Origin: Hydrogenophaga sp. SL48
Lineage (GTDB): Bacteria; Pseudomonadota; Gammaproteobacteria; Burkholderiales; Burkholderiaceae_C
Assembly (NCBI RefSeq): GCF_021729865.1
Contig: NZ_CP063400.1
Coordinates: 744,001-808,000 of the forward strand
Direction of reading: 5' to 3'
DNA: 64,000 nt
Made by a program: the position numbers and the translations under genes. A model generated the notes under the pieces. That model was given only the letters and a program-made list of their open reading frames with translations, searched no databases and had not been told where the DNA came from. Shown piece by piece: positions 1 to 64,000 of the stretch (position 1 is its first letter; every line of letters begins with the position of its first letter).

Positions 1-68
1 TGAAATTCCCGCTTGACGTTGCCCAGGATGAAGCCGCGGTAGGCCCACAAGGCTCGAATGGCTCCCAT
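1..68 (-). CDS. Polysaccharide ABC exporter permease, N-terminal fragment
   Basis: Only the first 22 codons are inside the window. They read MGAIRALWAYRGFILGNVKR and onward off the left edge. This opening (Leu-Trp-x-Tyr-Arg-x-Phe-Ile-x-Gly, then Lys-Arg-Glu-Phe) is typical of the cytoplasmic start of ABC-2 type permeases (Wzm/KpsM-like) that export O-antigen or capsule chains. Its ATG shares one base with the stop of the upstream manC gene (TGATG), so the two are probably translationally coupled. An export permease fits the end of a glycan operon. The family call rests on a short stretch and on context. Confidence 0.6.
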   Translation of the reverse strand, partial: MGAIRALWAYRGFILGNVKREF

Positions 69-1543
69 CAGACCCGTCCGTAGGTGTCAGACAGTCGAAC
101 GATGTCGTCTTCGCCCAGGTAGTCGCCGCATTGCACTTCAATCAGCACCAGCTCGTCGTGGCCCGTGTTGGTCAGGCGGTGTTTCTCCTGCAGGGGAATG
201 TGGCGGTATTCCCCGGGGCGCGTGGGGTACTCGACATCGCCAATCTGGACAACGCCCCGTCCGCGCACAACCACCCAGTGCTCGGCGCGCTGGTGGTGGT
301 ACTGGAGGCTCAGGCTTTGCCCCGGGTTGACGGTGATTCGCTTGACCTTGTAGCCGTCTTCCTCTTTCAGGGTCGCGTAGGTGCCCCAGGGGCGGTGCAC
401 GGCGGGAGGAAGCAGCGTGCTCTGGTGTTGCGGGCTGTTGATGTGGCGTTCTTTCAGGGCGTCCACCACGCGCTTGACGCTCTGGGCCTCCTGTTTGCTC
501 GTGATCAGCAGGGCGTCTGGTGTGTCGACCACCACCAGGTCCTTGACGCCCACGGTAGCGACCACCTTGTGGCAGTGGCTGTCGACGTGGACGTGGGTGC
601 CTGTCGTGTTCACAGCCACCCAGTCGGTGTTGTCAGCGGCGCCCAGCGTGTTGCCGCTGGCGTCGGGTGTGTGGGCCTGGGCGACGGCGGGCCAGGCACC
701 GACATCGCTCCAGCCAAAGCGCGCGGGAACCAGCACCACATTGGTGGCTCGTTCCATGACCGCGTAGTCGATGCTGATGTCAGGCTGTTTGCCGAAAGTG
801 TGCGCGTCGAAACGGGTGACCATCGGCGCGGCGGTCTGTTCAGGGAGCGGCAACGGTTTGGTGCTCGACTGCGCCATGGTCTGCTGAGCCGCACTCAGCA
901 CATCGGGCGCATGTTGAGCCATGGCCGCCAGCAGCGTGCCTGCTGTGAAGCAGAACATGCCACTGTTCCAGTAGAAGCGGCCCGTGGCCAGGTATTCCTG
1001 GGCTGTGAACAGATCGGGCTTCTCGACAAATTTCAGCACGGGTTGAACATCGCGTCCGACTTTGGGCACCTCGATGTACCCGAACCCGGTTTCGGGACCG
1101 GTGGGGTGGATGCCGAACACCACCAGCTGGCCTTTTTGGGCCTGGCGGATGGCCTCGATGGCGTTGGCAACGAAGCTCTCGGTGTCCGGGATGAGGTGAT
1201 CAGCGGGCAACACCAGCATGACCGCGTCGTCCCCGTCTGAAGCCTGGCAGGCCAGCGCCGCCAAGGCAATGGCGGGCGCTGTGTTGCGGCCCTTGGGCTC
1301 GAGCAGGTACCGCGCCTTGGGCGGGTCCACCATTTCGGACATCAGGCCCTGTGTGAGGAACAGGTGGTCCTGGTTCGTGACGATCAGCAAGTCGTCGGTC
1401 CCACAGGCCTGGCCGCGTGTGATGGCCTGTTCCAGCAGGGCGCTGCCCCCCAGTTTCATGAAGGGTTTGGGGTAGGCCTGACGCGAGGCGGGCCACAGGC
1501 GTGTGCCCGCTCCGCCCGACAGAACAACGGAGATGAGTTTCAT
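68..1543 (-). CDS. manC: Mannose-1-phosphate guanylyltransferase / mannose-6-phosphate isomerase
   Basis: A bifunctional cytoplasmic enzyme of 491 residues, full length for the ManC/CpsB/AlgA family. It makes GDP-mannose from mannose-1-phosphate and interconverts mannose-6-phosphate and fructose-6-phosphate. The nucleotide-binding signature GGAGTRLWP lies at residues 10-18, followed by a YPKPF motif. A type II isomerase cupin fills roughly residues 375-491, with HRPWGTY near its start and conserved His and Glu residues around QYHHQRAEHW. It starts 8 bases after rmlC ends and overlaps the exporter permease by one base. It supplies GDP-mannose, or a derived sugar such as GDP-rhamnose or GDP-fucose, for the glycan built by this operon. 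Confidence 0.93.
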   Translation of the reverse strand: MKLISVVLSGGAGTRLWPASRQAYPKPFMKLGGSALLEQAITRGQACGTDDLLIVTNQDHLFLTQGLMSEMVDPPKARYLLEPKGRNTAPAIALAALACQASDGDDAVMLVLPADHLIPDTESFVANAIEAIRQAQKGQLVVFGIHPTGPETGFGYIEVPKVGRDVQPVLKFVEKPDLFTAQEYLATGRFYWNSGMFCFTAGTLLAAMAQHAPDVLSAAQQTMAQSSTKPLPLPEQTAAPMVTRFDAHTFGKQPDISIDYAVMERATNVVLVPARFGWSDVGAWPAVAQAHTPDASGNTLGAADNTDWVAVNTTGTHVHVDSHCHKVVATVGVKDLVVVDTPDALLITSKQEAQSVKRVVDALKERHINSPQHQSTLLPPAVHRPWGTYATLKEEDGYKVKRITVNPGQSLSLQYHHQRAEHWVVVRGRGVVQIGDVEYPTRPGEYRHIPLQEKHRLTNTGHDELVLIEVQCGDYLGEDDIVRLSDTYGRV

Positions 1544-1551
1544 GGAGCGTG

Positions 1552-2097
1552 TCAGGCGAAGACCTCGGCCTGCTTGAAGGCGGCGCCGGCCTGGTCTTTC
1601 GCAGAGAGTAGGGGGGGCGTGGCGGTGTGCCAGTCGATGCCCAGATCGGCATCGTTCCAGACAATGCAGCGCTCGTGCGCCGGTGCGTAGTAGTCGGTGG
1701 TCTTGTAGAGGAACTCGGCGGTATCGCTGAGAACCACAAATCCGTGGGCGAAGCCCGCTGGCACCCAGAGTTGGTGTTTGTTGTCGGCGCTGAGCAGCGC
1801 GCCTACCCAGCGACCGAAGGTGGGTGAAGAGCGGCGGATGTCCACGGCCACGTCAAATACCTCTCCTTGCGCCACACGGACCAGCTTGCCCTGCGCCTGC
1901 TGGACCTGGTAGTGCAGCCCGCGCAGCACACCCTTGCTCGATTTGGAGTGGTTGTCCTGCACAAACTTCACTGCATGGCCGACAGCCTCTTCAAACCTTG
2001 CCTGATTGAAGCTCTCGTAGAAAAAGCCACGGTCGTCGCCGAATACCTTGGGCTCGAACAGGATGACTTCGGGGATGGCCAGGGGGGTTGCTTTCAT
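1552..2097 (-). CDS. rmlC: dTDP-4-dehydrorhamnose 3,5-epimerase
   Basis: 181 residues, the normal length for RmlC. It epimerises dTDP-4-keto-6-deoxyglucose at C3 and C5, the third step of dTDP-L-rhamnose synthesis. The cupin core carries the diagnostic GVLRGLHYQ segment with the catalytic His, and YKTTDYYAPAHERCIVWND near the C-terminus. The N-terminal EPKVFGDDRGFFYESFN is also characteristic. It follows rmlA by 5 bases, in the order rmlB-rmlD-rmlA-rmlC, so one transcript probably makes the whole pathway. Confidence 0.96.
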   Translation of the reverse strand: MKATPLAIPEVILFEPKVFGDDRGFFYESFNQARFEEAVGHAVKFVQDNHSKSSKGVLRGLHYQVQQAQGKLVRVAQGEVFDVAVDIRRSSPTFGRWVGALLSADNKHQLWVPAGFAHGFVVLSDTAEFLYKTTDYYAPAHERCIVWNDADLGIDWHTATPPLLSAKDQAGAAFKQAEVFA

Positions 2098-2102
2098 GGC
2101 GT

Positions 2103-2993
2103 TCAGCGCAGGTCGTCTTTGATGATTTGTTGCAGGTACTGCCCGTAGCCGTTCTTGGCGAGCGGCTTGATCAGCCTTTGCACCTGTTCGATGTCGATCC
2201 AGCGGCTGCGGTAGGCAATCTCTTCCGGGCAGGCCACCTTGAGTCCCTGGCGTTTCTCCAGGGTGGCGATGAACTGCCCGGCTTCGAGCAGGCTGTCATG
2301 GGTGCCGGTGTCGAGCCAGGCGTAGCCTCGCCCCATCACTTCGACATGCAGTTGATTGGCGTCGAGGTAGAGACGGTTCAGGTCGGTGATCTCCAGCTCG
2401 CCGCGTGGCGAAGGCTGGAGGTTCTTGGCCATGTCCACGACCTGGTTGTCGTAGAAATACAGGCCGGTGACCGCGTAGTTGCTCTTGGGTTGTGCAGGCT
2501 TCTCTTCCAGGCTGAGCACCTTGCCCGAAGGGTCGAACTCGGCCACACCGTAGCGGTGCGGGTCGTTCACGTGATAGGCAAACACCGTGGCGCCATCGGG
2601 GCGCTTGGTGGCGTTGCCGAGCAGGGCTGCGAAGTCGTGGCCATAGAAGATGTTGTCGCCCAGCACCAGCGAAGAGGGGCTGTTGCCCAGGAAGTCTTCA
2701 CCGATGATGAAGGCCTGTGCAAGACCGTCCGGGCTGGGTTGCACGGCGTATTGCAGGTTCAGGCCCCACTGGCTGCCGTCGCCCAGCAACTCGGTGAAGC
2801 GCGGGGTGTCCTGCGGCGTGGAAATGATCAGGATGTCGCGGATGCCCGCGAGCATCAGCGTGCTCAGCGGGTAGTAGATCATCGGCTTGTCGTACACCGG
2901 CATGAGTTGCTTGCTCACGGCCTGGGTGACGGGGTACAGACGGGTGCCCGAGCCGCCGGCGAGGATGATGCCTTTTCTGTGCATGGCGTTCAT
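2103..2993 (-). CDS. rmlA: Glucose-1-phosphate thymidylyltransferase
   Basis: RmlA (296 aa) makes dTDP-glucose from glucose-1-phosphate and dTTP and commits sugar to dTDP-rhamnose. The nucleotidyltransferase motif GGSGTRLYP is at residues 13-21 and [16 protein letters not shown] follows directly. An open frame continues upstream to 3212, but the ATG at 2993 gives the usual family N-terminus and makes a 4-base ATGA overlap with the rmlD stop, so I take it as the start. A second in-frame ATG at 2984 is possible. Confidence 0.96.
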
Positions 2994-3877
2994 AGGATCT
3001 GTTGCAGGATGTGGTCGAGGCCTTGTTGCCAGTGCGGCAGTTGAAGGCCAAAGGTGTCGCGGAACCGGGTGGTGTCCAGACGGGAGTTCATTGGGCGCGC
3101 CGACGCGGTGGGGTAGGCGGCGGTCGGGATGGCGTGAATGTCCTCGACGGTCAGTTTGAGCGGCTTGCCCGCCCGTTGGGCCTGCCCGATCACGAAGCGG
3201 GCGTAATCGCACCAGCTGGTTTCGCCGCCGGCGGTCATGTGGTACATGCCGAAGGGGAATGCCTCAGCACCGCCGTTTTGAAGCCGTTTCACCAGATGGG
3301 CTGTCAGATCGGCGATGAGCGCGGCCGAGGTGGGGGCTCCGATCTGGTCATTGACCACCTTGAGTTCAGTGCGCTCGGTCGCCAGGCGCAACATGTTCTT
3401 GGCGAAGTTGGAACCATGGACCCCCACGACCCAGCTGGTGCGCAGGACCAGATGGCGCGGCGTGCTTTGCATCAGCGCCAGTTCCCCGTCACGTTTGCTG
3501 CGGCCGTAGGCGCCCAGCGGCTGGGTGGGGTCTTGCTCGTTGTAGGGAGTGGCCTTGCGACCGTCGAACACGTAGTCGGTGGAATAGTGGATCACGCTGG
3601 CACCCAGCGCGGCCGCTTCTTCCCCGATCACGCCGGGCGCCACCGCATTGACCGCGTGGGCCAGCGTGTCGTCCTGCTCGGCTCGGTCCACTGCTGTGTA
3701 GGCCGCCGGGTTGACGATGAGGTCCGGGCGCAGACGCCGGATCAGTGCTCGCAAGGCTTGCGCGTCGGCCAGATCACAGTCACCCGAATCCACCGCATGC
3801 ACCTGCCCCAATGGGGCCAGGGCGCGTTGCAACTCAAAACCGACCTGCCCGTTTTTGCCGGTCAGGAGGATGTTCAT
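2990..3877 (-). CDS. rmlD: dTDP-4-dehydrorhamnose reductase
   Basis: RmlD (295 aa) reduces dTDP-6-deoxy-L-lyxo-4-hexulose to dTDP-L-rhamnose with NAD(P)H. It is a short-chain dehydrogenase fold protein with the nucleotide-binding GKNGQVG at residues 7-13, a STDYVFDG segment, and the catalytic Tyr-Lys pair in YGRSK (about residues 124-128). ATGA overlaps join it to rmlB upstream and rmlA downstream, strong evidence for coupled translation. Confidence 0.96.
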
Positions 3878-4938
3878 GCAGTGGCCCCGTACTGCTGACC
3901 GATCCAGTGGCGATAGTCGCCGCTCTGCACATGGGCGACCCAGTCAGGGTGGTCCAGGTACCACTGCACCGTTTTGCGGATGCCGCTTTCGAAGGTTTCG
4001 GCGGGCTTCCAGCCGAGTTCACGGTGGATCTTGCTGGCGTCGATGGCGTAGCGGCGGTCGTGACCCGGACGGTCTTTCACGTAGGTGATCTGGCTGGTGT
4101 AGGGCAGGCCGTCAGCACGCGGGCGCATTTCACCGAGCAGGGCGCACACCGTCTTCACGATTTCGATGTTGGGTTTTTCGTTCCAGCCGCCGACGTTGTA
4201 GGTTTCGCCCACCCGGCCGGCCTCCAGCACGCGACGGATCGCGCTGCAGTGGTCCTTGACATAGAGCCAGTCACGCACCTGCATGCCGTCCCCATAGACC
4301 GGCAGCGGCTTGCCCGCCAAGGCGTTGACGATCATCAGCGGGATCAGCTTTTCGGGGAAGTGGTAGGGCCCGTAGTTGTTCGAGCAATTGGTGGTGAGCA
4401 CCGGCATGCCGTAGGTGTGGTGGTAGGCACGCACCAGGTGGTCGCTGGCCGCCTTCGTGGCCGAGTAGGGGCTGTTGGGCGTGTAAGGCGTGGTTTCGGT
4501 GAATGGCGCGTCCTGCGACCCCAGGGTGCCGTAGACCTCGTCGGTCGACACGTGCAAGAACCGGAATCCGTCCTTCTCGGCCCCATCCAGCGAACCCCAG
4601 TGGGCGCGCACGGCTTCGAGCAGGTGGAACGTGCCAACCACATTGGTCTGAATAAAGTCCTCGGGGCCGTGGATCGATCGATCCACATGGCTCTCGGCCG
4701 CGAAATTCACCACCGCGCGCGGGCGGTGCTCGGCCAGCAGGCGATCCAGCAGTGCGCGGTCGCCAATGTCGCCTTGGACAAAAATGTGCTGGGGATTGCC
4801 CTGCAGGCTGGCGAGGTTTTCGGGGTTGCCGGCGTAGGTGAGCTTGTCCAGGTTCACCACCGCCTCCTCGGATTGCGCCACCCAGTCCAGCACAAAATTT
4901 GCGCCAATAAAGCCTGCGGCACCCGTGACCAGAATCAT
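3874..4938 (-). CDS. rmlB: dTDP-glucose 4,6-dehydratase
   Basis: RmlB (354 aa) converts dTDP-glucose to dTDP-4-keto-6-deoxyglucose using bound NAD. The Rossmann motif GAAGFIG is at residues 6-12, the catalytic STDEVYG at about 131-137 and YSATK at about 158-162. The frame is open up to 4989, but the ATG at 4938 starts the canonical [12 protein letters not shown] and has a good ribosome-binding site (AGGAG, 6 bases upstream). It is the first of the four rml genes. About 80 bases separate it from the preceding glycosyltransferase, enough for an internal promoter, although I see no convincing -35/-10 pair. Confidence 0.96.
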
Positions 4939-5019
4939 TTTCGCTCCTGCGTTGTGTCTTGCGTTTGCTGATTGAGCCGCCACCTCCATTCCAGGTTGGC
5001 AAGCGGTGAGGGGTCAGAT

Positions 5020-5772
5020 CTATTGACCTGTGGTTGTGGAGCGCGCTGAAGGCAAACGACCCAGGTGTTTGAAGAAGTAGCGTGCCATGCTGGCGGCATG
5101 CCAACTCATGTACCGTGGGTTGTGCCGGCTGGCCCGTTGGGCTTCGTGCACCACGGTGACCCCGGGGTCGCACACCACTTTCCAGCCTGATTTCCACAAG
5201 CGGGCGCAGATGTCCACATCCTCGTAATAAAGATGGAATTTAGCATCAAAGCCTCCCACATCCCGAAAAGCCTCAGAGCGAAACAGCAGGAACATGCCCG
5301 CGACCCACTCCACCGGCTGGGGCGAGAGGGCCTTGCCGGGCTGCAGGTGGTATCGGCCGTCGTCTCCGCCCAGCAGCTTGCGCCCCAGGTTCCAGGGGGT
5401 CGGGAAGCGCCGTGCATTGTCTTCCGGGTGGCCCGCAGGAGAAAGTACCAAAGGCGCCACCAGGCCCACGCGCGGATCCTGCATGGCGGCCAGCAAGCCG
5501 GGGAACGGGTTGGACAACAGGCGTATGTCGGGATTGGCCACGCAGAAGAAGGGCGATTCGCATCCTTCGAACGCCTGGTTGTGGTTGCCGGCGAAGCCCA
5601 TGGGCGACGGATTTTGGAGGTGGCGGACCGGCAGATGGGTCGGCATGACCAGCCCGGAGTCGGGGAGGTTCTCGGTCACCACCAGCTCGGCAACCTCGTG
5701 TGTCCGTTCCAGATCGCGCAGGAAGTGATTGGCCAGCGCCGCCTGGCCATGGCTCACCAGAGACAGAAGCAT
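5020..5772 (-). CDS. Family 2 glycosyltransferase (rhamnosyltransferase-like)
   Basis: A 250-residue GT-A glycosyltransferase. The donor/metal-binding acidic motif is in FCVANPDIRLL, and the acceptor-side ED motif is in FHLYYEDVDICARL, as in WbbL-like rhamnosyltransferases and other single-domain GT2 enzymes. The N-terminus (MLLSLVSHGQ) enters the fold directly. The ATG at 5772 lies 2 bases after the stop of the previous glycosyltransferase, so translation is probably coupled. The frame is open much further upstream, but that part lies inside the neighbouring gene. Given rmlBDAC next door, transfer of L-rhamnose is a reasonable guess, not a demonstrated specificity. Confidence 0.82.
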   Translation of the reverse strand: MLLSLVSHGQAALANHFLRDLERTHEVAELVVTENLPDSGLVMPTHLPVRHLQNPSPMGFAGNHNQAFEGCESPFFCVANPDIRLLSNPFPGLLAAMQDPRVGLVAPLVLSPAGHPEDNARRFPTPWNLGRKLLGGDDGRYHLQPGKALSPQPVEWVAGMFLLFRSEAFRDVGGFDAKFHLYYEDVDICARLWKSGWKVVCDPGVTVVHEAQRASRHNPRYMSWHAASMARYFFKHLGRLPSARSTTTGQ

Positions 5773-5774
5773 GC

Positions 5775-6755
5775 TCACAGCCTCCTCAGCACGCGGTAGA
5801 GCAGGCGTTGCAGCGGCGGCACGGGCAGGTCGAGGTGCGATGCCATCCACAAGGTGAACCGTTGGCGCGCCGTCAGCTCGGGTCGGAAGCGTTCCAGAAA
5901 CGCCGCCGCCTGTCGCGCATTCAGGCGAAAAATATCGCCATGCCGGTCGTCGAACAGGCGGTGGATGATGCTCTTGAACACCACAGGTTGGTCTTGGGCC
6001 TTGGCGCCAATGGCATTGCTGGCGTGCTGGCGGTAGTCGATCAGCGGGATGTCCAGGTAGGTGCGGCAGCCCAGGGAACTGGCAACGAGCGACAACCACC
6101 AGTCGTGCATGATGGCCTCGGGCGGCACCGGAAGACCCTTGACCAGCAGGGCTCGGTTCATCAGGCTGGTGCAGCCGGTGAGTGTGTTGCTCAGCAGTTG
6201 TGCTGCAAAGCCGCTGCGCTGGGTCTGCAGGCCCTGGTAGCGCGCCATGGACGGTGCGATCTCGCGACCATCTTCGGCAATCACGCGCAGATCGCTGTGG
6301 ACCAGCGCCGGTTGGCCCGGGTGTGCCTGTTCCAGGCGCCGGATCTCGGCCACGGCGGTGGCGAGTTTGTCGCTGTGCCACAGATCATCCTGGTCCGACA
6401 GCGCCACGTAGCAGGGCCGGTTCGCCCACGGTGCGGGCACCTCGAACGCCAGCGCTGCGTGCATCAAGCGCGAAAAATTGCCGCTCGCCCCGAGGTTCCC
6501 CATCGCGTCCTCGATCAGGTGCACATGGTCCGGCCAGCGCTGCTGGTGTGCCCGCAACACATCGGCCGACGCGTCGGTGGAGCCATCGTCGCGGCACATC
6601 AGAAAGACCTGAACGCCAGTCTGGTTCAGCACGGACTCGATCTGTTGCGCGAGAAAGCGGGCCCCGTTGTAGACCGGCAGCAGGACCAGCACGATGCAGG
6701 TGTCATGCGGCAGGCCGTGGGAGGGCGTTGGTGAATCCACAGGGGTGCTCATCAT
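5775..6755 (-). CDS. Family 2 glycosyltransferase
   Basis: A 326-residue GT-A enzyme with a short N-terminal extension before the fold begins at LVLLPVYNGARFLAQQ. Conserved motifs are CRDDGSTD (nucleotide binding), ALSDQDDLWH (metal-binding DxD equivalent) and MHDWWLSL (catalytic HDWW-type motif). This pattern is typical of rhamnosyl- and other deoxysugar transferases of O-antigen loci. It is a paralogue of the next upstream gene, which has the same DDGS, SDQDD and HDW motifs in the same order. I start it at the first of two adjacent ATGs (6755). No clear Shine-Dalgarno sequence precedes it. Confidence 0.85.
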   Translation of the reverse strand: MMSTPVDSPTPSHGLPHDTCIVLVLLPVYNGARFLAQQIESVLNQTGVQVFLMCRDDGSTDASADVLRAHQQRWPDHVHLIEDAMGNLGASGNFSRLMHAALAFEVPAPWANRPCYVALSDQDDLWHSDKLATAVAEIRRLEQAHPGQPALVHSDLRVIAEDGREIAPSMARYQGLQTQRSGFAAQLLSNTLTGCTSLMNRALLVKGLPVPPEAIMHDWWLSLVASSLGCRTYLDIPLIDYRQHASNAIGAKAQDQPVVFKSIIHRLFDDRHGDIFRLNARQAAAFLERFRPELTARQRFTLWMASHLDLPVPPLQRLLYRVLRRL

Positions 6756-6781
6756 GTTTTGGAGGTAAGGGATCGGCCGGC

Positions 6782-7747
6782 TCAGATGCGATTCATTGCC
6801 AGCCCGAGCCACAACGAGGCGCGTCCGGACAGCGTCTGGCGCCACAGCCCGCTGCGTCGGCCCGCCTGGATCCGACCGATGGGGCCCGGTTGCCGGCGCA
6901 TCACCTGGAAGTTGCGCAGCAGGCGCAGCGCTTCGGGTGTCAGCGCTGGCGCCAGGTCGTTCATCGCGGCTTCGGTCTGGTCGCCCCAGGTCCGGTATTG
7001 GCCTCGAAACAGCTTGCCGATCCGCTGAATCTTGTCCCAGGAGCGCCCTTGCGATCCGATCAGGTTGTCGGCGTGTTGCCGGTACAGCAGGCAGGGTTCG
7101 GGATCGAAGCTCATCAACCCGCCGCATCCGGTCACAGCCTGGTAGGCACACCAGTCGTGCAAGACCGCGTGCTCTGGCCTGATGAGGCGCAGGAGATGCA
7201 GCAGTGCGGTGTTGAACACCATGGTGTTTCCGCTGGCCACGTTCTGAAGCAAGGCGTTGCCAAAGCCCAGGCGGCGCATCGGTTGTCGGCTGATGCCCGT
7301 CGGCTGGAGGTGCTCATTCACCAGTCGGGTTCGCGCCGCATACAACGCGGCCTGGCCGGGCGCGGGTTGGAGCGCATGCAGGGTTGCCACGGCGCGGGAC
7401 AGCTTGTCGGCCATCCAGACGTCGTCCTGGTCGCTGAAGGCGAACAGGTCGTCATCGCTGGCTGGCTGCACCGTGTTCAGCAGGTGAAAGAAGTTCGCGG
7501 TGGAGTGGCGCCTGGGACCCTGGATCACCCTGATCGAATGCTCGGGGTGTTGCGCCGCGAAGGCCTCACACAGGACCACGGTGTCGTCTCTGGACCCGTC
7601 GTCGCTGATGGTCAGGCTCCAGTCCGGGTGCGTCTGGTTCGCGATGGACGCCAGTTGCTCGCCGATGTAGCGCGCGCCCTGGTAGCTGGCCAGCAACACA
7701 TGGACCCGGGGCGTGGGTCCCGCTGGCGTCGGCGCTCGCTGGGTCAT
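6782..7747 (-). CDS. Family 2 glycosyltransferase
   Basis: A 321-residue GT-A glycosyltransferase with the fold opening HVLLASYQGARYIGEQL and the motifs ISDDGSRDDT, AFSDQDDVW and VLHDWCAYQ. It resembles the downstream gene at 5775-6755, so the two probably arose by duplication and add consecutive sugars. The ATG at 7747 overlaps the preceding gene's stop in an ATGA. The frame is open upstream to 7822, but a start there would lie within the neighbour. It acts at the cytoplasmic membrane on a lipid-linked acceptor, by analogy with its family. Confidence 0.85.
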   Translation of the reverse strand: MTQRAPTPAGPTPRVHVLLASYQGARYIGEQLASIANQTHPDWSLTISDDGSRDDTVVLCEAFAAQHPEHSIRVIQGPRRHSTANFFHLLNTVQPASDDDLFAFSDQDDVWMADKLSRAVATLHALQPAPGQAALYAARTRLVNEHLQPTGISRQPMRRLGFGNALLQNVASGNTMVFNTALLHLLRLIRPEHAVLHDWCAYQAVTGCGGLMSFDPEPCLLYRQHADNLIGSQGRSWDKIQRIGKLFRGQYRTWGDQTEAAMNDLAPALTPEALRLLRNFQVMRRQPGPIGRIQAGRRSGLWRQTLSGRASLWLGLAMNRI

Positions 7748-8814
7748 TCGGCAGCGCGGCGCACGCCCAGCACTTCGTTCAGGATGGCCGTGAAACGTTG
7801 ACCGAAGGTGGCGGTGGCGCACTGCTGTTGAAAGACCGCGTGGCCATTGGCGGCGATCTTGTGGCGCAAGGCCTCGTCGTTCTTCAAGCGCAGGATGGCG
7901 TCGGCCAGCGCCTGCGGGTCGGCCGGGTTCACGAGCAGCACGCTCTCTTCGTGCTGGAGCAGCTCCTGCACCGGAGCGTTGCGGCTGGTGATCAGCGGCT
8001 TGCCCACACCGATGGCCTCGACCACCTTGTTGGTCAACACCAGTTGGGCGCGGGCGTTGTCGCCAAAGATGCCCAGGCAGACATCGGCGCGGGCCATCAG
8101 CTCGGCCAGCTTCGCGTAGGGCACAGGCGCGAGGAACTTGACGTGGGGAAGACCGAGCTCGCGGGCCAGCTGCATGTCTTCGTCGTAGGTGAGCCCTTTG
8201 CCGACGATCTGGAACGTCACCCCGTGCGGCTCCAGCAGCTTGGCGGCTTTCAGGATGTGGCGCACACCGTGGAAAGGGATGTACTCGCCGTGGAAATGCA
8301 CGAGAAACTCGCCGTCTGCGGGCCGCGTCGGGCCGGGCTTGATGACGCTGTCGTCCACCGCCAGAAAGAGGCGCCGGAATTTGCTGGTTTCGGTGTGGAT
8401 CGTGCGGCCGAAGTGCGCGATCACGTGGTGGCTGTCGAGGATGGAGAGCTTGGACACCTTGTACGACAGCCAGTCGCTCAGGCCGTAGATGCGCGCCTTG
8501 AGCGAACCCGGTGTGGCTTTTTCACGGTCGAACACCATGGTGTCGTAAGTCGTGATGTACATGTCGAACAGGATGGGCTTCCAGGTCAGCAGGCGCACCA
8601 GCGGGGCCAGCAACTGGCCATAGAAACCAACCACCACCGCGTCGCAGCGGGGCGCGTTCAGCAAGGTCTTGAGCAGCAAACCGGGATAGTGCTTGAAGGC
8701 CTTGTCGGGAGGCAGGCATTCCACCACCTCAAAACCGTTTTGGCGCAAGGCATTGAGCACGATGCGGGTGCGCGAATAGGCGGCCTCCCGTCCGGCGACG
8801 TACAGAATCTTCAT
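7744..8814 (-). CDS. Family 4 glycosyltransferase (GT-B)
   Basis: A 356-residue GT-B glycosyltransferase. The N-terminal acceptor domain begins MKILYVAGREAAYSRTR, and the C-terminal donor domain holds FHGEYIPFHGVRHILKAAK and a VVEAIGVGKPLITS segment, the place of the E-x7-E motif of GT4 enzymes. It is the first glycosyltransferase after the autotransporter gene (12-base gap) and overlaps the next by ATGA, so it sits firmly in the operon. The donor cannot be read from the sequence. GDP-mannose (manC), dTDP-rhamnose (rml) and a UDP-uronic acid (ugd) are all supplied by neighbours. Confidence 0.85.
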   Translation of the reverse strand: MKILYVAGREAAYSRTRIVLNALRQNGFEVVECLPPDKAFKHYPGLLLKTLLNAPRCDAVVVGFYGQLLAPLVRLLTWKPILFDMYITTYDTMVFDREKATPGSLKARIYGLSDWLSYKVSKLSILDSHHVIAHFGRTIHTETSKFRRLFLAVDDSVIKPGPTRPADGEFLVHFHGEYIPFHGVRHILKAAKLLEPHGVTFQIVGKGLTYDEDMQLARELGLPHVKFLAPVPYAKLAELMARADVCLGIFGDNARAQLVLTNKVVEAIGVGKPLITSRNAPVQELLQHEESVLLVNPADPQALADAILRLKNDEALRHKIAANGHAVFQQQCATATFGQRFTAILNEVLGVRRAAE

Positions 8815-8826
8815 GAATCGCTGCGA

Positions 8827-10626
8827 TCAATAACGGACATGGGCCTTCAGCATCAGGCTGGACGTGTTCTTGACGTCCTGGAGCTGGGTGCCATAGGTGG
8901 CTGTGAACTGCAGGTTCTTGGCCACGCTCAAGGCGGCCTGCAGACCCAGCTGGGTGCGTTCGATCTTGGCCAGCGGGAAGATCTCGCGCTGAACCACACC
9001 GGGCGAGCCGGATTCCTGCATGGACACCGTCACCGTGTCCCGAGACAGGCTGGACACGTGGTGCAGGCTGCCGCCGAACTGCAGTTGTTTCTGGCCACCC
9101 AGCGCGATGGGGTCGGCCTGCACATCCACGCCCACCCCGGTGAGCCACTCGTTGACCCGGTTGGAGCTGAACATCACGTCGGTGGTGTACAGCGTGGAGG
9201 TGAGTGTTGGGTCCAGCGTGTGCGACTGACTGGTCAGTGACATCCACGGGGTCACGTTGAACATGCCACTGCGCATCGGGTAGCGCAGCTTGTTCTCGAA
9301 CGACCAGGTGTTGCCCTTGTTGTTGTTTTCCAGCGTGCGCTGGACCATCTCGTCCTGGGCGTTGCCGCTGAAATTCAGATCCAGGTGGGACAGCTGGCTG
9401 CTCAGCAGCCACCCAGACACCGGTTTGTTCCAGTACAGCGAAACCGCGTCGGAGGTGAATTGTTTGGAATTGCGCAGCGCGGAGGTGGACAGGTACCTGG
9501 CTTGGTCCTGCTGGAACACGGCGACGCCGAAGCGGCTGCTGTTGGCGTTGTGGTCGGAGCCAACGTTCATGTCCAGGGCGAGGCCGCTGGGCGCCGATGC
9601 AGTCCCTTGCCGGGTGTGCGCGAAAGGCTGGAACACCTTGCTGTTGCGGGGGGTGAAGCTGAAGGCTTGCTGGCTTTGCATGCCCAGCGGCAGCAGCCGG
9701 AAGCCGGGCTTGAGTGCTTTCTGCTCGGCCATGCCCAGCACCAGTGTGCCGTTGTCGATGTCCTGGTTGATGCGCCCGGCGGCGTCAGCGCCCGCACTGA
9801 CGCTGTTGGCCCAGTCCCAGCCCCGGGTGAGGTAGTGCTGGTAGACGCGGGTGATGATCTCCTGGCCCCGATTGCCGAAGTGGGTGGCATCGTGGTACAG
9901 CGTGTCCACACCCGACCTGGATGCGTTGGCGGTGGTCACATTGGTGAAACCGAACTTGGCGGGATCGGCGAACACGCGCTCGAAGGCGGTGTACATGTCC
10001 ACCGCGATGATGTTCGGGTTGCTGTTGGCGATGCCGGCCAGCATGTTGTTCCATGCCCGCACCTGCCCGCTCGTGCCATCCGACACGCCGGGGCCGCGAC
10101 TCCAGTCGTGCAGCTGGGTCACGAACAGTCGGCGGTTGTCGTTGGCCGCACCGGCCTGCACCAGGCGGTTGACGCCGGCCTGATAGCCGGCCGCAGCCCT
10201 CTGCAGGTTGTCCGGGCTGCCGGTTCGTCCAATGTCGTTGTGCCCCAGGTAGACCACCGTCAGATCACCGTCGGCGATGGGTTTGTTGCTTGCCAGCGCC
10301 CGGTTGATTTGCTGATCGAACGCGCGCTGTTCACCCGGTGATGCACGTGCGCCACCGAGGGCAAAGATGTCGGATTTGGTCACCGTTCCCCGCGCCTGAA
10401 GCTGCGTGGCCCAGTTGTTGGTGCCGATGGATCCGGTGAACCTGGGGTCGGAGTAGCTGTCACCGAACACCCGCATGGTCTTCACATGAACCTCACCCAG
10501 CGCACTGCCGCCGCTGCTGCTGTAGGGGTTGGCCACGCTGGGGGTCGATCCTCCCGAGCTGGCGCAGCCGGTGATCAGCGCGCTGACGGCCAGGCCGATC
10601 AATGAGAGTGACGGGGTTGGTTTCAT
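8827..10626 (-). CDS. GDSL/SGNH esterase lipoprotein with autotransporter-type beta-barrel
   Basis: 599 residues in three parts. A lipoprotein signal peptide ends in LITGC (Cys21). An SGNH-hydrolase passenger has GDS around Ser57, GHND at 128-131 and a D-x-x-H dyad at Asp246/His249, giving a complete Ser-Asp-His set. A C-terminal region of about 270 residues, rich in alternating polar/aromatic strands and ending in VRY, is typical of an outer-membrane barrel. The layout resembles EstA/ApeE-type esterase autotransporters. Lying between ugd and the glycosyltransferases, it may act on ester (for example acetyl) groups of the exported glycan. That role is inference from position. Confidence 0.85.
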   Translation of the reverse strand: MKPTPSLSLIGLAVSALITGCASSGGSTPSVANPYSSSGGSALGEVHVKTMRVFGDSYSDPRFTGSIGTNNWATQLQARGTVTKSDIFALGGARASPGEQRAFDQQINRALASNKPIADGDLTVVYLGHNDIGRTGSPDNLQRAAAGYQAGVNRLVQAGAANDNRRLFVTQLHDWSRGPGVSDGTSGQVRAWNNMLAGIANSNPNIIAVDMYTAFERVFADPAKFGFTNVTTANASRSGVDTLYHDATHFGNRGQEIITRVYQHYLTRGWDWANSVSAGADAAGRINQDIDNGTLVLGMAEQKALKPGFRLLPLGMQSQQAFSFTPRNSKVFQPFAHTRQGTASAPSGLALDMNVGSDHNANSSRFGVAVFQQDQARYLSTSALRNSKQFTSDAVSLYWNKPVSGWLLSSQLSHLDLNFSGNAQDEMVQRTLENNNKGNTWSFENKLRYPMRSGMFNVTPWMSLTSQSHTLDPTLTSTLYTTDVMFSSNRVNEWLTGVGVDVQADPIALGGQKQLQFGGSLHHVSSLSRDTVTVSMQESGSPGVVQREIFPLAKIERTQLGLQAALSVAKNLQFTATYGTQLQDVKNTSSLMLKAHVRY

Positions 10627-10658
10627 GGCTTTCCTCGACTCGGGAGATGGGTAAACGA

Positions 10659-11825
10659 TCAGTCGCTGCCGAACAGGTCGCGCGTATAGACCTTGTCCTG
10701 CACGTCGGCCAGGGTGGGCGTCAGGCGGTTGGTGATGATGACGTCGGACTCTTTCTTGAACGCATCCAGGTCGTTCACCACGGGCGAATGGAAAAACTCC
10801 GCTTCATTCAGGGCCGGCTCGTAAATGATGACCCGAACGCCCTTGGCCTTGATGCGCTTCATGATCCCCTGGATGCTGGACGAGCGGAAGTTGTCCGAGC
10901 CCGCCTTCATGATCAGGCGGTACACGCCCACGGTCTTCGGGTTCTTGCGCAGGATGCTGTCGGCGATGAAGTCCTTGCGCGTGGTGTTGGACTGCACGAT
11001 GGCCTGGATCAGGTTCTGCGGCACTTCCCGGTAGTTGGCCAGCATCTGCTTGGTGTCTTTGGGCAGGCAGTAGCCGCCGTAACCGAAAGAGGGGTTGTTG
11101 TAGTGCGAGCCGATGCGCGGGTCCAGGCCCACGCCCTGGATGATCTGGCGCGAGTCGAGGTTGTGCGCCGCCGCGTAGGTGTCCAGTTCGTTGAAGTAGG
11201 CCACCCGCATGGCCAGGTAGGTGTTGGAAAACAGCTTGACCGCTTCGGCTTCGGTGGAGTCCACGAACAGCACCTCGATGTCCTGCTTGCGTGCGCCTTC
11301 CTTCAGCAAACCGGCAAACACCTCGGCGCGTTCGGAGCGTTCGCCCACGATGATGCGTGAGGGGTAGAGGTTGTCGTGCAAGGCCTTGCCCTCGCGCAGG
11401 AATTCGGGCGAAAACAACAGGTTCTGGCAACCGGTCTGTGCCTTGATCTTGGCGGTGTAGCCCACCGGCACGGTGGACTTGATCACCATCACCGCGTCCG
11501 GGTTGATGCGCATGACGTCGTGGATCACCGCTTCCACCGACCGGGTGTTGAAGTAGTTGGTCTCGGCGTCGTAGTCGGTGGGCGTCGCGATGATGACGAA
11601 GCTCGCGCCTTCGTAGGCATCGTTCTTGTCCAGCGTGGCGCGCAGGTTCAGTGGCTGGTTCGCCAGGAAACTCTCGATGTCGGTGTCGCCGATGGGGCTC
11701 TTGCGTGCGTTGATCAGCGCCACTTTTTCAGGGACGATGTCCAGCGCCACCACTTCGTGGTGCTGCGACAACAGCACAGCGTTGGACAGACCGACATAGC
11801 CGGTGCCAGCAACCGCAATTTTCAT
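10659..11825 (-). CDS. ugd: UDP-glucose 6-dehydrogenase
   Basis: 388 residues, the same length as E. coli Ugd. It oxidises UDP-glucose to UDP-glucuronate with two NAD+. The NAD-binding GTGYVGLSN is at the N-terminus. SPEFLREG and the catalytic-Cys segment [14 protein letters not shown] identify the family, and the C-terminal domain includes MKAGSDNFR. The frame is open to 11909, but the ATG at 11825 gives the canonical [12 protein letters not shown]. It is the first gene of the 12-kb minus-strand polysaccharide operon, and the main promoter should lie in the gap just upstream. Confidence 0.95.
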
Positions 11826-11903
11826 GAGAAGCCTTCGATGGATGGAACTCGCGGGCGACTGCGCGGGCGGGTTCAGATGTGGGTTCGCTGTCGGCGCCTG
11901 CAC

Positions 11904-11920
11904 GAACACCCTGGGTGTTC
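11904..11920. promoter_or_regulatory. Palindrome upstream of the polysaccharide operon
   Basis: A perfect inverted repeat, GAACACC-CTG-GGTGTTC (7-base arms, 3-base spacer), about 80 bases upstream of the ugd start in the 179-base gap between ugd and the AEC carrier gene. On RNA it would fold into a short hairpin in the leader. As DNA it could be an operator. No promoter close to consensus is obvious beside it. Confidence 0.4.
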
Positions 11921-12004
11921 CACGAACCGTGAGCGTCGGAGTGCAGCGTTACCGAAAACCTACTAATTTTGCCACAAGGCTCCCCGCCGGCCGGTGCTGG
12001 CCGG

Positions 12005-12910
12005 TCAGTTGAGGACCCCCAGTGCGAAGGGCAGACTGACCATGCCCAGCAGGGTGGACAGTGTGACCAGGCCTGCCACATAGGGGCCGTTGTAGCCCAT
12101 GCGCGCGGCCAGCACGTAGCAGCTGGAGGCGGTGGGCACGGCGGAAAACATGAGCAGCACCGTGGTCTGTGTCGGGTCCAGGTGGAACAGACGGGCCATT
12201 CCAAACGCCATCAGCGGCATGCCCAGGTGTTTGGCACCCAGCACCAGCACCCCCAGGGTTTTGGCCTGGGCCAGGGTGCCAAGCTGCATGCCGGCGCCCG
12301 CCGCCATGAGCCCCAGCGCCAGCGAGGCCTGTCCGATGCGGTTGACGGTGGGCTCCAGCCACACCGGCATCGACAGCCCCAGCAGGTTGGCGATCAGACC
12401 GCTGGCGGTGCCGATGATCAGCGGGTTGCGCAGCAGTTCGCGGGCGAAGCCCTTGTTGGCGTGGCGGGCCATGGGCCAGACCGCGCCCACATTGAACAGA
12501 GGCACGCACACGCCGATCAGCACCGCGATCATCAGCAGGCCCTGGGGCCCGGCCACTTTGTCGGCCAGGGCGAGCGCAATGAAGGAGTTGAAGCGGAAGC
12601 CCACCTGCGCACTGGCGGCGTGCAGCCGCGGGTCGATCCTGCGCCCGAGCCACGGCCAGTGCGGCAGAGAGTAGGACAGCGCGATGCCGGCGGCGCCCAA
12701 AGCCAGGCCGGCGCCCATGAGGCTGGACGCGGCGTCGAGGTCGAGCGGGCTTTTCACGATCGAGTGAAACAGCAGCACCGGGAACAGGAAGAAATACACC
12801 AGGCTCTCCACCTGTTCCCAGACCTTGCGGTTGAGCGCGGTGAAGCGGCAGACCAGGTAGCCGCAAAGGATCAGCGAAAAGTCGGGGAAGAGCAGTTGCG
12901 CGAAGTTCAC
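12005..12910 (-). CDS. AEC-family membrane transporter
   Basis: A polytopic inner-membrane protein of the auxin efflux carrier family with about ten hydrophobic segments in two five-helix halves. The second half ends in FSAVPTASSCYVLAARMG, a recognisable AEC segment. Family members export or import small organic acids, but substrates are rarely known and cannot be read here. The frame is open to an ATG at 12979, which would add a proline-rich hydrophilic stretch. I prefer the GTG at 12910 (VNFAQLLFPDFSLILCGY), where the first membrane helix begins immediately, but no strong ribosome-binding site decides between them. It is divergent from the TctC-type gene. Confidence 0.8.
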   Translation of the reverse strand: MNFAQLLFPDFSLILCGYLVCRFTALNRKVWEQVESLVYFFLFPVLLFHSIVKSPLDLDAASSLMGAGLALGAAGIALSYSLPHWPWLGRRIDPRLHAASAQVGFRFNSFIALALADKVAGPQGLLMIAVLIGVCVPLFNVGAVWPMARHANKGFARELLRNPLIIGTASGLIANLLGLSMPVWLEPTVNRIGQASLALGLMAAGAGMQLGTLAQAKTLGVLVLGAKHLGMPLMAFGMARLFHLDPTQTTVLLMFSAVPTASSCYVLAARMGYNGPYVAGLVTLSTLLGMVSLPFALGVLN

Positions 12911-13072
12911 CGGCTGAGCATAGCGCTGCGGAGGGGGCTCTTCCGGGGGTTTGTACTTATGTAGTCTCCCCATGGTCAAACGGTGGCCGGCTGTCTACAG
13001 TGCGGGGCAGCCGGCAGGGGTAATATGCCCGTTGCTATCGTTTTGTTTGCCTTTGTTCAAGGAGTGCTCGCC

Positions 13073-14050
13073 ATGGTTTCGCGTCGTCAGCTGTTTGCTC
13101 TGGGTTGTTTCACCGCATCGTTGGCCGTGTCCGGCGCGACCTGGGCGCAGGCCTACCCGAGCAAGGTCATCCGCCTGCAGGTGCCGTTCGCGCCGGGTGG
13201 CACGACGGACATCATCGCGCGGGTGATGTCCGAGCCCCTGGGCAAGTCCATGGGCCAGAGCGTGATTGTTGAGAACAAGGCCGGTGGCGGCGGTGTGGTG
13301 GGTGCCACCGAGCTGGCGCGCAGCCCGGCCGACGGCTACATCCTGGGCATGGCCACAGTGTCCACCACCGCTGCCAACCCGGCGATCAACCCCAAGATCC
13401 CGTACAACACGCTCACCGATTTCACGCCCATCATCAACATCGCCGCCACGCCCAACGTGATCGCGGTGCACCCCAGTTTCCCGGCCAAGGATTACAAGGC
13501 CTTCATCGCCGAACTCAAGAAAAGCCCGGGCAAATACAGCTATGCCAGCTCGGGCACCGGTGGCATCGGTCACCTGCAGACCGAGCTGTTCAAGAACCTG
13601 ACCAACACCTTCGTCACCCACATTCCCTACCGCGGCGCAGGCCCGGCGCTCAACGACACGGTGGGCGGCCAGGTGCCGATCATTTTTGACAACCTGCCGT
13701 CCGCCCTGCCGCACATCAAGGCCGGCCGCCTGATCGCCATCGTGGTGGCCGCGCCGCAGCGCCTGGCCTCGCTGCCGGACGTGCCGACCTTCAAGGAGGT
13801 GGGGCTCGAGCCGGTGAACCGCATGGCCTACTACGGCCTCATCGGCCCCAAGGGCATGCCCAAGGACGTGGTCGACAAGATCTACAACGCGACCAAGACG
13901 GCGCTGAACGATCCGGCCGTGAAGAAGCGCATTGAGGACACGGGCTCGCTGATCGTGGCCAACACGCCCGATCAGTTCAACGAGCAGATCAAGGCCGAGT
14001 TCGAGGTTTACAAAGGCGTGGTCACCAAGCAGAAGCTTTCGCTCGACTGA
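13073..14050 (+). CDS. Tripartite tricarboxylate transporter-type binding protein (Bug/TctC family)
   Basis: A 325-residue periplasmic binding protein. The signal peptide begins MVSRRQLFALG and probably ends at ATWAQA. The mature protein starts YPSKVIRLQVPFAPGG, the hallmark of the Bug family, and has the VPYRGAG-like segment THIPYRGAGPALND. Such proteins bind small carboxylates for TctAB permeases. No tctA or tctB is nearby, so this is one of the orphan receptors so common in this bacterial group. The ATG at 13073 has an AAGGAG site 8 bases upstream. A TAATAT at 13021-13026 could be its -10 box. The gene shares one base with xerD (TGATG). Confidence 0.92.
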   Translation: MVSRRQLFALGCFTASLAVSGATWAQAYPSKVIRLQVPFAPGGTTDIIARVMSEPLGKSMGQSVIVENKAGGGGVVGATELARSPADGYILGMATVSTTAANPAINPKIPYNTLTDFTPIINIAATPNVIAVHPSFPAKDYKAFIAELKKSPGKYSYASSGTGGIGHLQTELFKNLTNTFVTHIPYRGAGPALNDTVGGQVPIIFDNLPSALPHIKAGRLIAIVVAAPQRLASLPDVPTFKEVGLEPVNRMAYYGLIGPKGMPKDVVDKIYNATKTALNDPAVKKRIEDTGSLIVANTPDQFNEQIKAEFEVYKGVVTKQKLSLD

Positions 14051-14976
14051 TGGACGCTGCCGCGCTGGCGCGCAGTGAAGCGAGCGCCAGCGCCTTCATC
14101 GACGGCCTCTGGCTCGAAGAAGGTCTTGCGCGCAACACCCTCGACGCTTACCGGCGCGACCTCCGGCTCTTCGCCGAGTGGCTGGCCACGGCAGAGGGTG
14201 GTGCGCGAGCGCTGCCGGAGGCTGGTGAGGCGCAGATCAACGCCTACTTCGCGGCCCGCCATGCCCAGACGCGCGCGACCACGGCGAACCGGCGCCTTAC
14301 AGTGTTCAAGCGTTACTTCCGATGGGCGCTGCGTGAGCGCGTCATCACCGCCGACCCGACCCTGCGCCTGAGCGCCGCGCGCCAGCCCATGCGCGTGCCC
14401 AAGACCTTGTCAGGGGCGCAGGTCGAGGCCCTGCTCAACGCGCCTGACACCGACACGCCGCTGGGTCAGCGCGACCGCGCCATGCTGGAGCTGATGTACG
14501 CCAGCGGCCTGCGCGTGAGCGAGCTGGTGACGCTCAAGACCTTTCACGTGGGGCACAACGAACAGGTGTTGCGCGTCACCGGCAAGGGCAACAAGGAGCG
14601 GCTCGTGCCGTTCGGGCAGATCGCGGGCCAGTGGCTGCAGCGCTACCTGGGCTCGGGCCGGCCCGAGATCCTGGCCGGTCAGCAGAGCGAAGACCTGTTC
14701 GTGACCTCGCGGGGCACCCGTGCGGGGGAGGCCATGAGCCGCGTCATGTTCTGGAACCTGGTGAAACGTTACGCGCAGCAGGCCGGTATCACCACACCGC
14801 TCTCGCCGCACACGCTGCGCCACGCTTTTGCGACCCACCTGCTCAACCACGGCGCCGACCTTCGCGCGGTGCAGATGCTGCTGGGGCATGCCGACATCTC
14901 CACCACCACCATCTACACCCACGTGGCACGTGAACGGCTGAAAAGCATCGTGGCCCAACACCATCCCAGGGGCTGA
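14050..14976 (+). CDS. xerD: Tyrosine recombinase XerD
   Basis: A 308-residue site-specific recombinase that resolves chromosome dimers at dif with XerC. The N-terminal SAM-like domain contains LARNTLDAYRRDLRLFAEWL. The catalytic domain carries every expected residue: Arg in ASGLRVSEL, Lys in GKGNKERLVP, His-x-x-Arg in HTLRHAFATH, His in LGHADIS and the nucleophile Tyr in IYTHV. The spacing and N-terminus fit XerD better than XerC. The ATG shares one base with the stop of the binding-protein gene, an unusual partner for a housekeeping recombinase. Confidence 0.94.
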   Translation: MDAAALARSEASASAFIDGLWLEEGLARNTLDAYRRDLRLFAEWLATAEGGARALPEAGEAQINAYFAARHAQTRATTANRRLTVFKRYFRWALRERVITADPTLRLSAARQPMRVPKTLSGAQVEALLNAPDTDTPLGQRDRAMLELMYASGLRVSELVTLKTFHVGHNEQVLRVTGKGNKERLVPFGQIAGQWLQRYLGSGRPEILAGQQSEDLFVTSRGTRAGEAMSRVMFWNLVKRYAQQAGITTPLSPHTLRHAFATHLLNHGADLRAVQMLLGHADISTTTIYTHVARERLKSIVAQHHPRG

Positions 14977-15034
14977 CGCCCTCCTGCGGTGGTGTTTGCG
15001 GGGGTCATGGAGCCCCTTCTGCCACCCGCGCCAC

Positions 15035-15910
15035 TCACTGCGCCAAACGCAGTCGCCTTGCGGCGTCTTCATCGCGCGCGTCGTCGATTTCGCGCATCAC
15101 GCTGGCCAGGTCCACATCGGCATGGGTCGGCGTGTAGCGGCCGGTGAGCCGTGTGTCGTTGCTCAGCAACCCGCTCTGGTAAAGGCTCCAGATCTCGGGT
15201 CCGTACTGCGTGGCACGCAGCTCTGGCGCGAACTGGCCGAAGAAGTCGCGCAGGTTGGCCACGTCGCGCAGCAGCATGCGCGGCGCGTGGTTGTTGCCGG
15301 CGGCGTCCACCGCCTGCGGCAGGTCGATGATCACGGGGACGTCCGCGCCGTCCACCTCGCCATCGCCGTTGTCCGTGTGCGCCAGCAGGATGTTGAATTC
15401 CGACAGGTCGCCGTGCACCACGCCCGCGCACAACATGCGCACCACCTCAGCCACCAGGGTGGCATGGTGCTGGCGCGCCTGCTCCGGCGAGAAGCGCACA
15501 TCGTTCAGGCGTGGGGCGGCATCGCCGTGGGTGTCGGTCACCAGTTCCATCAGCAGCACGCCGTCGCAGAAGTTGTAGGGCTGCGGCACGCGCACACCGG
15601 CGGCGGCCAGGCGGTAGAGCGCGTCCACCTCGGCGCTTTGCCATGCGGCCTCCTGCGCTTCGCGGCCAAACTTCGTGCCCTTGGCCATGGCACGGGCCTG
15701 GCGCGAGTTCTTGACCTTGCGGTTTTCGGTGTAGTCCACCGCCTGGCGAAAGCTGCGGTTGTTGGCCTCTTTGTAGATCTTGGCGCAGCGGGTTTCATCG
15801 CCACAGCGAACCACGAACACCATGGCCTCCTTGCCGCTCATGAGCTGGCGCACCACCGTGTCGATCAGGCCTTCTTCGATCAGTGCTTGCAGTCGGGGTG
15901 GTGCCTTCAT
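15035..15910 (-). CDS. RIO1-type serine kinase
   Basis: A 291-residue protein of the bacterial RIO/PA4780-like kinase group. The ATP-binding region includes GKEAMVFVVRCG with the invariant Lys in CAKIYKE. The catalytic loop is VVHGDLSEFNILL (HGD-x4-N) and the metal-binding loop is VIIDLPQAVD. This is a complete RIO active site, probably a protein Ser kinase or ATPase, with targets in bacteria poorly defined. It lies convergent to xerD, and its downstream neighbour in the opposite direction is a small zinc-ribbon-like gene. Confidence 0.88.
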   Translation of the reverse strand: MKAPPRLQALIEEGLIDTVVRQLMSGKEAMVFVVRCGDETRCAKIYKEANNRSFRQAVDYTENRKVKNSRQARAMAKGTKFGREAQEAAWQSAEVDALYRLAAAGVRVPQPYNFCDGVLLMELVTDTHGDAAPRLNDVRFSPEQARQHHATLVAEVVRMLCAGVVHGDLSEFNILLAHTDNGDGEVDGADVPVIIDLPQAVDAAGNNHAPRMLLRDVANLRDFFGQFAPELRATQYGPEIWSLYQSGLLSNDTRLTGRYTPTHADVDLASVMREIDDARDEDAARRLRLAQ

Positions 15911-15938
15911 GCGGTCAGCCGTGGGGCGTGAGGACCGC

Positions 15939-16190
15939 TCACTTCGGCGCCAGCGACCAGCCAGAGCGCTGGTCGGCCTTGTTGTTGGTGTAGTGCCAGT
16001 GGGCGCCGCAGCGGTCGCAGAAGTAGCCGGTGATCGTCACCTGCACCTCGCCGCGCAATTCCTTGCGGTGATTGCCTTGCTGCAACTCGGGGTGGCCGGG
16101 CGCACCGCGCCAGTTGCGCTGGATGCCCTGGCAGGGTTCGCACAGCGGCGAGGGCTCGGTGGGAGCGGTGGATTCTGGGGCTGCGTTCAT
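15939..16190 (-). CDS. Small CxxC zinc-binding-like protein
   Basis: 83 residues with two CxxC pairs: CEPC near residue 17 and CDRC near residue 59 in GYFCDRCGAHW. The spacing would suit a single structural zinc. The N-terminal part is Pro/Ser/Thr-rich and probably disordered. It lies 28 bases upstream of the RIO kinase gene in the same direction, so the two are probably co-transcribed. No function is assigned. A start at the ATG at 16190 is the only good choice. Confidence 0.65.
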   Translation of the reverse strand: MNAAPESTAPTEPSPLCEPCQGIQRNWRGAPGHPELQQGNHRKELRGEVQVTITGYFCDRCGAHWHYTNNKADQRSGWSLAPK

Positions 16191-16304
16191 GAGGGTGTGG
16201 GTTGTTCAGGTGAAGGTGGGTCGGGAGGGCATGGATGTCGTCGGTGGGTGTGATCTCAGGACCGGTCAGCACAGGCCGCCGGCGTGTCTGACCCAGGCCG
16301 ACGC

Positions 16305-16898
16305 CTACAACGGTTGCGTGACCAGCTCGACGGCCAGGCCTTGCACGGTCACGGTGATGCGGCCTGGCCGCAAGCCCAGCAGATCGGCCATCGCCGTCTC
16401 CTTGGGTTGCAACTGGTAGAGCACCACTTCGCGCAAGGACTGCTCGGCTAGCGGCGGCGCGTAGGTGTTGAGCATCTCCACCGCCTCGGGTGCCAGATCG
16501 GGAAACCGGAAGCGGTAGACCTTGAGCTGGTGCGCGCGCAGGCTGCGGTCGGCGTGCTCGTAACGCAGCGCGAAATCGACGGTGAACGAACCTTGCTGGG
16601 TGCGCGGCAATGCGGCGCCCGCAGCGGTCACCGGCATCACGGCGCGCAGGCGGTTCTGCTCGGGCAGCAGGCTCAGGCGCGGGGCGTTCAGGTCCAGGTT
16701 CACCAGCCCGGCCACCGGGTAGCGCATCGGGTAGCGCTTGGCCACCTCGCTTTGCAACAGGTCCAGCGGCACGGTGAAGCGGGGTGGGGCCGTGGTGGGG
16801 CTGTCGCTGCCCGACGCCAGCGGTGGCAGGCTGGTCTGGGCAAGGCTCAGGCCCGAACCCAGCAGCAGACCGGTGGTGACGAGGCGTCGGCGTTGCAT
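16305..16898 (-). CDS. DUF1439 family exported protein
   Basis: 197 residues with an N-terminal export signal (MQRRRLVTTGLLLGSGLSLAQ; two leading arginine-rich residues and a hydrophobic core). The rest matches the DUF1439 pattern: a VPLDLLQSEVAKRYPMRYP segment early, then alternating beta-strand sequence with ALRYEHADRSLRAHQLKV. E. coli YceB is a relative. Family members are periplasmic or outer-membrane-anchored lipid-binding-like proteins of unclear role. No lipobox Cys is present here, so it should be soluble after cleavage. It follows the DUF3297 gene by 13 bases. Confidence 0.8.
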   Translation of the reverse strand: MQRRRLVTTGLLLGSGLSLAQTSLPPLASGSDSPTTAPPRFTVPLDLLQSEVAKRYPMRYPVAGLVNLDLNAPRLSLLPEQNRLRAVMPVTAAGAALPRTQQGSFTVDFALRYEHADRSLRAHQLKVYRFRFPDLAPEAVEMLNTYAPPLAEQSLREVVLYQLQPKETAMADLLGLRPGRITVTVQGLAVELVTQPL

Positions 16899-16911
16899 GG
16901 CGTGTGCGCCG

Positions 16912-17160
16912 TTATTTGTAGAACACCTCGACCCGGCCCTTGAGCTGGATCAGCAGCGGCTGACCCTTGCGGTCCAGGGTCTTGGCAGAGGGCACTTTCA
17001 CCCAGCCTTCGCTGATGCAGTACTCGGCGACATCGAAACGCTCCTTGTCGTTGAAGCGGATGCCGATGTCGTGCTGGAACACGGCAGCCACGTGGTAAGG
17101 GCTGCGGGCGTCGATGGCGAGGCGGTCGGGGAGGGTGGGGCGGGAGGTGATGTCGTTCAT
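16912..17160 (-). CDS. DUF3297 family protein
   Basis: 82 residues. The sequence around RLAIDARSPYHVAAVFQHDIGIRFN and GRVEVFY at the C-terminus is characteristic of DUF3297, a small cytoplasmic family widespread in proteobacteria with no known function. I start at the ATG at 17160 (MNDITSRPTLPDRL). A further in-frame start at 17184 would add eight residues. It is the first gene of a short unit with the DUF1439 gene. Confidence 0.8.
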   Translation of the reverse strand: MNDITSRPTLPDRLAIDARSPYHVAAVFQHDIGIRFNDKERFDVAEYCISEGWVKVPSAKTLDRKGQPLLIQLKGRVEVFYK

Positions 17161-17217
17161 GGCGTTATTTTCGGGCAGTTTCAACCTGGGACGACCGCGT
17201 TCTCCCCCGCGGCGCGA

Positions 17218-18237
17218 TCAAGGGCGGTAGACCGCGCAGGCCTTGGGTGTTTTGGGGGTGGGGTCGCCGCCGAAGCTGCGCGCATCGCAGTTCACCCCGT
17301 CGCGGGCGTGCACGACCCGGTACAGGCCATTGGCACCGAAACGCACGTGGCCTTCGCCGCGGAAGCGGCAGGTCTGGCTCTCTTTGGCGCAGGCGACCCA
17401 GAAGCGGTCGTCCAGCGGCGGAATTTCGTCGGCATCGGGCCGCCGGGCCACGGTGCGGTCAACCGGCACGGTGTTGATGTCGCAGGTCTTCTGCACACCG
17501 GGCGCCGGGTCTCCGAAGCTTTTCGCGTCGCACCGGAAGGCGCCCGCCACCTGGCGGTAGTGGTATTGGCCGGGCACGCCGTAGCGCACCAGGGTGGGGG
17601 CCGATGGCGAGCAGCTGTTGCCCTCGTCGGCACAGAAGGCCCAGCGGTTGGCATCGCGCCGGTCCATGCCGGGGGCCACGGCCACCCCGCCGAAGTGGTC
17701 GTTGTCGCGCGAGCCCGGGTCACCCCGTTCCGGTTCGCCACGGCCCGCTGTGCGCGCCTGGCATTTCTTGCGTGCACCGTAGATGGGGTCGCCGAATTCT
17801 TCTACGCTGCACTCGATCTGGCCGGTCTCGCGGCGCAGGTTGTAGGCGCCGTCGGCACCAAAGCGCACCACGCGCTCACCTCGGAACCGGCAGACCTCGC
17901 CTTCCTGCGCGCAGTCTTCCCAGCCGCGTTCCCGAGCCTCGCGCTCGGGCCTTGGCAAGGCCCTGTCCCAGCCCAGGCGGTATTCGCACAGCTTGGGCAC
18001 GCGCCGCGCCGGGTCGCCGAACTCGCTGATCTCACATTCGATGCGCCCATCCACGTTCTTCGCGACCGAAAAGCGCCCGGGCGCCCCGAACCGGACCTGG
18101 GCGAGGCCGGGCACAAAGCAGGTCTGCCCCTCGCGCGCGCAGGGCACCCAGTCACCCGGGTCGCTGGGCTGTGCGCTGGCTGGTGTCAGCACCAGGGCGC
18201 CGAGCAGCAGGGCGGCGATTCGGATCAAGGTTTTCAT
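17218..18237 (-). CDS. Secreted protein with four tandem 4-cysteine repeats
   Basis: 339 residues with a clear signal peptide ending at PASA (about residue 22). The mature protein is four tandem modules of about 55 residues, joined by charged linkers. Each begins W-x2-C-A-x-E-x3-C, continues with V-R-[FY]-G-x2-G-x-[FY], then a third Cys, F-G-(G)-D-P and finally K-x-C. With four Cys per module (16 in all), two disulfides per repeat are likely. I recall similar modules at the ends of secreted enzymes and surface proteins of other bacteria but cannot assert a named family. No catalytic motif is visible, so ligand binding is the natural guess. Confidence 0.75.
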   Translation of the reverse strand: MKTLIRIAALLLGALVLTPASAQPSDPGDWVPCAREGQTCFVPGLAQVRFGAPGRFSVAKNVDGRIECEISEFGDPARRVPKLCEYRLGWDRALPRPEREARERGWEDCAQEGEVCRFRGERVVRFGADGAYNLRRETGQIECSVEEFGDPIYGARKKCQARTAGRGEPERGDPGSRDNDHFGGVAVAPGMDRRDANRWAFCADEGNSCSPSAPTLVRYGVPGQYHYRQVAGAFRCDAKSFGDPAPGVQKTCDINTVPVDRTVARRPDADEIPPLDDRFWVACAKESQTCRFRGEGHVRFGANGLYRVVHARDGVNCDARSFGGDPTPKTPKACAVYRP

Positions 18238-18294
18238 GGAAGCCTCCGTGGAGTCAGAAGAAATCGGTGGATGGTTTCGATGCGGCTCGACCGT

Positions 18295-19716
<1,422 letters not shown>

Positions 19717-19802
19717 CCCCGATTATCGGCGGACCCCGCTGGCCAAGGTGTCCGTTCGTTACCTTGCCGGAGCTCCACCCGCTGCGCATGAAGCGATTCC
19801 CA

Positions 19803-19881
19803 CCCAGGGCACCGCGGAACCGGCTTTGCCGGGCCGCCAGTGCCGCCCCCTGGAGGGGGTCGCGCGCAGCGCGGCGGGGGT
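19803..19881 (+). repeat. REP-like repeat, copy A
   Basis: About 79 bases beginning cccagggcaccgcgg and ending gcggcgggggtg, with an internal inverted repeat (ccccctggaggggg) and a GC-rich dyad (gcgcgcagcgcg). It ends about 9 bases short of the stop codon of the convergent-side kinase gene. It is nearly identical, in opposite orientation, to copy C inside tupA, and clearly related to copy B. Such repeats sit at gene ends in many genomes and can fold into strong RNA hairpins. Confidence 0.85.
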
Positions 19882-19889
19882 GTTTCAGT

Positions 19890-21377
19890 TCAAGCGCTCA
19901 AGGTGAAGTGGAATGCCGCACCCTTGCCAGGCTCTGAATAGGCCCAGACCCGGCCGCCGTGGCGCATGACGATGCGTTGCACGATGGTCAGACCGATGCC
20001 GGTGCCGGCGTAGTCGTCTTCGCGGTGCAGGCGCTGAAACGGGCCGAACAGGCGGTTGGCCGACGCCATGTCGAAACCGCAGCCGTTGTCCCGCACGAAG
20101 AAGACGGTTTCGCCGTTGAGGGTCTTGGCGCCCACGTCGATCCGCGTGATGTCGCTGCGCGCGCAGAACTTCCAGGCATTGCTGATCAGGTTGTCGAGCA
20201 GGCTGTGCACAAGCGCCGGGTCTGCCATGGCCTCCAGGTTGGGCGAGACGTTCACCTGCGCCACCCTTTGAGGGGCGGCGTCCATCAGCTGGGCGGCGAT
20301 GTCGGTCGCGAAGGCGCTGATGTTGACGACCCGCAGTTGCATCGGCACCTGGCTCAACCGCGACATGTGCAGCAGTGCATCGATCAGGGCGCCCATGCGC
20401 TGACCCGCGGTGGTGATCCTGGTGGCCAGGTCGAGGCCGTCGGACCCCAGCTCTGTTTCGTGCTGGCCGATCAGCTCACGGCTGAACCCCACGATGGCGC
20501 GAACGGGTGAACGCAGGTCGTGTGCCACCGAATAGCTGAAGGCCTCCAGCTCTTTGAGGCTGAGGTTCAGCTCAGAGGTGCGCTCCGCCACCAAGTGCTC
20601 CAGGCCTTCGTTGAGCATCTTGAGCCGGATCTCGTTGTTCTTGCGCTCCGAGATGTCCTGCACCACACCGGTCATGCGTTGGCCCGAAGCGTGGCCGGCA
20701 TCGATCTTGACCCAGCGCGGCGGCAGGCCCTCGACCAGGACCCGGAACTCTTCGCTGAAGTGTTGGAGGGCGCTCAGGCTCTCTTGCAGTTTGCTGGTGA
20801 TGGCGGCGCGGTCGCTCGCGTCCACCCGAGCAAGCAGGTCGGCCAGTGTGTGGGGCTGGTCTGGTGACCAGCCGATCAGATCGGCAGAGCGGGGCGATGT
20901 GGTGATGGCGGTGCTGGCCTTGTCGAGCTCCAGCACACCCAGGCTGGCGGCGTCCAGCGCCTGCTGCAGCTGACGCTGGCTGTCGATTAGCTCAATTTCC
21001 AGCTTGTGGCGCTCGAACGCCATCTGGATCGTGGCATGCAGCTCGCGCTCGGAAAACGGCTTGAGCAGGTAGCCATAGGGGCGGGTCTTTCGGGCGCGCT
21101 CCAGGGTCGAGTCTTCCGAATACGCGGTGAGGTAGATGACCGGGATCGCGTGGGTCTCACGCAGCCGGGCGGCCACATCGATGCCGTCCATGTCGCCCTG
21201 GATGTGGATGTCCATCAGCACCAGGTCGGGCAGTGTTTCTTCCACCAGATCAAAACTCTCCTGGCCGGAGACGGCGATGGCCGGCACGTCGTAGCCCAGC
21301 TTCGACAGGCGCTGCTGCAGATTGAAGGCGACGATGCTTTCGTCCTCCACAACAAGGATGCGGGCAGGATTGTTCAT
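19890..21377 (-). CDS. Receiver-PAS-histidine kinase hybrid
   Basis: 495 residues. An N-terminal CheY-like receiver domain (residues 1-125; ILVVEDESIV, phospho-acceptor Asp in VLMDIHI, Thr in YLTAYS, Lys in LLKPFSE). A PAS-like region (about 140-255). A HisKA domain with the phospho-His in FSYSVAHDLRSPVRA. A HATPase_c domain with NLISNAWKF, DNGCGFD and GTGIGLTIVQRI. There is no DNA-binding output, so it probably receives phosphate from the upstream kinase and passes it on, or acts as an allosteric kinase. Its ATG overlaps the upstream kinase stop (ATGA), so the pair is one signalling module. Confidence 0.9.
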   Translation of the reverse strand: MNNPARILVVEDESIVAFNLQQRLSKLGYDVPAIAVSGQESFDLVEETLPDLVLMDIHIQGDMDGIDVAARLRETHAIPVIYLTAYSEDSTLERARKTRPYGYLLKPFSERELHATIQMAFERHKLEIELIDSQRQLQQALDAASLGVLELDKASTAITTSPRSADLIGWSPDQPHTLADLLARVDASDRAAITSKLQESLSALQHFSEEFRVLVEGLPPRWVKIDAGHASGQRMTGVVQDISERKNNEIRLKMLNEGLEHLVAERTSELNLSLKELEAFSYSVAHDLRSPVRAIVGFSRELIGQHETELGSDGLDLATRITTAGQRMGALIDALLHMSRLSQVPMQLRVVNISAFATDIAAQLMDAAPQRVAQVNVSPNLEAMADPALVHSLLDNLISNAWKFCARSDITRIDVGAKTLNGETVFFVRDNGCGFDMASANRLFGPFQRLHREDDYAGTGIGLTIVQRIVMRHGGRVWAYSEPGKGAAFHFTLSA

Positions 21378-22402
21378 GCATGACGTCCTAGGGAAAATCG
21401 CAGGGTGAAGCAGGTCGGGTTGGCTCGCTGAATTTCCAGTGTGCCTTGCAGCTGGCGGGTCAGCAACTGCACCAGTTGCAGACCGAGAGAACCATTGCGT
21501 TCCAGGTTCTGGTCCGGTGGAATTTCGATCCCGTCGTTGCTGATCGACAGTTCGACGTCGCCATTGGTTTCCTGCTGGAGCCCCACCCGGATGGCGCCGC
21601 GCCGATGGCCCCGGAAGCCGTGTTTGAGCGCGTTGCTCACCAGTTCGTTGACGATCAGGCCGCAGGGAATGGCTTCGTTGATGGGCAACTTGACGTTGTT
21701 GGCCGACACTTCCATGGCCACATGCCCACTCACCATGCCGTAAGAGTCCATCAGGGTGGGCAACAACTCGCCCAGGAACTGTTGGAAGTCGACCTGCGCA
21801 AAGTCGTGCGACTGGTACAGCGTCTGGTGGATCATGGACATCGACCGGATGCGGTTCTGGCTGTCACGCAGCATCGTCACCAAATCCGGGTCGCTGATCT
21901 TGAGCACCTGCAGATCAAGCAGACTGTGGATCACTTGCATGTTGTTCTTGACGCGGTGGTGCACCTCTTCGAGCAACAACTCCTTCTCGCGCAGCGCCTC
22001 GTGGATGCGCCGCTCGCTCTGCTTGCGCTCGCTCAGATCCAGAATCACCGACAGGATCATCGGCCCCTCGCCGGTCTCGACCGGGTTGATGCCGATCTCC
22101 ACCGGGAACTCGCTGCCGTCCTTGCGCAGGCCGCTCAAGTCGCGTCCTGCGCCCATCGGTCGCGCAGTGGCTTCGGCCTGGAACCCCTTGCGATAGCCCG
22201 GATGCGCATGGCGGTAGCGCTCGGGCACAAGCACTTCCACCGGTCGGCCCAGCAGCTCCTCGCTCAGGTAGCCGAAGGTGGTCTCGGCCAGCCGATTGAG
22301 GCGGGTGATCGTGCCTTGCAGGTTGACGACCACCATGGCGACAGGAATCCGGTCGAACGCTTGCCCCAGATACTCATCCAGCCGAATATGTTGTTGGGTC
22401 AT
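21374..22402 (-). CDS. PAS sensor kinase of the HisKA_2/HWE class
   Basis: 342 residues. An N-terminal PAS domain (about residues 8-130; VVVNLQGTITRLNRLAETTFG, then DLSERK at its end). A HisKA_2 dimerisation domain with the phospho-acceptor in EEVHHRVKNNMQVIHSLL. An HATPase domain with IVNELVSNALKHGF and NDGIEIP. No membrane segment is present, so the signal is cytoplasmic. HisKA_2/HWE kinases often pair with stand-alone receivers, here the N-terminal receiver of the overlapping next gene. The ATG at 22402 is chosen over a TTG two codons earlier. A TAGTAT seven bases before the ATG could be a -10 box of a nearly leaderless transcript. Confidence 0.88.
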   Translation of the reverse strand: MTQQHIRLDEYLGQAFDRIPVAMVVVNLQGTITRLNRLAETTFGYLSEELLGRPVEVLVPERYRHAHPGYRKGFQAEATARPMGAGRDLSGLRKDGSEFPVEIGINPVETGEGPMILSVILDLSERKQSERRIHEALREKELLLEEVHHRVKNNMQVIHSLLDLQVLKISDPDLVTMLRDSQNRIRSMSMIHQTLYQSHDFAQVDFQQFLGELLPTLMDSYGMVSGHVAMEVSANNVKLPINEAIPCGLIVNELVSNALKHGFRGHRRGAIRVGLQQETNGDVELSISNDGIEIPPDQNLERNGSLGLQLVQLLTRQLQGTLEIQRANPTCFTLRFSLGRHA

Positions 22403-22479
22403 GACCAAAATACTATGCGGGAATCGGGACGCGCGTTCGTGAAATACCCGTTGTTTTCACCAAAGGCGCCGAATCGGTA

Positions 22480-22493
22480 GTACCAATTGGTAC
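22480..22493. promoter_or_regulatory. Perfect 14-base palindrome upstream of the kinase pair
   Basis: GTACCAATTGGTAC reads the same on both strands. It lies in the 102-base gap between the kinase start (22402) and the end of the DUF455 gene (22505), about 78 bases upstream of the kinase ATG. It is AT-richer than its surroundings, as an operator might be. No regulator in the window is an obvious partner. Confidence 0.35.
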
Positions 22494-22504
22494 GTTGTGG
22501 CGGC

Positions 22505-23356
22505 TCAGGCACCGAGCAGATCGTCGATCTCTTGCTGGGTGAAACCGGCCGAGCGCCTTGCGTCGAGATGGAAGGGGGGCTTCAGGCGGGGTGCGTTGTG
22601 CGTGCGCGCCAGCGCGCGGTAATGCGCCACTGGCTCCAGACCCTGCTGCCCGCACAGCCAGCCGTACCAGCGGTTGCCGATCGCCACGTGGCCGATCTCG
22701 TCGCGGAGGATCACATCGAGGATCTCCACGGTGCGCAGCGCGGCCGGGGTTCCCACCTTGCGCAACCGCGCCTGGATCAGCGGCGTGGCGTCCAGCCCAC
22801 GCGCCTCCAGCGTGCGCGGCACCAGTGCCATGCGGGCGGTGACGTCGTGCTGCGTCTTCACGCACATCTCCCACAGGCCGTCGTGCGCGGGAAAGTCGCC
22901 GTAGTCAAAGCCCAGGCTCCGCAGGTGAGCAAGCAGCAGACCGAAATGCGTGGCTTCTTCGTCGGCCACGCGCAGCCAGTCGCTGTAGAAATCGGGCGGC
23001 ATGCCGTGGAAGCGCCAGACCGCGTCCAGCGCGAGGTTGATCGCGTTGAACTCGATGTGGGAGATGGCGTGCAGCAGCGCGGCCAGGCCTTCGGTGGTGA
23101 AGGGCGACCGGTGCGGCACCGACATGGGCGGCACGAGCGCGGGGCTCGCCGGTCGGCCGGGCAGGGCCACACCCTCCGGCGGCGAGAGGGGCGCTTCGGG
23201 GGCGATGGCCCGGCAACGCGTCGCGTCGTCGGGCAGCTCGCTCCAGCGGGACCACAGCGCATGGGCCGCCTCGGCCTTGGCCACGGGGTCGCTCAGGCAC
23301 AGCGCGGTCAGGGCCAGTTCGCGCAGCGTGGGCTGGGGTGGGGCGGTGGTGGGCAT
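22505..23356 (-). CDS. DUF455 ferritin-like protein
   Basis: 283 residues. The metal-ligand pattern of a ferritin-like four-helix bundle is visible in HIEFNAINLALDAVWRF, ADEEATHFGLLL and RDEIGHVAIGNRWY, i.e. Glu/Glu-x-x-His pairs on paired helices, as in DUF455. The N-terminal ~100 residues are less conserved, with a proline-rich stretch. The function is unknown. Relatives resemble tRNA-modifying MiaE and other diiron proteins. I choose the ATG at 23356 (MPTTAPPQPTLRELAL) because the upstream in-frame extension runs through the divergent promoter region. The gene is divergent from the carbonic-anhydrase-like gene with only 44 bases between. Confidence 0.82.
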   Translation of the reverse strand: MPTTAPPQPTLRELALTALCLSDPVAKAEAAHALWSRWSELPDDATRCRAIAPEAPLSPPEGVALPGRPASPALVPPMSVPHRSPFTTEGLAALLHAISHIEFNAINLALDAVWRFHGMPPDFYSDWLRVADEEATHFGLLLAHLRSLGFDYGDFPAHDGLWEMCVKTQHDVTARMALVPRTLEARGLDATPLIQARLRKVGTPAALRTVEILDVILRDEIGHVAIGNRWYGWLCGQQGLEPVAHYRALARTHNAPRLKPPFHLDARRSAGFTQQEIDDLLGA

Positions 23357-23359
23357 CCC

Positions 23360-23369
23360 TACAATTCTA
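23360..23369. promoter_or_regulatory. Overlapping divergent -10 elements
   Basis: TACAATTCTA contains a plus-strand TACAAT (23360-23365), 35 bases before the carbonic-anhydrase ATG, and a minus-strand TAGAAT (23369-23364), only 7 bases before the DUF455 ATG. The second would give a leaderless or nearly leaderless mRNA. I see no good -35 for either, so this is a suggestion based on -10 fit and the very short 44-base gap. Confidence 0.35.
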
Positions 23370-23400
23370 GGTTTGCGATCCCGACGATCTGGAGACCCCC

Positions 23401-23925
23401 ATGGCCCTTTACGCACTCGATGACCTGATCCCCCAAATCGCCCCTTCGGCCTGGGTAGCCGACAACGCGCAGGTGATCGGCGACGTGAGCGTGGGCGATG
23501 ACGCGAGCGTGTGGTTCGGCGCCACGGTGCGCGGCGACTCGGCCCGCATCGTGATCGGCGCGGGCAGCAACATCCAGGACGGCAGCGTGCTGCACGCCGA
23601 CGAGGGCCTGCCGCTGACCATCGGCGACAACGTGACCGTGGGCCACCAGGTGATGCTGCACGGCTGCACCGTGGGCGACGAATCGCTGATCGGCATCGGC
23701 GCCATCGTGCTCAACGGCGCGAAGATCGGAAAGAACTGCCTGGTGGGCGCCGGTTCGCTGGTGACCGAAGGCAAACAATTCCCCGATGGCTCCATGCTCA
23801 TGGGCAGCCCGGCCAAGGTGGTGCGCCAGCTCACGCCCGAGCAGATCGAGGGCCTGCGCCAGAGCGCGAAGCACTACACCGAGAACGCCGCGCGCTACCG
23901 CCAGGGCTTGAAAAAACTCGCCTGA
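23401..23925 (+). CDS. Gamma-carbonic-anhydrase-like hexapeptide protein
   Basis: 174 residues of left-handed beta-helix repeats ([40 protein letters not shown]). The metal-binding His positions of the gamma class fall in VLHAD and [10 protein letters not shown]. Such YrdA/CaiE-like proteins form trimers. Some hydrate CO2 and others lack activity. The ATG at 23401 follows a GGAG ribosome-binding site, and it is followed after about 37 bases by hslO. The DUF455 gene diverges from it. Confidence 0.9.
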
Positions 23926-23962
23926 CCCCGATCTTCCAGCGTTGATTTTCCGAAAGCACAGA

Positions 23963-24943
23963 TTGTCCGAACTCCATAAATTCATGTTTGAAGGCCTGCC
24001 GGTGCGCGGCATGCTGGTGCGCCTGACCGACGCCTGGCAAGACATCCTGCGTCGGCGCGAGCAGACCGGGGGGTACCCTGCGGCGGTGACCGAGCTGCTG
24101 GGCGAGATGACGGCTGCGGCCACGCTGATGCAGGCCAACATCAAGTTCAACGGGGCGCTGATCGTGCAGATCATGGGCGACGGGCCGGTGAAGCTGGCCG
24201 TGGCCGAGGTGCAACCCGACCTGACGCTGCGCGCCACCGCGAACGTGCAGGGAGACGTGGCGGCCGATGCGCCGCTCTCGCACATGGTGAACGTCAACAA
24301 CCAGGGCCGCTGCGCGATCACGCTCGACCCCAAAGACCGTCTGCCCGGCCAGCAGCCCTACCAGGGCGTGGTGCCGCTGTTTGGCGACCACCACGAAAAG
24401 CTGGAAAAGCTCAGCGAGGTGATCGAGCACTACATGCTGCAGAGCGAACAGCTCGACACCCGCCTGGTGCTGGCCGCCAACGACAAGGTGGCCGCCGGCC
24501 TGCTGATCCAGCGGCTGCCGCTGCAGGGCGACGGCAACCTTTCGGGTGCGGGCGCCATGGCGCGCGACGAAGACCAGATCGGCCGCAACGAGGACTACAA
24601 CCGCATCGCGATTCTGGCCGCCAGCCTGAAGCGCGAAGAGCTGCTCACGCTGGACGCCGAGACCATCCTGCACCGCCTGTTCTGGGAAGAAGACGTGCGC
24701 CGCTTCGAGCCACTGGCCGGCGCCGAGGGGCCGCGCTTTGCGTGCACCTGCTCGCACGAACGCGTGAGCAACATGCTGCGCAGCCTGGGGCGCGACGAGA
24801 TCGAATCCATCATCGAAGAGCAGGGCCAGGTGGAGGTGGGTTGCGACTTCTGCGGCGCGCAGTACCGGTTTGACCCGGTGGATGCGGCGCAGGTGTTTTT
24901 GCAACCGGCGATACAGCCGCCTGCTTCGGGCGGCATGCACTGA
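23963..24943 (+). CDS. hslO: Redox-regulated chaperone Hsp33
   Basis: 326 residues, a holdase activated by oxidative unfolding. The N-terminal chaperone core opens SELHKFMFEGLPVRGMLVRL. The C-terminal redox switch has the zinc-binding Cys pairs C-x-C (CTCS, about residue 262) and C-x2-C (CDFC, about residue 294). There is no ATG in the right place. The frame is open from a TTG at 23942, and the TTG at 23963 gives the family N-terminus (M)SELHKF, so I use it. The use of TTG is unusual and may limit expression. Confidence 0.92.
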   Translation: MSELHKFMFEGLPVRGMLVRLTDAWQDILRRREQTGGYPAAVTELLGEMTAAATLMQANIKFNGALIVQIMGDGPVKLAVAEVQPDLTLRATANVQGDVAADAPLSHMVNVNNQGRCAITLDPKDRLPGQQPYQGVVPLFGDHHEKLEKLSEVIEHYMLQSEQLDTRLVLAANDKVAAGLLIQRLPLQGDGNLSGAGAMARDEDQIGRNEDYNRIAILAASLKREELLTLDAETILHRLFWEEDVRRFEPLAGAEGPRFACTCSHERVSNMLRSLGRDEIESIIEEQGQVEVGCDFCGAQYRFDPVDAAQVFLQPAIQPPASGGMH

Positions 24944-24970
24944 GTGGGCGGTCGGAGCGCGTGCACCGGC

Positions 24971-25051
24971 CCCAGGATGCCGTGGAACCGGCTTTGCCGG
25001 GCCACAGGCATCGTCCCCCTCAGGGGGAAGACGCGAAGCGGCGCAGGGGGG
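24971..25051 (+). repeat. REP-like repeat, copy B
   Basis: About 81 bases starting cccaggatgccgtgg and ending gcgcagggggg, with the core ccggctttgccgggcca shared with copies A and C and the inverted repeat tccccctcaggggga. It fills most of the 108-base gap between the convergent hslO and AGE-epimerase genes and abuts the stop of the latter. It may act as a bidirectional terminator or mRNA 3' end stabiliser. Confidence 0.8.
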
Positions 25052-26254
25052 TTACCTCAATGCATCCAATACATCGTGGCACGCGCCCATGGTGTGGTAG
25101 TCCACCTTGCCCGCCGGGCTTTTTTCATCGCTGATCTTGCTGTTGTCCGCGCGCAGGATGCGCCACCAGGCGCCGTGCTGGTGGTCCACGAAATGTGCCC
25201 AGGCGTAGGCCCACAGCCGGTCGTAGTCGGCCCAGTAGCGCGCTTCGCCCGTCGCCACCGCCAGGCGCGCGGCGGCCGCGAACGACTCGGCCTGGACCCA
25301 GAAGTATTTGTCGCTGTCGCACACGCTGCCATCGGGCGCGAAGCCATAGAACAGGCCGCCGTGCTCGGCGTCCCATGAGGTCTTCATGGCGGTGTCAAAG
25401 AAGTGTTGCGCCCGTTGCAGCAGCCCGGCTTGCGGGCGGCGCTGGTTCAGCAAGAGCAGCAGCTTGGCCCACTCCGTCAGGTGACCCGGCTGGAAGCCCC
25501 AGGGGCGGAAGATGTTGGTCTTGTCGTCCTTGTTGTAGTCCCAGTCCACCGACCAGTCGGCGCGGTAGTGCTCCCACACCAGGCCAGCGGCCAGCGCGGC
25601 CTGGCGCACGGTGATGTGCTCGGCCAGCAGTGCGGCGCGGTCGAGGTAGCGCGCTTCCCCGGTGGCGTCGAACGCCGCGAGCAGCGCCTCGCACAAGTGC
25701 ATGTTGGCGTTCTGGCCGCGGTAGGGCAGCAGTTGCCAGTCGGCGGTGGCTTCGTCGGCGTACAGGCCGTGTGCGGGCTCCCAGAAGCGCTGCTCCAGCA
25801 GCTCGAACGTTCGGGCAATGCCGGCGTGTGCGCCGCTCAGACCCGCCATGTGGGCGTGCGCGTGGGCCAGCAACACAAACGCCAGGCCGTAGGCGTGGTT
25901 GGTGCCGTCGAGCACGGTGGCCTGGCCGTCGCGCCAGTCCAGCAGCCAGGCGTGCCCGCCGGTGGCGGGATTGCGGTGGTGTGAGAGGAAATCAAAGGCC
26001 ACTTGCAGGGCCTGCCGCGCGATGTCGCCGCCCAGGCCGCCCCGCACCGCCATCGAGAGCGTGACCACGTAGCGGGTGCTGCTCACGAGGTGGCGGGTGT
26101 GGGCGTCGTACACGCTGCCGTCGTCGCGCAGGAAGTGGAACAGGCCGCCTGCCGGGTCGAGGGCGCGCGGCAGGTAGAAGGCCAGCGTGTCACCCACATG
26201 GGCGCGCAGGAAGTCGGGGGAGCGGAAATCGGGCAGCGGTGTGGCGGGGATCAT
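25052..26254 (-). CDS. AGE-family sugar epimerase/isomerase
   Basis: 400 residues forming the (alpha/alpha)6 barrel of the N-acylglucosamine 2-epimerase family. Diagnostic segments are RPWGFQPGHLTEWAKLLLLL (conserved His and Glu of the active site), a DGTNHAYGLAFVLLA stretch and DKYFWVQAESFAAAARL. The active-site pattern looks closer to mannose/sulfoquinovose isomerases (YihS-like) than to renin-binding-protein-type epimerases, so an aldose-ketose isomerase such as mannose isomerase is plausible. The exact sugar is not readable. Its ATG overlaps the stop of the NadR-like gene (ATGA). Confidence 0.85.
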   Translation of the reverse strand: MIPATPLPDFRSPDFLRAHVGDTLAFYLPRALDPAGGLFHFLRDDGSVYDAHTRHLVSSTRYVVTLSMAVRGGLGGDIARQALQVAFDFLSHHRNPATGGHAWLLDWRDGQATVLDGTNHAYGLAFVLLAHAHAHMAGLSGAHAGIARTFELLEQRFWEPAHGLYADEATADWQLLPYRGQNANMHLCEALLAAFDATGEARYLDRAALLAEHITVRQAALAAGLVWEHYRADWSVDWDYNKDDKTNIFRPWGFQPGHLTEWAKLLLLLNQRRPQAGLLQRAQHFFDTAMKTSWDAEHGGLFYGFAPDGSVCDSDKYFWVQAESFAAAARLAVATGEARYWADYDRLWAYAWAHFVDHQHGAWWRILRADNSKISDEKSPAGKVDYHTMGACHDVLDALR

Positions 26255-26922
26255 GGTGCGGTGTCGGTGGGGCGCTGGCTGAGCAGCTGGGTGAACAGTC
26301 GGTGTTCGCAGTCGGGGTCGCTGCATGTGTCGCAATTCCACGGCCGGCGACCCTGCGGCCAGACCGGGTCGCTGGGTGTCAGGGCTTGGCCCAGGGCTGC
26401 CCCGATCGCGCGCAGCGCCTGGCGCGACCGGGCTTCGCCCTGGCCGTACACGGTCTGGTAAGGCAACGATGCGACTTGCAACTGGTGCCGGATCGCGGCG
26501 TCTGTGGCTTCGCGCACCGCAGGGCTTTCGCGGAACAGGCCGTCGGGTACCCAGGGCAGGTCCAGGCCCATGAGCAGGGTGAGACCGACGTGGCGCTGCC
26601 AGGCGATGGCGCCGGCGTGGAGCGACAGGTCGTTGAAATACAGCTCGCTGTAGGCCGCGATCACCAGCGGTGCGGTGTCGGCAATGACCACCCGGGCGCC
26701 CGGCTGGGCGGCAGCGTTGTCGATGCGGCGGGCCTGTTCGCGGGCGAGTTCGGACTGTTCGTGGGAGCGCGGGGCGCGGCCATGAGCGGCGCACCAGTCG
26801 CGCAGGTGCTCGGGCACGAGGGTGGTGGCAATGCCTTGATCGGTCAGCTGGTGGTGCAGCGACTGGGCCAGCGTGGTTTTGCCGGTGGATTCGCCACCCA
26901 GCAGCGTGACAGTGAGCACCAC
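26251..26922 (-). CDS. NadR-like P-loop kinase
   Basis: 223 residues. A Walker A motif, GGESTGKTTLAQ, sits at the very N-terminus as in the ribosylnicotinamide kinase part of NadR and Ttd14-like ATPases. VIADTAPLVIAAYSELYF fits the Walker B/substrate region. The C-terminus has a Cys cluster, NCDTCSDPDCEHRLF, that could bind metal. No NadR adenylyltransferase or HTH domain is present. The start is a GTG, at 26922 or the adjacent 26919. Earlier in-frame ATGs lie inside ftsB. It is tightly coupled to the AGE-family gene, so a role in phosphorylating a sugar or nucleoside is possible. Confidence 0.75.
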   Translation of the reverse strand: MVLTVTLLGGESTGKTTLAQSLHHQLTDQGIATTLVPEHLRDWCAAHGRAPRSHEQSELAREQARRIDNAAAQPGARVVIADTAPLVIAAYSELYFNDLSLHAGAIAWQRHVGLTLLMGLDLPWVPDGLFRESPAVREATDAAIRHQLQVASLPYQTVYGQGEARSRQALRAIGAALGQALTPSDPVWPQGRRPWNCDTCSDPDCEHRLFTQLLSQRPTDTAP

Positions 26923-26930
26923 GGCCGCGC

Positions 26931-27215
26931 TCAGGGCTTGCCGTGAGCGATCTGGACGAAAATTTCGTTGGGCCGGACCATGCCCAGATCCTGCCTGGCG
27001 AGTTCTTCGATCATGCCCAGGCCTTCCTGCAAGTCGCGTACCTCGTTGGCGAGGCGGTCGTTGCGCTGCTGCGCTTCGCGATTCACCAAGTTCAGTACCG
27101 ACAGCTCGGTTTTCATGCGGTTCACCTTCGGCACGCTGCCCCGGCCAAACCACAGTTGCGCGTGGAGCACGAGCAGCAGCGTGATCAGCAGGCCGGGGAT
27201 GAAGCGATTCGCCAT
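26931..27215 (-). CDS. ftsB: Cell division protein FtsB
   Basis: 94 residues, the usual size. One N-terminal transmembrane helix (IPGLLITLLLVLHAQLWFG) is followed by a periplasmic coiled coil with Asn/Gln/Arg heptads (NLVNREAQQRNDRLANEV) and the conserved EELARQDLGMVRPNEIF. FtsB joins FtsL and FtsQ in the divisome. It lies downstream of eno in the common betaproteobacterial order pyrG-kdsA-DUF1330-eno-ftsB, 44 bases after eno. Confidence 0.93.
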   Translation of the reverse strand: MANRFIPGLLITLLLVLHAQLWFGRGSVPKVNRMKTELSVLNLVNREAQQRNDRLANEVRDLQEGLGMIEELARQDLGMVRPNEIFVQIAHGKP

Positions 27216-27259
27216 GGTGAGGAATTATCGGCACAGCCACCCGCGCGGCTGCACCGGAA

Positions 27260-28873
<1,614 letters not shown>

Positions 28874-28877
<4 letters not shown>

Positions 28878-29734
28878 TGGAAGTTGTTCTCCAACAGAGG
28901 ATTTGTTTTGGTGACGGAATCGAGCGCCACCAGCGTTTCCAGCAGCGCTTTCATGTGTTTGAGCGGCACGGCATTCGGGCCATCCGACCATGCCTCAGCA
29001 GGCTTTGGGTGCGTTTCCATGAACAGACCCGCGACCCCTGCGGCCACGCCTGCGCGGGCCAGCACCGGCACCATCTCGCGGGCACCGCCGCTGACGGCAC
29101 CCAGGCCCCCCGGCTTCTGCACAGAGTGGGTCACGTCGAACACCACCGGTGCGCCGGAATTGCGCATCTCGGCCAGGCTGGTCATGTCGGCGACGAGGTT
29201 GTTGTAGCCAAAGCTCACGCCGCGTTCGCAGGCCAGGAACCGGTCTTCCGACAGCCCGGCGTCCTTCGCAGCCGCGCGGGCCTTGTCGATCACGTTCTTC
29301 ATGTCCCAGGGCGCGAGGAACTGGCCCTTCTTGATGTTCACCGGCTTGCCCGACTGGGCCACGGCGCGGATGAAATCGGTCTGGCGGCACAGAAAGGCGG
29401 GGGTCTGCAGCACGTCGACCACGCTGGCAACCTCGGCCACGTGCGACGCGTCGTGCACATCGGTCAGGACGGGCAACTGAAGCTGGCGGCGCACCTCATC
29501 GAGGATCTTCAGACCGGCCTCGATGCCGACGCCGCGCTGGCTGGTGCCCGAGGACCGGTTGGCCTTGTCGAACGAGCCCTTGTAGATCAGCGGGATGCCC
29601 AACGCGGTGCAGGCTTCCTTGAGCTGGCCGGCGACGTCGAGGGACATTTGCAGCCCTTCGATCGAGCAGGTGCCGGCGATCAGGAAGAAACGCTGGTCCA
29701 GGCCGACGTCGAATCCGCAGAGTTTCATGGGCAT
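28874..29734 (-). CDS. kdsA: 3-deoxy-D-manno-octulosonate-8-phosphate synthase
   Basis: 286 residues. It condenses phosphoenolpyruvate with arabinose-5-phosphate to give KDO-8-phosphate for lipopolysaccharide. Diagnostic stretches are [52 protein letters not shown] and [32 protein letters not shown] has Asn rather than Cys at the metal-ligand position in the N-terminal region (AGTC retains Cys), so whether it is metal-dependent needs alignment. The start is either the ATG at 29734 or the ATG at 29728. It follows pyrG by 14 bases. Confidence 0.96.
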
Positions 29735-29748
29735 GAGAGCTCAGCCTT

Positions 29749-31458
<1,710 letters not shown>

Positions 31459-31529
31459 TTATAAAGGGCGCTCTTTTTCGGCCCCACCCGGCGCGGCGCC
31501 GGGTGACCGGCACTCGGGCCGGTGCTCGC

Positions 31530-32078
31530 TCAGTTGTTGCGGCGAACGCGGAGCAGGAAATTGCGCACCAGCGGGCCGCCACCGTCCGCCTGGGCGGTCA
31601 CGGTGACCAGAAAGTCCTCGTCGGCCGACGAGGTGTTGTCGTAACACTCGGGGAAGCCTTTGCACGACTGGGTGATCAGACCGGTGGCGGTGTTGATCTT
31701 CAGGTTGGCCGTGAGCGCCCTGGCCGCGCTCTCCGAGGCGTTCACGCCCTCGACCTTGAACGAGTAGCTCAGGGTCTTGCCCTCCGGTGGCACCGCCGAG
31801 GTGTCGATGGCCCAGCGCGACTGGGTGGCGGTGTTCGCCGCGTAGGCGGGGTTCTGTGCACCGAAGTCGGCTTCGGTGCCGGTGTAGAAAGAACCGTCCG
31901 GCTTGAGTTTGTCCAGCGGGTGGTAGCTGTCGCTGTCGGCAAACCAGAGATTGGCCAAGGCGCCCCCTGTGGGTGCCGGACCGGTGTCGGCCGCATCGTC
32001 CGATCCGCCCCCGCAACCCGCCAGGGCGGCCACCAGAGAGAGCGAGGCGAAAAGGTTCAGGTGGCCGGAGATGCGCAT
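31530..32078 (-). CDS. Hypothetical lipoprotein
   Basis: 182 residues with a lipoprotein signal peptide (LSLVAALAGC, lipid-anchored Cys about residue 22) followed by a GGGS linker. The mature part has two Cys in TQSCKGFPECYDNTSS that may pair. Its beta-rich sequence (SYSFKVEGVNASESA, DFLVTVTAQADGGG) resembles a small immunoglobulin-like or putative-Ig exported domain. No enzyme motif is seen. It is divergent from coaBC, with 91 bases between. Confidence 0.7.
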   Translation of the reverse strand: MRISGHLNLFASLSLVAALAGCGGGSDDAADTGPAPTGGALANLWFADSDSYHPLDKLKPDGSFYTGTEADFGAQNPAYAANTATQSRWAIDTSAVPPEGKTLSYSFKVEGVNASESAARALTANLKINTATGLITQSCKGFPECYDNTSSADEDFLVTVTAQADGGGPLVRNFLLRVRRNN

Positions 32079-32169
32079 GGTGTGTGGGTGTGAAAAGAGG
32101 TGACCGGGCGATTATGGCTTCGCACCGAAAGGGATGAGGGATCAGGTTTCAAACTGCTACATTGCGCCC

Positions 32170-33426
32170 ATGAACGACCTCGCCGGAAAACACATCGTCC
32201 TGGGCCTTTCGGGCGGCATCGCCTGCTACAAAGCGGCCGAATTCTGCCGCTCGCTGATCAAGGCCGGGGCCACCGTGCAGGTGGTCATGACCGACGCCGC
32301 CACCCAGTTCATCACCCCGGTGACCATGCAGGCCTTGTCGGGTCGCCCGGTGTTCACTTCCCAGTGGGACCAGCGCACTTCGGGTGGGGTGGACAACAAC
32401 ATGGCGCACATCAACCTCAGCCGGGAGGCCGACGCCATCGTCGTGGCGCCCGCCAGCGCCGACTTCATGGCCAAGCTGCTGCATGGCCGTGCGGACGAGC
32501 TGCTCAGCCTCATGTGCCTCGCGCGCCCGATCGACACGGTGCCGCTGATCCTGGCCCCGGCGATGAATCGCGAGATGTGGGCGCACCCGGCCACGGTGCG
32601 CAACGTGGCGCAGCTGCGCGAGGACGGCACGACGGTGCTGGACGTCGGCGCGGGCGACCAGGCCTGTGGTGAAACCGGTGACGGACGCATGCTCGAACCC
32701 GACGAGCTGCTGTACGAGGTCGTGCGCTTCTTCACCCCCAAGCTGCTGACCGGCCAGCAGGTGCTGGTGAGCGCCGGCCCGACCTTCGAGTCCATCGACC
32801 CGGTGCGTGGGCTCACCAACCTGTCGAGCGGGAAGATGGGCTTTGCCATCGCGCGTGCGGCGCATGAGGCCGGCGCCCACGTGACGCTGGTGGCCGGTCC
32901 CGTGAACCTGCCCACGCCGCGTGGCGTGGGGCGGATCAATGTGAAGTCGGCGCTGAACATGCAGAAGACGCTGAATGTGCTGAGCCAGACGGCCACCGTG
33001 TTCGTGTCGGCCGCCGCCGTCGCCGACTGGCGCCCGGCCGAGACGGCGGTGCAGAAAATCAAGAAGGACGGTTCGGGCCATGTGCCAACCCTGTCCTTCG
33101 TGGAGAACCCCGACATCCTCGCCGGTATCGCGAAGAGCCCGCGCGCGCTCAGCCAGACCCTGTACTGCGTGGGCTTTGCGGCCGAGAGCCAGGACCTGCT
33201 CGCCCACGCCCAGGCCAAGCGGCTGCGCAAGGGGGTGCCGCTGCTGGTGGGCAACATCGGCCCTGACACCTTCGGGCAGGACGACAACGCCTTGCTGCTG
33301 GTCGACGAACAGGGCCACACCGAGCTGCCCCGGGCGTCCAAGCTGTCGCTGGCACGGCAACTCGTGGCCGAGATCGCTCGGCGTCTGCCTGTTTCCACTG
33401 CTGCAGAGCCCGCCAAGGCGGTCTGA
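32170..33426 (+). CDS. coaBC: Phosphopantothenoylcysteine decarboxylase / phosphopantothenate-cysteine ligase
   Basis: 418 residues, the bifunctional CoA-synthesis enzyme. The flavoprotein CoaC half begins KHIVLGLSGGIACYKAAE and has PASADFMAKL, LAPAMNREMW and the catalytic Cys in ACGETGDGRM. The CoaB half begins QQVLVSAGPTFESIDPVR and contains NLSSGKMG and KIKK. The ATG at 32170 is preceded by TACATT ending 6 bases upstream, so the transcript may be nearly leaderless. An upstream in-frame start at 32134 would add a non-conserved stretch. Confidence 0.96.
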   Translation: MNDLAGKHIVLGLSGGIACYKAAEFCRSLIKAGATVQVVMTDAATQFITPVTMQALSGRPVFTSQWDQRTSGGVDNNMAHINLSREADAIVVAPASADFMAKLLHGRADELLSLMCLARPIDTVPLILAPAMNREMWAHPATVRNVAQLREDGTTVLDVGAGDQACGETGDGRMLEPDELLYEVVRFFTPKLLTGQQVLVSAGPTFESIDPVRGLTNLSSGKMGFAIARAAHEAGAHVTLVAGPVNLPTPRGVGRINVKSALNMQKTLNVLSQTATVFVSAAAVADWRPAETAVQKIKKDGSGHVPTLSFVENPDILAGIAKSPRALSQTLYCVGFAAESQDLLAHAQAKRLRKGVPLLVGNIGPDTFGQDDNALLLVDEQGHTELPRASKLSLARQLVAEIARRLPVSTAAEPAKAV

Positions 33427-33445
33427 CAGTGGGTCTCCCGGTGCC

Positions 33446-33474
33446 TTGTGCACCCCGGAAGGCGGTCGTATCAT
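33446..33474 (+). promoter_or_regulatory. Promoter of the metallo-hydrolase gene
   Basis: TTGTGC (33446-33451) and TATCAT (33469-33474) are separated by 17 bases, matching sigma-70 -35 and -10 consensus at 4/6 and 5/6. It is 46 bases upstream of the hydrolase ATG. The downstream -10 overlaps the left arm of a perfect palindrome, the usual geometry for repression. Confidence 0.55.
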
Positions 33475-33506
33475 CCAACAATAATTGCATGCTTATTGTT
33501 GGATGA
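33471..33506. promoter_or_regulatory. Perfect 14-base inverted repeat, likely operator
   Basis: TCATCCAACAATAA, an 8-base spacer (TTGCATGC, itself containing a GCATGC palindrome), then TTATTGTTGGATGA. All 14 positions pair. The AT-rich arms stand out in very GC-rich DNA, and the site covers the -10 box and the expected start of transcription of the hydrolase gene. A dimeric repressor (ArsR-, TetR- or MarR-like) is the natural reader. None is encoded next to it. Confidence 0.6.
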
Positions 33507-33519
33507 CCGAGGAGACACC

Positions 33520-34593
33520 ATGAAACGCCCCGCCATTGAACGTCCGGCCGCTGCCGGAGAAACAGCCCCGCTCGATTCCGCCTGGTCGCGCCGCCGCTGG
33601 CTGCGTGGGGCGGCGGGCCTGGGGGCAGGCGGTATCGGCCTGGCGCTGGTGCCCGAGGTGCGCTTGTTTGCCCAGCAGGTTCAGGAGTTCATCGAAGGGC
33701 CGCCGGTGCCGGACGTGAAGCCCGAACAACTCTCGCCCCACGTCTGGATGGTCTACGCGAAAGAAGGCTTTCCCACGCAGGAGAACCAGGGCCTGATGGC
33801 CAGCATCATTTTCGTGGTCACGAAAAAGGGTGTGGTGGTGCTGGACAGTGGCGCTTCGCTGCAGATCGGCCAGATGGCGATCCGCATGATCAAGACGGTG
33901 ACGCCCCAGCCTGTGATCGCGGTCTTCAACAGCCACTACCACGGCGACCATTGGCTCGGCAACCAGGCCTTCGCCGATGCCTACGGCAAGGATCTGCCCA
34001 TCCACTCGCTGGCGTTCACGCGCGAGCAGATCGCCGGCCATGAAGGCAACCTCTGGCGCAGCCTGATGGAGCGCTGGACCAACCAGGCCACGCTGGGCAC
34101 CAAGGTGGTCGCGCCCAACCAGACGGTGGAACATGGGCAGGTGTTCGACTACGGCGATGTGCAGATCAAGCTGCACCACTACGGCAAGGCGCACACGCCG
34201 TCTGACCTGTGTTTCGAGGTCGTGCAGGACAAGCTCACCTACGTCGGCGACGTCGCGATGGAGAACCGCATCGCCAACATCGACGACGGCTCTTACCCTG
34301 GCACGTTCAGGTACTACGACGCGCTCAAGAAGGCGGCCGGCGATCAGCTCTGGTTGCCAGGCCATGGTCGCGGCAGCAAGGACTTGCTGGACACCTATGG
34401 CACGTTCATGAGGGGCATCTGGGAGCCCAGCGTGCAGGCGGTGAAAGACGGCATCCCGCTCGATGGTGCGAAGACGCTGGTGATGAAAGACCCCCGCGTT
34501 GCCAGCCGCGCCAAGGCCATGGCCGGGTTTGACAGCAACATTGGGAAGTACACCAGCCTGGCTTACTTGGAGGCGGAGAAGGAAGCCTTTTGA
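33520..34593 (+). CDS. Tat-exported metallo-beta-lactamase-fold hydrolase
   Basis: 357 residues. The N-terminus has a twin-arginine-type signal (SRRRWLRGAAGLGAGGIGLAL), suggesting a folded, metal-loaded export to the periplasm. The MBL-fold metal site is complete in NSHYHGDHWLGN (HxHxDH), with later His and Asp ligands in THVGDVAMEN-like YVGDVAMEN and LPGHGRGS. It resembles SoxH/quinoprotein-associated zinc hydrolases in general layout, but the substrate is not readable. The ATG at 33520 has a GGAG site 8 bases upstream. An in-frame start at 33448 would run through the promoter and palindrome and is rejected. Confidence 0.85.
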   Translation: MKRPAIERPAAAGETAPLDSAWSRRRWLRGAAGLGAGGIGLALVPEVRLFAQQVQEFIEGPPVPDVKPEQLSPHVWMVYAKEGFPTQENQGLMASIIFVVTKKGVVVLDSGASLQIGQMAIRMIKTVTPQPVIAVFNSHYHGDHWLGNQAFADAYGKDLPIHSLAFTREQIAGHEGNLWRSLMERWTNQATLGTKVVAPNQTVEHGQVFDYGDVQIKLHHYGKAHTPSDLCFEVVQDKLTYVGDVAMENRIANIDDGSYPGTFRYYDALKKAAGDQLWLPGHGRGSKDLLDTYGTFMRGIWEPSVQAVKDGIPLDGAKTLVMKDPRVASRAKAMAGFDSNIGKYTSLAYLEAEKEAF

Positions 34594-34655
34594 GTTGGTG
34601 GTTTTGTGGGGTGTTTGGAGCGTCGTTCTTCAGGTGCAGCGTGCAGCACCTCGCG

Positions 34656-35173
34656 GCTGCGGCAGGCGCTGCCCGGTGGGGGCTCATCCGGGGTGGTCGG
34701 CTGCGCCGACTTCGCTGTGTCCGCCCGTCTGGGGCCGGCGCGGCCAAACTCTCTGCGTTCGCTTCGCTCTCTCCGTTCAGACAGTGGCCGTGAGTCAGTC
34801 TTTGAGGCGCGCACTTGCGCGCCCGGCCCCAGACGGGCGGACACAGCCACCCCGGAAAATCGCCCCCACCGGGCAGCGCCTGCCGCAGCGACAAACGTTT
34901 GGGTATTCCAGCGGTGGTGCGTCAACCCCTTTTCTGCCAAGGTGTGTGCGCTCAGGCCGTAGCGCGCCATGTGAGGCGCCGAGAAGCGCAGGGGTCGTGG
35001 CCGCGCGCGCAGCGCGCTTCGTCATCTGACTCGTCGCCATGTCTGAGCGGAGAGAGCGAAGCGAACGCAGCGAGTTTGGCGACGGGCCACGGCCGCGAGC
35101 ATCGCAGGGCAGTCGGCGCACCGCGCCGACCGCTTCACTCAAGCGCTGCGGCCTGAGCGCGCACACCTTGGCA
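34656..35173. repeat. Mosaic of interleaved inverted repeats in a gene-free region
   Basis: The 615 bases between the hydrolase and the ModE-like regulator hold no convincing gene. They hold at least four paired arms: 34656-34683 with 34862-34889 (28/28 complementary), 34716-34738 with 34823-34845 (23/23), 34753-34782 with 35041-35070 (29/30), and 34935-34965 with 35143-35173 (29/31). The first two pairs nest around a loop that contains one arm of the third. A further hairpin, gtcggcgc-acc-gcgccgac, lies at about 35112-35130. Open frames in all directions here are low-complexity shadows of the repeats. No transposase or terminal target duplication was seen. Confidence 0.8.
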
Positions 35174-35208
35174 CGCGAGGTGCGTGATCGAACCTGTCCT
35201 GGCGGGTT

Positions 35209-36321
35209 CTACCGCCACCAAGGCAGCAGCCGCTTCATCGCAGCCACCTCCCCGCTGTGATCGGCGGCGTAGCCGGGCAGGTGGTTGAGGTGTGACTGCC
35301 AGCGCGCGCTGCGCAGCAAGGCCAGCAGCCGTTGCACGGCCGGTTGTTCCAGGGCGGACTTCAAGCACACCAGCAGGTAACGTTCTTCGGTCAAGGGCAC
35401 GAAGCCCAGGCCCTGGCTGCGCGCGGCGTACTCGGTGCCCAGTCCCACGTCGGCGTCGCCGCTGGCCACCGCGTGCGCCACCGCGGCATGCGACGACTCC
35501 ACGCGGTCAAAGCCCTGAATGGCCTTGGGGTCGAGACCGCGTTGGGTCAGCAACTCTTCCAGCAGCAGCCGCGTGCCTGTGCCGCGCGCCCGGTTGACGA
35601 AGCGCGCGCTGTGTTGCGCCACGTCTTCCATGTCGCGCAGCCGCAAAGGGTTGCCGGGCGCCACCATCAGCCCTTGCGAGCGCCGCGCGAACCCGATGAT
35701 CTTGTGGGTGCCGGGCTTGAGCAGCGGACGGTAGGTGCGCGCGCTCAGGCTGCTCGCGTCGGCAAAGGGCTGGGTGTGAAAACCGGCCAGCAGGCAACGC
35801 CCTTCGTTGAGCGCACGGATCGCGTCCACGCTGCCGGTGAAACGGATGTCGAGGTGCAGGCGCTGGTCTTCGGTCGGGGTTGAGGGCAAAGCGGCAGCGA
35901 GTTCCTGCAGCTCGATCAGCGCGTGGTCGTGGCTGGCATAGAGCGTGAGCAGCTCGCTGGCCGGGCCGGGCGAGGTGGTCTCGAAGGCTCGTGAAAACGC
36001 GCGCTCCAGCTCGGCGCGCAAGGCCTCCACCTGCGGCCCCAGCCGCGCCTGCGCCAGACGCTCGGCCATCAGCAACCGTTGCCCAAAGGGCGACAGCTGC
36101 GCCGCCTGGCCCCGTTCCCACACGATCAGTTCGTGACCGAGCTGGGTCTCCCAGTCTTTGAGCTGACCCCACACGTGGCGGTACGACAGCCCCAGCTGGC
36201 GCGCCGCGGCCGAGATGGACCCGTGCGCGCGCACCGCCTGCAGCACGTCCATCATGGTGTTGCGCAGCAGGGCCGGGCCGTTGGGCCGTTCGGGTCGCTC
36301 GGCACTGAGCGAGTAGGACAT
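35209..36321 (-). CDS. ModE-type HTH regulator with periplasmic-binding-protein-like domain
   Basis: 370 residues. The N-terminus is a LysR/ModE-like winged helix (LLRNTMMDVLQAVRAHGSISAAARQLGLSYRHVWGQL is split here by position 15-50). The C-terminal two-thirds is a PBP-like sensor domain (LHLDIRFTGSVDAIRALNEG, NRARGTGTRLLLEELL, GDADVGLGTEYAA) of the kind that binds oxyanions. It is divergent from tupBCA, so it very probably controls tungstate uptake, functionally akin to but structurally unlike TOBE-domain ModE. The start could be the ATG at 36321 (MSYSLSAERP) or 36336. Neither has a strong ribosome-binding site. Confidence 0.85.
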   Translation of the reverse strand: MSYSLSAERPERPNGPALLRNTMMDVLQAVRAHGSISAAARQLGLSYRHVWGQLKDWETQLGHELIVWERGQAAQLSPFGQRLLMAERLAQARLGPQVEALRAELERAFSRAFETTSPGPASELLTLYASHDHALIELQELAAALPSTPTEDQRLHLDIRFTGSVDAIRALNEGRCLLAGFHTQPFADASSLSARTYRPLLKPGTHKIIGFARRSQGLMVAPGNPLRLRDMEDVAQHSARFVNRARGTGTRLLLEELLTQRGLDPKAIQGFDRVESSHAAVAHAVASGDADVGLGTEYAARSQGLGFVPLTEERYLLVCLKSALEQPAVQRLLALLRSARWQSHLNHLPGYAADHSGEVAAMKRLLPWWR

Positions 36322-36336
36322 CTCGATGCGTCTCAT

Positions 36337-36455
36337 GGGCGGCAAGTGTGCCTCAGCCCCGCAAGGGCTGGGCTCTACCCCTATGCACGCCATTTCATAC
36401 CGAGTTGCCACGTACTCTCAAAGGCCGTTTGTGCGCTTATGCTGCGGCGCAGCGT
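36337..36455. promoter_or_regulatory. Divergent regulator/tupBCA control region
   Basis: About 120 bases shared by the two divergent units. An imperfect dyad, TAT-GCTGC-GGC-GCAGC-GTA (36438-36456), overlaps the tupB start codon and is the best operator-like element. It has one mismatch per arm. No clear sigma-70 promoter was found, so the assignment of an operator is tentative. Confidence 0.35.
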
Positions 36456-37184
36456 ATGAACACCTTTTCCGATAGCGCTGCCACCGCGCTGCAACTCATT
36501 CTGGACGGCGACGCCGCGCTCTGGGCCATCGTCACGCGCTCGCTCGCGGTGAGCGCCACCGCCTGCCTGCTGGCCTGCAGCATCGGCCTGCTGCTCGGCG
36601 CCTGGCTCGCCGTGGCGCGTTTCCCCGGCCGCTCGGTCGTGTTGACCTTGCTCAACACCTTCCTCGCCATTCCCTCGGTGGTCGTGGGCCTGGTGATCTA
36701 CCTGCTGCTGTCGCGCACGGGCCCCCTGGGTTTTCTGGGCTGGCTGTTCAGCTTTCAGGCCATGGTGCTGGCGCAGGCCATTCTGGTGTTGCCGCTGGTG
36801 ACCGCGCTCACGCGCCAGGTGGTGGAAGACACCGACCGCGACCACGGCGAACAGCTCACCTCGCTCGGCGCGAGGCTGGGCATGCGCAGCCTGCTCATGG
36901 CCTGGGACGAGCGTTATGCGCTGCTCACGGTGCTGATCACCGCCTTCGGACGGGCCGTGTCCGAGGTGGGCGCGGTGATGATCGTCGGCGGCAACATCGA
37001 CGGCTTCACCCGCGTCATGACGACCGCCATCGCGCTCGAAACCAGCAAGGGCGACCTGCCGCTCGCGCTCGGCCTGGGCCTCGTGCTGCTGGCCGTGGTG
37101 CTGCTGCTCAACAGCCTGGTGGCGCTGCTGCGCCGCTGGCGCGAACACCTCGACGGTGGCGATCTTCGGATGGCCACCACATGA
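36456..37184 (+). CDS. tupB: Tungstate ABC transporter permease
   Basis: A 242-residue inner-membrane protein with five to six hydrophobic helices. The transporter signature loop is in RLGMRSLLMAWDERYALLTVL and the EAA-like region AFGRAVSEVGAVMIVGGNIDGFTRVMTT (read in two parts) is typical of TupB/WtpB-like permeases. It pairs with TupC and the binding protein TupA. The ATG at 36456 is chosen because upstream in-frame sequence (to 36348) lies in the control region and is hydrophilic and atypical. It overlaps tupC by ATGA. Confidence 0.92.
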   Translation: MNTFSDSAATALQLILDGDAALWAIVTRSLAVSATACLLACSIGLLLGAWLAVARFPGRSVVLTLLNTFLAIPSVVVGLVIYLLLSRTGPLGFLGWLFSFQAMVLAQAILVLPLVTALTRQVVEDTDRDHGEQLTSLGARLGMRSLLMAWDERYALLTVLITAFGRAVSEVGAVMIVGGNIDGFTRVMTTAIALETSKGDLPLALGLGLVLLAVVLLLNSLVALLRRWREHLDGGDLRMATT

Positions 37185-37963
37185 GGATCGAGCAACCCGG
37201 CGTCGGTCCAACCGCCAGCGACATCGCCCACAAGCCAGTCGTGCTCGCGCTCAAAGCGGTGCACGTGAGCCTCGGCCCGGCCGCGCAGGTGGAGGCGCTG
37301 CGCAAGATCACGCTGTCCATCCAGGCTGGCGAGCGCGTCGCGCTGGTCGGCCCCAACGGCTGTGGCAAGAGCACCCTGCTGCGCGCGCTGCACGGCCTGC
37401 TGCCCATTGCCTCGGGCGAGCGGGAGGTGCCGCAGGCCTCGCGCATCGCCATGCTCTTTCAACGCCCGCACATGCTGCGCATGTCGGTGCGGCGCAACCT
37501 GCAACTCGGTCTGTGGCTCAGCGGCGTGCCCTGGGGGCAGACGCGCGAGCGGGCGCAGCGGGCGCTGGCCCGCGTGGACCTGCTCCATCTGGCGGAGCGC
37601 AACGGCCGCGCGCTCTCGGGCGGGCAGCAGCAGCGCGTGGCGCTGGCGCGCGCCTGGGCCCTGCAGCCCGACGTGTGGCTGCTCGACGAGCCCACCGCCA
37701 GCCTGGACCCGCACGCCAAGCGCGACGTGGAGGCGCTGATCGCCGACTTCAGCGACGAGGCGCCGCCCCCGCACCGCCTGCCGCCCACGCTGGTGTTCGC
37801 CAGCCACAACCTCGGCCAGGTCAAGCGCCTGGCCAGCCGCGTGATCTACCTGGAGCAGGGGCAACTGCTGGCCGACCTGCCCGTGAACGATTTTTTCAAC
37901 CACGCCTTCCTGGAGGCGCACTGTCCCCAGGCCCACCTGTTCGTCAAAGGAGAAACACAATGA
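37181..37963 (+). CDS. tupC: Tungstate ABC transporter ATP-binding protein
   Basis: 260 residues. Walker A is GPNGCGKSTLLR, the Q-loop is in MLFQRPHMLRMSVRRNL, the signature is LSGGQQQRVALARA, Walker B is VWLLDEPTASLD and the switch His is in LVFASHNLGQ. The N-terminal ~20 residues before the fold are longer than usual. It energises TupB. The downstream tupA begins inside its stop (ATG at 37960, stop 37961-37963), so the three genes are coupled. Confidence 0.93.
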   Translation: MRIEQPGVGPTASDIAHKPVVLALKAVHVSLGPAAQVEALRKITLSIQAGERVALVGPNGCGKSTLLRALHGLLPIASGEREVPQASRIAMLFQRPHMLRMSVRRNLQLGLWLSGVPWGQTRERAQRALARVDLLHLAERNGRALSGGQQQRVALARAWALQPDVWLLDEPTASLDPHAKRDVEALIADFSDEAPPPHRLPPTLVFASHNLGQVKRLASRVIYLEQGQLLADLPVNDFFNHAFLEAHCPQAHLFVKGETQ

Positions 37964-38871
37964 ATTTGAATCACCCCCGCCGCGCTGCGCGCGACCCCCT
38001 CAAGGGGGCGGCACTGGCCGTCCGGCAAAGCCGGCCCGGCGGTGCCCTGGGCTGGGCTGCTTCGGGCCTGAAGGCCCTCATCGTGTCGGTCAGCCTGCTG
38101 GGCGTTGCCGCCGCGTCCGCTCAGAGCAGCATCGTCGTCGCCTCCACCACGTCCACCGAGCAGTCGGGCCTGTTTGGTTACTTGCTGCCCGAGTTCAAGA
38201 AGGCGACCAACATCGATGTGAAGGTGGTGGCGCTGGGCACCGGCCAGGCCATCGACATGGCGCGCCGTGGTGACGCCGACGTGCTGTTCGTGCACGACAA
38301 AGTGGCCGAAGAAAAATTTGTGGCCGACGGCTTTGCCGCGAAACGCCAGGAGGTCATGTACAACGACTTCGTGCTGATCGGCCCCAAGGCCGACCCGGCC
38401 GCCACCAAAGGCAACGACATCGTGGCCGCGCTCAAGAAAGTCGCCACCGCCAACGCGCCCTTCATCTCACGCGGCGACAAGAGCGGCACGCACGCGGCCG
38501 AGCTGCGCTTCTGGAAGATGACCGACGCGGACGCCAACAAGGGCAGCGGCTACAAAGAATGCGGCTGCGGCATGGGCCCCGCCCTCAACATCGGCGCCAG
38601 CAGCGGCGCGTATGTGCTGGCCGACCGCGGCACCTGGCTCAACTTCAAGAACCGCGCCGACATGGTGGTGCTGGTCGAAGGCGACAAGCGCCTGTTCAAC
38701 CAGTACGGCGTGATGCTCGTGAGCGCCGCCAAGCACCCGCAGGTGAAAACCGCCGACGGCCAGAAGTTCGTCGACTGGGTCACCGGCGCCGCCGGCCAGA
38801 AGGTCATTGCCGACTACAAGATCGGCGGCGAGCAGCTGTTCTTCCCGAACGCCACCGCCGCGTCCCGCTGA
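37960..38871 (+). CDS. tupA: Tungstate-binding periplasmic protein
   Basis: 303 residues. The mature domain begins SSIVVASTTSTEQSGLFGYL, containing the TTST-x2-SGLF motif of TupA, which binds tungstate in preference to molybdate. YKECGCGMGPALNIGASSGAYVLADRGTW is a second conserved region, read across positions 205-235. The signal peptide is odd: the hydrophobic core KALIVSVSLLGVAAASA is preceded by about 40 residues, most encoded by a REP-like repeat (37973-38051). The ATG at 37960 has an excellent AAAGGAG site, so this long n-region is really translated. No later ATG precedes the core. Confidence 0.92.
   Translation: MNLNHPRRAARDPLKGAALAVRQSRPGGALGWAASGLKALIVSVSLLGVAAASAQSSIVVASTTSTEQSGLFGYLLPEFKKATNIDVKVVALGTGQAIDMARRGDADVLFVHDKVAEEKFVADGFAAKRQEVMYNDFVLIGPKADPAATKGNDIVAALKKVATANAPFISRGDKSGTHAAELRFWKMTDADANKGSGYKECGCGMGPALNIGASSGAYVLADRGTWLNFKNRADMVVLVEGDKRLFNQYGVMLVSAAKHPQVKTADGQKFVDWVTGAAGQKVIADYKIGGEQLFFPNATAASR
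37973..38051 (-). repeat. REP-like repeat, copy C, inside tupA
   Basis: About 79 bases that, on the minus strand, run from cccagggcaccgccg to gcggcgggggtg and match copy A almost throughout. It lies wholly inside the tupA reading frame, between codon 5 and codon 31, and keeps the frame open (translated as HPRRAARDPLKG and following). It includes ccccctcaaggggg, a strong hairpin 13 bases after the start codon region. Confidence 0.85.
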
Positions 38872-38878
38872 ATTTGCT

Positions 38879-39625
38879 TCAAGCCCTCATGCCCCGGTAA
38901 GCCGAGGGCGTGAGGCCAACTGACTTGCGGAACTGGCGTGTGAACGAGGCCTGGTCCGCGTAGCCACACGCCAGGGCAATCTCGCTGATCGGCTCACGCG
39001 AGTGGCGCAAGAGATCGCACGCCCGCTCGATGCGTGCCCGAAGCACGTACTGACCCGCCGTCACACCAAACAGGCCCCGGATGCGCTGGTCCAGCTGAAA
39101 CACCGACAGGCCGGCCAGGGCGGCAAGTTCATCCAGCGGCAGGGGTGAATCCAGGTGCCGCGCGACGTGATCGATCACGCGCGACACCGCAGACGCCTCT
39201 TTCGTTGAGCCCATGTGCTGCTGGATGTCGCGCGACAGACCGGCCAGCCCGACGATGCGGCCTTGCGGGTCGGTGACCGCGACCTTCCAGGTGAGACACC
39301 AGCCCGGTTGCCGGTTGCCGTACAGGTGCAGCTCCAGCTGACCACTGATCGCAGGGCCGCCTTGCAGGATGCGCTGGTCCTGCTGCGAAAACCCCGACCC
39401 CAGCGGAAGCGGGAACACCTGCTCCGCCGTCTGGCCGATCAGCTCCGCCTTGTGCTCGAAGCCGCAGCGCTGGACCAGCGTGTGGTTGACCGCCGTGTAG
39501 CGCCCCTGCATGTCCTTCAGAAAGAACACGGTGTCGGGCACGTGGTCGAACAGCAGGTCGCCCCGGAACAACCCGTGGGCAATCAGGAGCCCTGGTGACA
39601 GGGGCGCTGGCAGTGAAACATCCAT
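38879..39625 (-). CDS. AraC-family regulator with PAS domain
   Basis: 248 residues. An N-terminal PAS domain (about residues 20-130; DHVPDTVFFLKDMQGRYTAV and GLAGLSRDIQQ at the end) is joined to a C-terminal AraC/XylS HTH pair (about 150-248; ELAALAGLSVFQLDQRIRGL, then ISEIALACGYADQASFTRQF and the terminal FRKSVGLTPSAYR). It is divergent from the hydroxyproline genes, with about 124 bases between, so it probably activates them. The frame is open far upstream (to 40120), but MDVSLPAPLSPG at 39625 is the natural start. It lies convergent to tupA. Confidence 0.85.
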   Translation of the reverse strand: MDVSLPAPLSPGLLIAHGLFRGDLLFDHVPDTVFFLKDMQGRYTAVNHTLVQRCGFEHKAELIGQTAEQVFPLPLGSGFSQQDQRILQGGPAISGQLELHLYGNRQPGWCLTWKVAVTDPQGRIVGLAGLSRDIQQHMGSTKEASAVSRVIDHVARHLDSPLPLDELAALAGLSVFQLDQRIRGLFGVTAGQYVLRARIERACDLLRHSREPISEIALACGYADQASFTRQFRKSVGLTPSAYRGMRA

Positions 39626-39749
39626 GGCATTCAGGCCCGACCGTTTGTGCAATTTCCCCAGTCGGCACCCCACTTTCCGACAAGACGTGGCGCGCCCAAA
39701 CTGCGAGACTGCCGGCAGCTTAACAGTCACTTGAACGGAGCGCCCACCC

Positions 39750-40688
39750 ATGAGCAGCAGCATTTTCAGCGGCACGATCCCCGCCTTGATGACCCCTTGC
39801 ACGCCCGACCGGCAACCGGACTTCGATGCCCTGGTCCAGACCGGCCGCGACCTGATTGGCGCGGGCATGTCGGCCCTGGTGTACTGCGGCTCGATGGGCG
39901 ACTGGCCCCTGCTGAGTGACGAGCAGCGCATGGACGGCGTCGAGCGCCTGACCCGCGCCGGCCTGCCCGTGATCGTGGGCACCGGGGCGCAGAACACCGC
40001 CCGCGCCAGCGCGCTGGCCGCCCACGCCAAGGCTTGCGGCGCCAAGGGGCTGATGATCATCCCCCGCGTGCTGTCGCGCGGCAACTCGGCGGCGGCCCAG
40101 CGCGCCCACTTCACCGACATCCTGACCGCCGCGGTCGACCTGCCCAGCGTGATCTACAACAGCCCCTACTACGGCTACGAAACCAAGGCCGACTTGTTCT
40201 TCGAGCTGCGCTCTCGCTTCCCCCACCTGATCGGCTTCAAGGAGTTCGGCGGCGCGGCGTCCTTGCGTTACGCGGCGGAGCACATCACCTCGCGCGATGC
40301 GGGCGTGACGCTGATGGTGGGCGTGGACACGCAGGTGTTCCACGGCTTCGTCAACTGCGGCGCCAAGGGCGCCATCACCGGCATCGGCAACGTGCTGCCC
40401 AAAGAGGTGCTGCAACTGGTGGCCCTGTGCGAGCAGGCGGCCAGCGGTGACGTGCTGGCCCGCCAGCGCGCGCCAGAGCTGGAAGCGGCGCTGGGGGTGC
40501 TGTCGTCGTTTGACGAAGGCGTGGACCTGGTGCTGTACTTCAAGCACCTCATGGTGCTGCAGGGCCACGCGGAATATGCCCTGCACTTCAACCCCACCGA
40601 TGCGCTGTCCGACAGCCAGCGGAACTACGCCACGGCCCAGTTCGAGCTCTTCAAGCGCTGGTACGCCAGCTGGCCGGGAAAGGCCTGA
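39750..40688 (+). CDS. lhpC: Dihydrodipicolinate-synthase-family deaminase of hydroxyproline catabolism
   Basis: 312-residue TIM-barrel aldolase-fold enzyme. The Schiff-base Lys lies in HLIGFKEFGG and the Tyr partner in VIYNSPYYG. Other family marks are YCGSMGDWPLLSDEQR and GVDTQVFHGFVNCGAKGAITG. Next to a hydroxyproline epimerase and a FAD-dependent D-amino-acid dehydrogenase, it most likely is 1-pyrroline-4-hydroxy-2-carboxylate deaminase (LhpC type), which yields 2-oxoglutarate semialdehyde. True DapA is less likely given context. It overlaps no neighbour: the epimerase begins 2 bases after its stop. Confidence 0.85.
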   Translation: MSSSIFSGTIPALMTPCTPDRQPDFDALVQTGRDLIGAGMSALVYCGSMGDWPLLSDEQRMDGVERLTRAGLPVIVGTGAQNTARASALAAHAKACGAKGLMIIPRVLSRGNSAAAQRAHFTDILTAAVDLPSVIYNSPYYGYETKADLFFELRSRFPHLIGFKEFGGAASLRYAAEHITSRDAGVTLMVGVDTQVFHGFVNCGAKGAITGIGNVLPKEVLQLVALCEQAASGDVLARQRAPELEAALGVLSSFDEGVDLVLYFKHLMVLQGHAEYALHFNPTDALSDSQRNYATAQFELFKRWYASWPGKA

Positions 40689-40690
40689 AC

Positions 40691-41647
40691 ATGACACGCA
40701 TTGAAATGCAGGTCATCGACTCCCACACCGAGGGCGAGCCCACGCGCCTGGTCGTGGCCGGTGGGCCAGCGCTGGGCAACGGCTCCTTGAGCGAACGCAA
40801 GGCCCTCTTTGCCCGCGACTTCGACCACTACCGCGTGCTGGCGGCGAACGAACCGCGCGGCTACGACGCGGTGGTCGGCGCCTTGTTGTGCGAACCGGTG
40901 GACACCAGCTGCGCCGCCGGCCTGATCTTCTTCAACAACACCGGCTACCTGGGCATGTGCGGCCACGGCACCATCGGCGCCGCCGTCACGCTCGCCCACA
41001 TGGGACGCATCGCGCCCGGCGTGCACCGCTTCGAGACACCGGTCGGCGTGGTGAGCGTGGACCTCCGGTCCGCCAACGAAGTGACGATCCAGAACGTCGA
41101 GAGCCATGTGTTCCGGCGTGAGGTCGAGATCGACGTGCCCGGCCTGGGGCGCATCGTGGGCGACGTCGCCTGGGGCGGCAACTGGTTCTTCCTGTGCCAC
41201 AGCACGCCCTGCGAGCTGACGCTGCAGCACATCGGCGAGCTCACCCGCCAGGCCGAGGCTGTGAAGATGACGCTGGTGCGCGACGGCATCACCGGGCGCA
41301 ACGGTGCCGAGATCGACCACATCGAGTTCTTCGGCCCCGCGGTGGCCGCCGACGCACACAGCCGCAACTTCGTGCTGTGCCCCGGCGGTGCCTACGACCG
41401 CTCTCCTTGCGGCACCGGCACCAGCGCCAAGCTGGCCTGCCTGGCCGCGGCCGGCAAGCTCCAGCCGGGCGACACCTGGGTGCAGGAAAGCGTGATCGGC
41501 AGCCGCTTCGAGGCCAGCTACCTGCCCACGGAACACGGCGTCATCCCCAGCATCACCGGCCGCGCCTACGTCACGGCGGAAGCGCGGCTGATCGCCGACC
41601 CGGCCGATCCCCTGCTGCCGGCGGCGTTCCGCGCGGCGCTGGCCTGA
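40691..41647 (+). CDS. lhpA: 4-hydroxyproline 2-epimerase
   Basis: 318 residues of the proline racemase family. Both catalytic Cys are present, in YLGMCGHGTIG and YDRSPCGTGTSAK, so it should be an epimerase/racemase and not the trans-3-hydroxyproline dehydratase, whose first Cys is Thr. The surrounding CPGGAYDRSPCGTGTSAK is typical of the 4-hydroxyproline enzymes. It converts trans-4-hydroxy-L-proline to cis-4-hydroxy-D-proline, feeding the FAD enzyme downstream. Confidence 0.9.
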   Translation: MTRIEMQVIDSHTEGEPTRLVVAGGPALGNGSLSERKALFARDFDHYRVLAANEPRGYDAVVGALLCEPVDTSCAAGLIFFNNTGYLGMCGHGTIGAAVTLAHMGRIAPGVHRFETPVGVVSVDLRSANEVTIQNVESHVFRREVEIDVPGLGRIVGDVAWGGNWFFLCHSTPCELTLQHIGELTRQAEAVKMTLVRDGITGRNGAEIDHIEFFGPAVAADAHSRNFVLCPGGAYDRSPCGTGTSAKLACLAAAGKLQPGDTWVQESVIGSRFEASYLPTEHGVIPSITGRAYVTAEARLIADPADPLLPAAFRAALA

Positions 41648-41660
41648 CGTCGCCTCGCGC

Positions 41661-42926
41661 ATGACATTCTCCATCCACCCCGAGCCCGACAGCGCCGACG
41701 TGGCGGTGGTGGGCGCCGGCATCATCGGCCTCTCGGTGGCGATGCACCTGGTGGCCCAGGGCCGTTCGGTGCTGCTGATCGACCGCAAGGGCATTGCGCT
41801 GGAAACCAGCGCCCAGAACGCCGGCGCGCTGGCCTTTTCCGACATCCTTCCCCTGGCCTCGCCGCGCATCCTGCGGCAAGCGCCGCGCTGGCTGCTCGAT
41901 CCGCTGGGGCCGCTGGCCATCCGTCCTGGTTACGCGCTCCAGATGGTGCCCTGGCTGCTGCGTTTTGGCCTGGCCAGCCGGCCTTCGGCCTACCGCGCGA
42001 GCCTGCAGGCGCAGACGCAGCTGATGCGGCTGGCCGCCCCCGCGTTTCACGCCATGCTGGCCCGCGCGAAGGCCTCGCACATGATCCGCCAGGACGGCTC
42101 CTTGCAGGTCTATGAAAGCGATGCCGAGTTCCGCTCCAGCCTCCCGGGCTGGCAGCTGCGCGCCGAGGCGGGCATCGCCTTCGAGCACGTGAAAGGCGAG
42201 CGGCTACGGGCGCTGCAACCGGGCCTCGCCAGTTCCATCATCGCGGGCACCTTCGTGCCGCACTGGGAGACCGTGAGCGACCCGTTTGAGGTGGCTTCGG
42301 CGCTGGGGCGCCATGTGATGCAGGCGGGCACCGCCTGGCGCCAGGCGGAGGTGCGGTCCATCGCTGTGGGCGATGGCGGTGTGGAGCTGCAGCTCGCGCA
42401 AGGCAGCGCCGTCCGCGCGAAGCAGGCCGTGATCGCCACCGGCGCGTGGTCGCGCCACCTCGCGGCCCAGCTGGGCGATGCCATCCCGCTGGAAACCGAG
42501 CGCGGCTACAACACCACGCTGCCGCCCGGGGCGTTCGACCTCCAGCGCCAGATCATCTTTGGCGCCCATGGTTTTGTGGTCACGCCGCTGTCGACCGGCA
42601 TCCGGGTCGGTGGTGCGGTGGAGCTGGGCGGGCTCAAGCTGCCGCCCAACTTCAAGCGGTCGGCCCACATGCTGGAGAAGGCCGCGCGCCTGCTGCCGGG
42701 GCTGCGCACCGAGGGCGGCACGCAGTGGATGGGCTACCGCCCCTCGCTGCCCGACTCGCTGCCCGTCATCGGGCACGCCAGGGCCAGTCGGCAGGTGGTC
42801 TACGCCTTCGGGCACGGGCACCTGGGCCTGACGCAGAGCGGCGCCACCGGGCAACTGGTGGCCGAGTTGCTGGCGGGGCACGCTCCGTCGATTCCGCTCG
42901 AACCCTTCAGGCCCGACCGCTTCTAG
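41661..42926 (+). CDS. lhpB: FAD-dependent D-hydroxyproline dehydrogenase
   Basis: 421 residues of the DadA/GlyOx (DAO) superfamily. The dinucleotide motif is DVAVVGAGIIGLSVAMHL, near residue 13, and the C-terminal FAD-contact region is AFGHGHLGLTQSGATGQLVAEL. The middle FVVTPLSTGIRVGGAVELGG is the usual conserved segment. It would oxidise cis-4-hydroxy-D-proline to 1-pyrroline-4-hydroxy-2-carboxylate. It lies 13 bases downstream of the epimerase and is convergent with modC. The electron acceptor is unknown. Confidence 0.88.
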   Translation: MTFSIHPEPDSADVAVVGAGIIGLSVAMHLVAQGRSVLLIDRKGIALETSAQNAGALAFSDILPLASPRILRQAPRWLLDPLGPLAIRPGYALQMVPWLLRFGLASRPSAYRASLQAQTQLMRLAAPAFHAMLARAKASHMIRQDGSLQVYESDAEFRSSLPGWQLRAEAGIAFEHVKGERLRALQPGLASSIIAGTFVPHWETVSDPFEVASALGRHVMQAGTAWRQAEVRSIAVGDGGVELQLAQGSAVRAKQAVIATGAWSRHLAAQLGDAIPLETERGYNTTLPPGAFDLQRQIIFGAHGFVVTPLSTGIRVGGAVELGGLKLPPNFKRSAHMLEKAARLLPGLRTEGGTQWMGYRPSLPDSLPVIGHARASRQVVYAFGHGHLGLTQSGATGQLVAELLAGHAPSIPLEPFRPDRF

Positions 42927-42936
42927 CGCCTGGCGC

Positions 42937-44097
42937 TCAACGCACCATTGCCACGCCCTTGATCTGCACATACACCGGCAGTCCGGGCGCGATGCCCAGC
43001 CGCTCGCACGAGAGCCGGCTGATGCGCGAGAGCAGGCGCGTGCCTTGCCCCAGACGCAGACCCACCAGCACCTGGCCCGGGCCGTCTTCGCTCACCTCGC
43101 TCACCGTGGCGGGCAGGATGTTGAGCACGCTGGTCTGCTCCGGCTTGATCAGCGACAGGCTCACGTCCCGCGCCTGGATGCGCACGCGCACCGGCGTGCG
43201 CTCGGGCAGCGGCGTGGCCCGCGTCTGCGGCAGCAGCAGCGTGCCGCCGTCAAAGCGCAGCTCGCACAAACCGCTCTTGCTGTGCAGCCCGCAAGTCATG
43301 GCTTCCACCAGCGCGCCCGCGCTGTCGCCGTGCGCCAGCGGCAGGTCGGCGCGGGTCATGAGCTCGATCACCGGCCCCTGCGCCAGCATCTGGCCCTGCT
43401 CCAGCAACACCACGTGGTCGGCCAGCCGCGCCACCTCGTCCACCGAGTGCGTGACGTACACCACGGGCAGGTCCAGCGCCTCGTGCAGTTGCTCCAGCCA
43501 CGGCAGTATCTCGGCCTTGCGCGCCGCGTCCAGCGCCGCCAGCGGCTCGTCCATCAGCAGCACGCGCGGGCTCGCGGCCAAGGCGCGGGCGATGGCCACG
43601 CGCTGGCGTTCGCCGCCCGAGAGCTCGTGGGGCCGGCGGCTCAGCAGGTGGCGGATGCCCAGCAGATCCAGGCCGTGGTCCCAGCCGTGACGGCGCTCGG
43701 CCGCGGGCGTGCGGTCAAAACCGAAACGCAGGTTGCCCTCCACCGTGAGGTGCCCAAACAGGCTGGCCTCCTGAAAGACATAACCCACGGCCCGGCGGTG
43801 CACCGGCACGAAGAGGCCGCGCTCGCTGTCTTGCCACACCTGGTCGCCCACCACCACGCGGGCGCGCGCCGCCGGCTCCAGCCCGGCAAGCACGCGCAGG
43901 CAACTCGTCTTGCCGCTGCCCGAGGGGCCGAAGAGCACGGTGATGCCATGGGCGGGCAGCTCCAGGCTCACGTTCAGCGTGAAGCCGGGGTGCTGCAAAT
44001 GCGCCGTCAGTTGCAGGGCATCCCCGCTTACTGGACCACCTTCGCCCTGCGGGCTGCGGTGTGAGCTGGCTTGGGAACGGCCCGGCGCTGCGCTCAT
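42937..44097 (-). CDS. modC: Molybdate ABC transporter ATP-binding protein
   Basis: 386 residues. Walker A is GPSGSGKTSCLRVLAG, the signature LSGGERQRVAIARAL, Walker B VLLMDEPLAALD, and the switch His is in VVYVTHSVDE. Residues about 320-386 form a TOBE (MOP) domain, VRVRIQARDVSLSL to the end. It has a hydrophilic N-terminal extension of about 30 residues. The ATG overlaps the modB stop (ATGA). Confidence 0.94.
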   Translation of the reverse strand: MSAAPGRSQASSHRSPQGEGGPVSGDALQLTAHLQHPGFTLNVSLELPAHGITVLFGPSGSGKTSCLRVLAGLEPAARARVVVGDQVWQDSERGLFVPVHRRAVGYVFQEASLFGHLTVEGNLRFGFDRTPAAERRHGWDHGLDLLGIRHLLSRRPHELSGGERQRVAIARALAASPRVLLMDEPLAALDAARKAEILPWLEQLHEALDLPVVYVTHSVDEVARLADHVVLLEQGQMLAQGPVIELMTRADLPLAHGDSAGALVEAMTCGLHSKSGLCELRFDGGTLLLPQTRATPLPERTPVRVRIQARDVSLSLIKPEQTSVLNILPATVSEVSEDGPGQVLVGLRLGQGTRLLSRISRLSCERLGIAPGLPVYVQIKGVAMVR

Positions 44098-44813
44098 GCG
44101 CGCCCCCCGTTCGCAGACTCAGAGCGCCCGCGCCCGTTGTAGAGCTGCAGCGCCAGCAGCACCACAAAGGCAAAGCCCAGCATCACGGCGGCGAGGCGGT
44201 GCGCGTCGGCGTATTCGAGCGCCTCCACGTGGTCGTAGATCTGCACCGACACCACGCGCGTCACGCCCGGGATGTTGCCGCCCACCATCAGCACCACGCC
44301 AAACTCGCCCACCGTGTGGGCAAAGCTCATGATGGTTCCTGTGATCAGGCCGGGCTTGCACAGCGGCAGCACCACATTGAAAAACGTGTCCAGCGGTGAG
44401 GCGCGCAGGCTGGCCGCCGCCTCCAGCGGGCGCTCACCCAGCGCCTGCATGCTGCTCAGCACCGGCTGCACCATGAACGGCAGCGAATAGAACACCGAGC
44501 CCACCACCAGCCCGGCAAAGGTGAAGGGCAGGGTGGGCAGGCCCAGCGCCAGCATCGCCTGGCCCAGCGGCCCTTGCGGCCCCAGCGTGACCAGCAGATA
44601 GAAGCCCAGCACCGACGGCGGCAACACCAGCGGCAGCGCCACCAGCGCCCCCACCGGCTTCACCCACCAGCGCCGCAAACGCGCCAGCCACCAGGCCAGC
44701 GGCGTGCCCAGCAGCAACAGGATCAGCGTCGTCAGCCCGGCGACCTGAAGGGTCAGCCAGATCGCCTGAAGGTCGCTCGGGGTCAGCAGCACAGCCTCAA
44801 ACCCCGTAGCCAT
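44094..44813 (-). CDS. modB: Molybdate ABC transporter permease
   Basis: 239-residue inner-membrane protein with about five helices. It carries the ModB pattern LPLVLPPSVLGFYLLV, GLVVGSVFYSLPFMVQPV and the EAA loop in AHTVGEFGVVLMVGGNIPG. Its start lies inside the end of modA (17-base overlap), so translation is coupled. The partners are ModA and ModC. Confidence 0.94.
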   Translation of the reverse strand: MATGFEAVLLTPSDLQAIWLTLQVAGLTTLILLLLGTPLAWWLARLRRWWVKPVGALVALPLVLPPSVLGFYLLVTLGPQGPLGQAMLALGLPTLPFTFAGLVVGSVFYSLPFMVQPVLSSMQALGERPLEAAASLRASPLDTFFNVVLPLCKPGLITGTIMSFAHTVGEFGVVLMVGGNIPGVTRVVSVQIYDHVEALEYADAHRLAAVMLGFAFVVLLALQLYNGRGRSESANGGRA

Positions 44814-45552
44814 AGGAGCGGATCAGGTCTTTGATGTTCGGGCTCTGCAGCAGCTTGATCAGTGCCTGCGCCGCCTCATTGCTTTCGCCGCGCTTGAGCA
44901 CCACCGCGTCCTGCCGGATCGGGTCGTGCAGCGCCGGCGGCACCACCCACATCGAGCCCTCCTTCAACCTCCCGCCCAGCAGCACCTGCGACATCGCCAC
45001 AAAGCCCACATCGGCGTTGCCGGTCTTCACGAAGCCGAAGGTCTGGCCGATGCTCTCGCCCTGCACCAGCTTCGGCGCGAGCGCCGTGCCCAGGCCCAGT
45101 CGCTCCATCACCTGCACGGCCGCCGCGCCGTAGGGGGCGGTCTTGGGGTTGGCGTAGGCCACCTTGCCCAGGTCGGCCGCCTTCAGCACCTCGCCCTTCG
45201 CGTCCACCCGGCCCGCCTTGGCCGACCACAACACCAGCTGGCCGGTGGCGTAGGTGAAGCGCGTGCCCGGCTGCGCCAGCCCGTCTTTCTCCAGGAGCTC
45301 GGGCCGCTGATGGTCGGCCGAGAGGAACACATCAAAGGGCGCCCCGTTGCGGATCTGCGTGTAGATCGCCCCCGAGGCGCCGGTCGAAACCTTCAGTGTG
45401 TGGCCGGTGGTTTTCTCCAACACGGCGGCGATGGCTTTGATGGGCTCGGCGAAGTTGGCGGCAACGGCGACCTGGGCTTCGGCGGCGTGGGTGGCGGTGT
45501 GGGCGAGTGCGGCGAAGAGCAGGACGGCGAGGGGGCGGAAGGGCAGGCGCAT
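44797..45552 (-). CDS. modA: Molybdate-binding periplasmic protein
   Basis: 251 residues with a signal peptide ending near THAAEA. The mature part has VAVAANFAEPIKAIA, STGASGAIYTQIRNGAPFDVFLSAD and GNADVGFVAMSQVL, all ModA landmarks. The ATG at 45552 is preceded by GAGG. An upstream extension of the frame to 45642 would run through the promoter and ModE-like operator and is rejected. It is the first gene of modABC. Confidence 0.94.
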   Translation of the reverse strand: MRLPFRPLAVLLFAALAHTATHAAEAQVAVAANFAEPIKAIAAVLEKTTGHTLKVSTGASGAIYTQIRNGAPFDVFLSADHQRPELLEKDGLAQPGTRFTYATGQLVLWSAKAGRVDAKGEVLKAADLGKVAYANPKTAPYGAAAVQVMERLGLGTALAPKLVQGESIGQTFGFVKTGNADVGFVAMSQVLLGGRLKEGSMWVVPPALHDPIRQDAVVLKRGESNEAAQALIKLLQSPNIKDLIRSYGYGV

Positions 45553-45591
45553 GGGTACCTCGGATCGGAGCGGGACACGACGGTGGAGATT

Positions 45592-45614
45592 CGCTATCCC
45601 AAAACGGAATAGCG
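45592..45614. promoter_or_regulatory. ModE-type operator of modABC
   Basis: CGCTATCCC-AAAAC-GGAATAGCG, an inverted repeat with CGCTAT/ATAGCG ends and one mismatch. The ends match the CG-x-TAT half-site of E. coli ModE targets, although the spacing and inner bases differ. It lies directly downstream of the -10 box of the modA promoter, ideal for blocking transcription when molybdate-ModE binds. Confidence 0.6.
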
Positions 45615-45642
45615 AGTGTAGCCGGTGTAGTCGGTCTATCAA
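45615..45642 (-). promoter_or_regulatory. Promoter of modABC
   Basis: On the minus strand, TTGATA (45642-45637) and TACACT (45620-45615) are spaced by 16 bases, close to sigma-70 consensus (5/6 and 4/6). The transcript start would fall inside the ModE-like operator, about 60 bases before the modA ATG. Confidence 0.55.
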
Positions 45643-45679
45643 CTACCATCGACAGACGCACCTAAATACCTTCCGAAAA

Positions 45680-46012
45680 TTGGCCCTGCCCTTCCTTGCA
45701 TGCACATTGGTGGCTTGCGCAAGCGATGTGGCCAATCGCTATTACTCGGCTGAAAAGTACCCGCCGAAGGAGCCCGACTCGGTCGTTGTCCTGTGGGCGC
45801 CGCCAACCAGAGCCTATCAAGTACTCGCTGATTTTCAGTCCCGTGGCGAAAGCCCGAAGGACATGCAAAAAAAAGCTGCTGCTATTGGGGCTGACGCCGT
45901 GATCGTGTCGCTACTTGGTGGCAACTACAGTCGAAGTGAGCAATGGGCGAGCGAAGACCGTTACTCGACGACCTACACTCGAATAGCCGCTACCGCCATC
46001 AAGTTTGATTAA
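45680..46012 (+). CDS. Small lipoprotein, paralogue 1 (start uncertain)
   Basis: About 110 residues. A lipobox LVAC follows the hydrophobic stretch LALPFLACT, and the rest (YPPKEPDSVVVLWAPPTRAY, then KKAAAIGADAVIV) is clearly related to the next gene. There is no ATG in front of the signal peptide: the codon where one is expected (before RKLALPF) is TTC. A TTG at 45680 gives a very short signal. It may start at a non-standard codon or be decaying. Base composition is visibly lower in GC than the neighbours, suggesting transfer. Confidence 0.55.
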   Translation: MALPFLACTLVACASDVANRYYSAEKYPPKEPDSVVVLWAPPTRAYQVLADFQSRGESPKDMQKKAAAIGADAVIVSLLGGNYSRSEQWASEDRYSTTYTRIAATAIKFD

Positions 46013-46025
46013 CTGAGGAACATAA

Positions 46026-46364
46026 ATGAAACGACTGATCTCTCTGGCCTCCCTCTCATTTGCGCTTCTGATTGGAGCGTGTGCATCTGTTGATGTAACC
46101 AAGACAGGGAAAGGTGCATACGCGCCCACCGACCCGAACAGTGTTGAAATCCTCAAGACCCGTCCAACCCGCACCTATGAGGAGTTGGGTACTGTCACAG
46201 TTACCGGCTTTGACGCGACTGAATCTGCCAAGATGCACAACGCCATTCGCGCCAAGTCGGCTCCACTTGGTGCAACTGCAGTGATTCTTATGGAGGAAGG
46301 AATGATCCAAGTGCCATTCGGAATGAAGCGATGGGCGACTGGCGTTGCGATCCTCTACAAGTAG
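46026..46364 (+). CDS. Small lipoprotein, paralogue 2
   Basis: 112 residues starting MKRLISLASLSFALLIGACAS, with a good lipobox (IGAC). The body YAPTDPNSVEILKTRPTRTYEELGTVTVTG and KSAPLGATAVIL lines up with the upstream paralogue 13 bases away, so the pair is a tandem duplication. It recalls small outer-membrane lipoproteins of the type that end in a short beta-sheet domain. No function is assigned. An ATG with AGGAA upstream supports the start. It also lies in lower-GC DNA. Confidence 0.75.
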   Translation: MKRLISLASLSFALLIGACASVDVTKTGKGAYAPTDPNSVEILKTRPTRTYEELGTVTVTGFDATESAKMHNAIRAKSAPLGATAVILMEEGMIQVPFGMKRWATGVAILYK

Positions 46365-46419
46365 CCGTTCCATGAGGGTCAACTTCGTTTGAGTTGGCCC
46401 ACTGCGGCAAGTCCGCGAA

Positions 46420-46645
46420 GTGACCTTGCCATCCCTCCACGCCGCCCTCTCCGAAGCCCTGGGCCACGCCACCAGCGACAAGCGCCTGGAGGTGTTGCGC
46501 CGCGTGGCCGAGACGGGCTCCATCTCGCAGGCTGCGCGCGATGCGGGCACCAGCCGCAAGGCGGCCTGGCAGGCGATGGACACGCTGAGCACCTGAGCGG
46601 TCAGACGCTGGTGGACCGCACGGTGGGTGGCGCGGGTCGGGCACC
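46420..46645 (+). pseudogene. Decayed 5' fragment of modE
   Basis: This stretch matches the first ~215 bases of the intact modE at 52825, with about 20 mismatches by eye (roughly 90 percent identity). The start codon is GTG instead of ATG, and a single-base deletion (CTGAGC-ACC versus CTGAGCAACC) shifts the frame to a TGA after about 58 codons. Similarity then fades before the sdhB-like gene end. The remaining peptide contains the HTH (AETGSISQAARDAGTSRKAAW) with two changes, ISY to TSR, in the recognition region. Its place beside modABC is where modE often lies, so this may be the original locus. Confidence 0.85.
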
Positions 46646-46670
46646 CCACCGCCAGCGCTGCGGCCACTGG

Positions 46671-47369
46671 CTAAATGGTTCGTCGAACCATCATCTCCTT
46701 GATCTTGCTGATGGCCCCTGCGGGCAGCAGGCCCTTGGGGCACACGTCCACGCAGTTCAGGATGGCGTAACAACGGAACAGGCGGTAGGGGTCGTTCAGG
46801 TTGTCCAGCCGCTCGGCGGTGGCCGTGTCGCGGCTGTCGACGAGAAAGCGGTAGGCCTGCAACAGGCCGGCCGGCCCGACGTATTTGTCCGGGTTCCACC
46901 AGAAGCTCGGGCACGCCGATGAGCAGCACGCACACAGGATGCATTCGTACAGCCCGTTGAGCTCTTCGCGCTGCTCGGTGGACTGCAGGCGCTCCCGCTC
47001 CGGGGCGGGCGCTTCGTTGATGAGGTAGGGCCTGATCGAGTGGTACTGCTTGAAGAACCCGGTCATGTCGACGATCAGGTCGCGGATCACCGGCAGGCCC
47101 GGCAAGGGTTTGAGCGTCACCACGCGCGGCAGGGACTTCATGTTGGTGATGCAGGCCAGGCCGTTCTTGCCGTTGATGTTCATGGCGTCGGAGCCGCAGA
47201 TGCCTTCGCGGCAGGAGCGGCGAAACGACAGGCTCGGGTCCAGGGCCTTGAGTCGCATGAGCACGTCGAGCAGCATGCGATCGCCGGGGTGGACGTCGAT
47301 CTCCAGCGTCTGCATGTACGGCTTGGTATCGAGGTCCGGGTCGTAGCGGTAGATCTTGAAGGTGTGCAT
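46671..47369 (-). CDS. Succinate dehydrogenase/fumarate reductase iron-sulfur subunit, orphan copy
   Basis: 232 residues of the SdhB family. The [2Fe-2S] site is CREGICGSDAMNINGKNG followed by LAC, with Asp in the third ligand place as in E. coli SdhB. The [4Fe-4S] and [3Fe-4S] sites are CILCACCSSACP and CYAILNCVDVCPKGL. All ligands are intact. No sdhA, sdhC or sdhD is nearby. It lies 25 bases after norD in the same direction, as if the last gene of the nor operon. I start at the ATG at 47369 (MHTFKIYRYDPD), not the TTG four codons earlier. Whether it serves the TCA enzyme or another partner is unclear. Confidence 0.9.
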   Translation of the reverse strand: MHTFKIYRYDPDLDTKPYMQTLEIDVHPGDRMLLDVLMRLKALDPSLSFRRSCREGICGSDAMNINGKNGLACITNMKSLPRVVTLKPLPGLPVIRDLIVDMTGFFKQYHSIRPYLINEAPAPERERLQSTEQREELNGLYECILCACCSSACPSFWWNPDKYVGPAGLLQAYRFLVDSRDTATAERLDNLNDPYRLFRCYAILNCVDVCPKGLLPAGAISKIKEMMVRRTI

Positions 47370-47393
47370 GGGGGCTTTCAAAAAAAAGAAGGC

Positions 47394-49427
47394 TCATGAC
47401 TTCACCAGCCGCTGCATCCAGTCGAGCAGCACGGTGGGCAACGAGGTTGGCGTCTGCAGCAAGGCGTGGTGCTGGGCACCAAACACGGCGGGCAGGTAGC
47501 TCGCGGCCTGCCGGTCCACGGCCAGGCAGAACGGCGAGATGCCCTGCAGCCGGGCTTCGGTCACGGCCTGGCGGGTGTCTTCGATGCCGTAGCGGCCTTC
47601 GTAGACATCGTTGTCGTTGGGTTTGCCGTCGGACAGGAGCAGCAGCAGCCGGTGCGTGGCGTCTTCGCGCATGAGCGTGGCGCTGGCGTGGCGCAGGGCG
47701 GCGCCGGTGCGCGTGTACTGATCGGGTTCGAGGGCCGCGATGCGCAGCGCCACGGCGGAGCTGTAGGGCTCGTCGAAGCGCTTGATGTCCCAGAGGCTCA
47801 CCGAGGCGGGCCCGTTGCCCGAGAAGGCCTGCACCGCGAAGGGTTCGCCCATCGCCCCGAGGGCGATGCACACCAGCAGCAGGGCCTCGCGCTCGACGTC
47901 GATCACCCGGCGGTTGTTCGAGATCCAGCCGTCGGTGGAGCCGCTGACGTCGATGAGGATCAGGATGGCCATGTCGCGGCGCGTGCGCTGTTGCGAGCAA
48001 TACAGGTCGTCGGCCATGGGCCAGCCGGCGCGCAGGTTGGCCAGGCCTTCCACGCAGGCTTCGAGGTCGATGTCGTCGCCGTCGGTCTGGCGGCGTCGCA
48101 GCATGCGTTGGGGGCGCAGGGCCGCGAAGCGCTGGCGGATGGCGCCGAGCAGCGCGCGGTGCGCGGCCAGGGTGTCGTCCACCCAGCGCTGTGCGCCGGC
48201 CGGTGCCTCACGCAGCCGCACCGTGGCGCCGGGGTGGCGGTAGGCCGCTGTCCGCCAGTCCCACTCGGGGTAGCAGAAGGTCTGCGGGGCGTCTGGCGCG
48301 GCGGCGCTGGTGTGTCGGGGGCGCACGGCCGGAGGGTCGTCGGAGAGCAGCACCTCCGGGGCCTGGCCCGGCGTCCAGACCAGCCGCGCCTGCGCCAGCT
48401 CCGAGACCAGGTCGGCGAACTCGTCGGCCCCCGCCGACTGGTCTCGATCGGTGGGCCGCTGCAAACCGAACGGGTCTTCGGCCTGTTCGTGCGGCGCGTC
48501 GGGCGGGATCATCCACGCGCCCGGCGTCTGGTCTTCTTCCTGCTCGGCGCCTTCGCGCACCTCGGGGCGGCGCGTGAGGCGCGCGCTGCGCGGCGCGCGG
48601 GTGGCGGCGTTGTCGGCCGCGTCATGGCCCGCCAGCGCCGAGCCCGTGGTTCCGCCGGGCGGGCGCAGATCGCCGGTCCAGCTGTCGCGGAACAGGGGCG
48701 ATGGCCCCAGGCGCCCGGCGTTGGCGAGGTCGCGCGCCATGTCGACCGCCATGCGGTGAGCGGCGCGGCCCGAGCTGTCGGGCGGCGCGCCGAGGGGGGC
48801 GTGCGCGTTCGGCTGGTCGCAGGGCTGCGCCATCCAGGCGCGCGCCAAGGCCTCCAGCGGGCGGCGCGACGCGGGGAATTGCGCCAGCGGCGGGCGGGCC
48901 GCGAGCGCGCCGCTGCGCAGGTGGTTCAAGGACTTCGCCATGCCGGGCAACAGCCGCGCCAGCGCGGCGTCGGCCGCCACGGCCTCGATCAGCAGGTAGA
49001 GGTCGAGCACCAGCGGCGAGGCACCGGGACCCGGGCCGGTGGCGCTGCCCCGGCTCGCCCGCATGGCCTGCACCAGGGCCAGGGTGCGAAAGCGGTCCAG
49101 GGCCAGCGTGGCGTCCGCGAGGCCGGTGTCGGGTGGCAACCAGATGCACTCGCCATCGGTGGCGGGCAGCGCCGCGCGCGCGCGTGGGAAGGCTTCGCGC
49201 TGGAACGCCTGGGCGAGCAGGGTGGGGCGGGCCGGCGTTTGCGCCGTGCGCAAGCGGTAGGGGGTGCCGAACACCGCCTCGATCAGCAGGCCCAGCCGCG
49301 GCGCCACGTCCACCAGCAGGGTCATGGGTTTGGCGGGCGCGTTGGAGCGGTGCCGCCGCCACAGCGCCTGCGTGAAGACGGTGGCGTGCCGGGCCACGTC
49401 GGTGATCACGTCCTCGGCTTCGGCCAT
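47394..49427 (-). CDS. norD: Nitric oxide reductase activation protein NorD
   Basis: 677 residues. The C-terminal third is a von Willebrand A domain with the MIDAS motif DVSGSTDGWISNN and a later LLSDGKPND. The middle is acidic/proline-rich and variable. NorD with NorQ inserts the non-haem iron or otherwise matures NorCB. It follows norQ by 15 bases. The length is usual for NorD. A 954-aa open frame on the other strand over this gene is a GC-rich shadow. Confidence 0.93.
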   Translation of the reverse strand: MAEAEDVITDVARHATVFTQALWRRHRSNAPAKPMTLLVDVAPRLGLLIEAVFGTPYRLRTAQTPARPTLLAQAFQREAFPRARAALPATDGECIWLPPDTGLADATLALDRFRTLALVQAMRASRGSATGPGPGASPLVLDLYLLIEAVAADAALARLLPGMAKSLNHLRSGALAARPPLAQFPASRRPLEALARAWMAQPCDQPNAHAPLGAPPDSSGRAAHRMAVDMARDLANAGRLGPSPLFRDSWTGDLRPPGGTTGSALAGHDAADNAATRAPRSARLTRRPEVREGAEQEEDQTPGAWMIPPDAPHEQAEDPFGLQRPTDRDQSAGADEFADLVSELAQARLVWTPGQAPEVLLSDDPPAVRPRHTSAAAPDAPQTFCYPEWDWRTAAYRHPGATVRLREAPAGAQRWVDDTLAAHRALLGAIRQRFAALRPQRMLRRRQTDGDDIDLEACVEGLANLRAGWPMADDLYCSQQRTRRDMAILILIDVSGSTDGWISNNRRVIDVEREALLLVCIALGAMGEPFAVQAFSGNGPASVSLWDIKRFDEPYSSAVALRIAALEPDQYTRTGAALRHASATLMREDATHRLLLLLSDGKPNDNDVYEGRYGIEDTRQAVTEARLQGISPFCLAVDRQAASYLPAVFGAQHHALLQTPTSLPTVLLDWMQRLVKS

Positions 49428-49442
49428 GGGGCGGTGCCTTGC

Positions 49443-50237
49443 TCAGACGAAGGTGGCGTCGACCAGATCGTGCATCGCGCCCACCAGCGCTTCGTCGTCC
49501 GACAGCGGCGACACCACCGCGCTGAGGCAGGCCTGCCGGATCGGGATGCCGCTGACCACCAGCGCGGCCGCCGCGATCAGCAGGCGGGTGCTCGGCACCT
49601 CGGCCAGGCCGCGGTCGCGCAGCGCGCGCAGCCGATGCCCGAGCGACACCAGCGCCATGGCCGTGGCGTGGTCGGCGCCGGCCTCGCTCTCGATGATCGC
49701 GGCCTCGCGCGGGGCCGGCGGAAAGTCGAAGTCCAGCGCCACGAAGCGCTGCCGCGTGCTGGGCTTGAGGTCTTTCAGCATGCGCTGGTAGCCCGGGTTG
49801 TAGGAGATGACCAGCTGGAAACCGGGCGCGGCCACCAGCGTTTCGCCCGTCTTGTCGATGGGCAGGATGCGGCGGTGGTCGGTCAGCGAATGCAACACCA
49901 CCATGGTGTCCTGCCGCGCTTCGACCACCTCGTCGAGGTAGCAGATGGCGCCCTCGCGCACGGCGCGGGTGAGGGGGCCGTCCTGCCAGGCGGTGCCGTC
50001 GTGGCGGATCAGGAAACGGCCGATCAGGTCGCTGGCGCTCAGGTCGTCGTGGCACGAGATCGTGATCAGGGGGCGCTGCAGCTTCCAGGCCATGTGTTCG
50101 ACAAACCTCGTCTTGCCGCAGCCGGTGGGGCCTTTGAGCATCACGGCCAGCCGCAGGGCGTGGCAGTGCTCGAAGACCGCCACTTCCGCGCCCGAGGGCA
50201 GGTAGTACGGCTCGCCGGCGGCCACGGGAACACTCAC
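49443..50237 (-). CDS. norQ: AAA+ ATPase NorQ (CbbQ/NirQ family)
   Basis: 264 residues. Walker A is LKGPTGCGKTRFVEHM, Walker B AICYLDEVVEA, sensor-1 region VISYNPGYQ, and the C-terminus is DALVGAMHDLVDATFV-like, typical of the MoxR/CbbQ group. It partners NorD in activating NO reductase. The start is the GTG at 50237 (VSVPVAAGEPYYLPSG), which overlaps the norB stop as GTGA. A long upstream open frame in the same phase lies antisense to nothing but within norB and is rejected. Confidence 0.93.
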   Translation of the reverse strand: MSVPVAAGEPYYLPSGAEVAVFEHCHALRLAVMLKGPTGCGKTRFVEHMAWKLQRPLITISCHDDLSASDLIGRFLIRHDGTAWQDGPLTRAVREGAICYLDEVVEARQDTMVVLHSLTDHRRILPIDKTGETLVAAPGFQLVISYNPGYQRMLKDLKPSTRQRFVALDFDFPPAPREAAIIESEAGADHATAMALVSLGHRLRALRDRGLAEVPSTRLLIAAAALVVSGIPIRQACLSAVVSPLSDDEALVGAMHDLVDATFV

Positions 50238-51613
50238 CGGGTGGACAGGACCGGCCCGGCGTTGGGAGCGGGGGGCGCGCTGGCGTCCGCCTCGACATCG
50301 AAGCGCGGTGCATGGCGGAAGAAGTCGTAGATGAACAGCCCGACGCCGATCGCGAACAGCGAGCCGGTGGCGATCAGCATCACGAAGTGCACCTGGATCT
50401 TCAGCTGCGCGTCGAGGTAGCCCATGCCCATGATGCGTTCCAGGTAGACCTGCGCGATGCCGGCGGTGGCGAACGACAGCGTCATGCCGAACATGCCGCC
50501 CAGCTGCATCCAGAACGCCCAGTAGCCGAGGCTGCTGCCCTGCTCGCTGCGCCCCGGCACCATGGCCGGCAGGGCGTAGGTGATCATCGCGAGCACGATC
50601 ATGGCGTAGGCGCCGTAGAAGGCGGCGTGGCCGTGCATGGCGGTGATCAGCGTGCCGTGGGTCCACTTGTTGACGTCGGGGAAGGTGTGCGCCAGGCCCA
50701 GAAGACCGGCCCCGAACAGGGTGAACAGCGCGCTGCCGATGGTCCAGTGAAGGGCCAGCGTGTTGGGGTGCGAGAGGCCGGCGCGGCGCATGGCCGAATA
50801 CGCGAACATCGCCATGCCCACCAGCGCGGCGGGCTCCAGCGCGCTGAAGACGCCACCGATGGGCAGCCAGTACGAGGGCACGCCCACCCAGTAGTAGTGG
50901 TGCGCCGTGCCCAGGATGCCGGCGATGAAAACCAGACCCACGATCACATAGAGCCACTTCTCCATCACCTCGCGGTCGGCGCCGGACAGGCGGATCAGCA
51001 GGTAGGCCAGGAAGCCGCCCTGGATCATCACCCACACGCCCTCGACCCAGAGGTGGATCGTCCACCAGCGGTAGTAGATGGAGACGGTGTAGTTTTCGTA
51101 TTCCAGCAGCGCGGGCAGGTACAGCAGCGCCGCCAGGCCGAGGCCGAGCACCAGCACGCCCTCGGTGGTGGTGAAGCGTCTGGAGCGCCAGATCGTCATG
51201 CCGATGTTGTAGAGAAAGATCAACATGCAGATCACGATCACGATCTTGTGCGGCAGGGGCTGTTCCAGCAGCTTGTTGCCGGTGCCGTAGCGGAACAGGT
51301 AGCCCACCACGGCGGTCACGCCCATCAGGGTCCACAGGCCCAGCTGCACGTAGGCGAGCTTGACGCTGTAGAGCTCGGTGCGCGATTCGTCGGGCACCAT
51401 CCAGTAGGTGGCGCCCATGAAGCCGGTCAGCACCCACACGATCAGCAGGTTGGTGTGGATCACCTTGGTCACGTCGAACGGCAGGATGTTCAGCAGCGGA
51501 TCGGGTCCGAGGTACTTGGCGGCCGACAGCAGGCCAAACACCAGCTGCAGCCCGAACAGCACCATGGCCACGGCGAAATACCAGTAAGCGACGGATTGAG
51601 ACCTGTAGCGCAT
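50234..51613 (-). CDS. norB: Nitric oxide reductase large subunit NorB
   Basis: 459-residue, 12-helix haem-copper oxidase-family protein that reduces NO to N2O with electrons from NorC. Ligand and proton-site motifs are visible: VIHTNLLIVW (low-spin haem His), WWTIHLWVEGVW (Glu and His), AHHYYW (binuclear His pair), GHAAFYGAYAM and KIQVHFVM. There is no N-terminal quinol-oxidase extension, so it is the cytochrome-dependent cNOR. A good AGGAG site precedes the ATG at 51613. Confidence 0.97.
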   Translation of the reverse strand: MRYRSQSVAYWYFAVAMVLFGLQLVFGLLSAAKYLGPDPLLNILPFDVTKVIHTNLLIVWVLTGFMGATYWMVPDESRTELYSVKLAYVQLGLWTLMGVTAVVGYLFRYGTGNKLLEQPLPHKIVIVICMLIFLYNIGMTIWRSRRFTTTEGVLVLGLGLAALLYLPALLEYENYTVSIYYRWWTIHLWVEGVWVMIQGGFLAYLLIRLSGADREVMEKWLYVIVGLVFIAGILGTAHHYYWVGVPSYWLPIGGVFSALEPAALVGMAMFAYSAMRRAGLSHPNTLALHWTIGSALFTLFGAGLLGLAHTFPDVNKWTHGTLITAMHGHAAFYGAYAMIVLAMITYALPAMVPGRSEQGSSLGYWAFWMQLGGMFGMTLSFATAGIAQVYLERIMGMGYLDAQLKIQVHFVMLIATGSLFAIGVGLFIYDFFRHAPRFDVEADASAPPAPNAGPVLSTR

Positions 51614-51681
51614 GTCAAAACTCCTGCAGAAGTGGCGGCGGTGGACCGCGGCCTGTGTGGGCTGGACGGCTTCGAAGCCCG

Positions 51682-52521
51682 TTACTTGAAGGTCGACAGG
51701 TAGGCAGCGAGGTGCTCGACCTGCTCGGGTGTCAGGTCCTTGGCGTAGGTGTTGGGCATGAACGAGACCCCGTTGGCCGAGTACATGGCCCCCGCGACCA
51801 GGTGCGCGCTGGGCTGGGTGATCGATTCGCGGATGAAGCTCTCCAGGTCGGTGGCCGAGCCTTTGTAGTCGGGGGACGCGAGGGTCTGCTGTGTGCGTGT
51901 GGCGATGCCGGCCAGCGAGGGGCCGGCCATGTCGGCCCCGGGCGTGAGGGAGTGGCAGGCGGTGCAGGCAGGGGCGGCGCTCTGGAACACGCGCTCGCCC
52001 AGGGCCACCGGGTCTTGGCCGGACGCGCCCGCGGCGGCGGTCGGCTTTGCGGCGGCTGCGGGGCTGGCGGCGCTCCCTCCCGTGGCGCCCAGGCCGGTGA
52101 CCATGATCGGCCGCGGTGGCCAGCCCTGGTTGTCCACCTGGCTCACCCACTCGAGAAACGCGATCAGGCCGTCGATGTCGGCATCGCTCAGGTTCTGCTG
52201 GGGCATCAGCCGGCGGTGACGCTGCTCGTCGTAGAACTTCGACGGGTCTTTCAGGAAGGCCCGCAGGTAGGGCGCACCGCGCTGCTGGGCGATCTTGGTG
52301 AGGTCGGGGGCGTAGTACGCCCCTTCACCGAAGATGGTGTGGCAGTTGATGCAGTTGTTCTTGTGCCAGACGTTCTTGCCCAGGGTGACCGCAGGCGTGA
52401 TGTTCTGCGCGTTGGTCAGTTTCGGGAACTGGCGGTGGCTGTCGACGGTGAGGCCGAGAAAGATCAGCGTGGCGAGCAGCGTGGAGCCGATCGCGAAGTA
52501 GCGTGCCTGGCGTTTGTTCAT
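51682..52521 (-). CDS. norC: NorC with an additional C-terminal cytochrome c domain
   Basis: 279 residues, nearly twice the usual ~150. The first half is a normal NorC: one N-terminal membrane anchor (RYFAIGSTLLATLIFLGLTV), haem site CINCH, GEGAYYAPDL and the axial Met in RLMPQQNLS, ending at WPPRP. An Ala/Pro linker of about 25 residues follows. Then comes a second monohaem cytochrome c domain with CTACH and a second axial Met in SFMPNTYAKDL. It would bring an extra electron-entry haem to NorCB. A GGAG site precedes the ATG at 52521. norB is 68 bases downstream. Confidence 0.93.
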   Translation of the reverse strand: MNKRQARYFAIGSTLLATLIFLGLTVDSHRQFPKLTNAQNITPAVTLGKNVWHKNNCINCHTIFGEGAYYAPDLTKIAQQRGAPYLRAFLKDPSKFYDEQRHRRLMPQQNLSDADIDGLIAFLEWVSQVDNQGWPPRPIMVTGLGATGGSAASPAAAAKPTAAAGASGQDPVALGERVFQSAAPACTACHSLTPGADMAGPSLAGIATRTQQTLASPDYKGSATDLESFIRESITQPSAHLVAGAMYSANGVSFMPNTYAKDLTPEQVEHLAAYLSTFK

Positions 52522-52536
52522 GGGTCTGCTCCGGCG

Positions 52537-52653
52537 TCAGACGCTGATGCCCGTCCAGTAGATGACGCTGATGGCGCTCGCGTAGGCGATGCCTGTGGCC
52601 ATCAAACCGAGCACGACATGGCTGAAGACCTTGAAACTTCGGTATGCGGTCAT
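52537..52653 (-). CDS. 38-residue single-helix membrane peptide of the nor operon
   Basis: A short frame, MTAYRSFKVFSHVVLGLMAT and onward to YWTGISV, predicted as one transmembrane helix with a basic N-terminus facing the cytoplasm. The ATG at 52653 has a GAGGTG ribosome-binding site, the peptide ends 15 bases before norC, and it is the first frame of the operon. Small one-helix subunits (CydX-, CcoQ- or NorF-like) accompany other haem-copper enzymes, so a structural or assembly role for NOR is plausible. It is not a standard member of the nor gene set that I can name. Confidence 0.6.
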   Translation of the reverse strand: MTAYRSFKVFSHVVLGLMATGIAYASAISVIYWTGISV

Positions 52654-52824
52654 GGTGGGCACCTCGACGGTTGCGCCGCATTCCCTCAGGGTGAGGGAGG
52701 CCGGCAGACGAGGCATGTTGACCAGTCCATCCCTCCCCGTATGTGCGGTAGCGAACTTAGCCCCGGTCACTGGCCGGCCAGCGCGCCCGTGCCTGGAGCC
52801 GACATCGCATGAAACAATCCCGCC
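52654..52824. promoter_or_regulatory. Divergent nor/modE control region
   Basis: 171 bases between the nor operon and modE. A perfect palindrome, CTGGCCGGCCAG, lies at 52770-52781, and a short hairpin CCCTCA-GGG-TGAGGG at about 52683-52697. I found only one half (GTCAA on the minus strand) of an FNR/NNR/Dnr box and no NsrR or NorR site, so the NO-responsive control is not visible. Confidence 0.4.
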
Positions 52825-53595
52825 ATGACCGCGCCACCCCTTCACGCCGCCCTCTCCGAAGCCCTGGGCCACGCCCCCAGCGACAAGCGCCTGGAAGTCC
52901 TGCGCCGCGTGGCCGAGACCGGCTCGATCTCGCAGGCCGCGCGCGATGCGGGCATCAGCTACAAGGCGGCCTGGCAGGCGATCGACACGCTGAGCAACCT
53001 GAGCGGGCAGACGCTGGTGGACCGCACGGTGGGCGGCTCGGGCGGTGGCGGTGCGCGCATCACGCCACAAGGGCTGCAACTGCTTTCTCTCGCGGACGAG
53101 CTGGCGCAGGCGCGTGAGGCGGTGCTGGCGCGTTTTGCCGGCGGGTCTTCGGGTCTGCGCTTTGGTCTGGGTTTGCGCACCAGCATGCGCAACCAGCTGC
53201 CTTGCCGGGTCGAGGCGGTGGAGCCGCTGGGGCCGGGCGATCCCACGGTGCTGGTGCGGCTGCGCACGCCGGGGCAGGCGCTGCTCACGTCCAGTGTGAC
53301 CCGCGAGAGCGCCGATCTGCTGGGCCTGCGCGCGGGGCTGGAGGTCCTGGTGCTGTGCAAGGCCACGGCGGTGCGGGTCGGACGGGATGCGGTGGACGAA
53401 GCGCCGGGCCAGTGTGTGCTGCCCGGTCGCATTCAGCGGCTGGCGCGCGGGCAGGGACGCGACGAGGTGGTGCTCGCGCTGGACGGGGGCGGTCAGTGGG
53501 TGGGCTTTGCCGATCACCCGTTTGCGGCGCGCAAGGGGCAGCTGGCCTGGGCGTCGATGGGCGTCTCGGCGCTGGTGATCGGTTTGGCGGGGTAG
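52825..53595 (+). CDS. modE: Molybdate-responsive regulator ModE
   Basis: 256 residues. An N-terminal winged helix (VAETGSISQAARDAGISYKAAWQAIDTLSN is read over residues 28-57) and two C-terminal TOBE/MOP domains (NQLPCRVEAVEPLGPGD, and LPGRIQRLARGQGRDEVVLAL) that bind molybdate. It would repress modABC through the operator at 45592-45614. It is separated from modABC by the nor block and divergent from it. A 5' pseudogene copy remains next to modABC. Confidence 0.93.
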   Translation: MTAPPLHAALSEALGHAPSDKRLEVLRRVAETGSISQAARDAGISYKAAWQAIDTLSNLSGQTLVDRTVGGSGGGGARITPQGLQLLSLADELAQAREAVLARFAGGSSGLRFGLGLRTSMRNQLPCRVEAVEPLGPGDPTVLVRLRTPGQALLTSSVTRESADLLGLRAGLEVLVLCKATAVRVGRDAVDEAPGQCVLPGRIQRLARGQGRDEVVLALDGGGQWVGFADHPFAARKGQLAWASMGVSALVIGLAG

Positions 53596-53663
53596 CGGGC
53601 TGCCCACATGGGCACCCTCGGGCATATGAACAGGTGTGCCGTACCAGGCTGGCGCAGTGCGCT

Positions 53664-53688
53664 GTTGCATGGGCCTGAATGGCGCAAC
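53664..53688. promoter_or_regulatory. Inverted repeat upstream of aldehyde dehydrogenase
   Basis: GTTGC and GCAAC separated by 15 bases, about 65 bases upstream of the sigma-54-like promoter. Such placement suits an enhancer-binding activator (for example an AcoR-type protein), but the 5-base arms are short and could be chance. Confidence 0.3.
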
Positions 53689-53749
53689 CTTTCAAAGTGT
53701 GTTGTCAAAAAAGAGAGCACTTGTCTCAGTTTGAGTCGCTTTCTGCGCG

Positions 53750-53764
53750 TGGCACGGTTGTTGA
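53750..53764 (+). promoter_or_regulatory. Sigma-54-like promoter of the aldehyde dehydrogenase gene
   Basis: TGGCAC-GGTTG-TTGA matches the sigma-54 -24/-12 pattern (TGGCAC-N5-TTGC) at nine of ten core positions. It lies about 60 bases upstream of the ATG at 53823. ExaC-type aldehyde dehydrogenases are often sigma-54-driven in related bacteria, which supports it. Confidence 0.55.
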
Positions 53765-53822
53765 GGACAGGTGAAGCAGCCGATTCGGCTTTCTTCATTT
53801 CCACCCTCAGAGGACGACACAC

Positions 53823-55343
53823 ATGCAATACGCAGCTCCCGGCACCCCCGGCGCCAAGATCGCCTACAAATCGCAATACAACAACTTCATCGGCGGCAAG
53901 TGGGTTGCCCCGGTCAAGGGCCAGTACTTTGATGTGATCTCGCCGGTGAACGGCCAGGTCTACACGCAGGCCGCCCGCTCCACCGCCGAAGACATCGACC
54001 TCGCGCTGGACGCGGCCCACGCCGCAGCCGACGCCTGGGGCAAGACCTCGGCCACCGAGCGCTCCAACATCCTGCTGAAGATCGCCGACCGCCTGGAAGC
54101 CAACCTCGAGTTGCTGGCCTACGCCGAGACGGTGGACAACGGCAAGCCGATCCGCGAAACGCTGAACGCCGACATCCCTCTGGCCATCGACCACTTCCGC
54201 TACTTCGCCGGCTGCGTGCGCGCCGAAGAAGGCAACATGAGCGAGATCGACGGTGACACCGTGGCCTACCACTTCCAGGAACCCCTGGGCGTCGTCGGCC
54301 AGATCATTCCCTGGAACTTCCCGATCCTGATGGCCGCCTGGAAGATCCCGCCGGCACTCGGCGCTGGCAACTGCATCGTGATGAAGCCGGCTGAGTCCAC
54401 CCCCATCAGCCTGTTGATCCTGATCGAGCTGATCGCCGACCTGCTGCCCCCGGGCGTGCTCAACATCGTCAACGGTTTCGGCCGCGAAGCCGGCATGCCG
54501 CTGGCGACTTCCAAGCGCATCGCCAAGATCGCGTTCACCGGCTCCACCACCACGGGCCGTGTGATTGCCCAGGCCGCCGCCAACAACCTGATCCCCGCCA
54601 CGCTGGAACTGGGCGGCAAGTCGCCCAACATCTTCTTTGCCGACATCATGGACAAAGACGATGCCTTCCTCGACAAGGCGATCGAAGGCCTGGTGCTGTT
54701 CGCGTTCAACCAGGGTGAGGTCTGCACCTGCCCGAGCCGCGCGCTGATCCAGGAAAGCATCTACGACAAGTTCATGGAGCGCGTGTTGAAGCGCGTGGCC
54801 GCCATCAAGATGGGCAGCCCGCTGGACACCGACACCATGATGGGCGCGCAGGCTTCCAAAGAGCAGCTGACCAAGATCCTGAGCTACCTGGAGCTGGGCA
54901 AGGCCGAAGGCGCCGAGGTGCTGATCGGTGGCGAGCAGGCCAAGATCGGTGGTGATCTGGACGGCGGCTACTACGTGCAGCCCACGCTGTTCAAGGGCCA
55001 CAACAAGATGCGCATCTTCCAGGAAGAAATCTTCGGCCCGGTGCTGGCCGTGACCACTTTCAAGGACGAAGCCGAAGCCCTGGCGATTGCCAACGACACG
55101 CTGTACGGCCTGGGTGCCGGCGTGTGGTGCCGCAACGGCAACCTGGCCTACCGCATGGGCCGCGCCATCAAGGCTGGCCGTGTGTGGACCAACTGCTACC
55201 ACGCCTACCCCGCACACGCTGCGTTCGGCGGCTACAAGGAATCGGGCCTGGGCCGCGAAAACCACAAGGCGATGTTGGGCCACTACCAGCAGACCAAAAA
55301 CCTGCTGGTCAGCTACAGCGAGAACAAGCTGGGCTTCTTCTGA
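53823..55343 (+). CDS. exaC: NAD-dependent aldehyde dehydrogenase (ExaC/AcoD type)
   Basis: 506 residues. The catalytic Cys is in [15 protein letters not shown], the general-base Glu in [13 protein letters not shown], and the NAD-binding GSTTTGR in the N-terminal domain. The CTCPSR context and the long, conserved C-terminus [21 protein letters not shown] are typical of the ExaC/AcoD acetaldehyde dehydrogenases that oxidise the product of PQQ-alcohol dehydrogenase. A DUF779 gene follows, the usual partner, and PQQ-related genes are nearby. Confidence 0.93.
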
Positions 55344-55367
55344 TCCGCCCGGATTGAGGTGAGGTTC

Positions 55368-55402
55368 AAGGGGAGCTGGCAACGGCTCCCCTTTTCGCTT
55401 TC
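55368..55402 (+). terminator. Rho-independent-like terminator after exaC
   Basis: AAGGGGAGC (55368-55376) pairs perfectly with GCTCCCCTT (55385-55393) over an 8-base loop, followed by a T-rich run (TTTTCGCTTT). It lies 25 bases after the exaC stop and 18 before the DUF779 ATG, so it probably attenuates rather than fully stops transcription into the partner gene. Confidence 0.7.
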
Positions 55403-55419
55403 AGAACAAGGAGACAGTC

Positions 55420-55812
55420 ATGGTTGAAAAAGTCATTGCCACCCCGGCGGCGGTCGAGCTGATTCAGTTGCTCAAGAGCAAGCACGGCCCCGAGCTGATG
55501 TTTCACCAGAGTGGCGGCTGCTGCGACGGCAGCGCGGCCAACTGCTACCTGCCCGGCGAGATCACGATGGGCGCGGGCGACGTGTGGCTGGGCGAGATCG
55601 GGGGCTGCGGTTTCTACATCGGCAAGGCGCAGTACGCGCTATGGCGCCACACCCAGCTCATCATCGACGTGATCGATGGACAAGGGGGCACCTTCTCGAT
55701 CGAAGGGCCGGAGGGCAAAGCGTTTCTCACGCGCTCGCGCGTGTTCACCGAGGTCGAGATGGCCGAGCTGGAGGCGCAGGAGCGGGCTGCCGGCGTGGCA
55801 CCACACCGCTGA
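55420..55812 (+). CDS. DUF779 family protein
   Basis: 130 residues. The family signature MFHQSGGCCDGSAANCY with clustered Cys is near residue 30, and GGCGFYIGKAQYALWRHTQL follows. DUF779 genes commonly follow ExaC-type aldehyde dehydrogenases. The Cys cluster suggests metal or redox chemistry, but the role is unknown. It has a GGAG-type site (aaggagacagtc) before the ATG. Confidence 0.9.
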   Translation: MVEKVIATPAAVELIQLLKSKHGPELMFHQSGGCCDGSAANCYLPGEITMGAGDVWLGEIGGCGFYIGKAQYALWRHTQLIIDVIDGQGGTFSIEGPEGKAFLTRSRVFTEVEMAELEAQERAAGVAPHR

Positions 55813-55951
55813 TGGCACAGCGGGTGTTCCATTTCCGAACACCTTCACCCCCGGACAGCGTGGCACGGAACTTGTAGCCAGAATCGGCTGGAACAACCGC
55901 CACCGACCCGGGGCTCATGCACACGCCGGGCGATTTTGTTGGAGACACGAC

Positions 55952-58051
55952 ATGAACCCACGCCCCTGCTTTGCCCTTCGCCGCCTGAACGCCGCGCTGC
56001 TGATCGCCCTGACCAGCGCCAGCGCGGCCCACGCCCAGACCACCCTGCAGGAGGTCGTGGTCACCGCCAACCGGCAGGAACAGAAGAGCTTCGACGCGCC
56101 CGCGTCCATCCAGGCCGTGGGGCAGGACGTGATCGAGGCGGCGGGGCCGCGCGTGAACCTGTCCGAGGCCATGAACCGCATCCCCGGCATCACGGTGCTC
56201 AACCGCCAGAACTACGCGCAGGACCTGCAGCTGTCGATCCGTGGCTCGGGTTCGCGTTCGCCGTTTGGCATCCGCGGCGCGCGCCTGATCGTCGACGGCA
56301 TCCCCGCCACCATGCCCGATGGCCAGGGCCAGGCTTCGACCATCAGCCTGCCCTCGGCGCAGCGCATCGAGGTGCTGCGCGGCCCGCTGGCCCAGCTCTA
56401 CGGCAACTCGGCCGGGGGCGTGCTGCAGGTGTTCACCGCCGACGGACCCAAGACCCCCGAGGTGCGCTTCAGCGTGGACGCGGGTTCCGACAACCTGCGG
56501 CGCTACGGCCTGCAGGCGGCGGGGCAGAGCGGTTCGCTGAACTACGTGATCGACCACAGCGACTTCTCCACCGACGGCTGGCGCACCAACGGCGCGGCCA
56601 AGCGCCAACACACCAACGCCAAGCTGCGTTGGGCGGCCAGCGAACAGACGAAATTCACCCTGGTGGCCAACGCCTTCGACCAGCCCGAATCGGGCGACCC
56701 GCTGGGCCTGACGCGCGAGCAGTTCCAGGCCAACCCGCGCCAGGCGGTGGCGAACTCGACCCTGTACCACGCGGGCAAGGACGTGTCGCAGAACCAGGTC
56801 GGCCTGGTGGCCGAACACAAGATCGACGCCCGGAGCGACATCACGGCACGGGTCTACGCGGGCGAACGCGATCTGGACAATCGGCTCTCGATTCCGCTGG
56901 TGGCGCAGACCTCGCCCACGGCGGCGGGCGGCGTGGTGCAGCTGGACCGCAGCTACAGCGGCACCGGCCTGCGCTACGCACGCCGCATCGCGGCCGGTGA
57001 AGGCGAGGTTCGCCTGAGTGCGGGGCTCGATGTGGAGCGCATGAGCGAGCGCCGCCGTGGCTTCATCAACAACCTGGGCGAGCAGGGCGAGCTCAAACGC
57101 GACGAAGACGACAGCGTCGACAGCACGGGCGTCTACACCCAGGCCGACTGGGCGATCAACGAAGGCTGGAGCGCGGTGGCCGGCCTGCGCGCCAACCGGG
57201 TGAACTTCCGGGTGAAGGATTTCTTCGTGCGCCCCGGCAACCCCGACGACAGCGGCCGCACGCGCTTCAACGCCACCAACCCCGTGATCGGTCTCACGCG
57301 CCACCTGAGCCCCGACACCAACGTCTACGCCAACATCGGCAAGGGCTTCGAGACACCGACGCTGACCGAGATCGCCTACACCGCCGACGGCAGCGGCCCC
57401 AACCTCCACCTCAAGTCCGCGCGCAGCACGCACGTGGAGCTGGGCCTGAAGACCAAGCTGGGCGAAGGCCAGCGGCTGGACGCGGCCCTGTTCCACATCG
57501 GCACCACCGACGAGATCGTGGTCGCGTCCAGCAGCGGCGGGCGCACGGTCTACACCAACGCCGGCAAGACCAGTCGCTCGGGCATCGAGCTGGCCCACAG
57601 CGCGCAGTGGAGCCCCGAGTGGCGCACGCATCTGGCGTTCTCCACACTGAACGCGCGCTTCGACCAGGCCTTCACCAGCGGCAGCGGCGCCACCGTGGCC
57701 AAGGGCAACCGCATCCCCGGCACGATGAACCGCACGCTGTTCGGCGAACTGGCCTGGCAGCCGCGCGCCTGGCCCGGCTTCACCGCCGCGCTGGAGGCGG
57801 TGCACCGCGGATCGATGGTGGTCGACGATGTGAACAGCGACCGCACCGACGCGGCCACCCTGTTCAACCTGCGGCTGGGCTGGGAGCAGAAGCTGGGCGC
57901 GTGGAAGCTCAAGGAGTACCTGCGCGTGGACAACCTGGCCGACAAGGCCACCATCGGCTCGGTGATTGCCAACGACGGCAACCGGCGCTTCTTCGAGCCG
58001 GCACCAGGTCGGCAGTGGGGCGTTGGTGTGACGGTCGGCTACGCTTTTTAA
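55952..58051 (+). CDS. pqqU: TonB-dependent PQQ receptor-like protein
   Basis: 699 residues, the size of E. coli YncD (now PqqU, the PQQ receptor). A signal peptide ends at AHAQ, a TonB-box-like TLQEVVVTA is next, a plug domain (about residues 40-150) and a 22-strand barrel ending in GYAF follow. The plug carries NRQNYAQDLQLSIRG and VDGIPATMPDGQGQ, and the barrel has DDEIVV-like TDEIVVASSSGGRTVYTNAGK. These match what I know of YncD very closely. The start at ATG 55952 follows a TTGGAGA site. The longer frame to 55676 is rejected. Confidence 0.9.
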   Translation: MNPRPCFALRRLNAALLIALTSASAAHAQTTLQEVVVTANRQEQKSFDAPASIQAVGQDVIEAAGPRVNLSEAMNRIPGITVLNRQNYAQDLQLSIRGSGSRSPFGIRGARLIVDGIPATMPDGQGQASTISLPSAQRIEVLRGPLAQLYGNSAGGVLQVFTADGPKTPEVRFSVDAGSDNLRRYGLQAAGQSGSLNYVIDHSDFSTDGWRTNGAAKRQHTNAKLRWAASEQTKFTLVANAFDQPESGDPLGLTREQFQANPRQAVANSTLYHAGKDVSQNQVGLVAEHKIDARSDITARVYAGERDLDNRLSIPLVAQTSPTAAGGVVQLDRSYSGTGLRYARRIAAGEGEVRLSAGLDVERMSERRRGFINNLGEQGELKRDEDDSVDSTGVYTQADWAINEGWSAVAGLRANRVNFRVKDFFVRPGNPDDSGRTRFNATNPVIGLTRHLSPDTNVYANIGKGFETPTLTEIAYTADGSGPNLHLKSARSTHVELGLKTKLGEGQRLDAALFHIGTTDEIVVASSSGGRTVYTNAGKTSRSGIELAHSAQWSPEWRTHLAFSTLNARFDQAFTSGSGATVAKGNRIPGTMNRTLFGELAWQPRAWPGFTAALEAVHRGSMVVDDVNSDRTDAATLFNLRLGWEQKLGAWKLKEYLRVDNLADKATIGSVIANDGNRRFFEPAPGRQWGVGVTVGYAF

Positions 58052-58218
58052 GCCGGTCAGGGACGCAGAGCCTGAGAAGCATTTGACCGCATGGGCGCAT
58101 GCTGGTCGAGCTGCAGAAGCCTTGCCCGAGCAGGCCCGGGAAGAGGTCTGGCAGGCAAAAAAACGATGTGATAGCCTGCACGGCAAAGAGCCGCCAAGGC
58201 TTGACCAGCGGCCGGAAC

Positions 58219-59766
58219 ATGCTGTCCAACACCAACCACGCCATCCTGCAGAGCATCATCGACAACCTGCCGAGCGGGGTCACGATGTTCGATGCAGACC
58301 AGCGTCTGGTGGCCTACAACCAGCAGGTGCGCACGCTGCTGGATTTTCCGGACGAGCTGTTCGCCCACGGCATGCCCACGTTGCACGACTTTGCCCTGTT
58401 CAACGCCAGACGCGGTGAGTATGGTCCGGGCGACCCGGAGAAACAGGCCCGCGCGGTGTGTGATCGAGCCCACAAGCAGCAGGCCCACGTGTTCGAGCGC
58501 CAGCGACCCGATGGCACGGTGCTCGAGATTCGCGGCACCCCCCTGCCCACCGGCGGGTTCGTTTCGATCTACACCGATGTCACAGAACGCAAGCGCACCG
58601 AGCGGGAGGCCCGCCGGCTGGCGGTCTATCTGGACGCCGTGATCAATGCGCTGCCGCAAGGGGTGACCGTGATCGACGAGCACCTGGTGATCCGGCTGTG
58701 GAACCGCAGCTTCGAGCAACTGCTTGATCTGCCCGAGGGACTGATGAAACCTGGTGTGACCTTCGAGGATGTGGCCCGCAGCAATGCCCTGCGTGGCGAG
58801 TATGGTGATGTGGACGTCGAAGCCAAGGTGTCCGAGGCGACCGCCCTGGCCCGCCAGTTTTTGCCGCACCGCCTGATCCGGCAGCGACCGAATGGGCGCA
58901 CGCTGGAGATCGAGGGCAGCGCGCTGAGCATCGACGGGCAGATCCGCGGGTTCGTGACCACCTACACCGACATCACCGAACTGCGCGACACCCAGGGTGC
59001 CCTGGAGCGGCTGAACACGGAGCTGGACCAACGGGTGACCCAACGCACGCGCGCCCTGCAGGACCTCAACAAGGAGCTGGAGTCCTTCACCTATTCGGTG
59101 TCGCACGACCTGCGCACGCCGCTGCGCAGCATTCAGGGTTTCTCGACGCTGTTGCTGGAGACCGAGGCCGACAAGCTCAGCGAGCAGGGCCGCACGTCGC
59201 TGCAACGCATCCAGTCCAACGCGGGTCGGATGGGCTCGCTGATCACCGACCTGCTGTCCATGGCCCAGCACAGCCGCAAGGACCTGGACCTGCAGCGGGT
59301 CGACCTGAGCGAGGTGGCACAGGTTGTGGCCGCCGAGCTGCAGCGGGGCGACCCGGGCCGCCGGGCCGACTGGCGCATCGAGCCAGGGCTGTGGGTCCAG
59401 GCCGACCTCGGGCTGGTGCTGCTGGTGTTGCAGAACCTCCTGGGCAACGCCTGGAAGTACAGCGCGCAAAGGGACGTGGCGGTGATCGAACTGAGCCGCA
59501 GCGGCGGGACCGACGGCATGTGCTGGTTCGAGCTGCGAGACAACGGCGCCGGCTTCGACATGCAATACGCCGACCAGCTGTTCCAGCCCTTCAAGCGGCT
59601 GCACCGCCCGAACGAGTTTGAGGGCACGGGCATTGGCCTGGCCATCGTGCAGCGCATCCTGCATCGGCACGGCGGCTCCGTCACCGGTCAGGCCGAGGTC
59701 GGCCAGGGTGCCCTCTTCAGGTTCTGCCTGCCCTGCGCGCAGGCCGAGCTGCCCCAAGGACTCTGA
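58219..59766 (+). CDS. Tandem-PAS sensor histidine kinase
   Basis: 515 residues. Two PAS domains of the PAS_7 type (LPSGVTMFDADQRLVAYNQQ near residue 17, LPQGVTVIDEHLVIRLWNRS near 145), a HisKA domain with FTYSVSHDLRTPLRS, and HATPase_c with NLLGNAWKYS, DNGAGFD and GTGIGLAIVQRI. There is no membrane segment. It lies between pqqU and the PQQ-associated ABC genes. Orphan kinases of this type often control alcohol-oxidation regulons, but no receiver is next to it. The ATG at 58219 is chosen over an earlier in-frame one at 58099. Confidence 0.88.
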   Translation: MLSNTNHAILQSIIDNLPSGVTMFDADQRLVAYNQQVRTLLDFPDELFAHGMPTLHDFALFNARRGEYGPGDPEKQARAVCDRAHKQQAHVFERQRPDGTVLEIRGTPLPTGGFVSIYTDVTERKRTEREARRLAVYLDAVINALPQGVTVIDEHLVIRLWNRSFEQLLDLPEGLMKPGVTFEDVARSNALRGEYGDVDVEAKVSEATALARQFLPHRLIRQRPNGRTLEIEGSALSIDGQIRGFVTTYTDITELRDTQGALERLNTELDQRVTQRTRALQDLNKELESFTYSVSHDLRTPLRSIQGFSTLLLETEADKLSEQGRTSLQRIQSNAGRMGSLITDLLSMAQHSRKDLDLQRVDLSEVAQVVAAELQRGDPGRRADWRIEPGLWVQADLGLVLLVLQNLLGNAWKYSAQRDVAVIELSRSGGTDGMCWFELRDNGAGFDMQYADQLFQPFKRLHRPNEFEGTGIGLAIVQRILHRHGGSVTGQAEVGQGALFRFCLPCAQAELPQGL

Positions 59767-59798
59767 GAGGCTGAGAGGACATCGACCCGGCCCGGGAC

Positions 59799-60539
59799 TC
59801 AGAGCCCCGGCTTTTGCAACGCCTTCAATACCTCGGTCTGGAAGTCCGGGCCTTCGGCTGCGGCCATGAAGGCGTCGATGTTGCCATCGAAGCGCACCGT
59901 GCCCTGGTGCAGCAGCATCAGGCGGTCGGCGGTCTTCACCTCTTCGATCAGGTGCGTCGCCCAGAGCACGGCCATGCCGCGCTCTTTGCACAGGCCACGC
60001 ACGGTGTCGAGCAGTTGCTGGCGCGAGGCCGGGTCCAGGCCCACGGTGGCTTCGTCCATCAGCAACACGCGTGGCTCGTGCAGCAGCGCGCGCACCAGTT
60101 CCACCTTGCGCCGCGTGCCGCCCGAGAGGCTGCGCACCACCGCCTTCGCCTGATCGGCCAGGCCCATGCGGGCGAGGCCCGCTTCGATGCGCTGCCTCGC
60201 CACCGAGCGCGGCAGGCCGTGCAGGTCGGTGTGGAACAGCAGGTTGGCCATCACCGGCAGGTCCATGTCGAGCGCGGTCTGCTGGAACACCACGCCCAGC
60301 GACGCCAGCGCGCGGCTGGGGTGGCGCTGCATGTCGTGTCCCATCACCACGATGCGGCCCTGGTCGGGGCTGAAGAGGCCGGTGAGCAGTTGCAGCAGGG
60401 TCGATTTGCCCGCGCCGTTGGGGCCGAGCAGGGCGACCATCTCGCCGCCTTTCAGGCTCACGCTCACGCCCTTGAGCGCGGGCTTGCTGCCGTAACTTTT
60501 GTGCAGGTTGTCCGCGTGCAGCGGCAGGGTGTCGGTCAT
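59799..60539 (-). CDS. ABC transporter ATP-binding protein, PQQ-dependent alcohol dehydrogenase system type
   Basis: 246 residues. Walker A is GPNGAGKSTLLQLL, the signature SLSGGTRRKVELVRAL, Walker B VLLMDEATVGLDP, and the switch His is in LWATHLIEE. The sequence (notably FQQTALDMDLPV and GHDMQRHPSRALASLG) fits the ABC-2-type ATPase group found with PQQ-dependent alcohol dehydrogenases. It is encoded opposite to the beta-propeller and binding protein. No permease is in the window. It is co-directional with the upstream binding-protein gene, 25 bases away. Confidence 0.82.
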   Translation of the reverse strand: MTDTLPLHADNLHKSYGSKPALKGVSVSLKGGEMVALLGPNGAGKSTLLQLLTGLFSPDQGRIVVMGHDMQRHPSRALASLGVVFQQTALDMDLPVMANLLFHTDLHGLPRSVARQRIEAGLARMGLADQAKAVVRSLSGGTRRKVELVRALLHEPRVLLMDEATVGLDPASRQQLLDTVRGLCKERGMAVLWATHLIEEVKTADRLMLLHQGTVRFDGNIDAFMAAAEGPDFQTEVLKALQKPGL

Positions 60540-60564
60540 GCGGGTGTCTGGGGTGGGGCGCCGT

Positions 60565-61584
60565 TCAGGCCGGCTTGGCGAGCAGGTTCATGCGCGCGAG
60601 CAGCTTCTTCTCGCGCTCCACCGTGGCCAGCACGGCCTGGCGGTAGTCGCGGGTGTTGAGGTAGTCCAGCGACTGATCGTACTTGGCGAGCGCGCTGGTG
60701 TGGCGCTCGCTGACCATGGCCCTGTGGAACACGTCGTGCAGCTTCTGGATCACGGCCGCCGGCGTGCCCGCAGGTGCGGCCAGGCCCCAGGGCGAGGTGT
60801 AGACCGCCTGCGGGTAACCGAGCTCGCGCATCGTGGGCGCGTCGGGCCAGCGCGGGTTGCGCGTGGCGTTGAAGGTGGCCAGCAGCCGTATCTGCCCCCG
60901 ATCCACCCAGGGTGCGAAGCCGGTGGAATTGACGCCGGCCATGATCTGCGCGCCAGCGATCGCGAGCATCTGGTCGGCCGTGCCCTTGTAGGGCACGTGC
61001 ACGTAGCTCACGTTGTGCTGCAGCAGGATGTCTTCCATCGCCAGGTGCGCGGTGGTGCCGATGCCGGTGGAGCCGAGGATGAGTTCACCCGGGTGCCTGA
61101 TCGCCCAGTCGATCAGCTCGGCGGCGCTCTTGAACGGGCTGCTGGTGGGCACCAGCAGGCCGAAGCTCACCCCCGAGACCTGCACGATGGGCGCGAGGTC
61201 GGCCACCGGGTCCCAGGGCACGTGGTTCATCAGCGCGTGGCGGTACACGGTGATGGGCACCTGGCCGATGGTGTGGCCGTCGGGCTCGGCCGCCTTCAAG
61301 GCCGGCGCCACCAGCGTGCCGGCCGCGCCGGGCTTGTTGACCACCACGATGGGCTGGCCGAGCAGCGGCTCGGCCTCTTCGCAGAGGATGCGCAGGGTCA
61401 GGTCGGTCTGCCCGCCGGCGGGCCAGGGCACGATGAGCTGCACCGGCTTGCTGGGCCAGGCCACCGGCGTGTTTTGCGCCAAGGCCTGCAGCGGCAACAG
61501 GCCGCCGAGGCCCCAGGCCAGCAGCTCGCGGCGGCGCGGTGCAAGAGGTGTCTGAGGCGGGGGAGAGTCGGTGTGGTGGTTCAT
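60565..61584 (-). CDS. Tripartite tricarboxylate transporter-type binding protein (Bug/TctC family)
   Basis: 339 residues. The mature N-terminus, WPSKPVQLIVPWPAGGQTD, is the Bug signature, with HVPYKGTADQMLAIAG further on. The signal peptide has consecutive arginines before a hydrophobic core (PRRRELLAWGLGGLLPLQALA), compatible with Tat export. No tctA/tctB lies nearby. It may serve the ABC ATPase region only by position. The start is the ATG at 61584. A GTG at 61620 is the alternative, and neither has a clear ribosome-binding site. Confidence 0.88.
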   Translation of the reverse strand: MNHHTDSPPPQTPLAPRRRELLAWGLGGLLPLQALAQNTPVAWPSKPVQLIVPWPAGGQTDLTLRILCEEAEPLLGQPIVVVNKPGAAGTLVAPALKAAEPDGHTIGQVPITVYRHALMNHVPWDPVADLAPIVQVSGVSFGLLVPTSSPFKSAAELIDWAIRHPGELILGSTGIGTTAHLAMEDILLQHNVSYVHVPYKGTADQMLAIAGAQIMAGVNSTGFAPWVDRGQIRLLATFNATRNPRWPDAPTMRELGYPQAVYTSPWGLAAPAGTPAAVIQKLHDVFHRAMVSERHTSALAKYDQSLDYLNTRDYRQAVLATVEREKKLLARMNLLAKPA

Positions 61585-61785
61585 CGCGGGACAGGCAAAG
61601 AGCTCCGGGTTCAGAGGCACATGGCACGGTCAAAGGCAAGTTCTGTTCCCGTTTGGCTGGCATCATTTTTGCGGCAATCGGCTGCGCCGCAGAGGTGTCG
61701 CAACACAGCACAGGGTTTGTCCCTAGGCCGTGCGCGCCCCGGCCAGCGGTTCAATCACCTCAGTCCATACCAAGGAGACAGACAC

Positions 61786-62787
61786 ATGGCTTTTTCATCG
61801 CGCCCTTCTTCGTTCAACCCTCTGCGCTCGGCCCTGCTGGCCGCCGGCCTGTGCACCGCCCTCACCGCAGCCCACGCCCAGGGCGCGGGCAAGGTGTATG
61901 TGTCGAGCGAGAAGGACAACCAGATCCACGTGTTCAACGCGAGCGGCGAGCGCCAGGGCGCCATCGACGTGTGCAAGCGGCCGCGCGACATGTCGTTCAG
62001 CGCCGACGGCCAGCAGATCATGGTGATCTGCGGCGACAGCAACGCCATGGGGCTGGTGAATGTGGCCACCGGCAAACTGACTGGCACTGTTCCATTGGGG
62101 GACAGTCCCGAGATGTTCGACCTGAGTCCGGATGGCAAAACCGCCTATGTGTCGATCGAGGACGAGAACGTGATGGCGGCCTACGACATCGCGACGAAGA
62201 AGCCGGTGTTCGAGGTGAAGACCGGTGGCGAACCCGAAGGCGTGCTGGTCACGCCGGACGGCAAGACGGCCTACGTCACCTCCGAGGTGGCCAACGTGGT
62301 CCACGTGATCGACCTCGGCACGAAGAAGGTGACGAAGAACATCAAGGTCGGCAAGCGACCGCGCCGCTTTGTGATGTCGCCCGACGGCAGCGAACTCTGG
62401 GTCACCAACGAACTCGACGCCACCGTCAGCGTGGTGGACACCAAGACGCACACCGAAAAGCAGAAGATCAAGTTCGAGGTCAAGGGCATGCGCCAGGCCG
62501 ACATCACGCCCGTGGGCATGACCCTCAGCCCGGATGGCAAGAGCATGTGGGTCGGGCTGGGCAAGGCCAACCACGTGGCCGAGGTCGATGTCGCCACCAA
62601 GGCGGTGAAGACCCAGGTGCTGGTGGGCAAGCGCGCCTGGGGCATGGGCTTCCACCCCGATGGCAAGACGCTGTATGTGGCCAACGGTCTGTCGGACGAC
62701 ATGACGCTGGTGGACACGGCGAGTGGCAAGGCGCTGAAGACGGTGCCGGCCGGGCGCGTGCCTCACTCGATTTTGGTGAGTAAATGA
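61786..62787 (+). CDS. PQQ-dependent catabolism-associated beta-propeller protein
   Basis: 333 residues. A signal peptide ends at AAHAQ. The rest is YVTN-type beta-propeller repeats, for example LSPDGKTAYVSIEDENVMAAYD, VTPDGKTAYVTSEVANVVHVID, FHPDGKTLYVANGLSDDMTLVD, each about 42 residues. It is the family that accompanies the PQQ-alcohol-dehydrogenase ABC genes. It probably acts in the periplasm. An AAGGAG site lies before the ATG. Its stop overlaps the next gene by ATGA. Confidence 0.9.
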   Translation: MAFSSRPSSFNPLRSALLAAGLCTALTAAHAQGAGKVYVSSEKDNQIHVFNASGERQGAIDVCKRPRDMSFSADGQQIMVICGDSNAMGLVNVATGKLTGTVPLGDSPEMFDLSPDGKTAYVSIEDENVMAAYDIATKKPVFEVKTGGEPEGVLVTPDGKTAYVTSEVANVVHVIDLGTKKVTKNIKVGKRPRRFVMSPDGSELWVTNELDATVSVVDTKTHTEKQKIKFEVKGMRQADITPVGMTLSPDGKSMWVGLGKANHVAEVDVATKAVKTQVLVGKRAWGMGFHPDGKTLYVANGLSDDMTLVDTASGKALKTVPAGRVPHSILVSK

Positions 62788-64000
62788 CCCACCCCCGTCG
62801 CTTGTTCGCTTCGCGTAACCGCTCCTCCCCTCAAGGGGCAATGCCTGCGGCCCGTCCTGAGCTTGTCGAAGGGCAGTTCCGCGGCATTCTGGTTTGGGGT
62901 GCCCTGCGCGCCTGCGGGTTGGCGTTGTTTGGCTTGGCTGGTTTGTTCTCCCTGCCTGCTTTCGCGGCGACCAAGGTCACCATCGCCGTGGTGTCGCTGG
63001 ACGGTGATCCGCGTTACGCGCCGCGCCGCATGGAGAAGGCCTACCCCGGTCACCCGACGGGTCGCGCCATCGACGGCGTGAAGCTGGCGGCGGAAGATTC
63101 GGCGTTCGAGCTGGACGCAGCGGGGCTGGAGCTGGTGGTGAAGGACGTGGTCTTGCCCAACGCGGCCGCGTTGCCCAAGGCGCTGGCCGAGCTGAAGGCC
63201 GCCAAGGTGCAGCACGTGGTGGCCGACCTGCCGTTGCCCGAGTTGCGCGCCCTGGTGCAGGCCGCGCCCACGGCGCTGGGTGGCGCCATCGTGTTCAACA
63301 CCGCGCTGGACGACGACAGCCTGCGCGGGGTGCAGTGCGCCGCGCACCTGCTGCACACGGCGCCCAGCCGCGCCATGCTGAGCGACACGCTGGCGCAGTA
63401 CCTGGCCGCGCGCAACTGGCGCAAGGCGCTGCTGCTGCAGGGCCCCTTGCCGGCCGACGTGCCGATGACCGAGGCCTTCAACCGCTCGGCCAAACGCTTT
63501 GGCATCAAGGTCGTGGCGCAGAAGCCGTTCAAGCTCACCGGCGATCCGCGCGAACGCGACCTCGGCAACACGCGCCTGCTCACCGGCGACCGCGAACACG
63601 AGGTGGTGGCGGTGATGGACAGCGACGGCGAGTTCGCGCGCCTGCTGCCCTACGCCACGCAATGGCCGCGCCCGGTGGTGGGCGCCAACGGCCTGGTGGC
63701 CACGGCCTGGCACCCGCAGTGGGAGCGCTACGGCGGCCCGCAACTCACGCGCCGCTTTGTCAAGCTCGCGCAGCGGCCCATGCAGGGCCCCGACTGGGCG
63801 GCCTGGGCCGCGGGCCGCGCGGTGGCCACGGTGCTCGCCGAGAACCCGAAGGCGCCGGTGGCTCAGCAGCTCAAGGCGCTGCGCGGCGGCAGCACCACGC
63901 TTGACGGTTTCAAGGGCCGCAACCTCTCGTTCCGTGCCTGGGACGGTCAACTGCGCCAGCCGCTGTTCCTGAGCCACGTGGACGGTGTGGTCGGCACCGC
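62784..64000 (+). CDS. PQQ-associated ABC transporter substrate-binding protein (partial, right edge)
   Basis: At least 405 residues, running off the window. The ATG overlaps the propeller stop (ATGA). The exported mature part starts ATKVTIAVVSLDGDPRYAPRR and is the branched-chain-amino-acid-receptor fold of the family that accompanies PQQ-dependent alcohol oxidation. The N-terminal ~35 residues (MTHPRRLFASRNRSSPQ and on) precede a hydrophobic signal core (LALFGLAGLFSLPAFA). They include PAARPELVEGQ, the translated product of a REP-type palindrome (62850-62874), so the signal peptide n-region is repeat-derived. Confidence 0.85.
   Translation, partial: MTHPRRLFASRNRSSPQGAMPAARPELVEGQFRGILVWGALRACGLALFGLAGLFSLPAFAATKVTIAVVSLDGDPRYAPRRMEKAYPGHPTGRAIDGVKLAAEDSAFELDAAGLELVVKDVVLPNAAALPKALAELKAAKVQHVVADLPLPELRALVQAAPTALGGAIVFNTALDDDSLRGVQCAAHLLHTAPSRAMLSDTLAQYLAARNWRKALLLQGPLPADVPMTEAFNRSAKRFGIKVVAQKPFKLTGDPRERDLGNTRLLTGDREHEVVAVMDSDGEFARLLPYATQWPRPVVGANGLVATAWHPQWERYGGPQLTRRFVKLAQRPMQGPDWAAWAAGRAVATVLAENPKAPVAQQLKALRGGSTTLDGFKGRNLSFRAWDGQLRQPLFLSHVDGVVGT
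62850..62874 (+). repeat. REP-type palindrome inside the binding-protein gene (copy D)
   Basis: GCCCGTCCTGAGCTTGTCGAAGGGC, an imperfect palindrome of the well-known TCGACAAGCTCAGGAC class. It is embedded in frame in the signal peptide region of the PQQ-associated binding protein and translated as ARPELVEG. Just upstream, tcccctcaaggggcaa resembles the hairpin of the longer A-C repeats, so the two repeat types are adjacent. Confidence 0.85.

What the first reader, a model, noticed from the sequence alone, without database searches (positions are those of the whole stretch)
55952..64000. PqqU-like receptor beside PQQ-associated ABC genes: possible PQQ scavenging and use locus
The TonB receptor shares with E. 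coli YncD/PqqU the plug segments NRQNYAQDLQLSIRG and VDGIPATMPDGQGQ and a matching barrel segment, from memory of that protein. Within 10 kb lie an ExaC-type aldehyde dehydrogenase, DUF779, a PAS kinase, and the ABC ATPase, propeller and binding protein that accompany PQQ-dependent alcohol dehydrogenases. Neither pqq synthesis genes nor the quinoprotein appear in the window. Physical linkage of receptor and ABC genes suggests that one imports PQQ through the outer membrane while the other handles a later step.
Basis: partly seen in the sequence, partly recalled or inferred. Interest (0 to 1): 0.78.

Follow-up and report, generated by a model that had tools for sequence, protein, structure and literature searches.

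The report
PQQ receptor within alcohol-oxidation gene cluster
A Hydrogenophaga bacterium carries an outer-membrane importer for the enzyme cofactor PQQ near the genes that make PQQ, the alcohol-oxidizing enzyme that uses it, and a probable rare-earth-metal importer; each part is known, but their grouping suggests that even PQQ makers recapture the cofactor.

Summary
The receptor (55952-58051, 699 aa) is 43% identical to E. coli PqqU, folds closest to PQQ-bound PqqU and keeps the published PQQ signature (F for Y99, R304, R365) plus K274 and R536. It misses the NCBIfam PqqU cut-off (618 vs 1200 bits), as by E-value must its 29 relatives scanned. Past the window end lie the ABC permease, SoxYZ-like carrier, metallohydrolase, a lanthanide-type (DYD) PQQ-alcohol dehydrogenase, cytochrome c and pqqABCDE. 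The organism thus can make PQQ; the receptor more likely recaptures it or tops it up than being the only source.

The ABC genes are PedA1A2BC-type, tied in Pseudomonas putida to lanthanide supply, so probably not a later PQQ step. In 120 family genomes the receptor follows the quinoprotein (43 of 51 with it, 24 of 69 without), not pedA1 (25 of 31 vs 18 of 20 among quinoprotein carriers). It lies within 15 kb of the enzyme in 18 of 43 (about 0.7 expected). Ten of 20 genomes with both within 30 kb lack pqqE and pqqC. H. palleronii keeps it 8 kb from a calcium-type enzyme, with no pqqE, pqqC or pedA1 found.

A known receptor family in a telling context.

The parts
53823..55343 (+). ExaC-type acetaldehyde dehydrogenase, the step after periplasmic ethanol oxidation
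   Evidence: NF050026 952 bits vs cut-off 900
55420..55812 (+). DUF779 protein that follows exaC
   Evidence: PF05610 134.7 bits vs 25
55952..58051 (+). PqqU-type TonB-dependent PQQ receptor, 699 aa, signal peptide by eye; pocket residues Q90, F105, Q127, K276, R306, R368, Y476, R531
   Evidence: PDB 6v81/9c4o E 5e-152 and 1e-150; residue map; Foldseek best hit 9c4o TM 0.89
58219..59766 (+). PAS-PAS-HisKA-HATPase histidine kinase; perhaps regulatory; found at this place in the window and L009 but not in L010-L013 or L015
   Evidence: Pfam; context
59799..60539 (-). PedB-type ABC ATPase (TIGR03864)
   Evidence: 318 bits vs cut-off 302
60565..61581 (-). Bug/TctC-type periplasmic binding protein, conserved between pedB and pedA2 in L009-L013
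   Evidence: PF03401 215 bits; context
61831..62787 (+). PedA2-type beta-propeller (TIGR03866)
   Evidence: 298.5 bits vs cut-off 287.3
62784..64000 (+). PedA1-type substrate-binding protein (TIGR03863); gene continues to window-equivalent 64088, followed outside the window by pedC, SoxYZ-like carrier, metallohydrolase, PQQ-ADH, cytochrome c and, on the other strand, pqqABCDE
   Evidence: 428 bits vs cut-off 413.6; downstream genes

Best explanation
The receptor is a PqqU-family TonB-dependent transporter that brings PQQ from outside into the periplasm. There it charges the periplasmic PQQ-dependent alcohol dehydrogenase encoded about 9 kb downstream. Because the same chromosome segment carries pqqABCDE, the receptor most likely recaptures PQQ that leaks out through the outer membrane and adds PQQ made by neighbours. 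The ABC genes beside it are a PedA1A2BC/Lut-type system that most likely handles the lanthanide for the DYD-type dehydrogenase, not PQQ. The locus is thus one cofactor-supply island for alcohol oxidation: PQQ synthesis, PQQ recapture, metal supply, enzyme, electron carriers and aldehyde removal. Shown here: gene identities, residue signature, predicted fold, co-occurrence and linkage. Inferred: transport of PQQ by this protein, the recapture role, and the metal role of the ABC genes.
For: Sequence and fold: E. coli PqqU is the closest solved relative (E 5e-152 and 1e-150, next 2e-13), and the Foldseek best hit is PQQ-bound PqqU (TM 0.89, 41% identity; first other receptor FecA, TM 0.79, 18%). 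Signature of Munder et al. met: F at 99, R304, R365, plus K274, R536, Q84, Q121 and Y481. Among 81 receptors examined (the window and the best 80 of 587 relatives, so near relatives by selection) F99, K274, R304, R365 and R536 are constant. Tree: the node uniting it with 99 other PqqU-type sequences, E. coli included, apart from five other TonB receptors of this genome, has support 0.95. Co-occurrence in 120 family genomes: PqqU in 43 of 51 with the quinoprotein and 24 of 69 without (p 4e-8); 23 of 26 quinoprotein carriers without pqqE have it. Linkage: 18 of 43 within 15 kb vs about 0.7 expected. Ten of 20 genomes with receptor and enzyme within 30 kb lack pqqE, and the same ten lack pqqC. 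H. palleronii keeps exaC-DUF779-receptor-SoxYZ-metallohydrolase-cytochrome c and, 8 kb on, a DFS (calcium-type, recalled) enzyme, with pqqE, pqqC and pedA1 not found. Lanthanide role of the ABC set: PMC6839425 and PMC12997753 passages.
Against: The NCBIfam PqqU cut-off is not met (617.9 vs 1200 bits), though the best E-value among the 30 family sequences scanned, 1.7e-238, implies that none of them meets it. 24 of 67 receptor genomes have no TIGR03075 quinoprotein at the threshold used; other quinoprotein classes were not surveyed there. Two of the 20 genomes reached through loci (G127 and G137, metagenome bins) have receptor and pedA1 but no such quinoprotein. Linkage is not obligatory: in the other genome of the same genus in the sample (G114) the pqq/ped/ADH cluster lies at 3.1 Mb and the receptor at 0.62 Mb, 15 kb from a second dehydrogenase. 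Q308, Q310 and N477 are replaced (N, L, T). Inside the PqqU clade the nodes next to E. coli are weakly supported (0.74, 0.21). I found no transport, binding or expression data for this protein. No sigma-70-type promoter was found at 53500-62000, so co-regulation is untested.
Confidence: 0.8

Rival explanations
1. The receptor is the functional counterpart of LutH: an outer-membrane importer of a lanthanide or lanthanide-chelate that feeds the neighbouring Ped/Lut-type ABC importer.
For: Position: in Methylorubrum extorquens AM1 a TonB receptor (lutH) lies in the same cluster as the Lut ABC genes (PMC7391723 passages). All four Ped subunits and a DYD-type dehydrogenase are here. Of the other five TonB receptors found in this genome, four pass the siderophore-receptor cut-off and one is B12-type under its cut-off, so no dedicated lanthanide receptor is evident.
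Against: The PQQ-pocket residues are conserved. The receptor is no commoner with pedA1 than without among quinoprotein carriers (25 of 31 vs 18 of 20). Five of 17 fetched linked loci with an enzyme, and the H. palleronii locus, pair it with enzymes lacking the lanthanide Asp (DxS or DxT). In H. palleronii pedA1 was not found. LutH itself was not compared (no sequence at hand), and a siderophore-type receptor could also carry lanthanides.
Confidence: 0.07
2. One reading: the ABC system moves PQQ (or a PQQ precursor) across the inner membrane after the receptor brings it in.
For: Family names of three of the four ABC models mention the PQQ-dependent dehydrogenase system or catabolism. The permease and ATPase also match exporter models, so PQQ export to the periplasm cannot be excluded by sequence.
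Against: Deleting pedA1A2BC in P. putida left growth with PedE unchanged, which also needs PQQ, and raised the La requirement of PedH about 100-fold (PMC6839425 passages). Within the family, 20 of 51 quinoprotein genomes have no pedA1 at the threshold used. Quinoproteins are periplasmic, so imported PQQ need not cross the inner membrane (PMC12124388).
Confidence: 0.06
3. The neighbourhood is a chance or lineage-specific placement and the receptor has no special tie to this dehydrogenase.
For: G114, of the same genus, has the receptor elsewhere. Most of the 80 related loci show no relative of the PQQ-ADH locus genes within the DNA held, though 33 of the 105 tree tips had too little flank to tell.
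Against: 18 of 43 linked within 15 kb vs about 0.7 expected; nine separate linked groups on the receptor tree by parsimony, in a sample partly chosen for linkage; conserved placement in L009-L013 and L015.
Confidence: 0.07

Closest known systems
E. coli PqqU (YncD), PDB 9c4o and 6v81
   Same: Predicted fold, plug segments, PQQ-contacting residues Q84, Q121, K274, R304, R365, Y481, R536 and aromatic 99
   Different: 43% identity; F not Y at 99; Q308N, Q310L, N477T; this host has the pqq genes and the receptor lies in a quinoprotein locus, whereas E. coli lacks PQQ synthesis (PMC12124388)
ped cluster of Pseudomonas putida KT2440 (PedA1A2BC, PedH, PedE)
   Same: All four ABC subunit types, a lanthanide-type dehydrogenase, cytochrome c, quinoprotein-associated proteins
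   Different: pedB is on the opposite strand and a TctC-type protein is interposed; a PqqU-type receptor is built in; pqqABCDE is near, while in P. putida it is distant (PMC12997753 passage)
lut cluster of Methylorubrum extorquens AM1
   Same: TonB receptor beside a lanthanide-type ABC importer (PMC7391723 passages)
   Different: The receptor here is of the PqqU family; direct comparison with LutH was not made
Four Burkholderiales genomes with pqqU-pqq synteny in Munder et al. 2025
   Same: pqqU in the neighbourhood of the pqq operon, in the taxonomic order to which Hydrogenophaga belongs (recalled)
   Different: Those were in the same orientation; here pqqABCDE is on the opposite strand, pqqE 16 kb away. 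Fig. S11 was not seen, so whether Hydrogenophaga is among them is unknown

Membership tests
PqqU (PQQ receptor) | Signature of Munder et al.: aromatic at 99, Arg at 304 and 365 | tested here: met
   F105, R306, R368 in the 699-aa protein
PqqU (PQQ receptor) | Plug and barrel whose predicted fold is closest to the PqqU structures | tested here: met
   Model pLDDT 86.9; best Foldseek hit 9c4o, TM 0.89; the 22 strands were not counted
PqqU (PQQ receptor) | Groups with E. coli PqqU to the exclusion of other TonB receptors | tested here: met
   100-sequence clade, support 0.95, against five TonB receptors of the same genome only; nodes within it near E. coli weak
PqqU (PQQ receptor) | Curated cut-off of NCBIfam NF041535 (1200 bits) | tested here: not met
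   617.9 bits. The model matches 30 of 30 family sequences, best E 1.7e-238, which implies that none passes; I read the cut-off as narrow and file by the experimental residue signature, not by this model
PqqU (PQQ receptor) | Binds and imports PQQ, needs TonB | not testable with these tools
   Needs bench work
PedA1A2BC / Lut-type lanthanide ABC importer | Four subunit types: binding protein, propeller, ATPase, permease | tested here: met
   TIGR03863, TIGR03866, TIGR03864, TIGR03861 all over cut-off
PedA1A2BC / Lut-type lanthanide ABC importer | Predicted single transcript of all four genes, as in P. putida | tested here: not met
   pedB is on the - strand, the other three on the + strand; an organisation difference, not a family criterion
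PedA1A2BC / Lut-type lanthanide ABC importer | Needed for growth at low lanthanide | not testable with these tools
   Known for P. putida through PMC6839425 passages
Lanthanide-type PQQ alcohol dehydrogenase | Second Asp two residues after the catalytic Asp (DxD) | tested here: met
   PNDGWDYDGVN; the meaning of the motif is recalled and supported in general terms by a PMC10875860 passage on XoxF
LutH-type lanthanide receptor | Sequence homology to LutH | not tested
LutH-type lanthanide receptor | Presence tied to lanthanide enzyme or lanthanide ABC genes | tested here: not met
   Found with DxS/DxT enzymes and where pedA1 was not found

The most novel reading that the evidence does not exclude
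In this locus PQQ doubles as a metal carrier: the cell secretes PQQ, which chelates lanthanides, and PqqU retrieves the PQQ-lanthanide complex, supplying both halves of the dehydrogenase cofactor at once, with the Ped ABC genes taking surplus lanthanide to the cytoplasm. K274 (not the Glu that Munder et al. link to metal co-binding) and the pairing with calcium-type enzymes in relatives argue against it but do not exclude it.
Probability: 0.05. Interest if true: 0.85.

Novelty: new member of a known kind. Interest (0 to 1): 0.42.

Why it matters
It places a PQQ receptor inside a PQQ-synthesis and lanthanide-alcohol-oxidation island. That supports the idea that producers also recapture this costly cofactor, and it gives a simple rule: in this family pqqU often sits beside the enzyme it serves. 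The contrast between Hydrogenophaga genomes with pqq genes and H. palleronii, in which pqqE and pqqC were not found, offers a natural pair for testing recapture versus scavenging. It also warns against reading any TonB receptor beside Ped/Lut ABC genes as a lanthanide receptor.

Tried and rejected
Rejected: ABC genes as the inner-membrane step for PQQ (P. putida deletion phenotype; no extra co-occurrence of pedA1 with the receptor). Rejected: receptor as lanthanide receptor. Considered: metal co-import through a K274E-type pocket; the residue is K in all 81 receptors and in 19 of 19 receptors of the fetched loci L109-L128, so not supported. In those 19, R536 is K in one (L124), missing from one fragment (L128) and R in 17, Q84 is G in three (L074, L077, L081). 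Promoter scan gave none. Literature searches: no listed title or abstract start, and no passage that I read, describes pqqU beside quinoproteins. Read: PMC12124388 parts 1-4 of 8 and passages; PMC6839425 part 2 of 7 and passages; PMC12997753, PMC7391723, PMC11658791 and PMC11996626 passages; PMC10875860 section 11 and passages; other listed papers in the listing only. Limits: thresholds were 1e-60 for pqqE, 1e-40 for pedA1, 1e-90 for the dehydrogenase (family TIGR03075 only) and 1e-80 for the receptor; genomes reached through loci, including H. palleronii, carry no completeness value, so absences there are weaker; the motif of the second H. palleronii dehydrogenase (contig C64) was not examined; the chance figure of 0.7 assumes random placement; of 20 linked genomes 17 were fetched besides the window's own, G030 and G076 not; 33 of 105 tree tips had unknown linkage state, linked loci were partly chosen for being linked, and E. 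coli was set to unlinked from memory.
Full report
What is there. The window is positions 744001-808000 of a 5.43-Mb genome held in one contig. The receptor relatives with 95% and 92% identity are from Hydrogenophaga, so the genus is Hydrogenophaga or very near it. The receptor runs 55952-58051, 699 aa. Around it are exaC, DUF779, a PAS histidine kinase, a PedB-type ATPase and a TctC-type protein on the other strand, then a propeller and a binding protein. Beyond the window the + strand carries the PedC-type permease (TIGR03861, 333 vs 241 bits) and SoxYZ-like carrier (TIGR04557, 218.5 vs 140), a metallohydrolase (TIGR04558, 415 vs 300) and a PQQ alcohol dehydrogenase (TIGR03075, 754 vs 480), then a cytochrome c. 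The - strand carries pqqB, C, D and E, each over its cut-off, and a 24-residue PqqA-like peptide at window-equivalent 77639-77713 (motif identity recalled).

Is it PqqU? Sequence: 42.7% identity over 672 residues. Published PQQ contacts: Q84, Q121, K274, R304, R365, Y481 and R536 are identical and Y99 is F, which Munder et al. accept. Q308, Q310 and N477 differ; alanine at 308 or 310 was tolerated in E. coli. The AlphaFold model (mean pLDDT 86.9) is closest to PqqU with PQQ (TM 0.89) and apo PqqU (0.88), then FecA (0.79). In a tree with the five other TonB receptors found in this genome, it falls in the clade with E. coli PqqU, support 0.95; two inner nodes next to E. coli are weak, 0.74 and 0.21. 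It fails the NCBIfam cut-off, and the best E-value implies that its 29 scanned relatives fail too. I file it as PqqU by the experimental signature and say so.

What are the ABC genes? All four match the models for the set named pedA1, pedA2, pedB and pedC in P. putida. There, loss of the set raised the La requirement of the lanthanide enzyme about 100-fold and left growth with the calcium enzyme unchanged (PMC6839425 passages). Since both enzymes need PQQ, this speaks for metal rather than PQQ. The dehydrogenase here has the DYD motif (meaning recalled). A second dehydrogenase at 4.5 Mb also has DYD. The metal role in Hydrogenophaga remains inference.

Does the receptor go with the enzyme or with the ABC genes? 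In 120 family genomes: receptor 67, dehydrogenase 51, pedA1 31, pqqE 26. The receptor is in 43 of 51 genomes with the dehydrogenase and 24 of 69 without (Fisher p 4e-8). Among dehydrogenase genomes it is in 25 of 31 with pedA1 and 18 of 20 without (p 0.46). It is in 23 of 26 that lack pqqE and 20 of 25 that have it. So it follows the quinoprotein. Against this, two of the 20 genomes reached through loci (G127, G137, both metagenome bins) have receptor and pedA1 but no such dehydrogenase.

Linkage. Receptor and dehydrogenase are within 15 kb in 18 of 43 genomes that have both, against about 0.7 expected by random placement, and within 30 kb in 20. Receptor and pqqE are within 30 kb in 3 of 21, consistent with the published statement that pqqU and pqq are generally not syntenic. 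Ten of the 20 linked genomes lack pqqE, and those ten also lack pqqC; nine of them are listed as at least 99% complete. Of 17 fetched linked loci with an enzyme, 12 have DxD and 5 DxS or DxT. By parsimony the linked state falls into nine groups on the receptor tree, with 33 of 105 tips unknown and the sample partly chosen for linkage.

The Hydrogenophaga comparison. Five loci (L009-L013; L013 is titled an uncultured Burkholderiales bin) keep the arrangement exaC, receptor, pedB, TctC, pedA2, pedA1, pedC, SoxYZ, metallohydrolase (DUF779 was not detected in L011). The dehydrogenase is seen in three of them within the DNA held, and all five genomes encode one with DxD. In L010-L013 pqqE lies 12.6-26.7 kb from the receptor. 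In L015 (H. palleronii) the block is exaC, DUF779, receptor, SoxYZ, metallohydrolase, cytochrome c, with an enzyme bearing DFS 8 kb from the receptor; no pedA1, pqqE or pqqC was found in that genome, whose second dehydrogenase I did not examine. The receptor stays where the metal importer and PQQ synthesis were not found. In contrast, G114 of the same genus has the receptor 15 kb from its other dehydrogenase and not in its pqq/ped cluster.

Reading. The most economical account is PQQ import or recapture for the local dehydrogenase, with the metal delivered by the ABC genes. Munder et al. note that PQQ leaks out by diffusion and that some organisms combine synthesis and scavenging. What this adds is the context: receptor, enzyme, metal importer and synthesis in one island, and a linkage rule within this family. 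No title, abstract start or passage that I saw describes receptor-quinoprotein linkage, but the supplement of the key paper was not looked at (cap zero).

Verdict. Observation confirmed; interpretation partly supported; a new member of a known receptor family in an informative context. Interest is moderate.

Noticed in passing
60565-61581 (-): A Bug/TctC-type solute-binding protein is conserved between pedB and pedA2 in L009-L013, and TctC-type genes also sit beside ped genes in L109, L127 and L128. It may be an unrecognised partner of the Ped importer; TctAB genes were not sought.
   Followed up: partly
L118:15760-16050 (genome G018): A stand-alone pqqD-like gene beside a DFS-type dehydrogenase in a genome listed as 100% complete, with no pqqE or pqqC match and with PqqU: possibly a remnant of lost PQQ synthesis.
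   Followed up: partly
L006:10714-11406 (-), window-equivalent 70714-71406: DUF5666 protein with a long Asp-rich tail, 2 kb downstream of the lanthanide-type dehydrogenase; a possible metal-binding protein.
   Followed up: no
58219-59766: The PAS kinase between the receptor and pedB was found in the window and L009 but not in L010-L013, so it may be a recent insertion or loss; its partner regulator was not sought.
   Followed up: partly
L006:18888-19919 (+), window-equivalent 78888-79919: A second quinoprotein-type metallohydrolase (TIGR04558, 153 bits, under the cut-off of 300) just past pqqA.
   Followed up: no
47394-52521: By eye from the ORF list, a nitric-oxide-reductase-like group (NorC, NorB, NorQ, NorD) precedes the locus; identities were not tested.
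   Followed up: no
L036, L040, L061: Metagenome bins titled Bordetella parapertussis carry receptors of this environmental clade; the titles are probably wrong.
   Followed up: no
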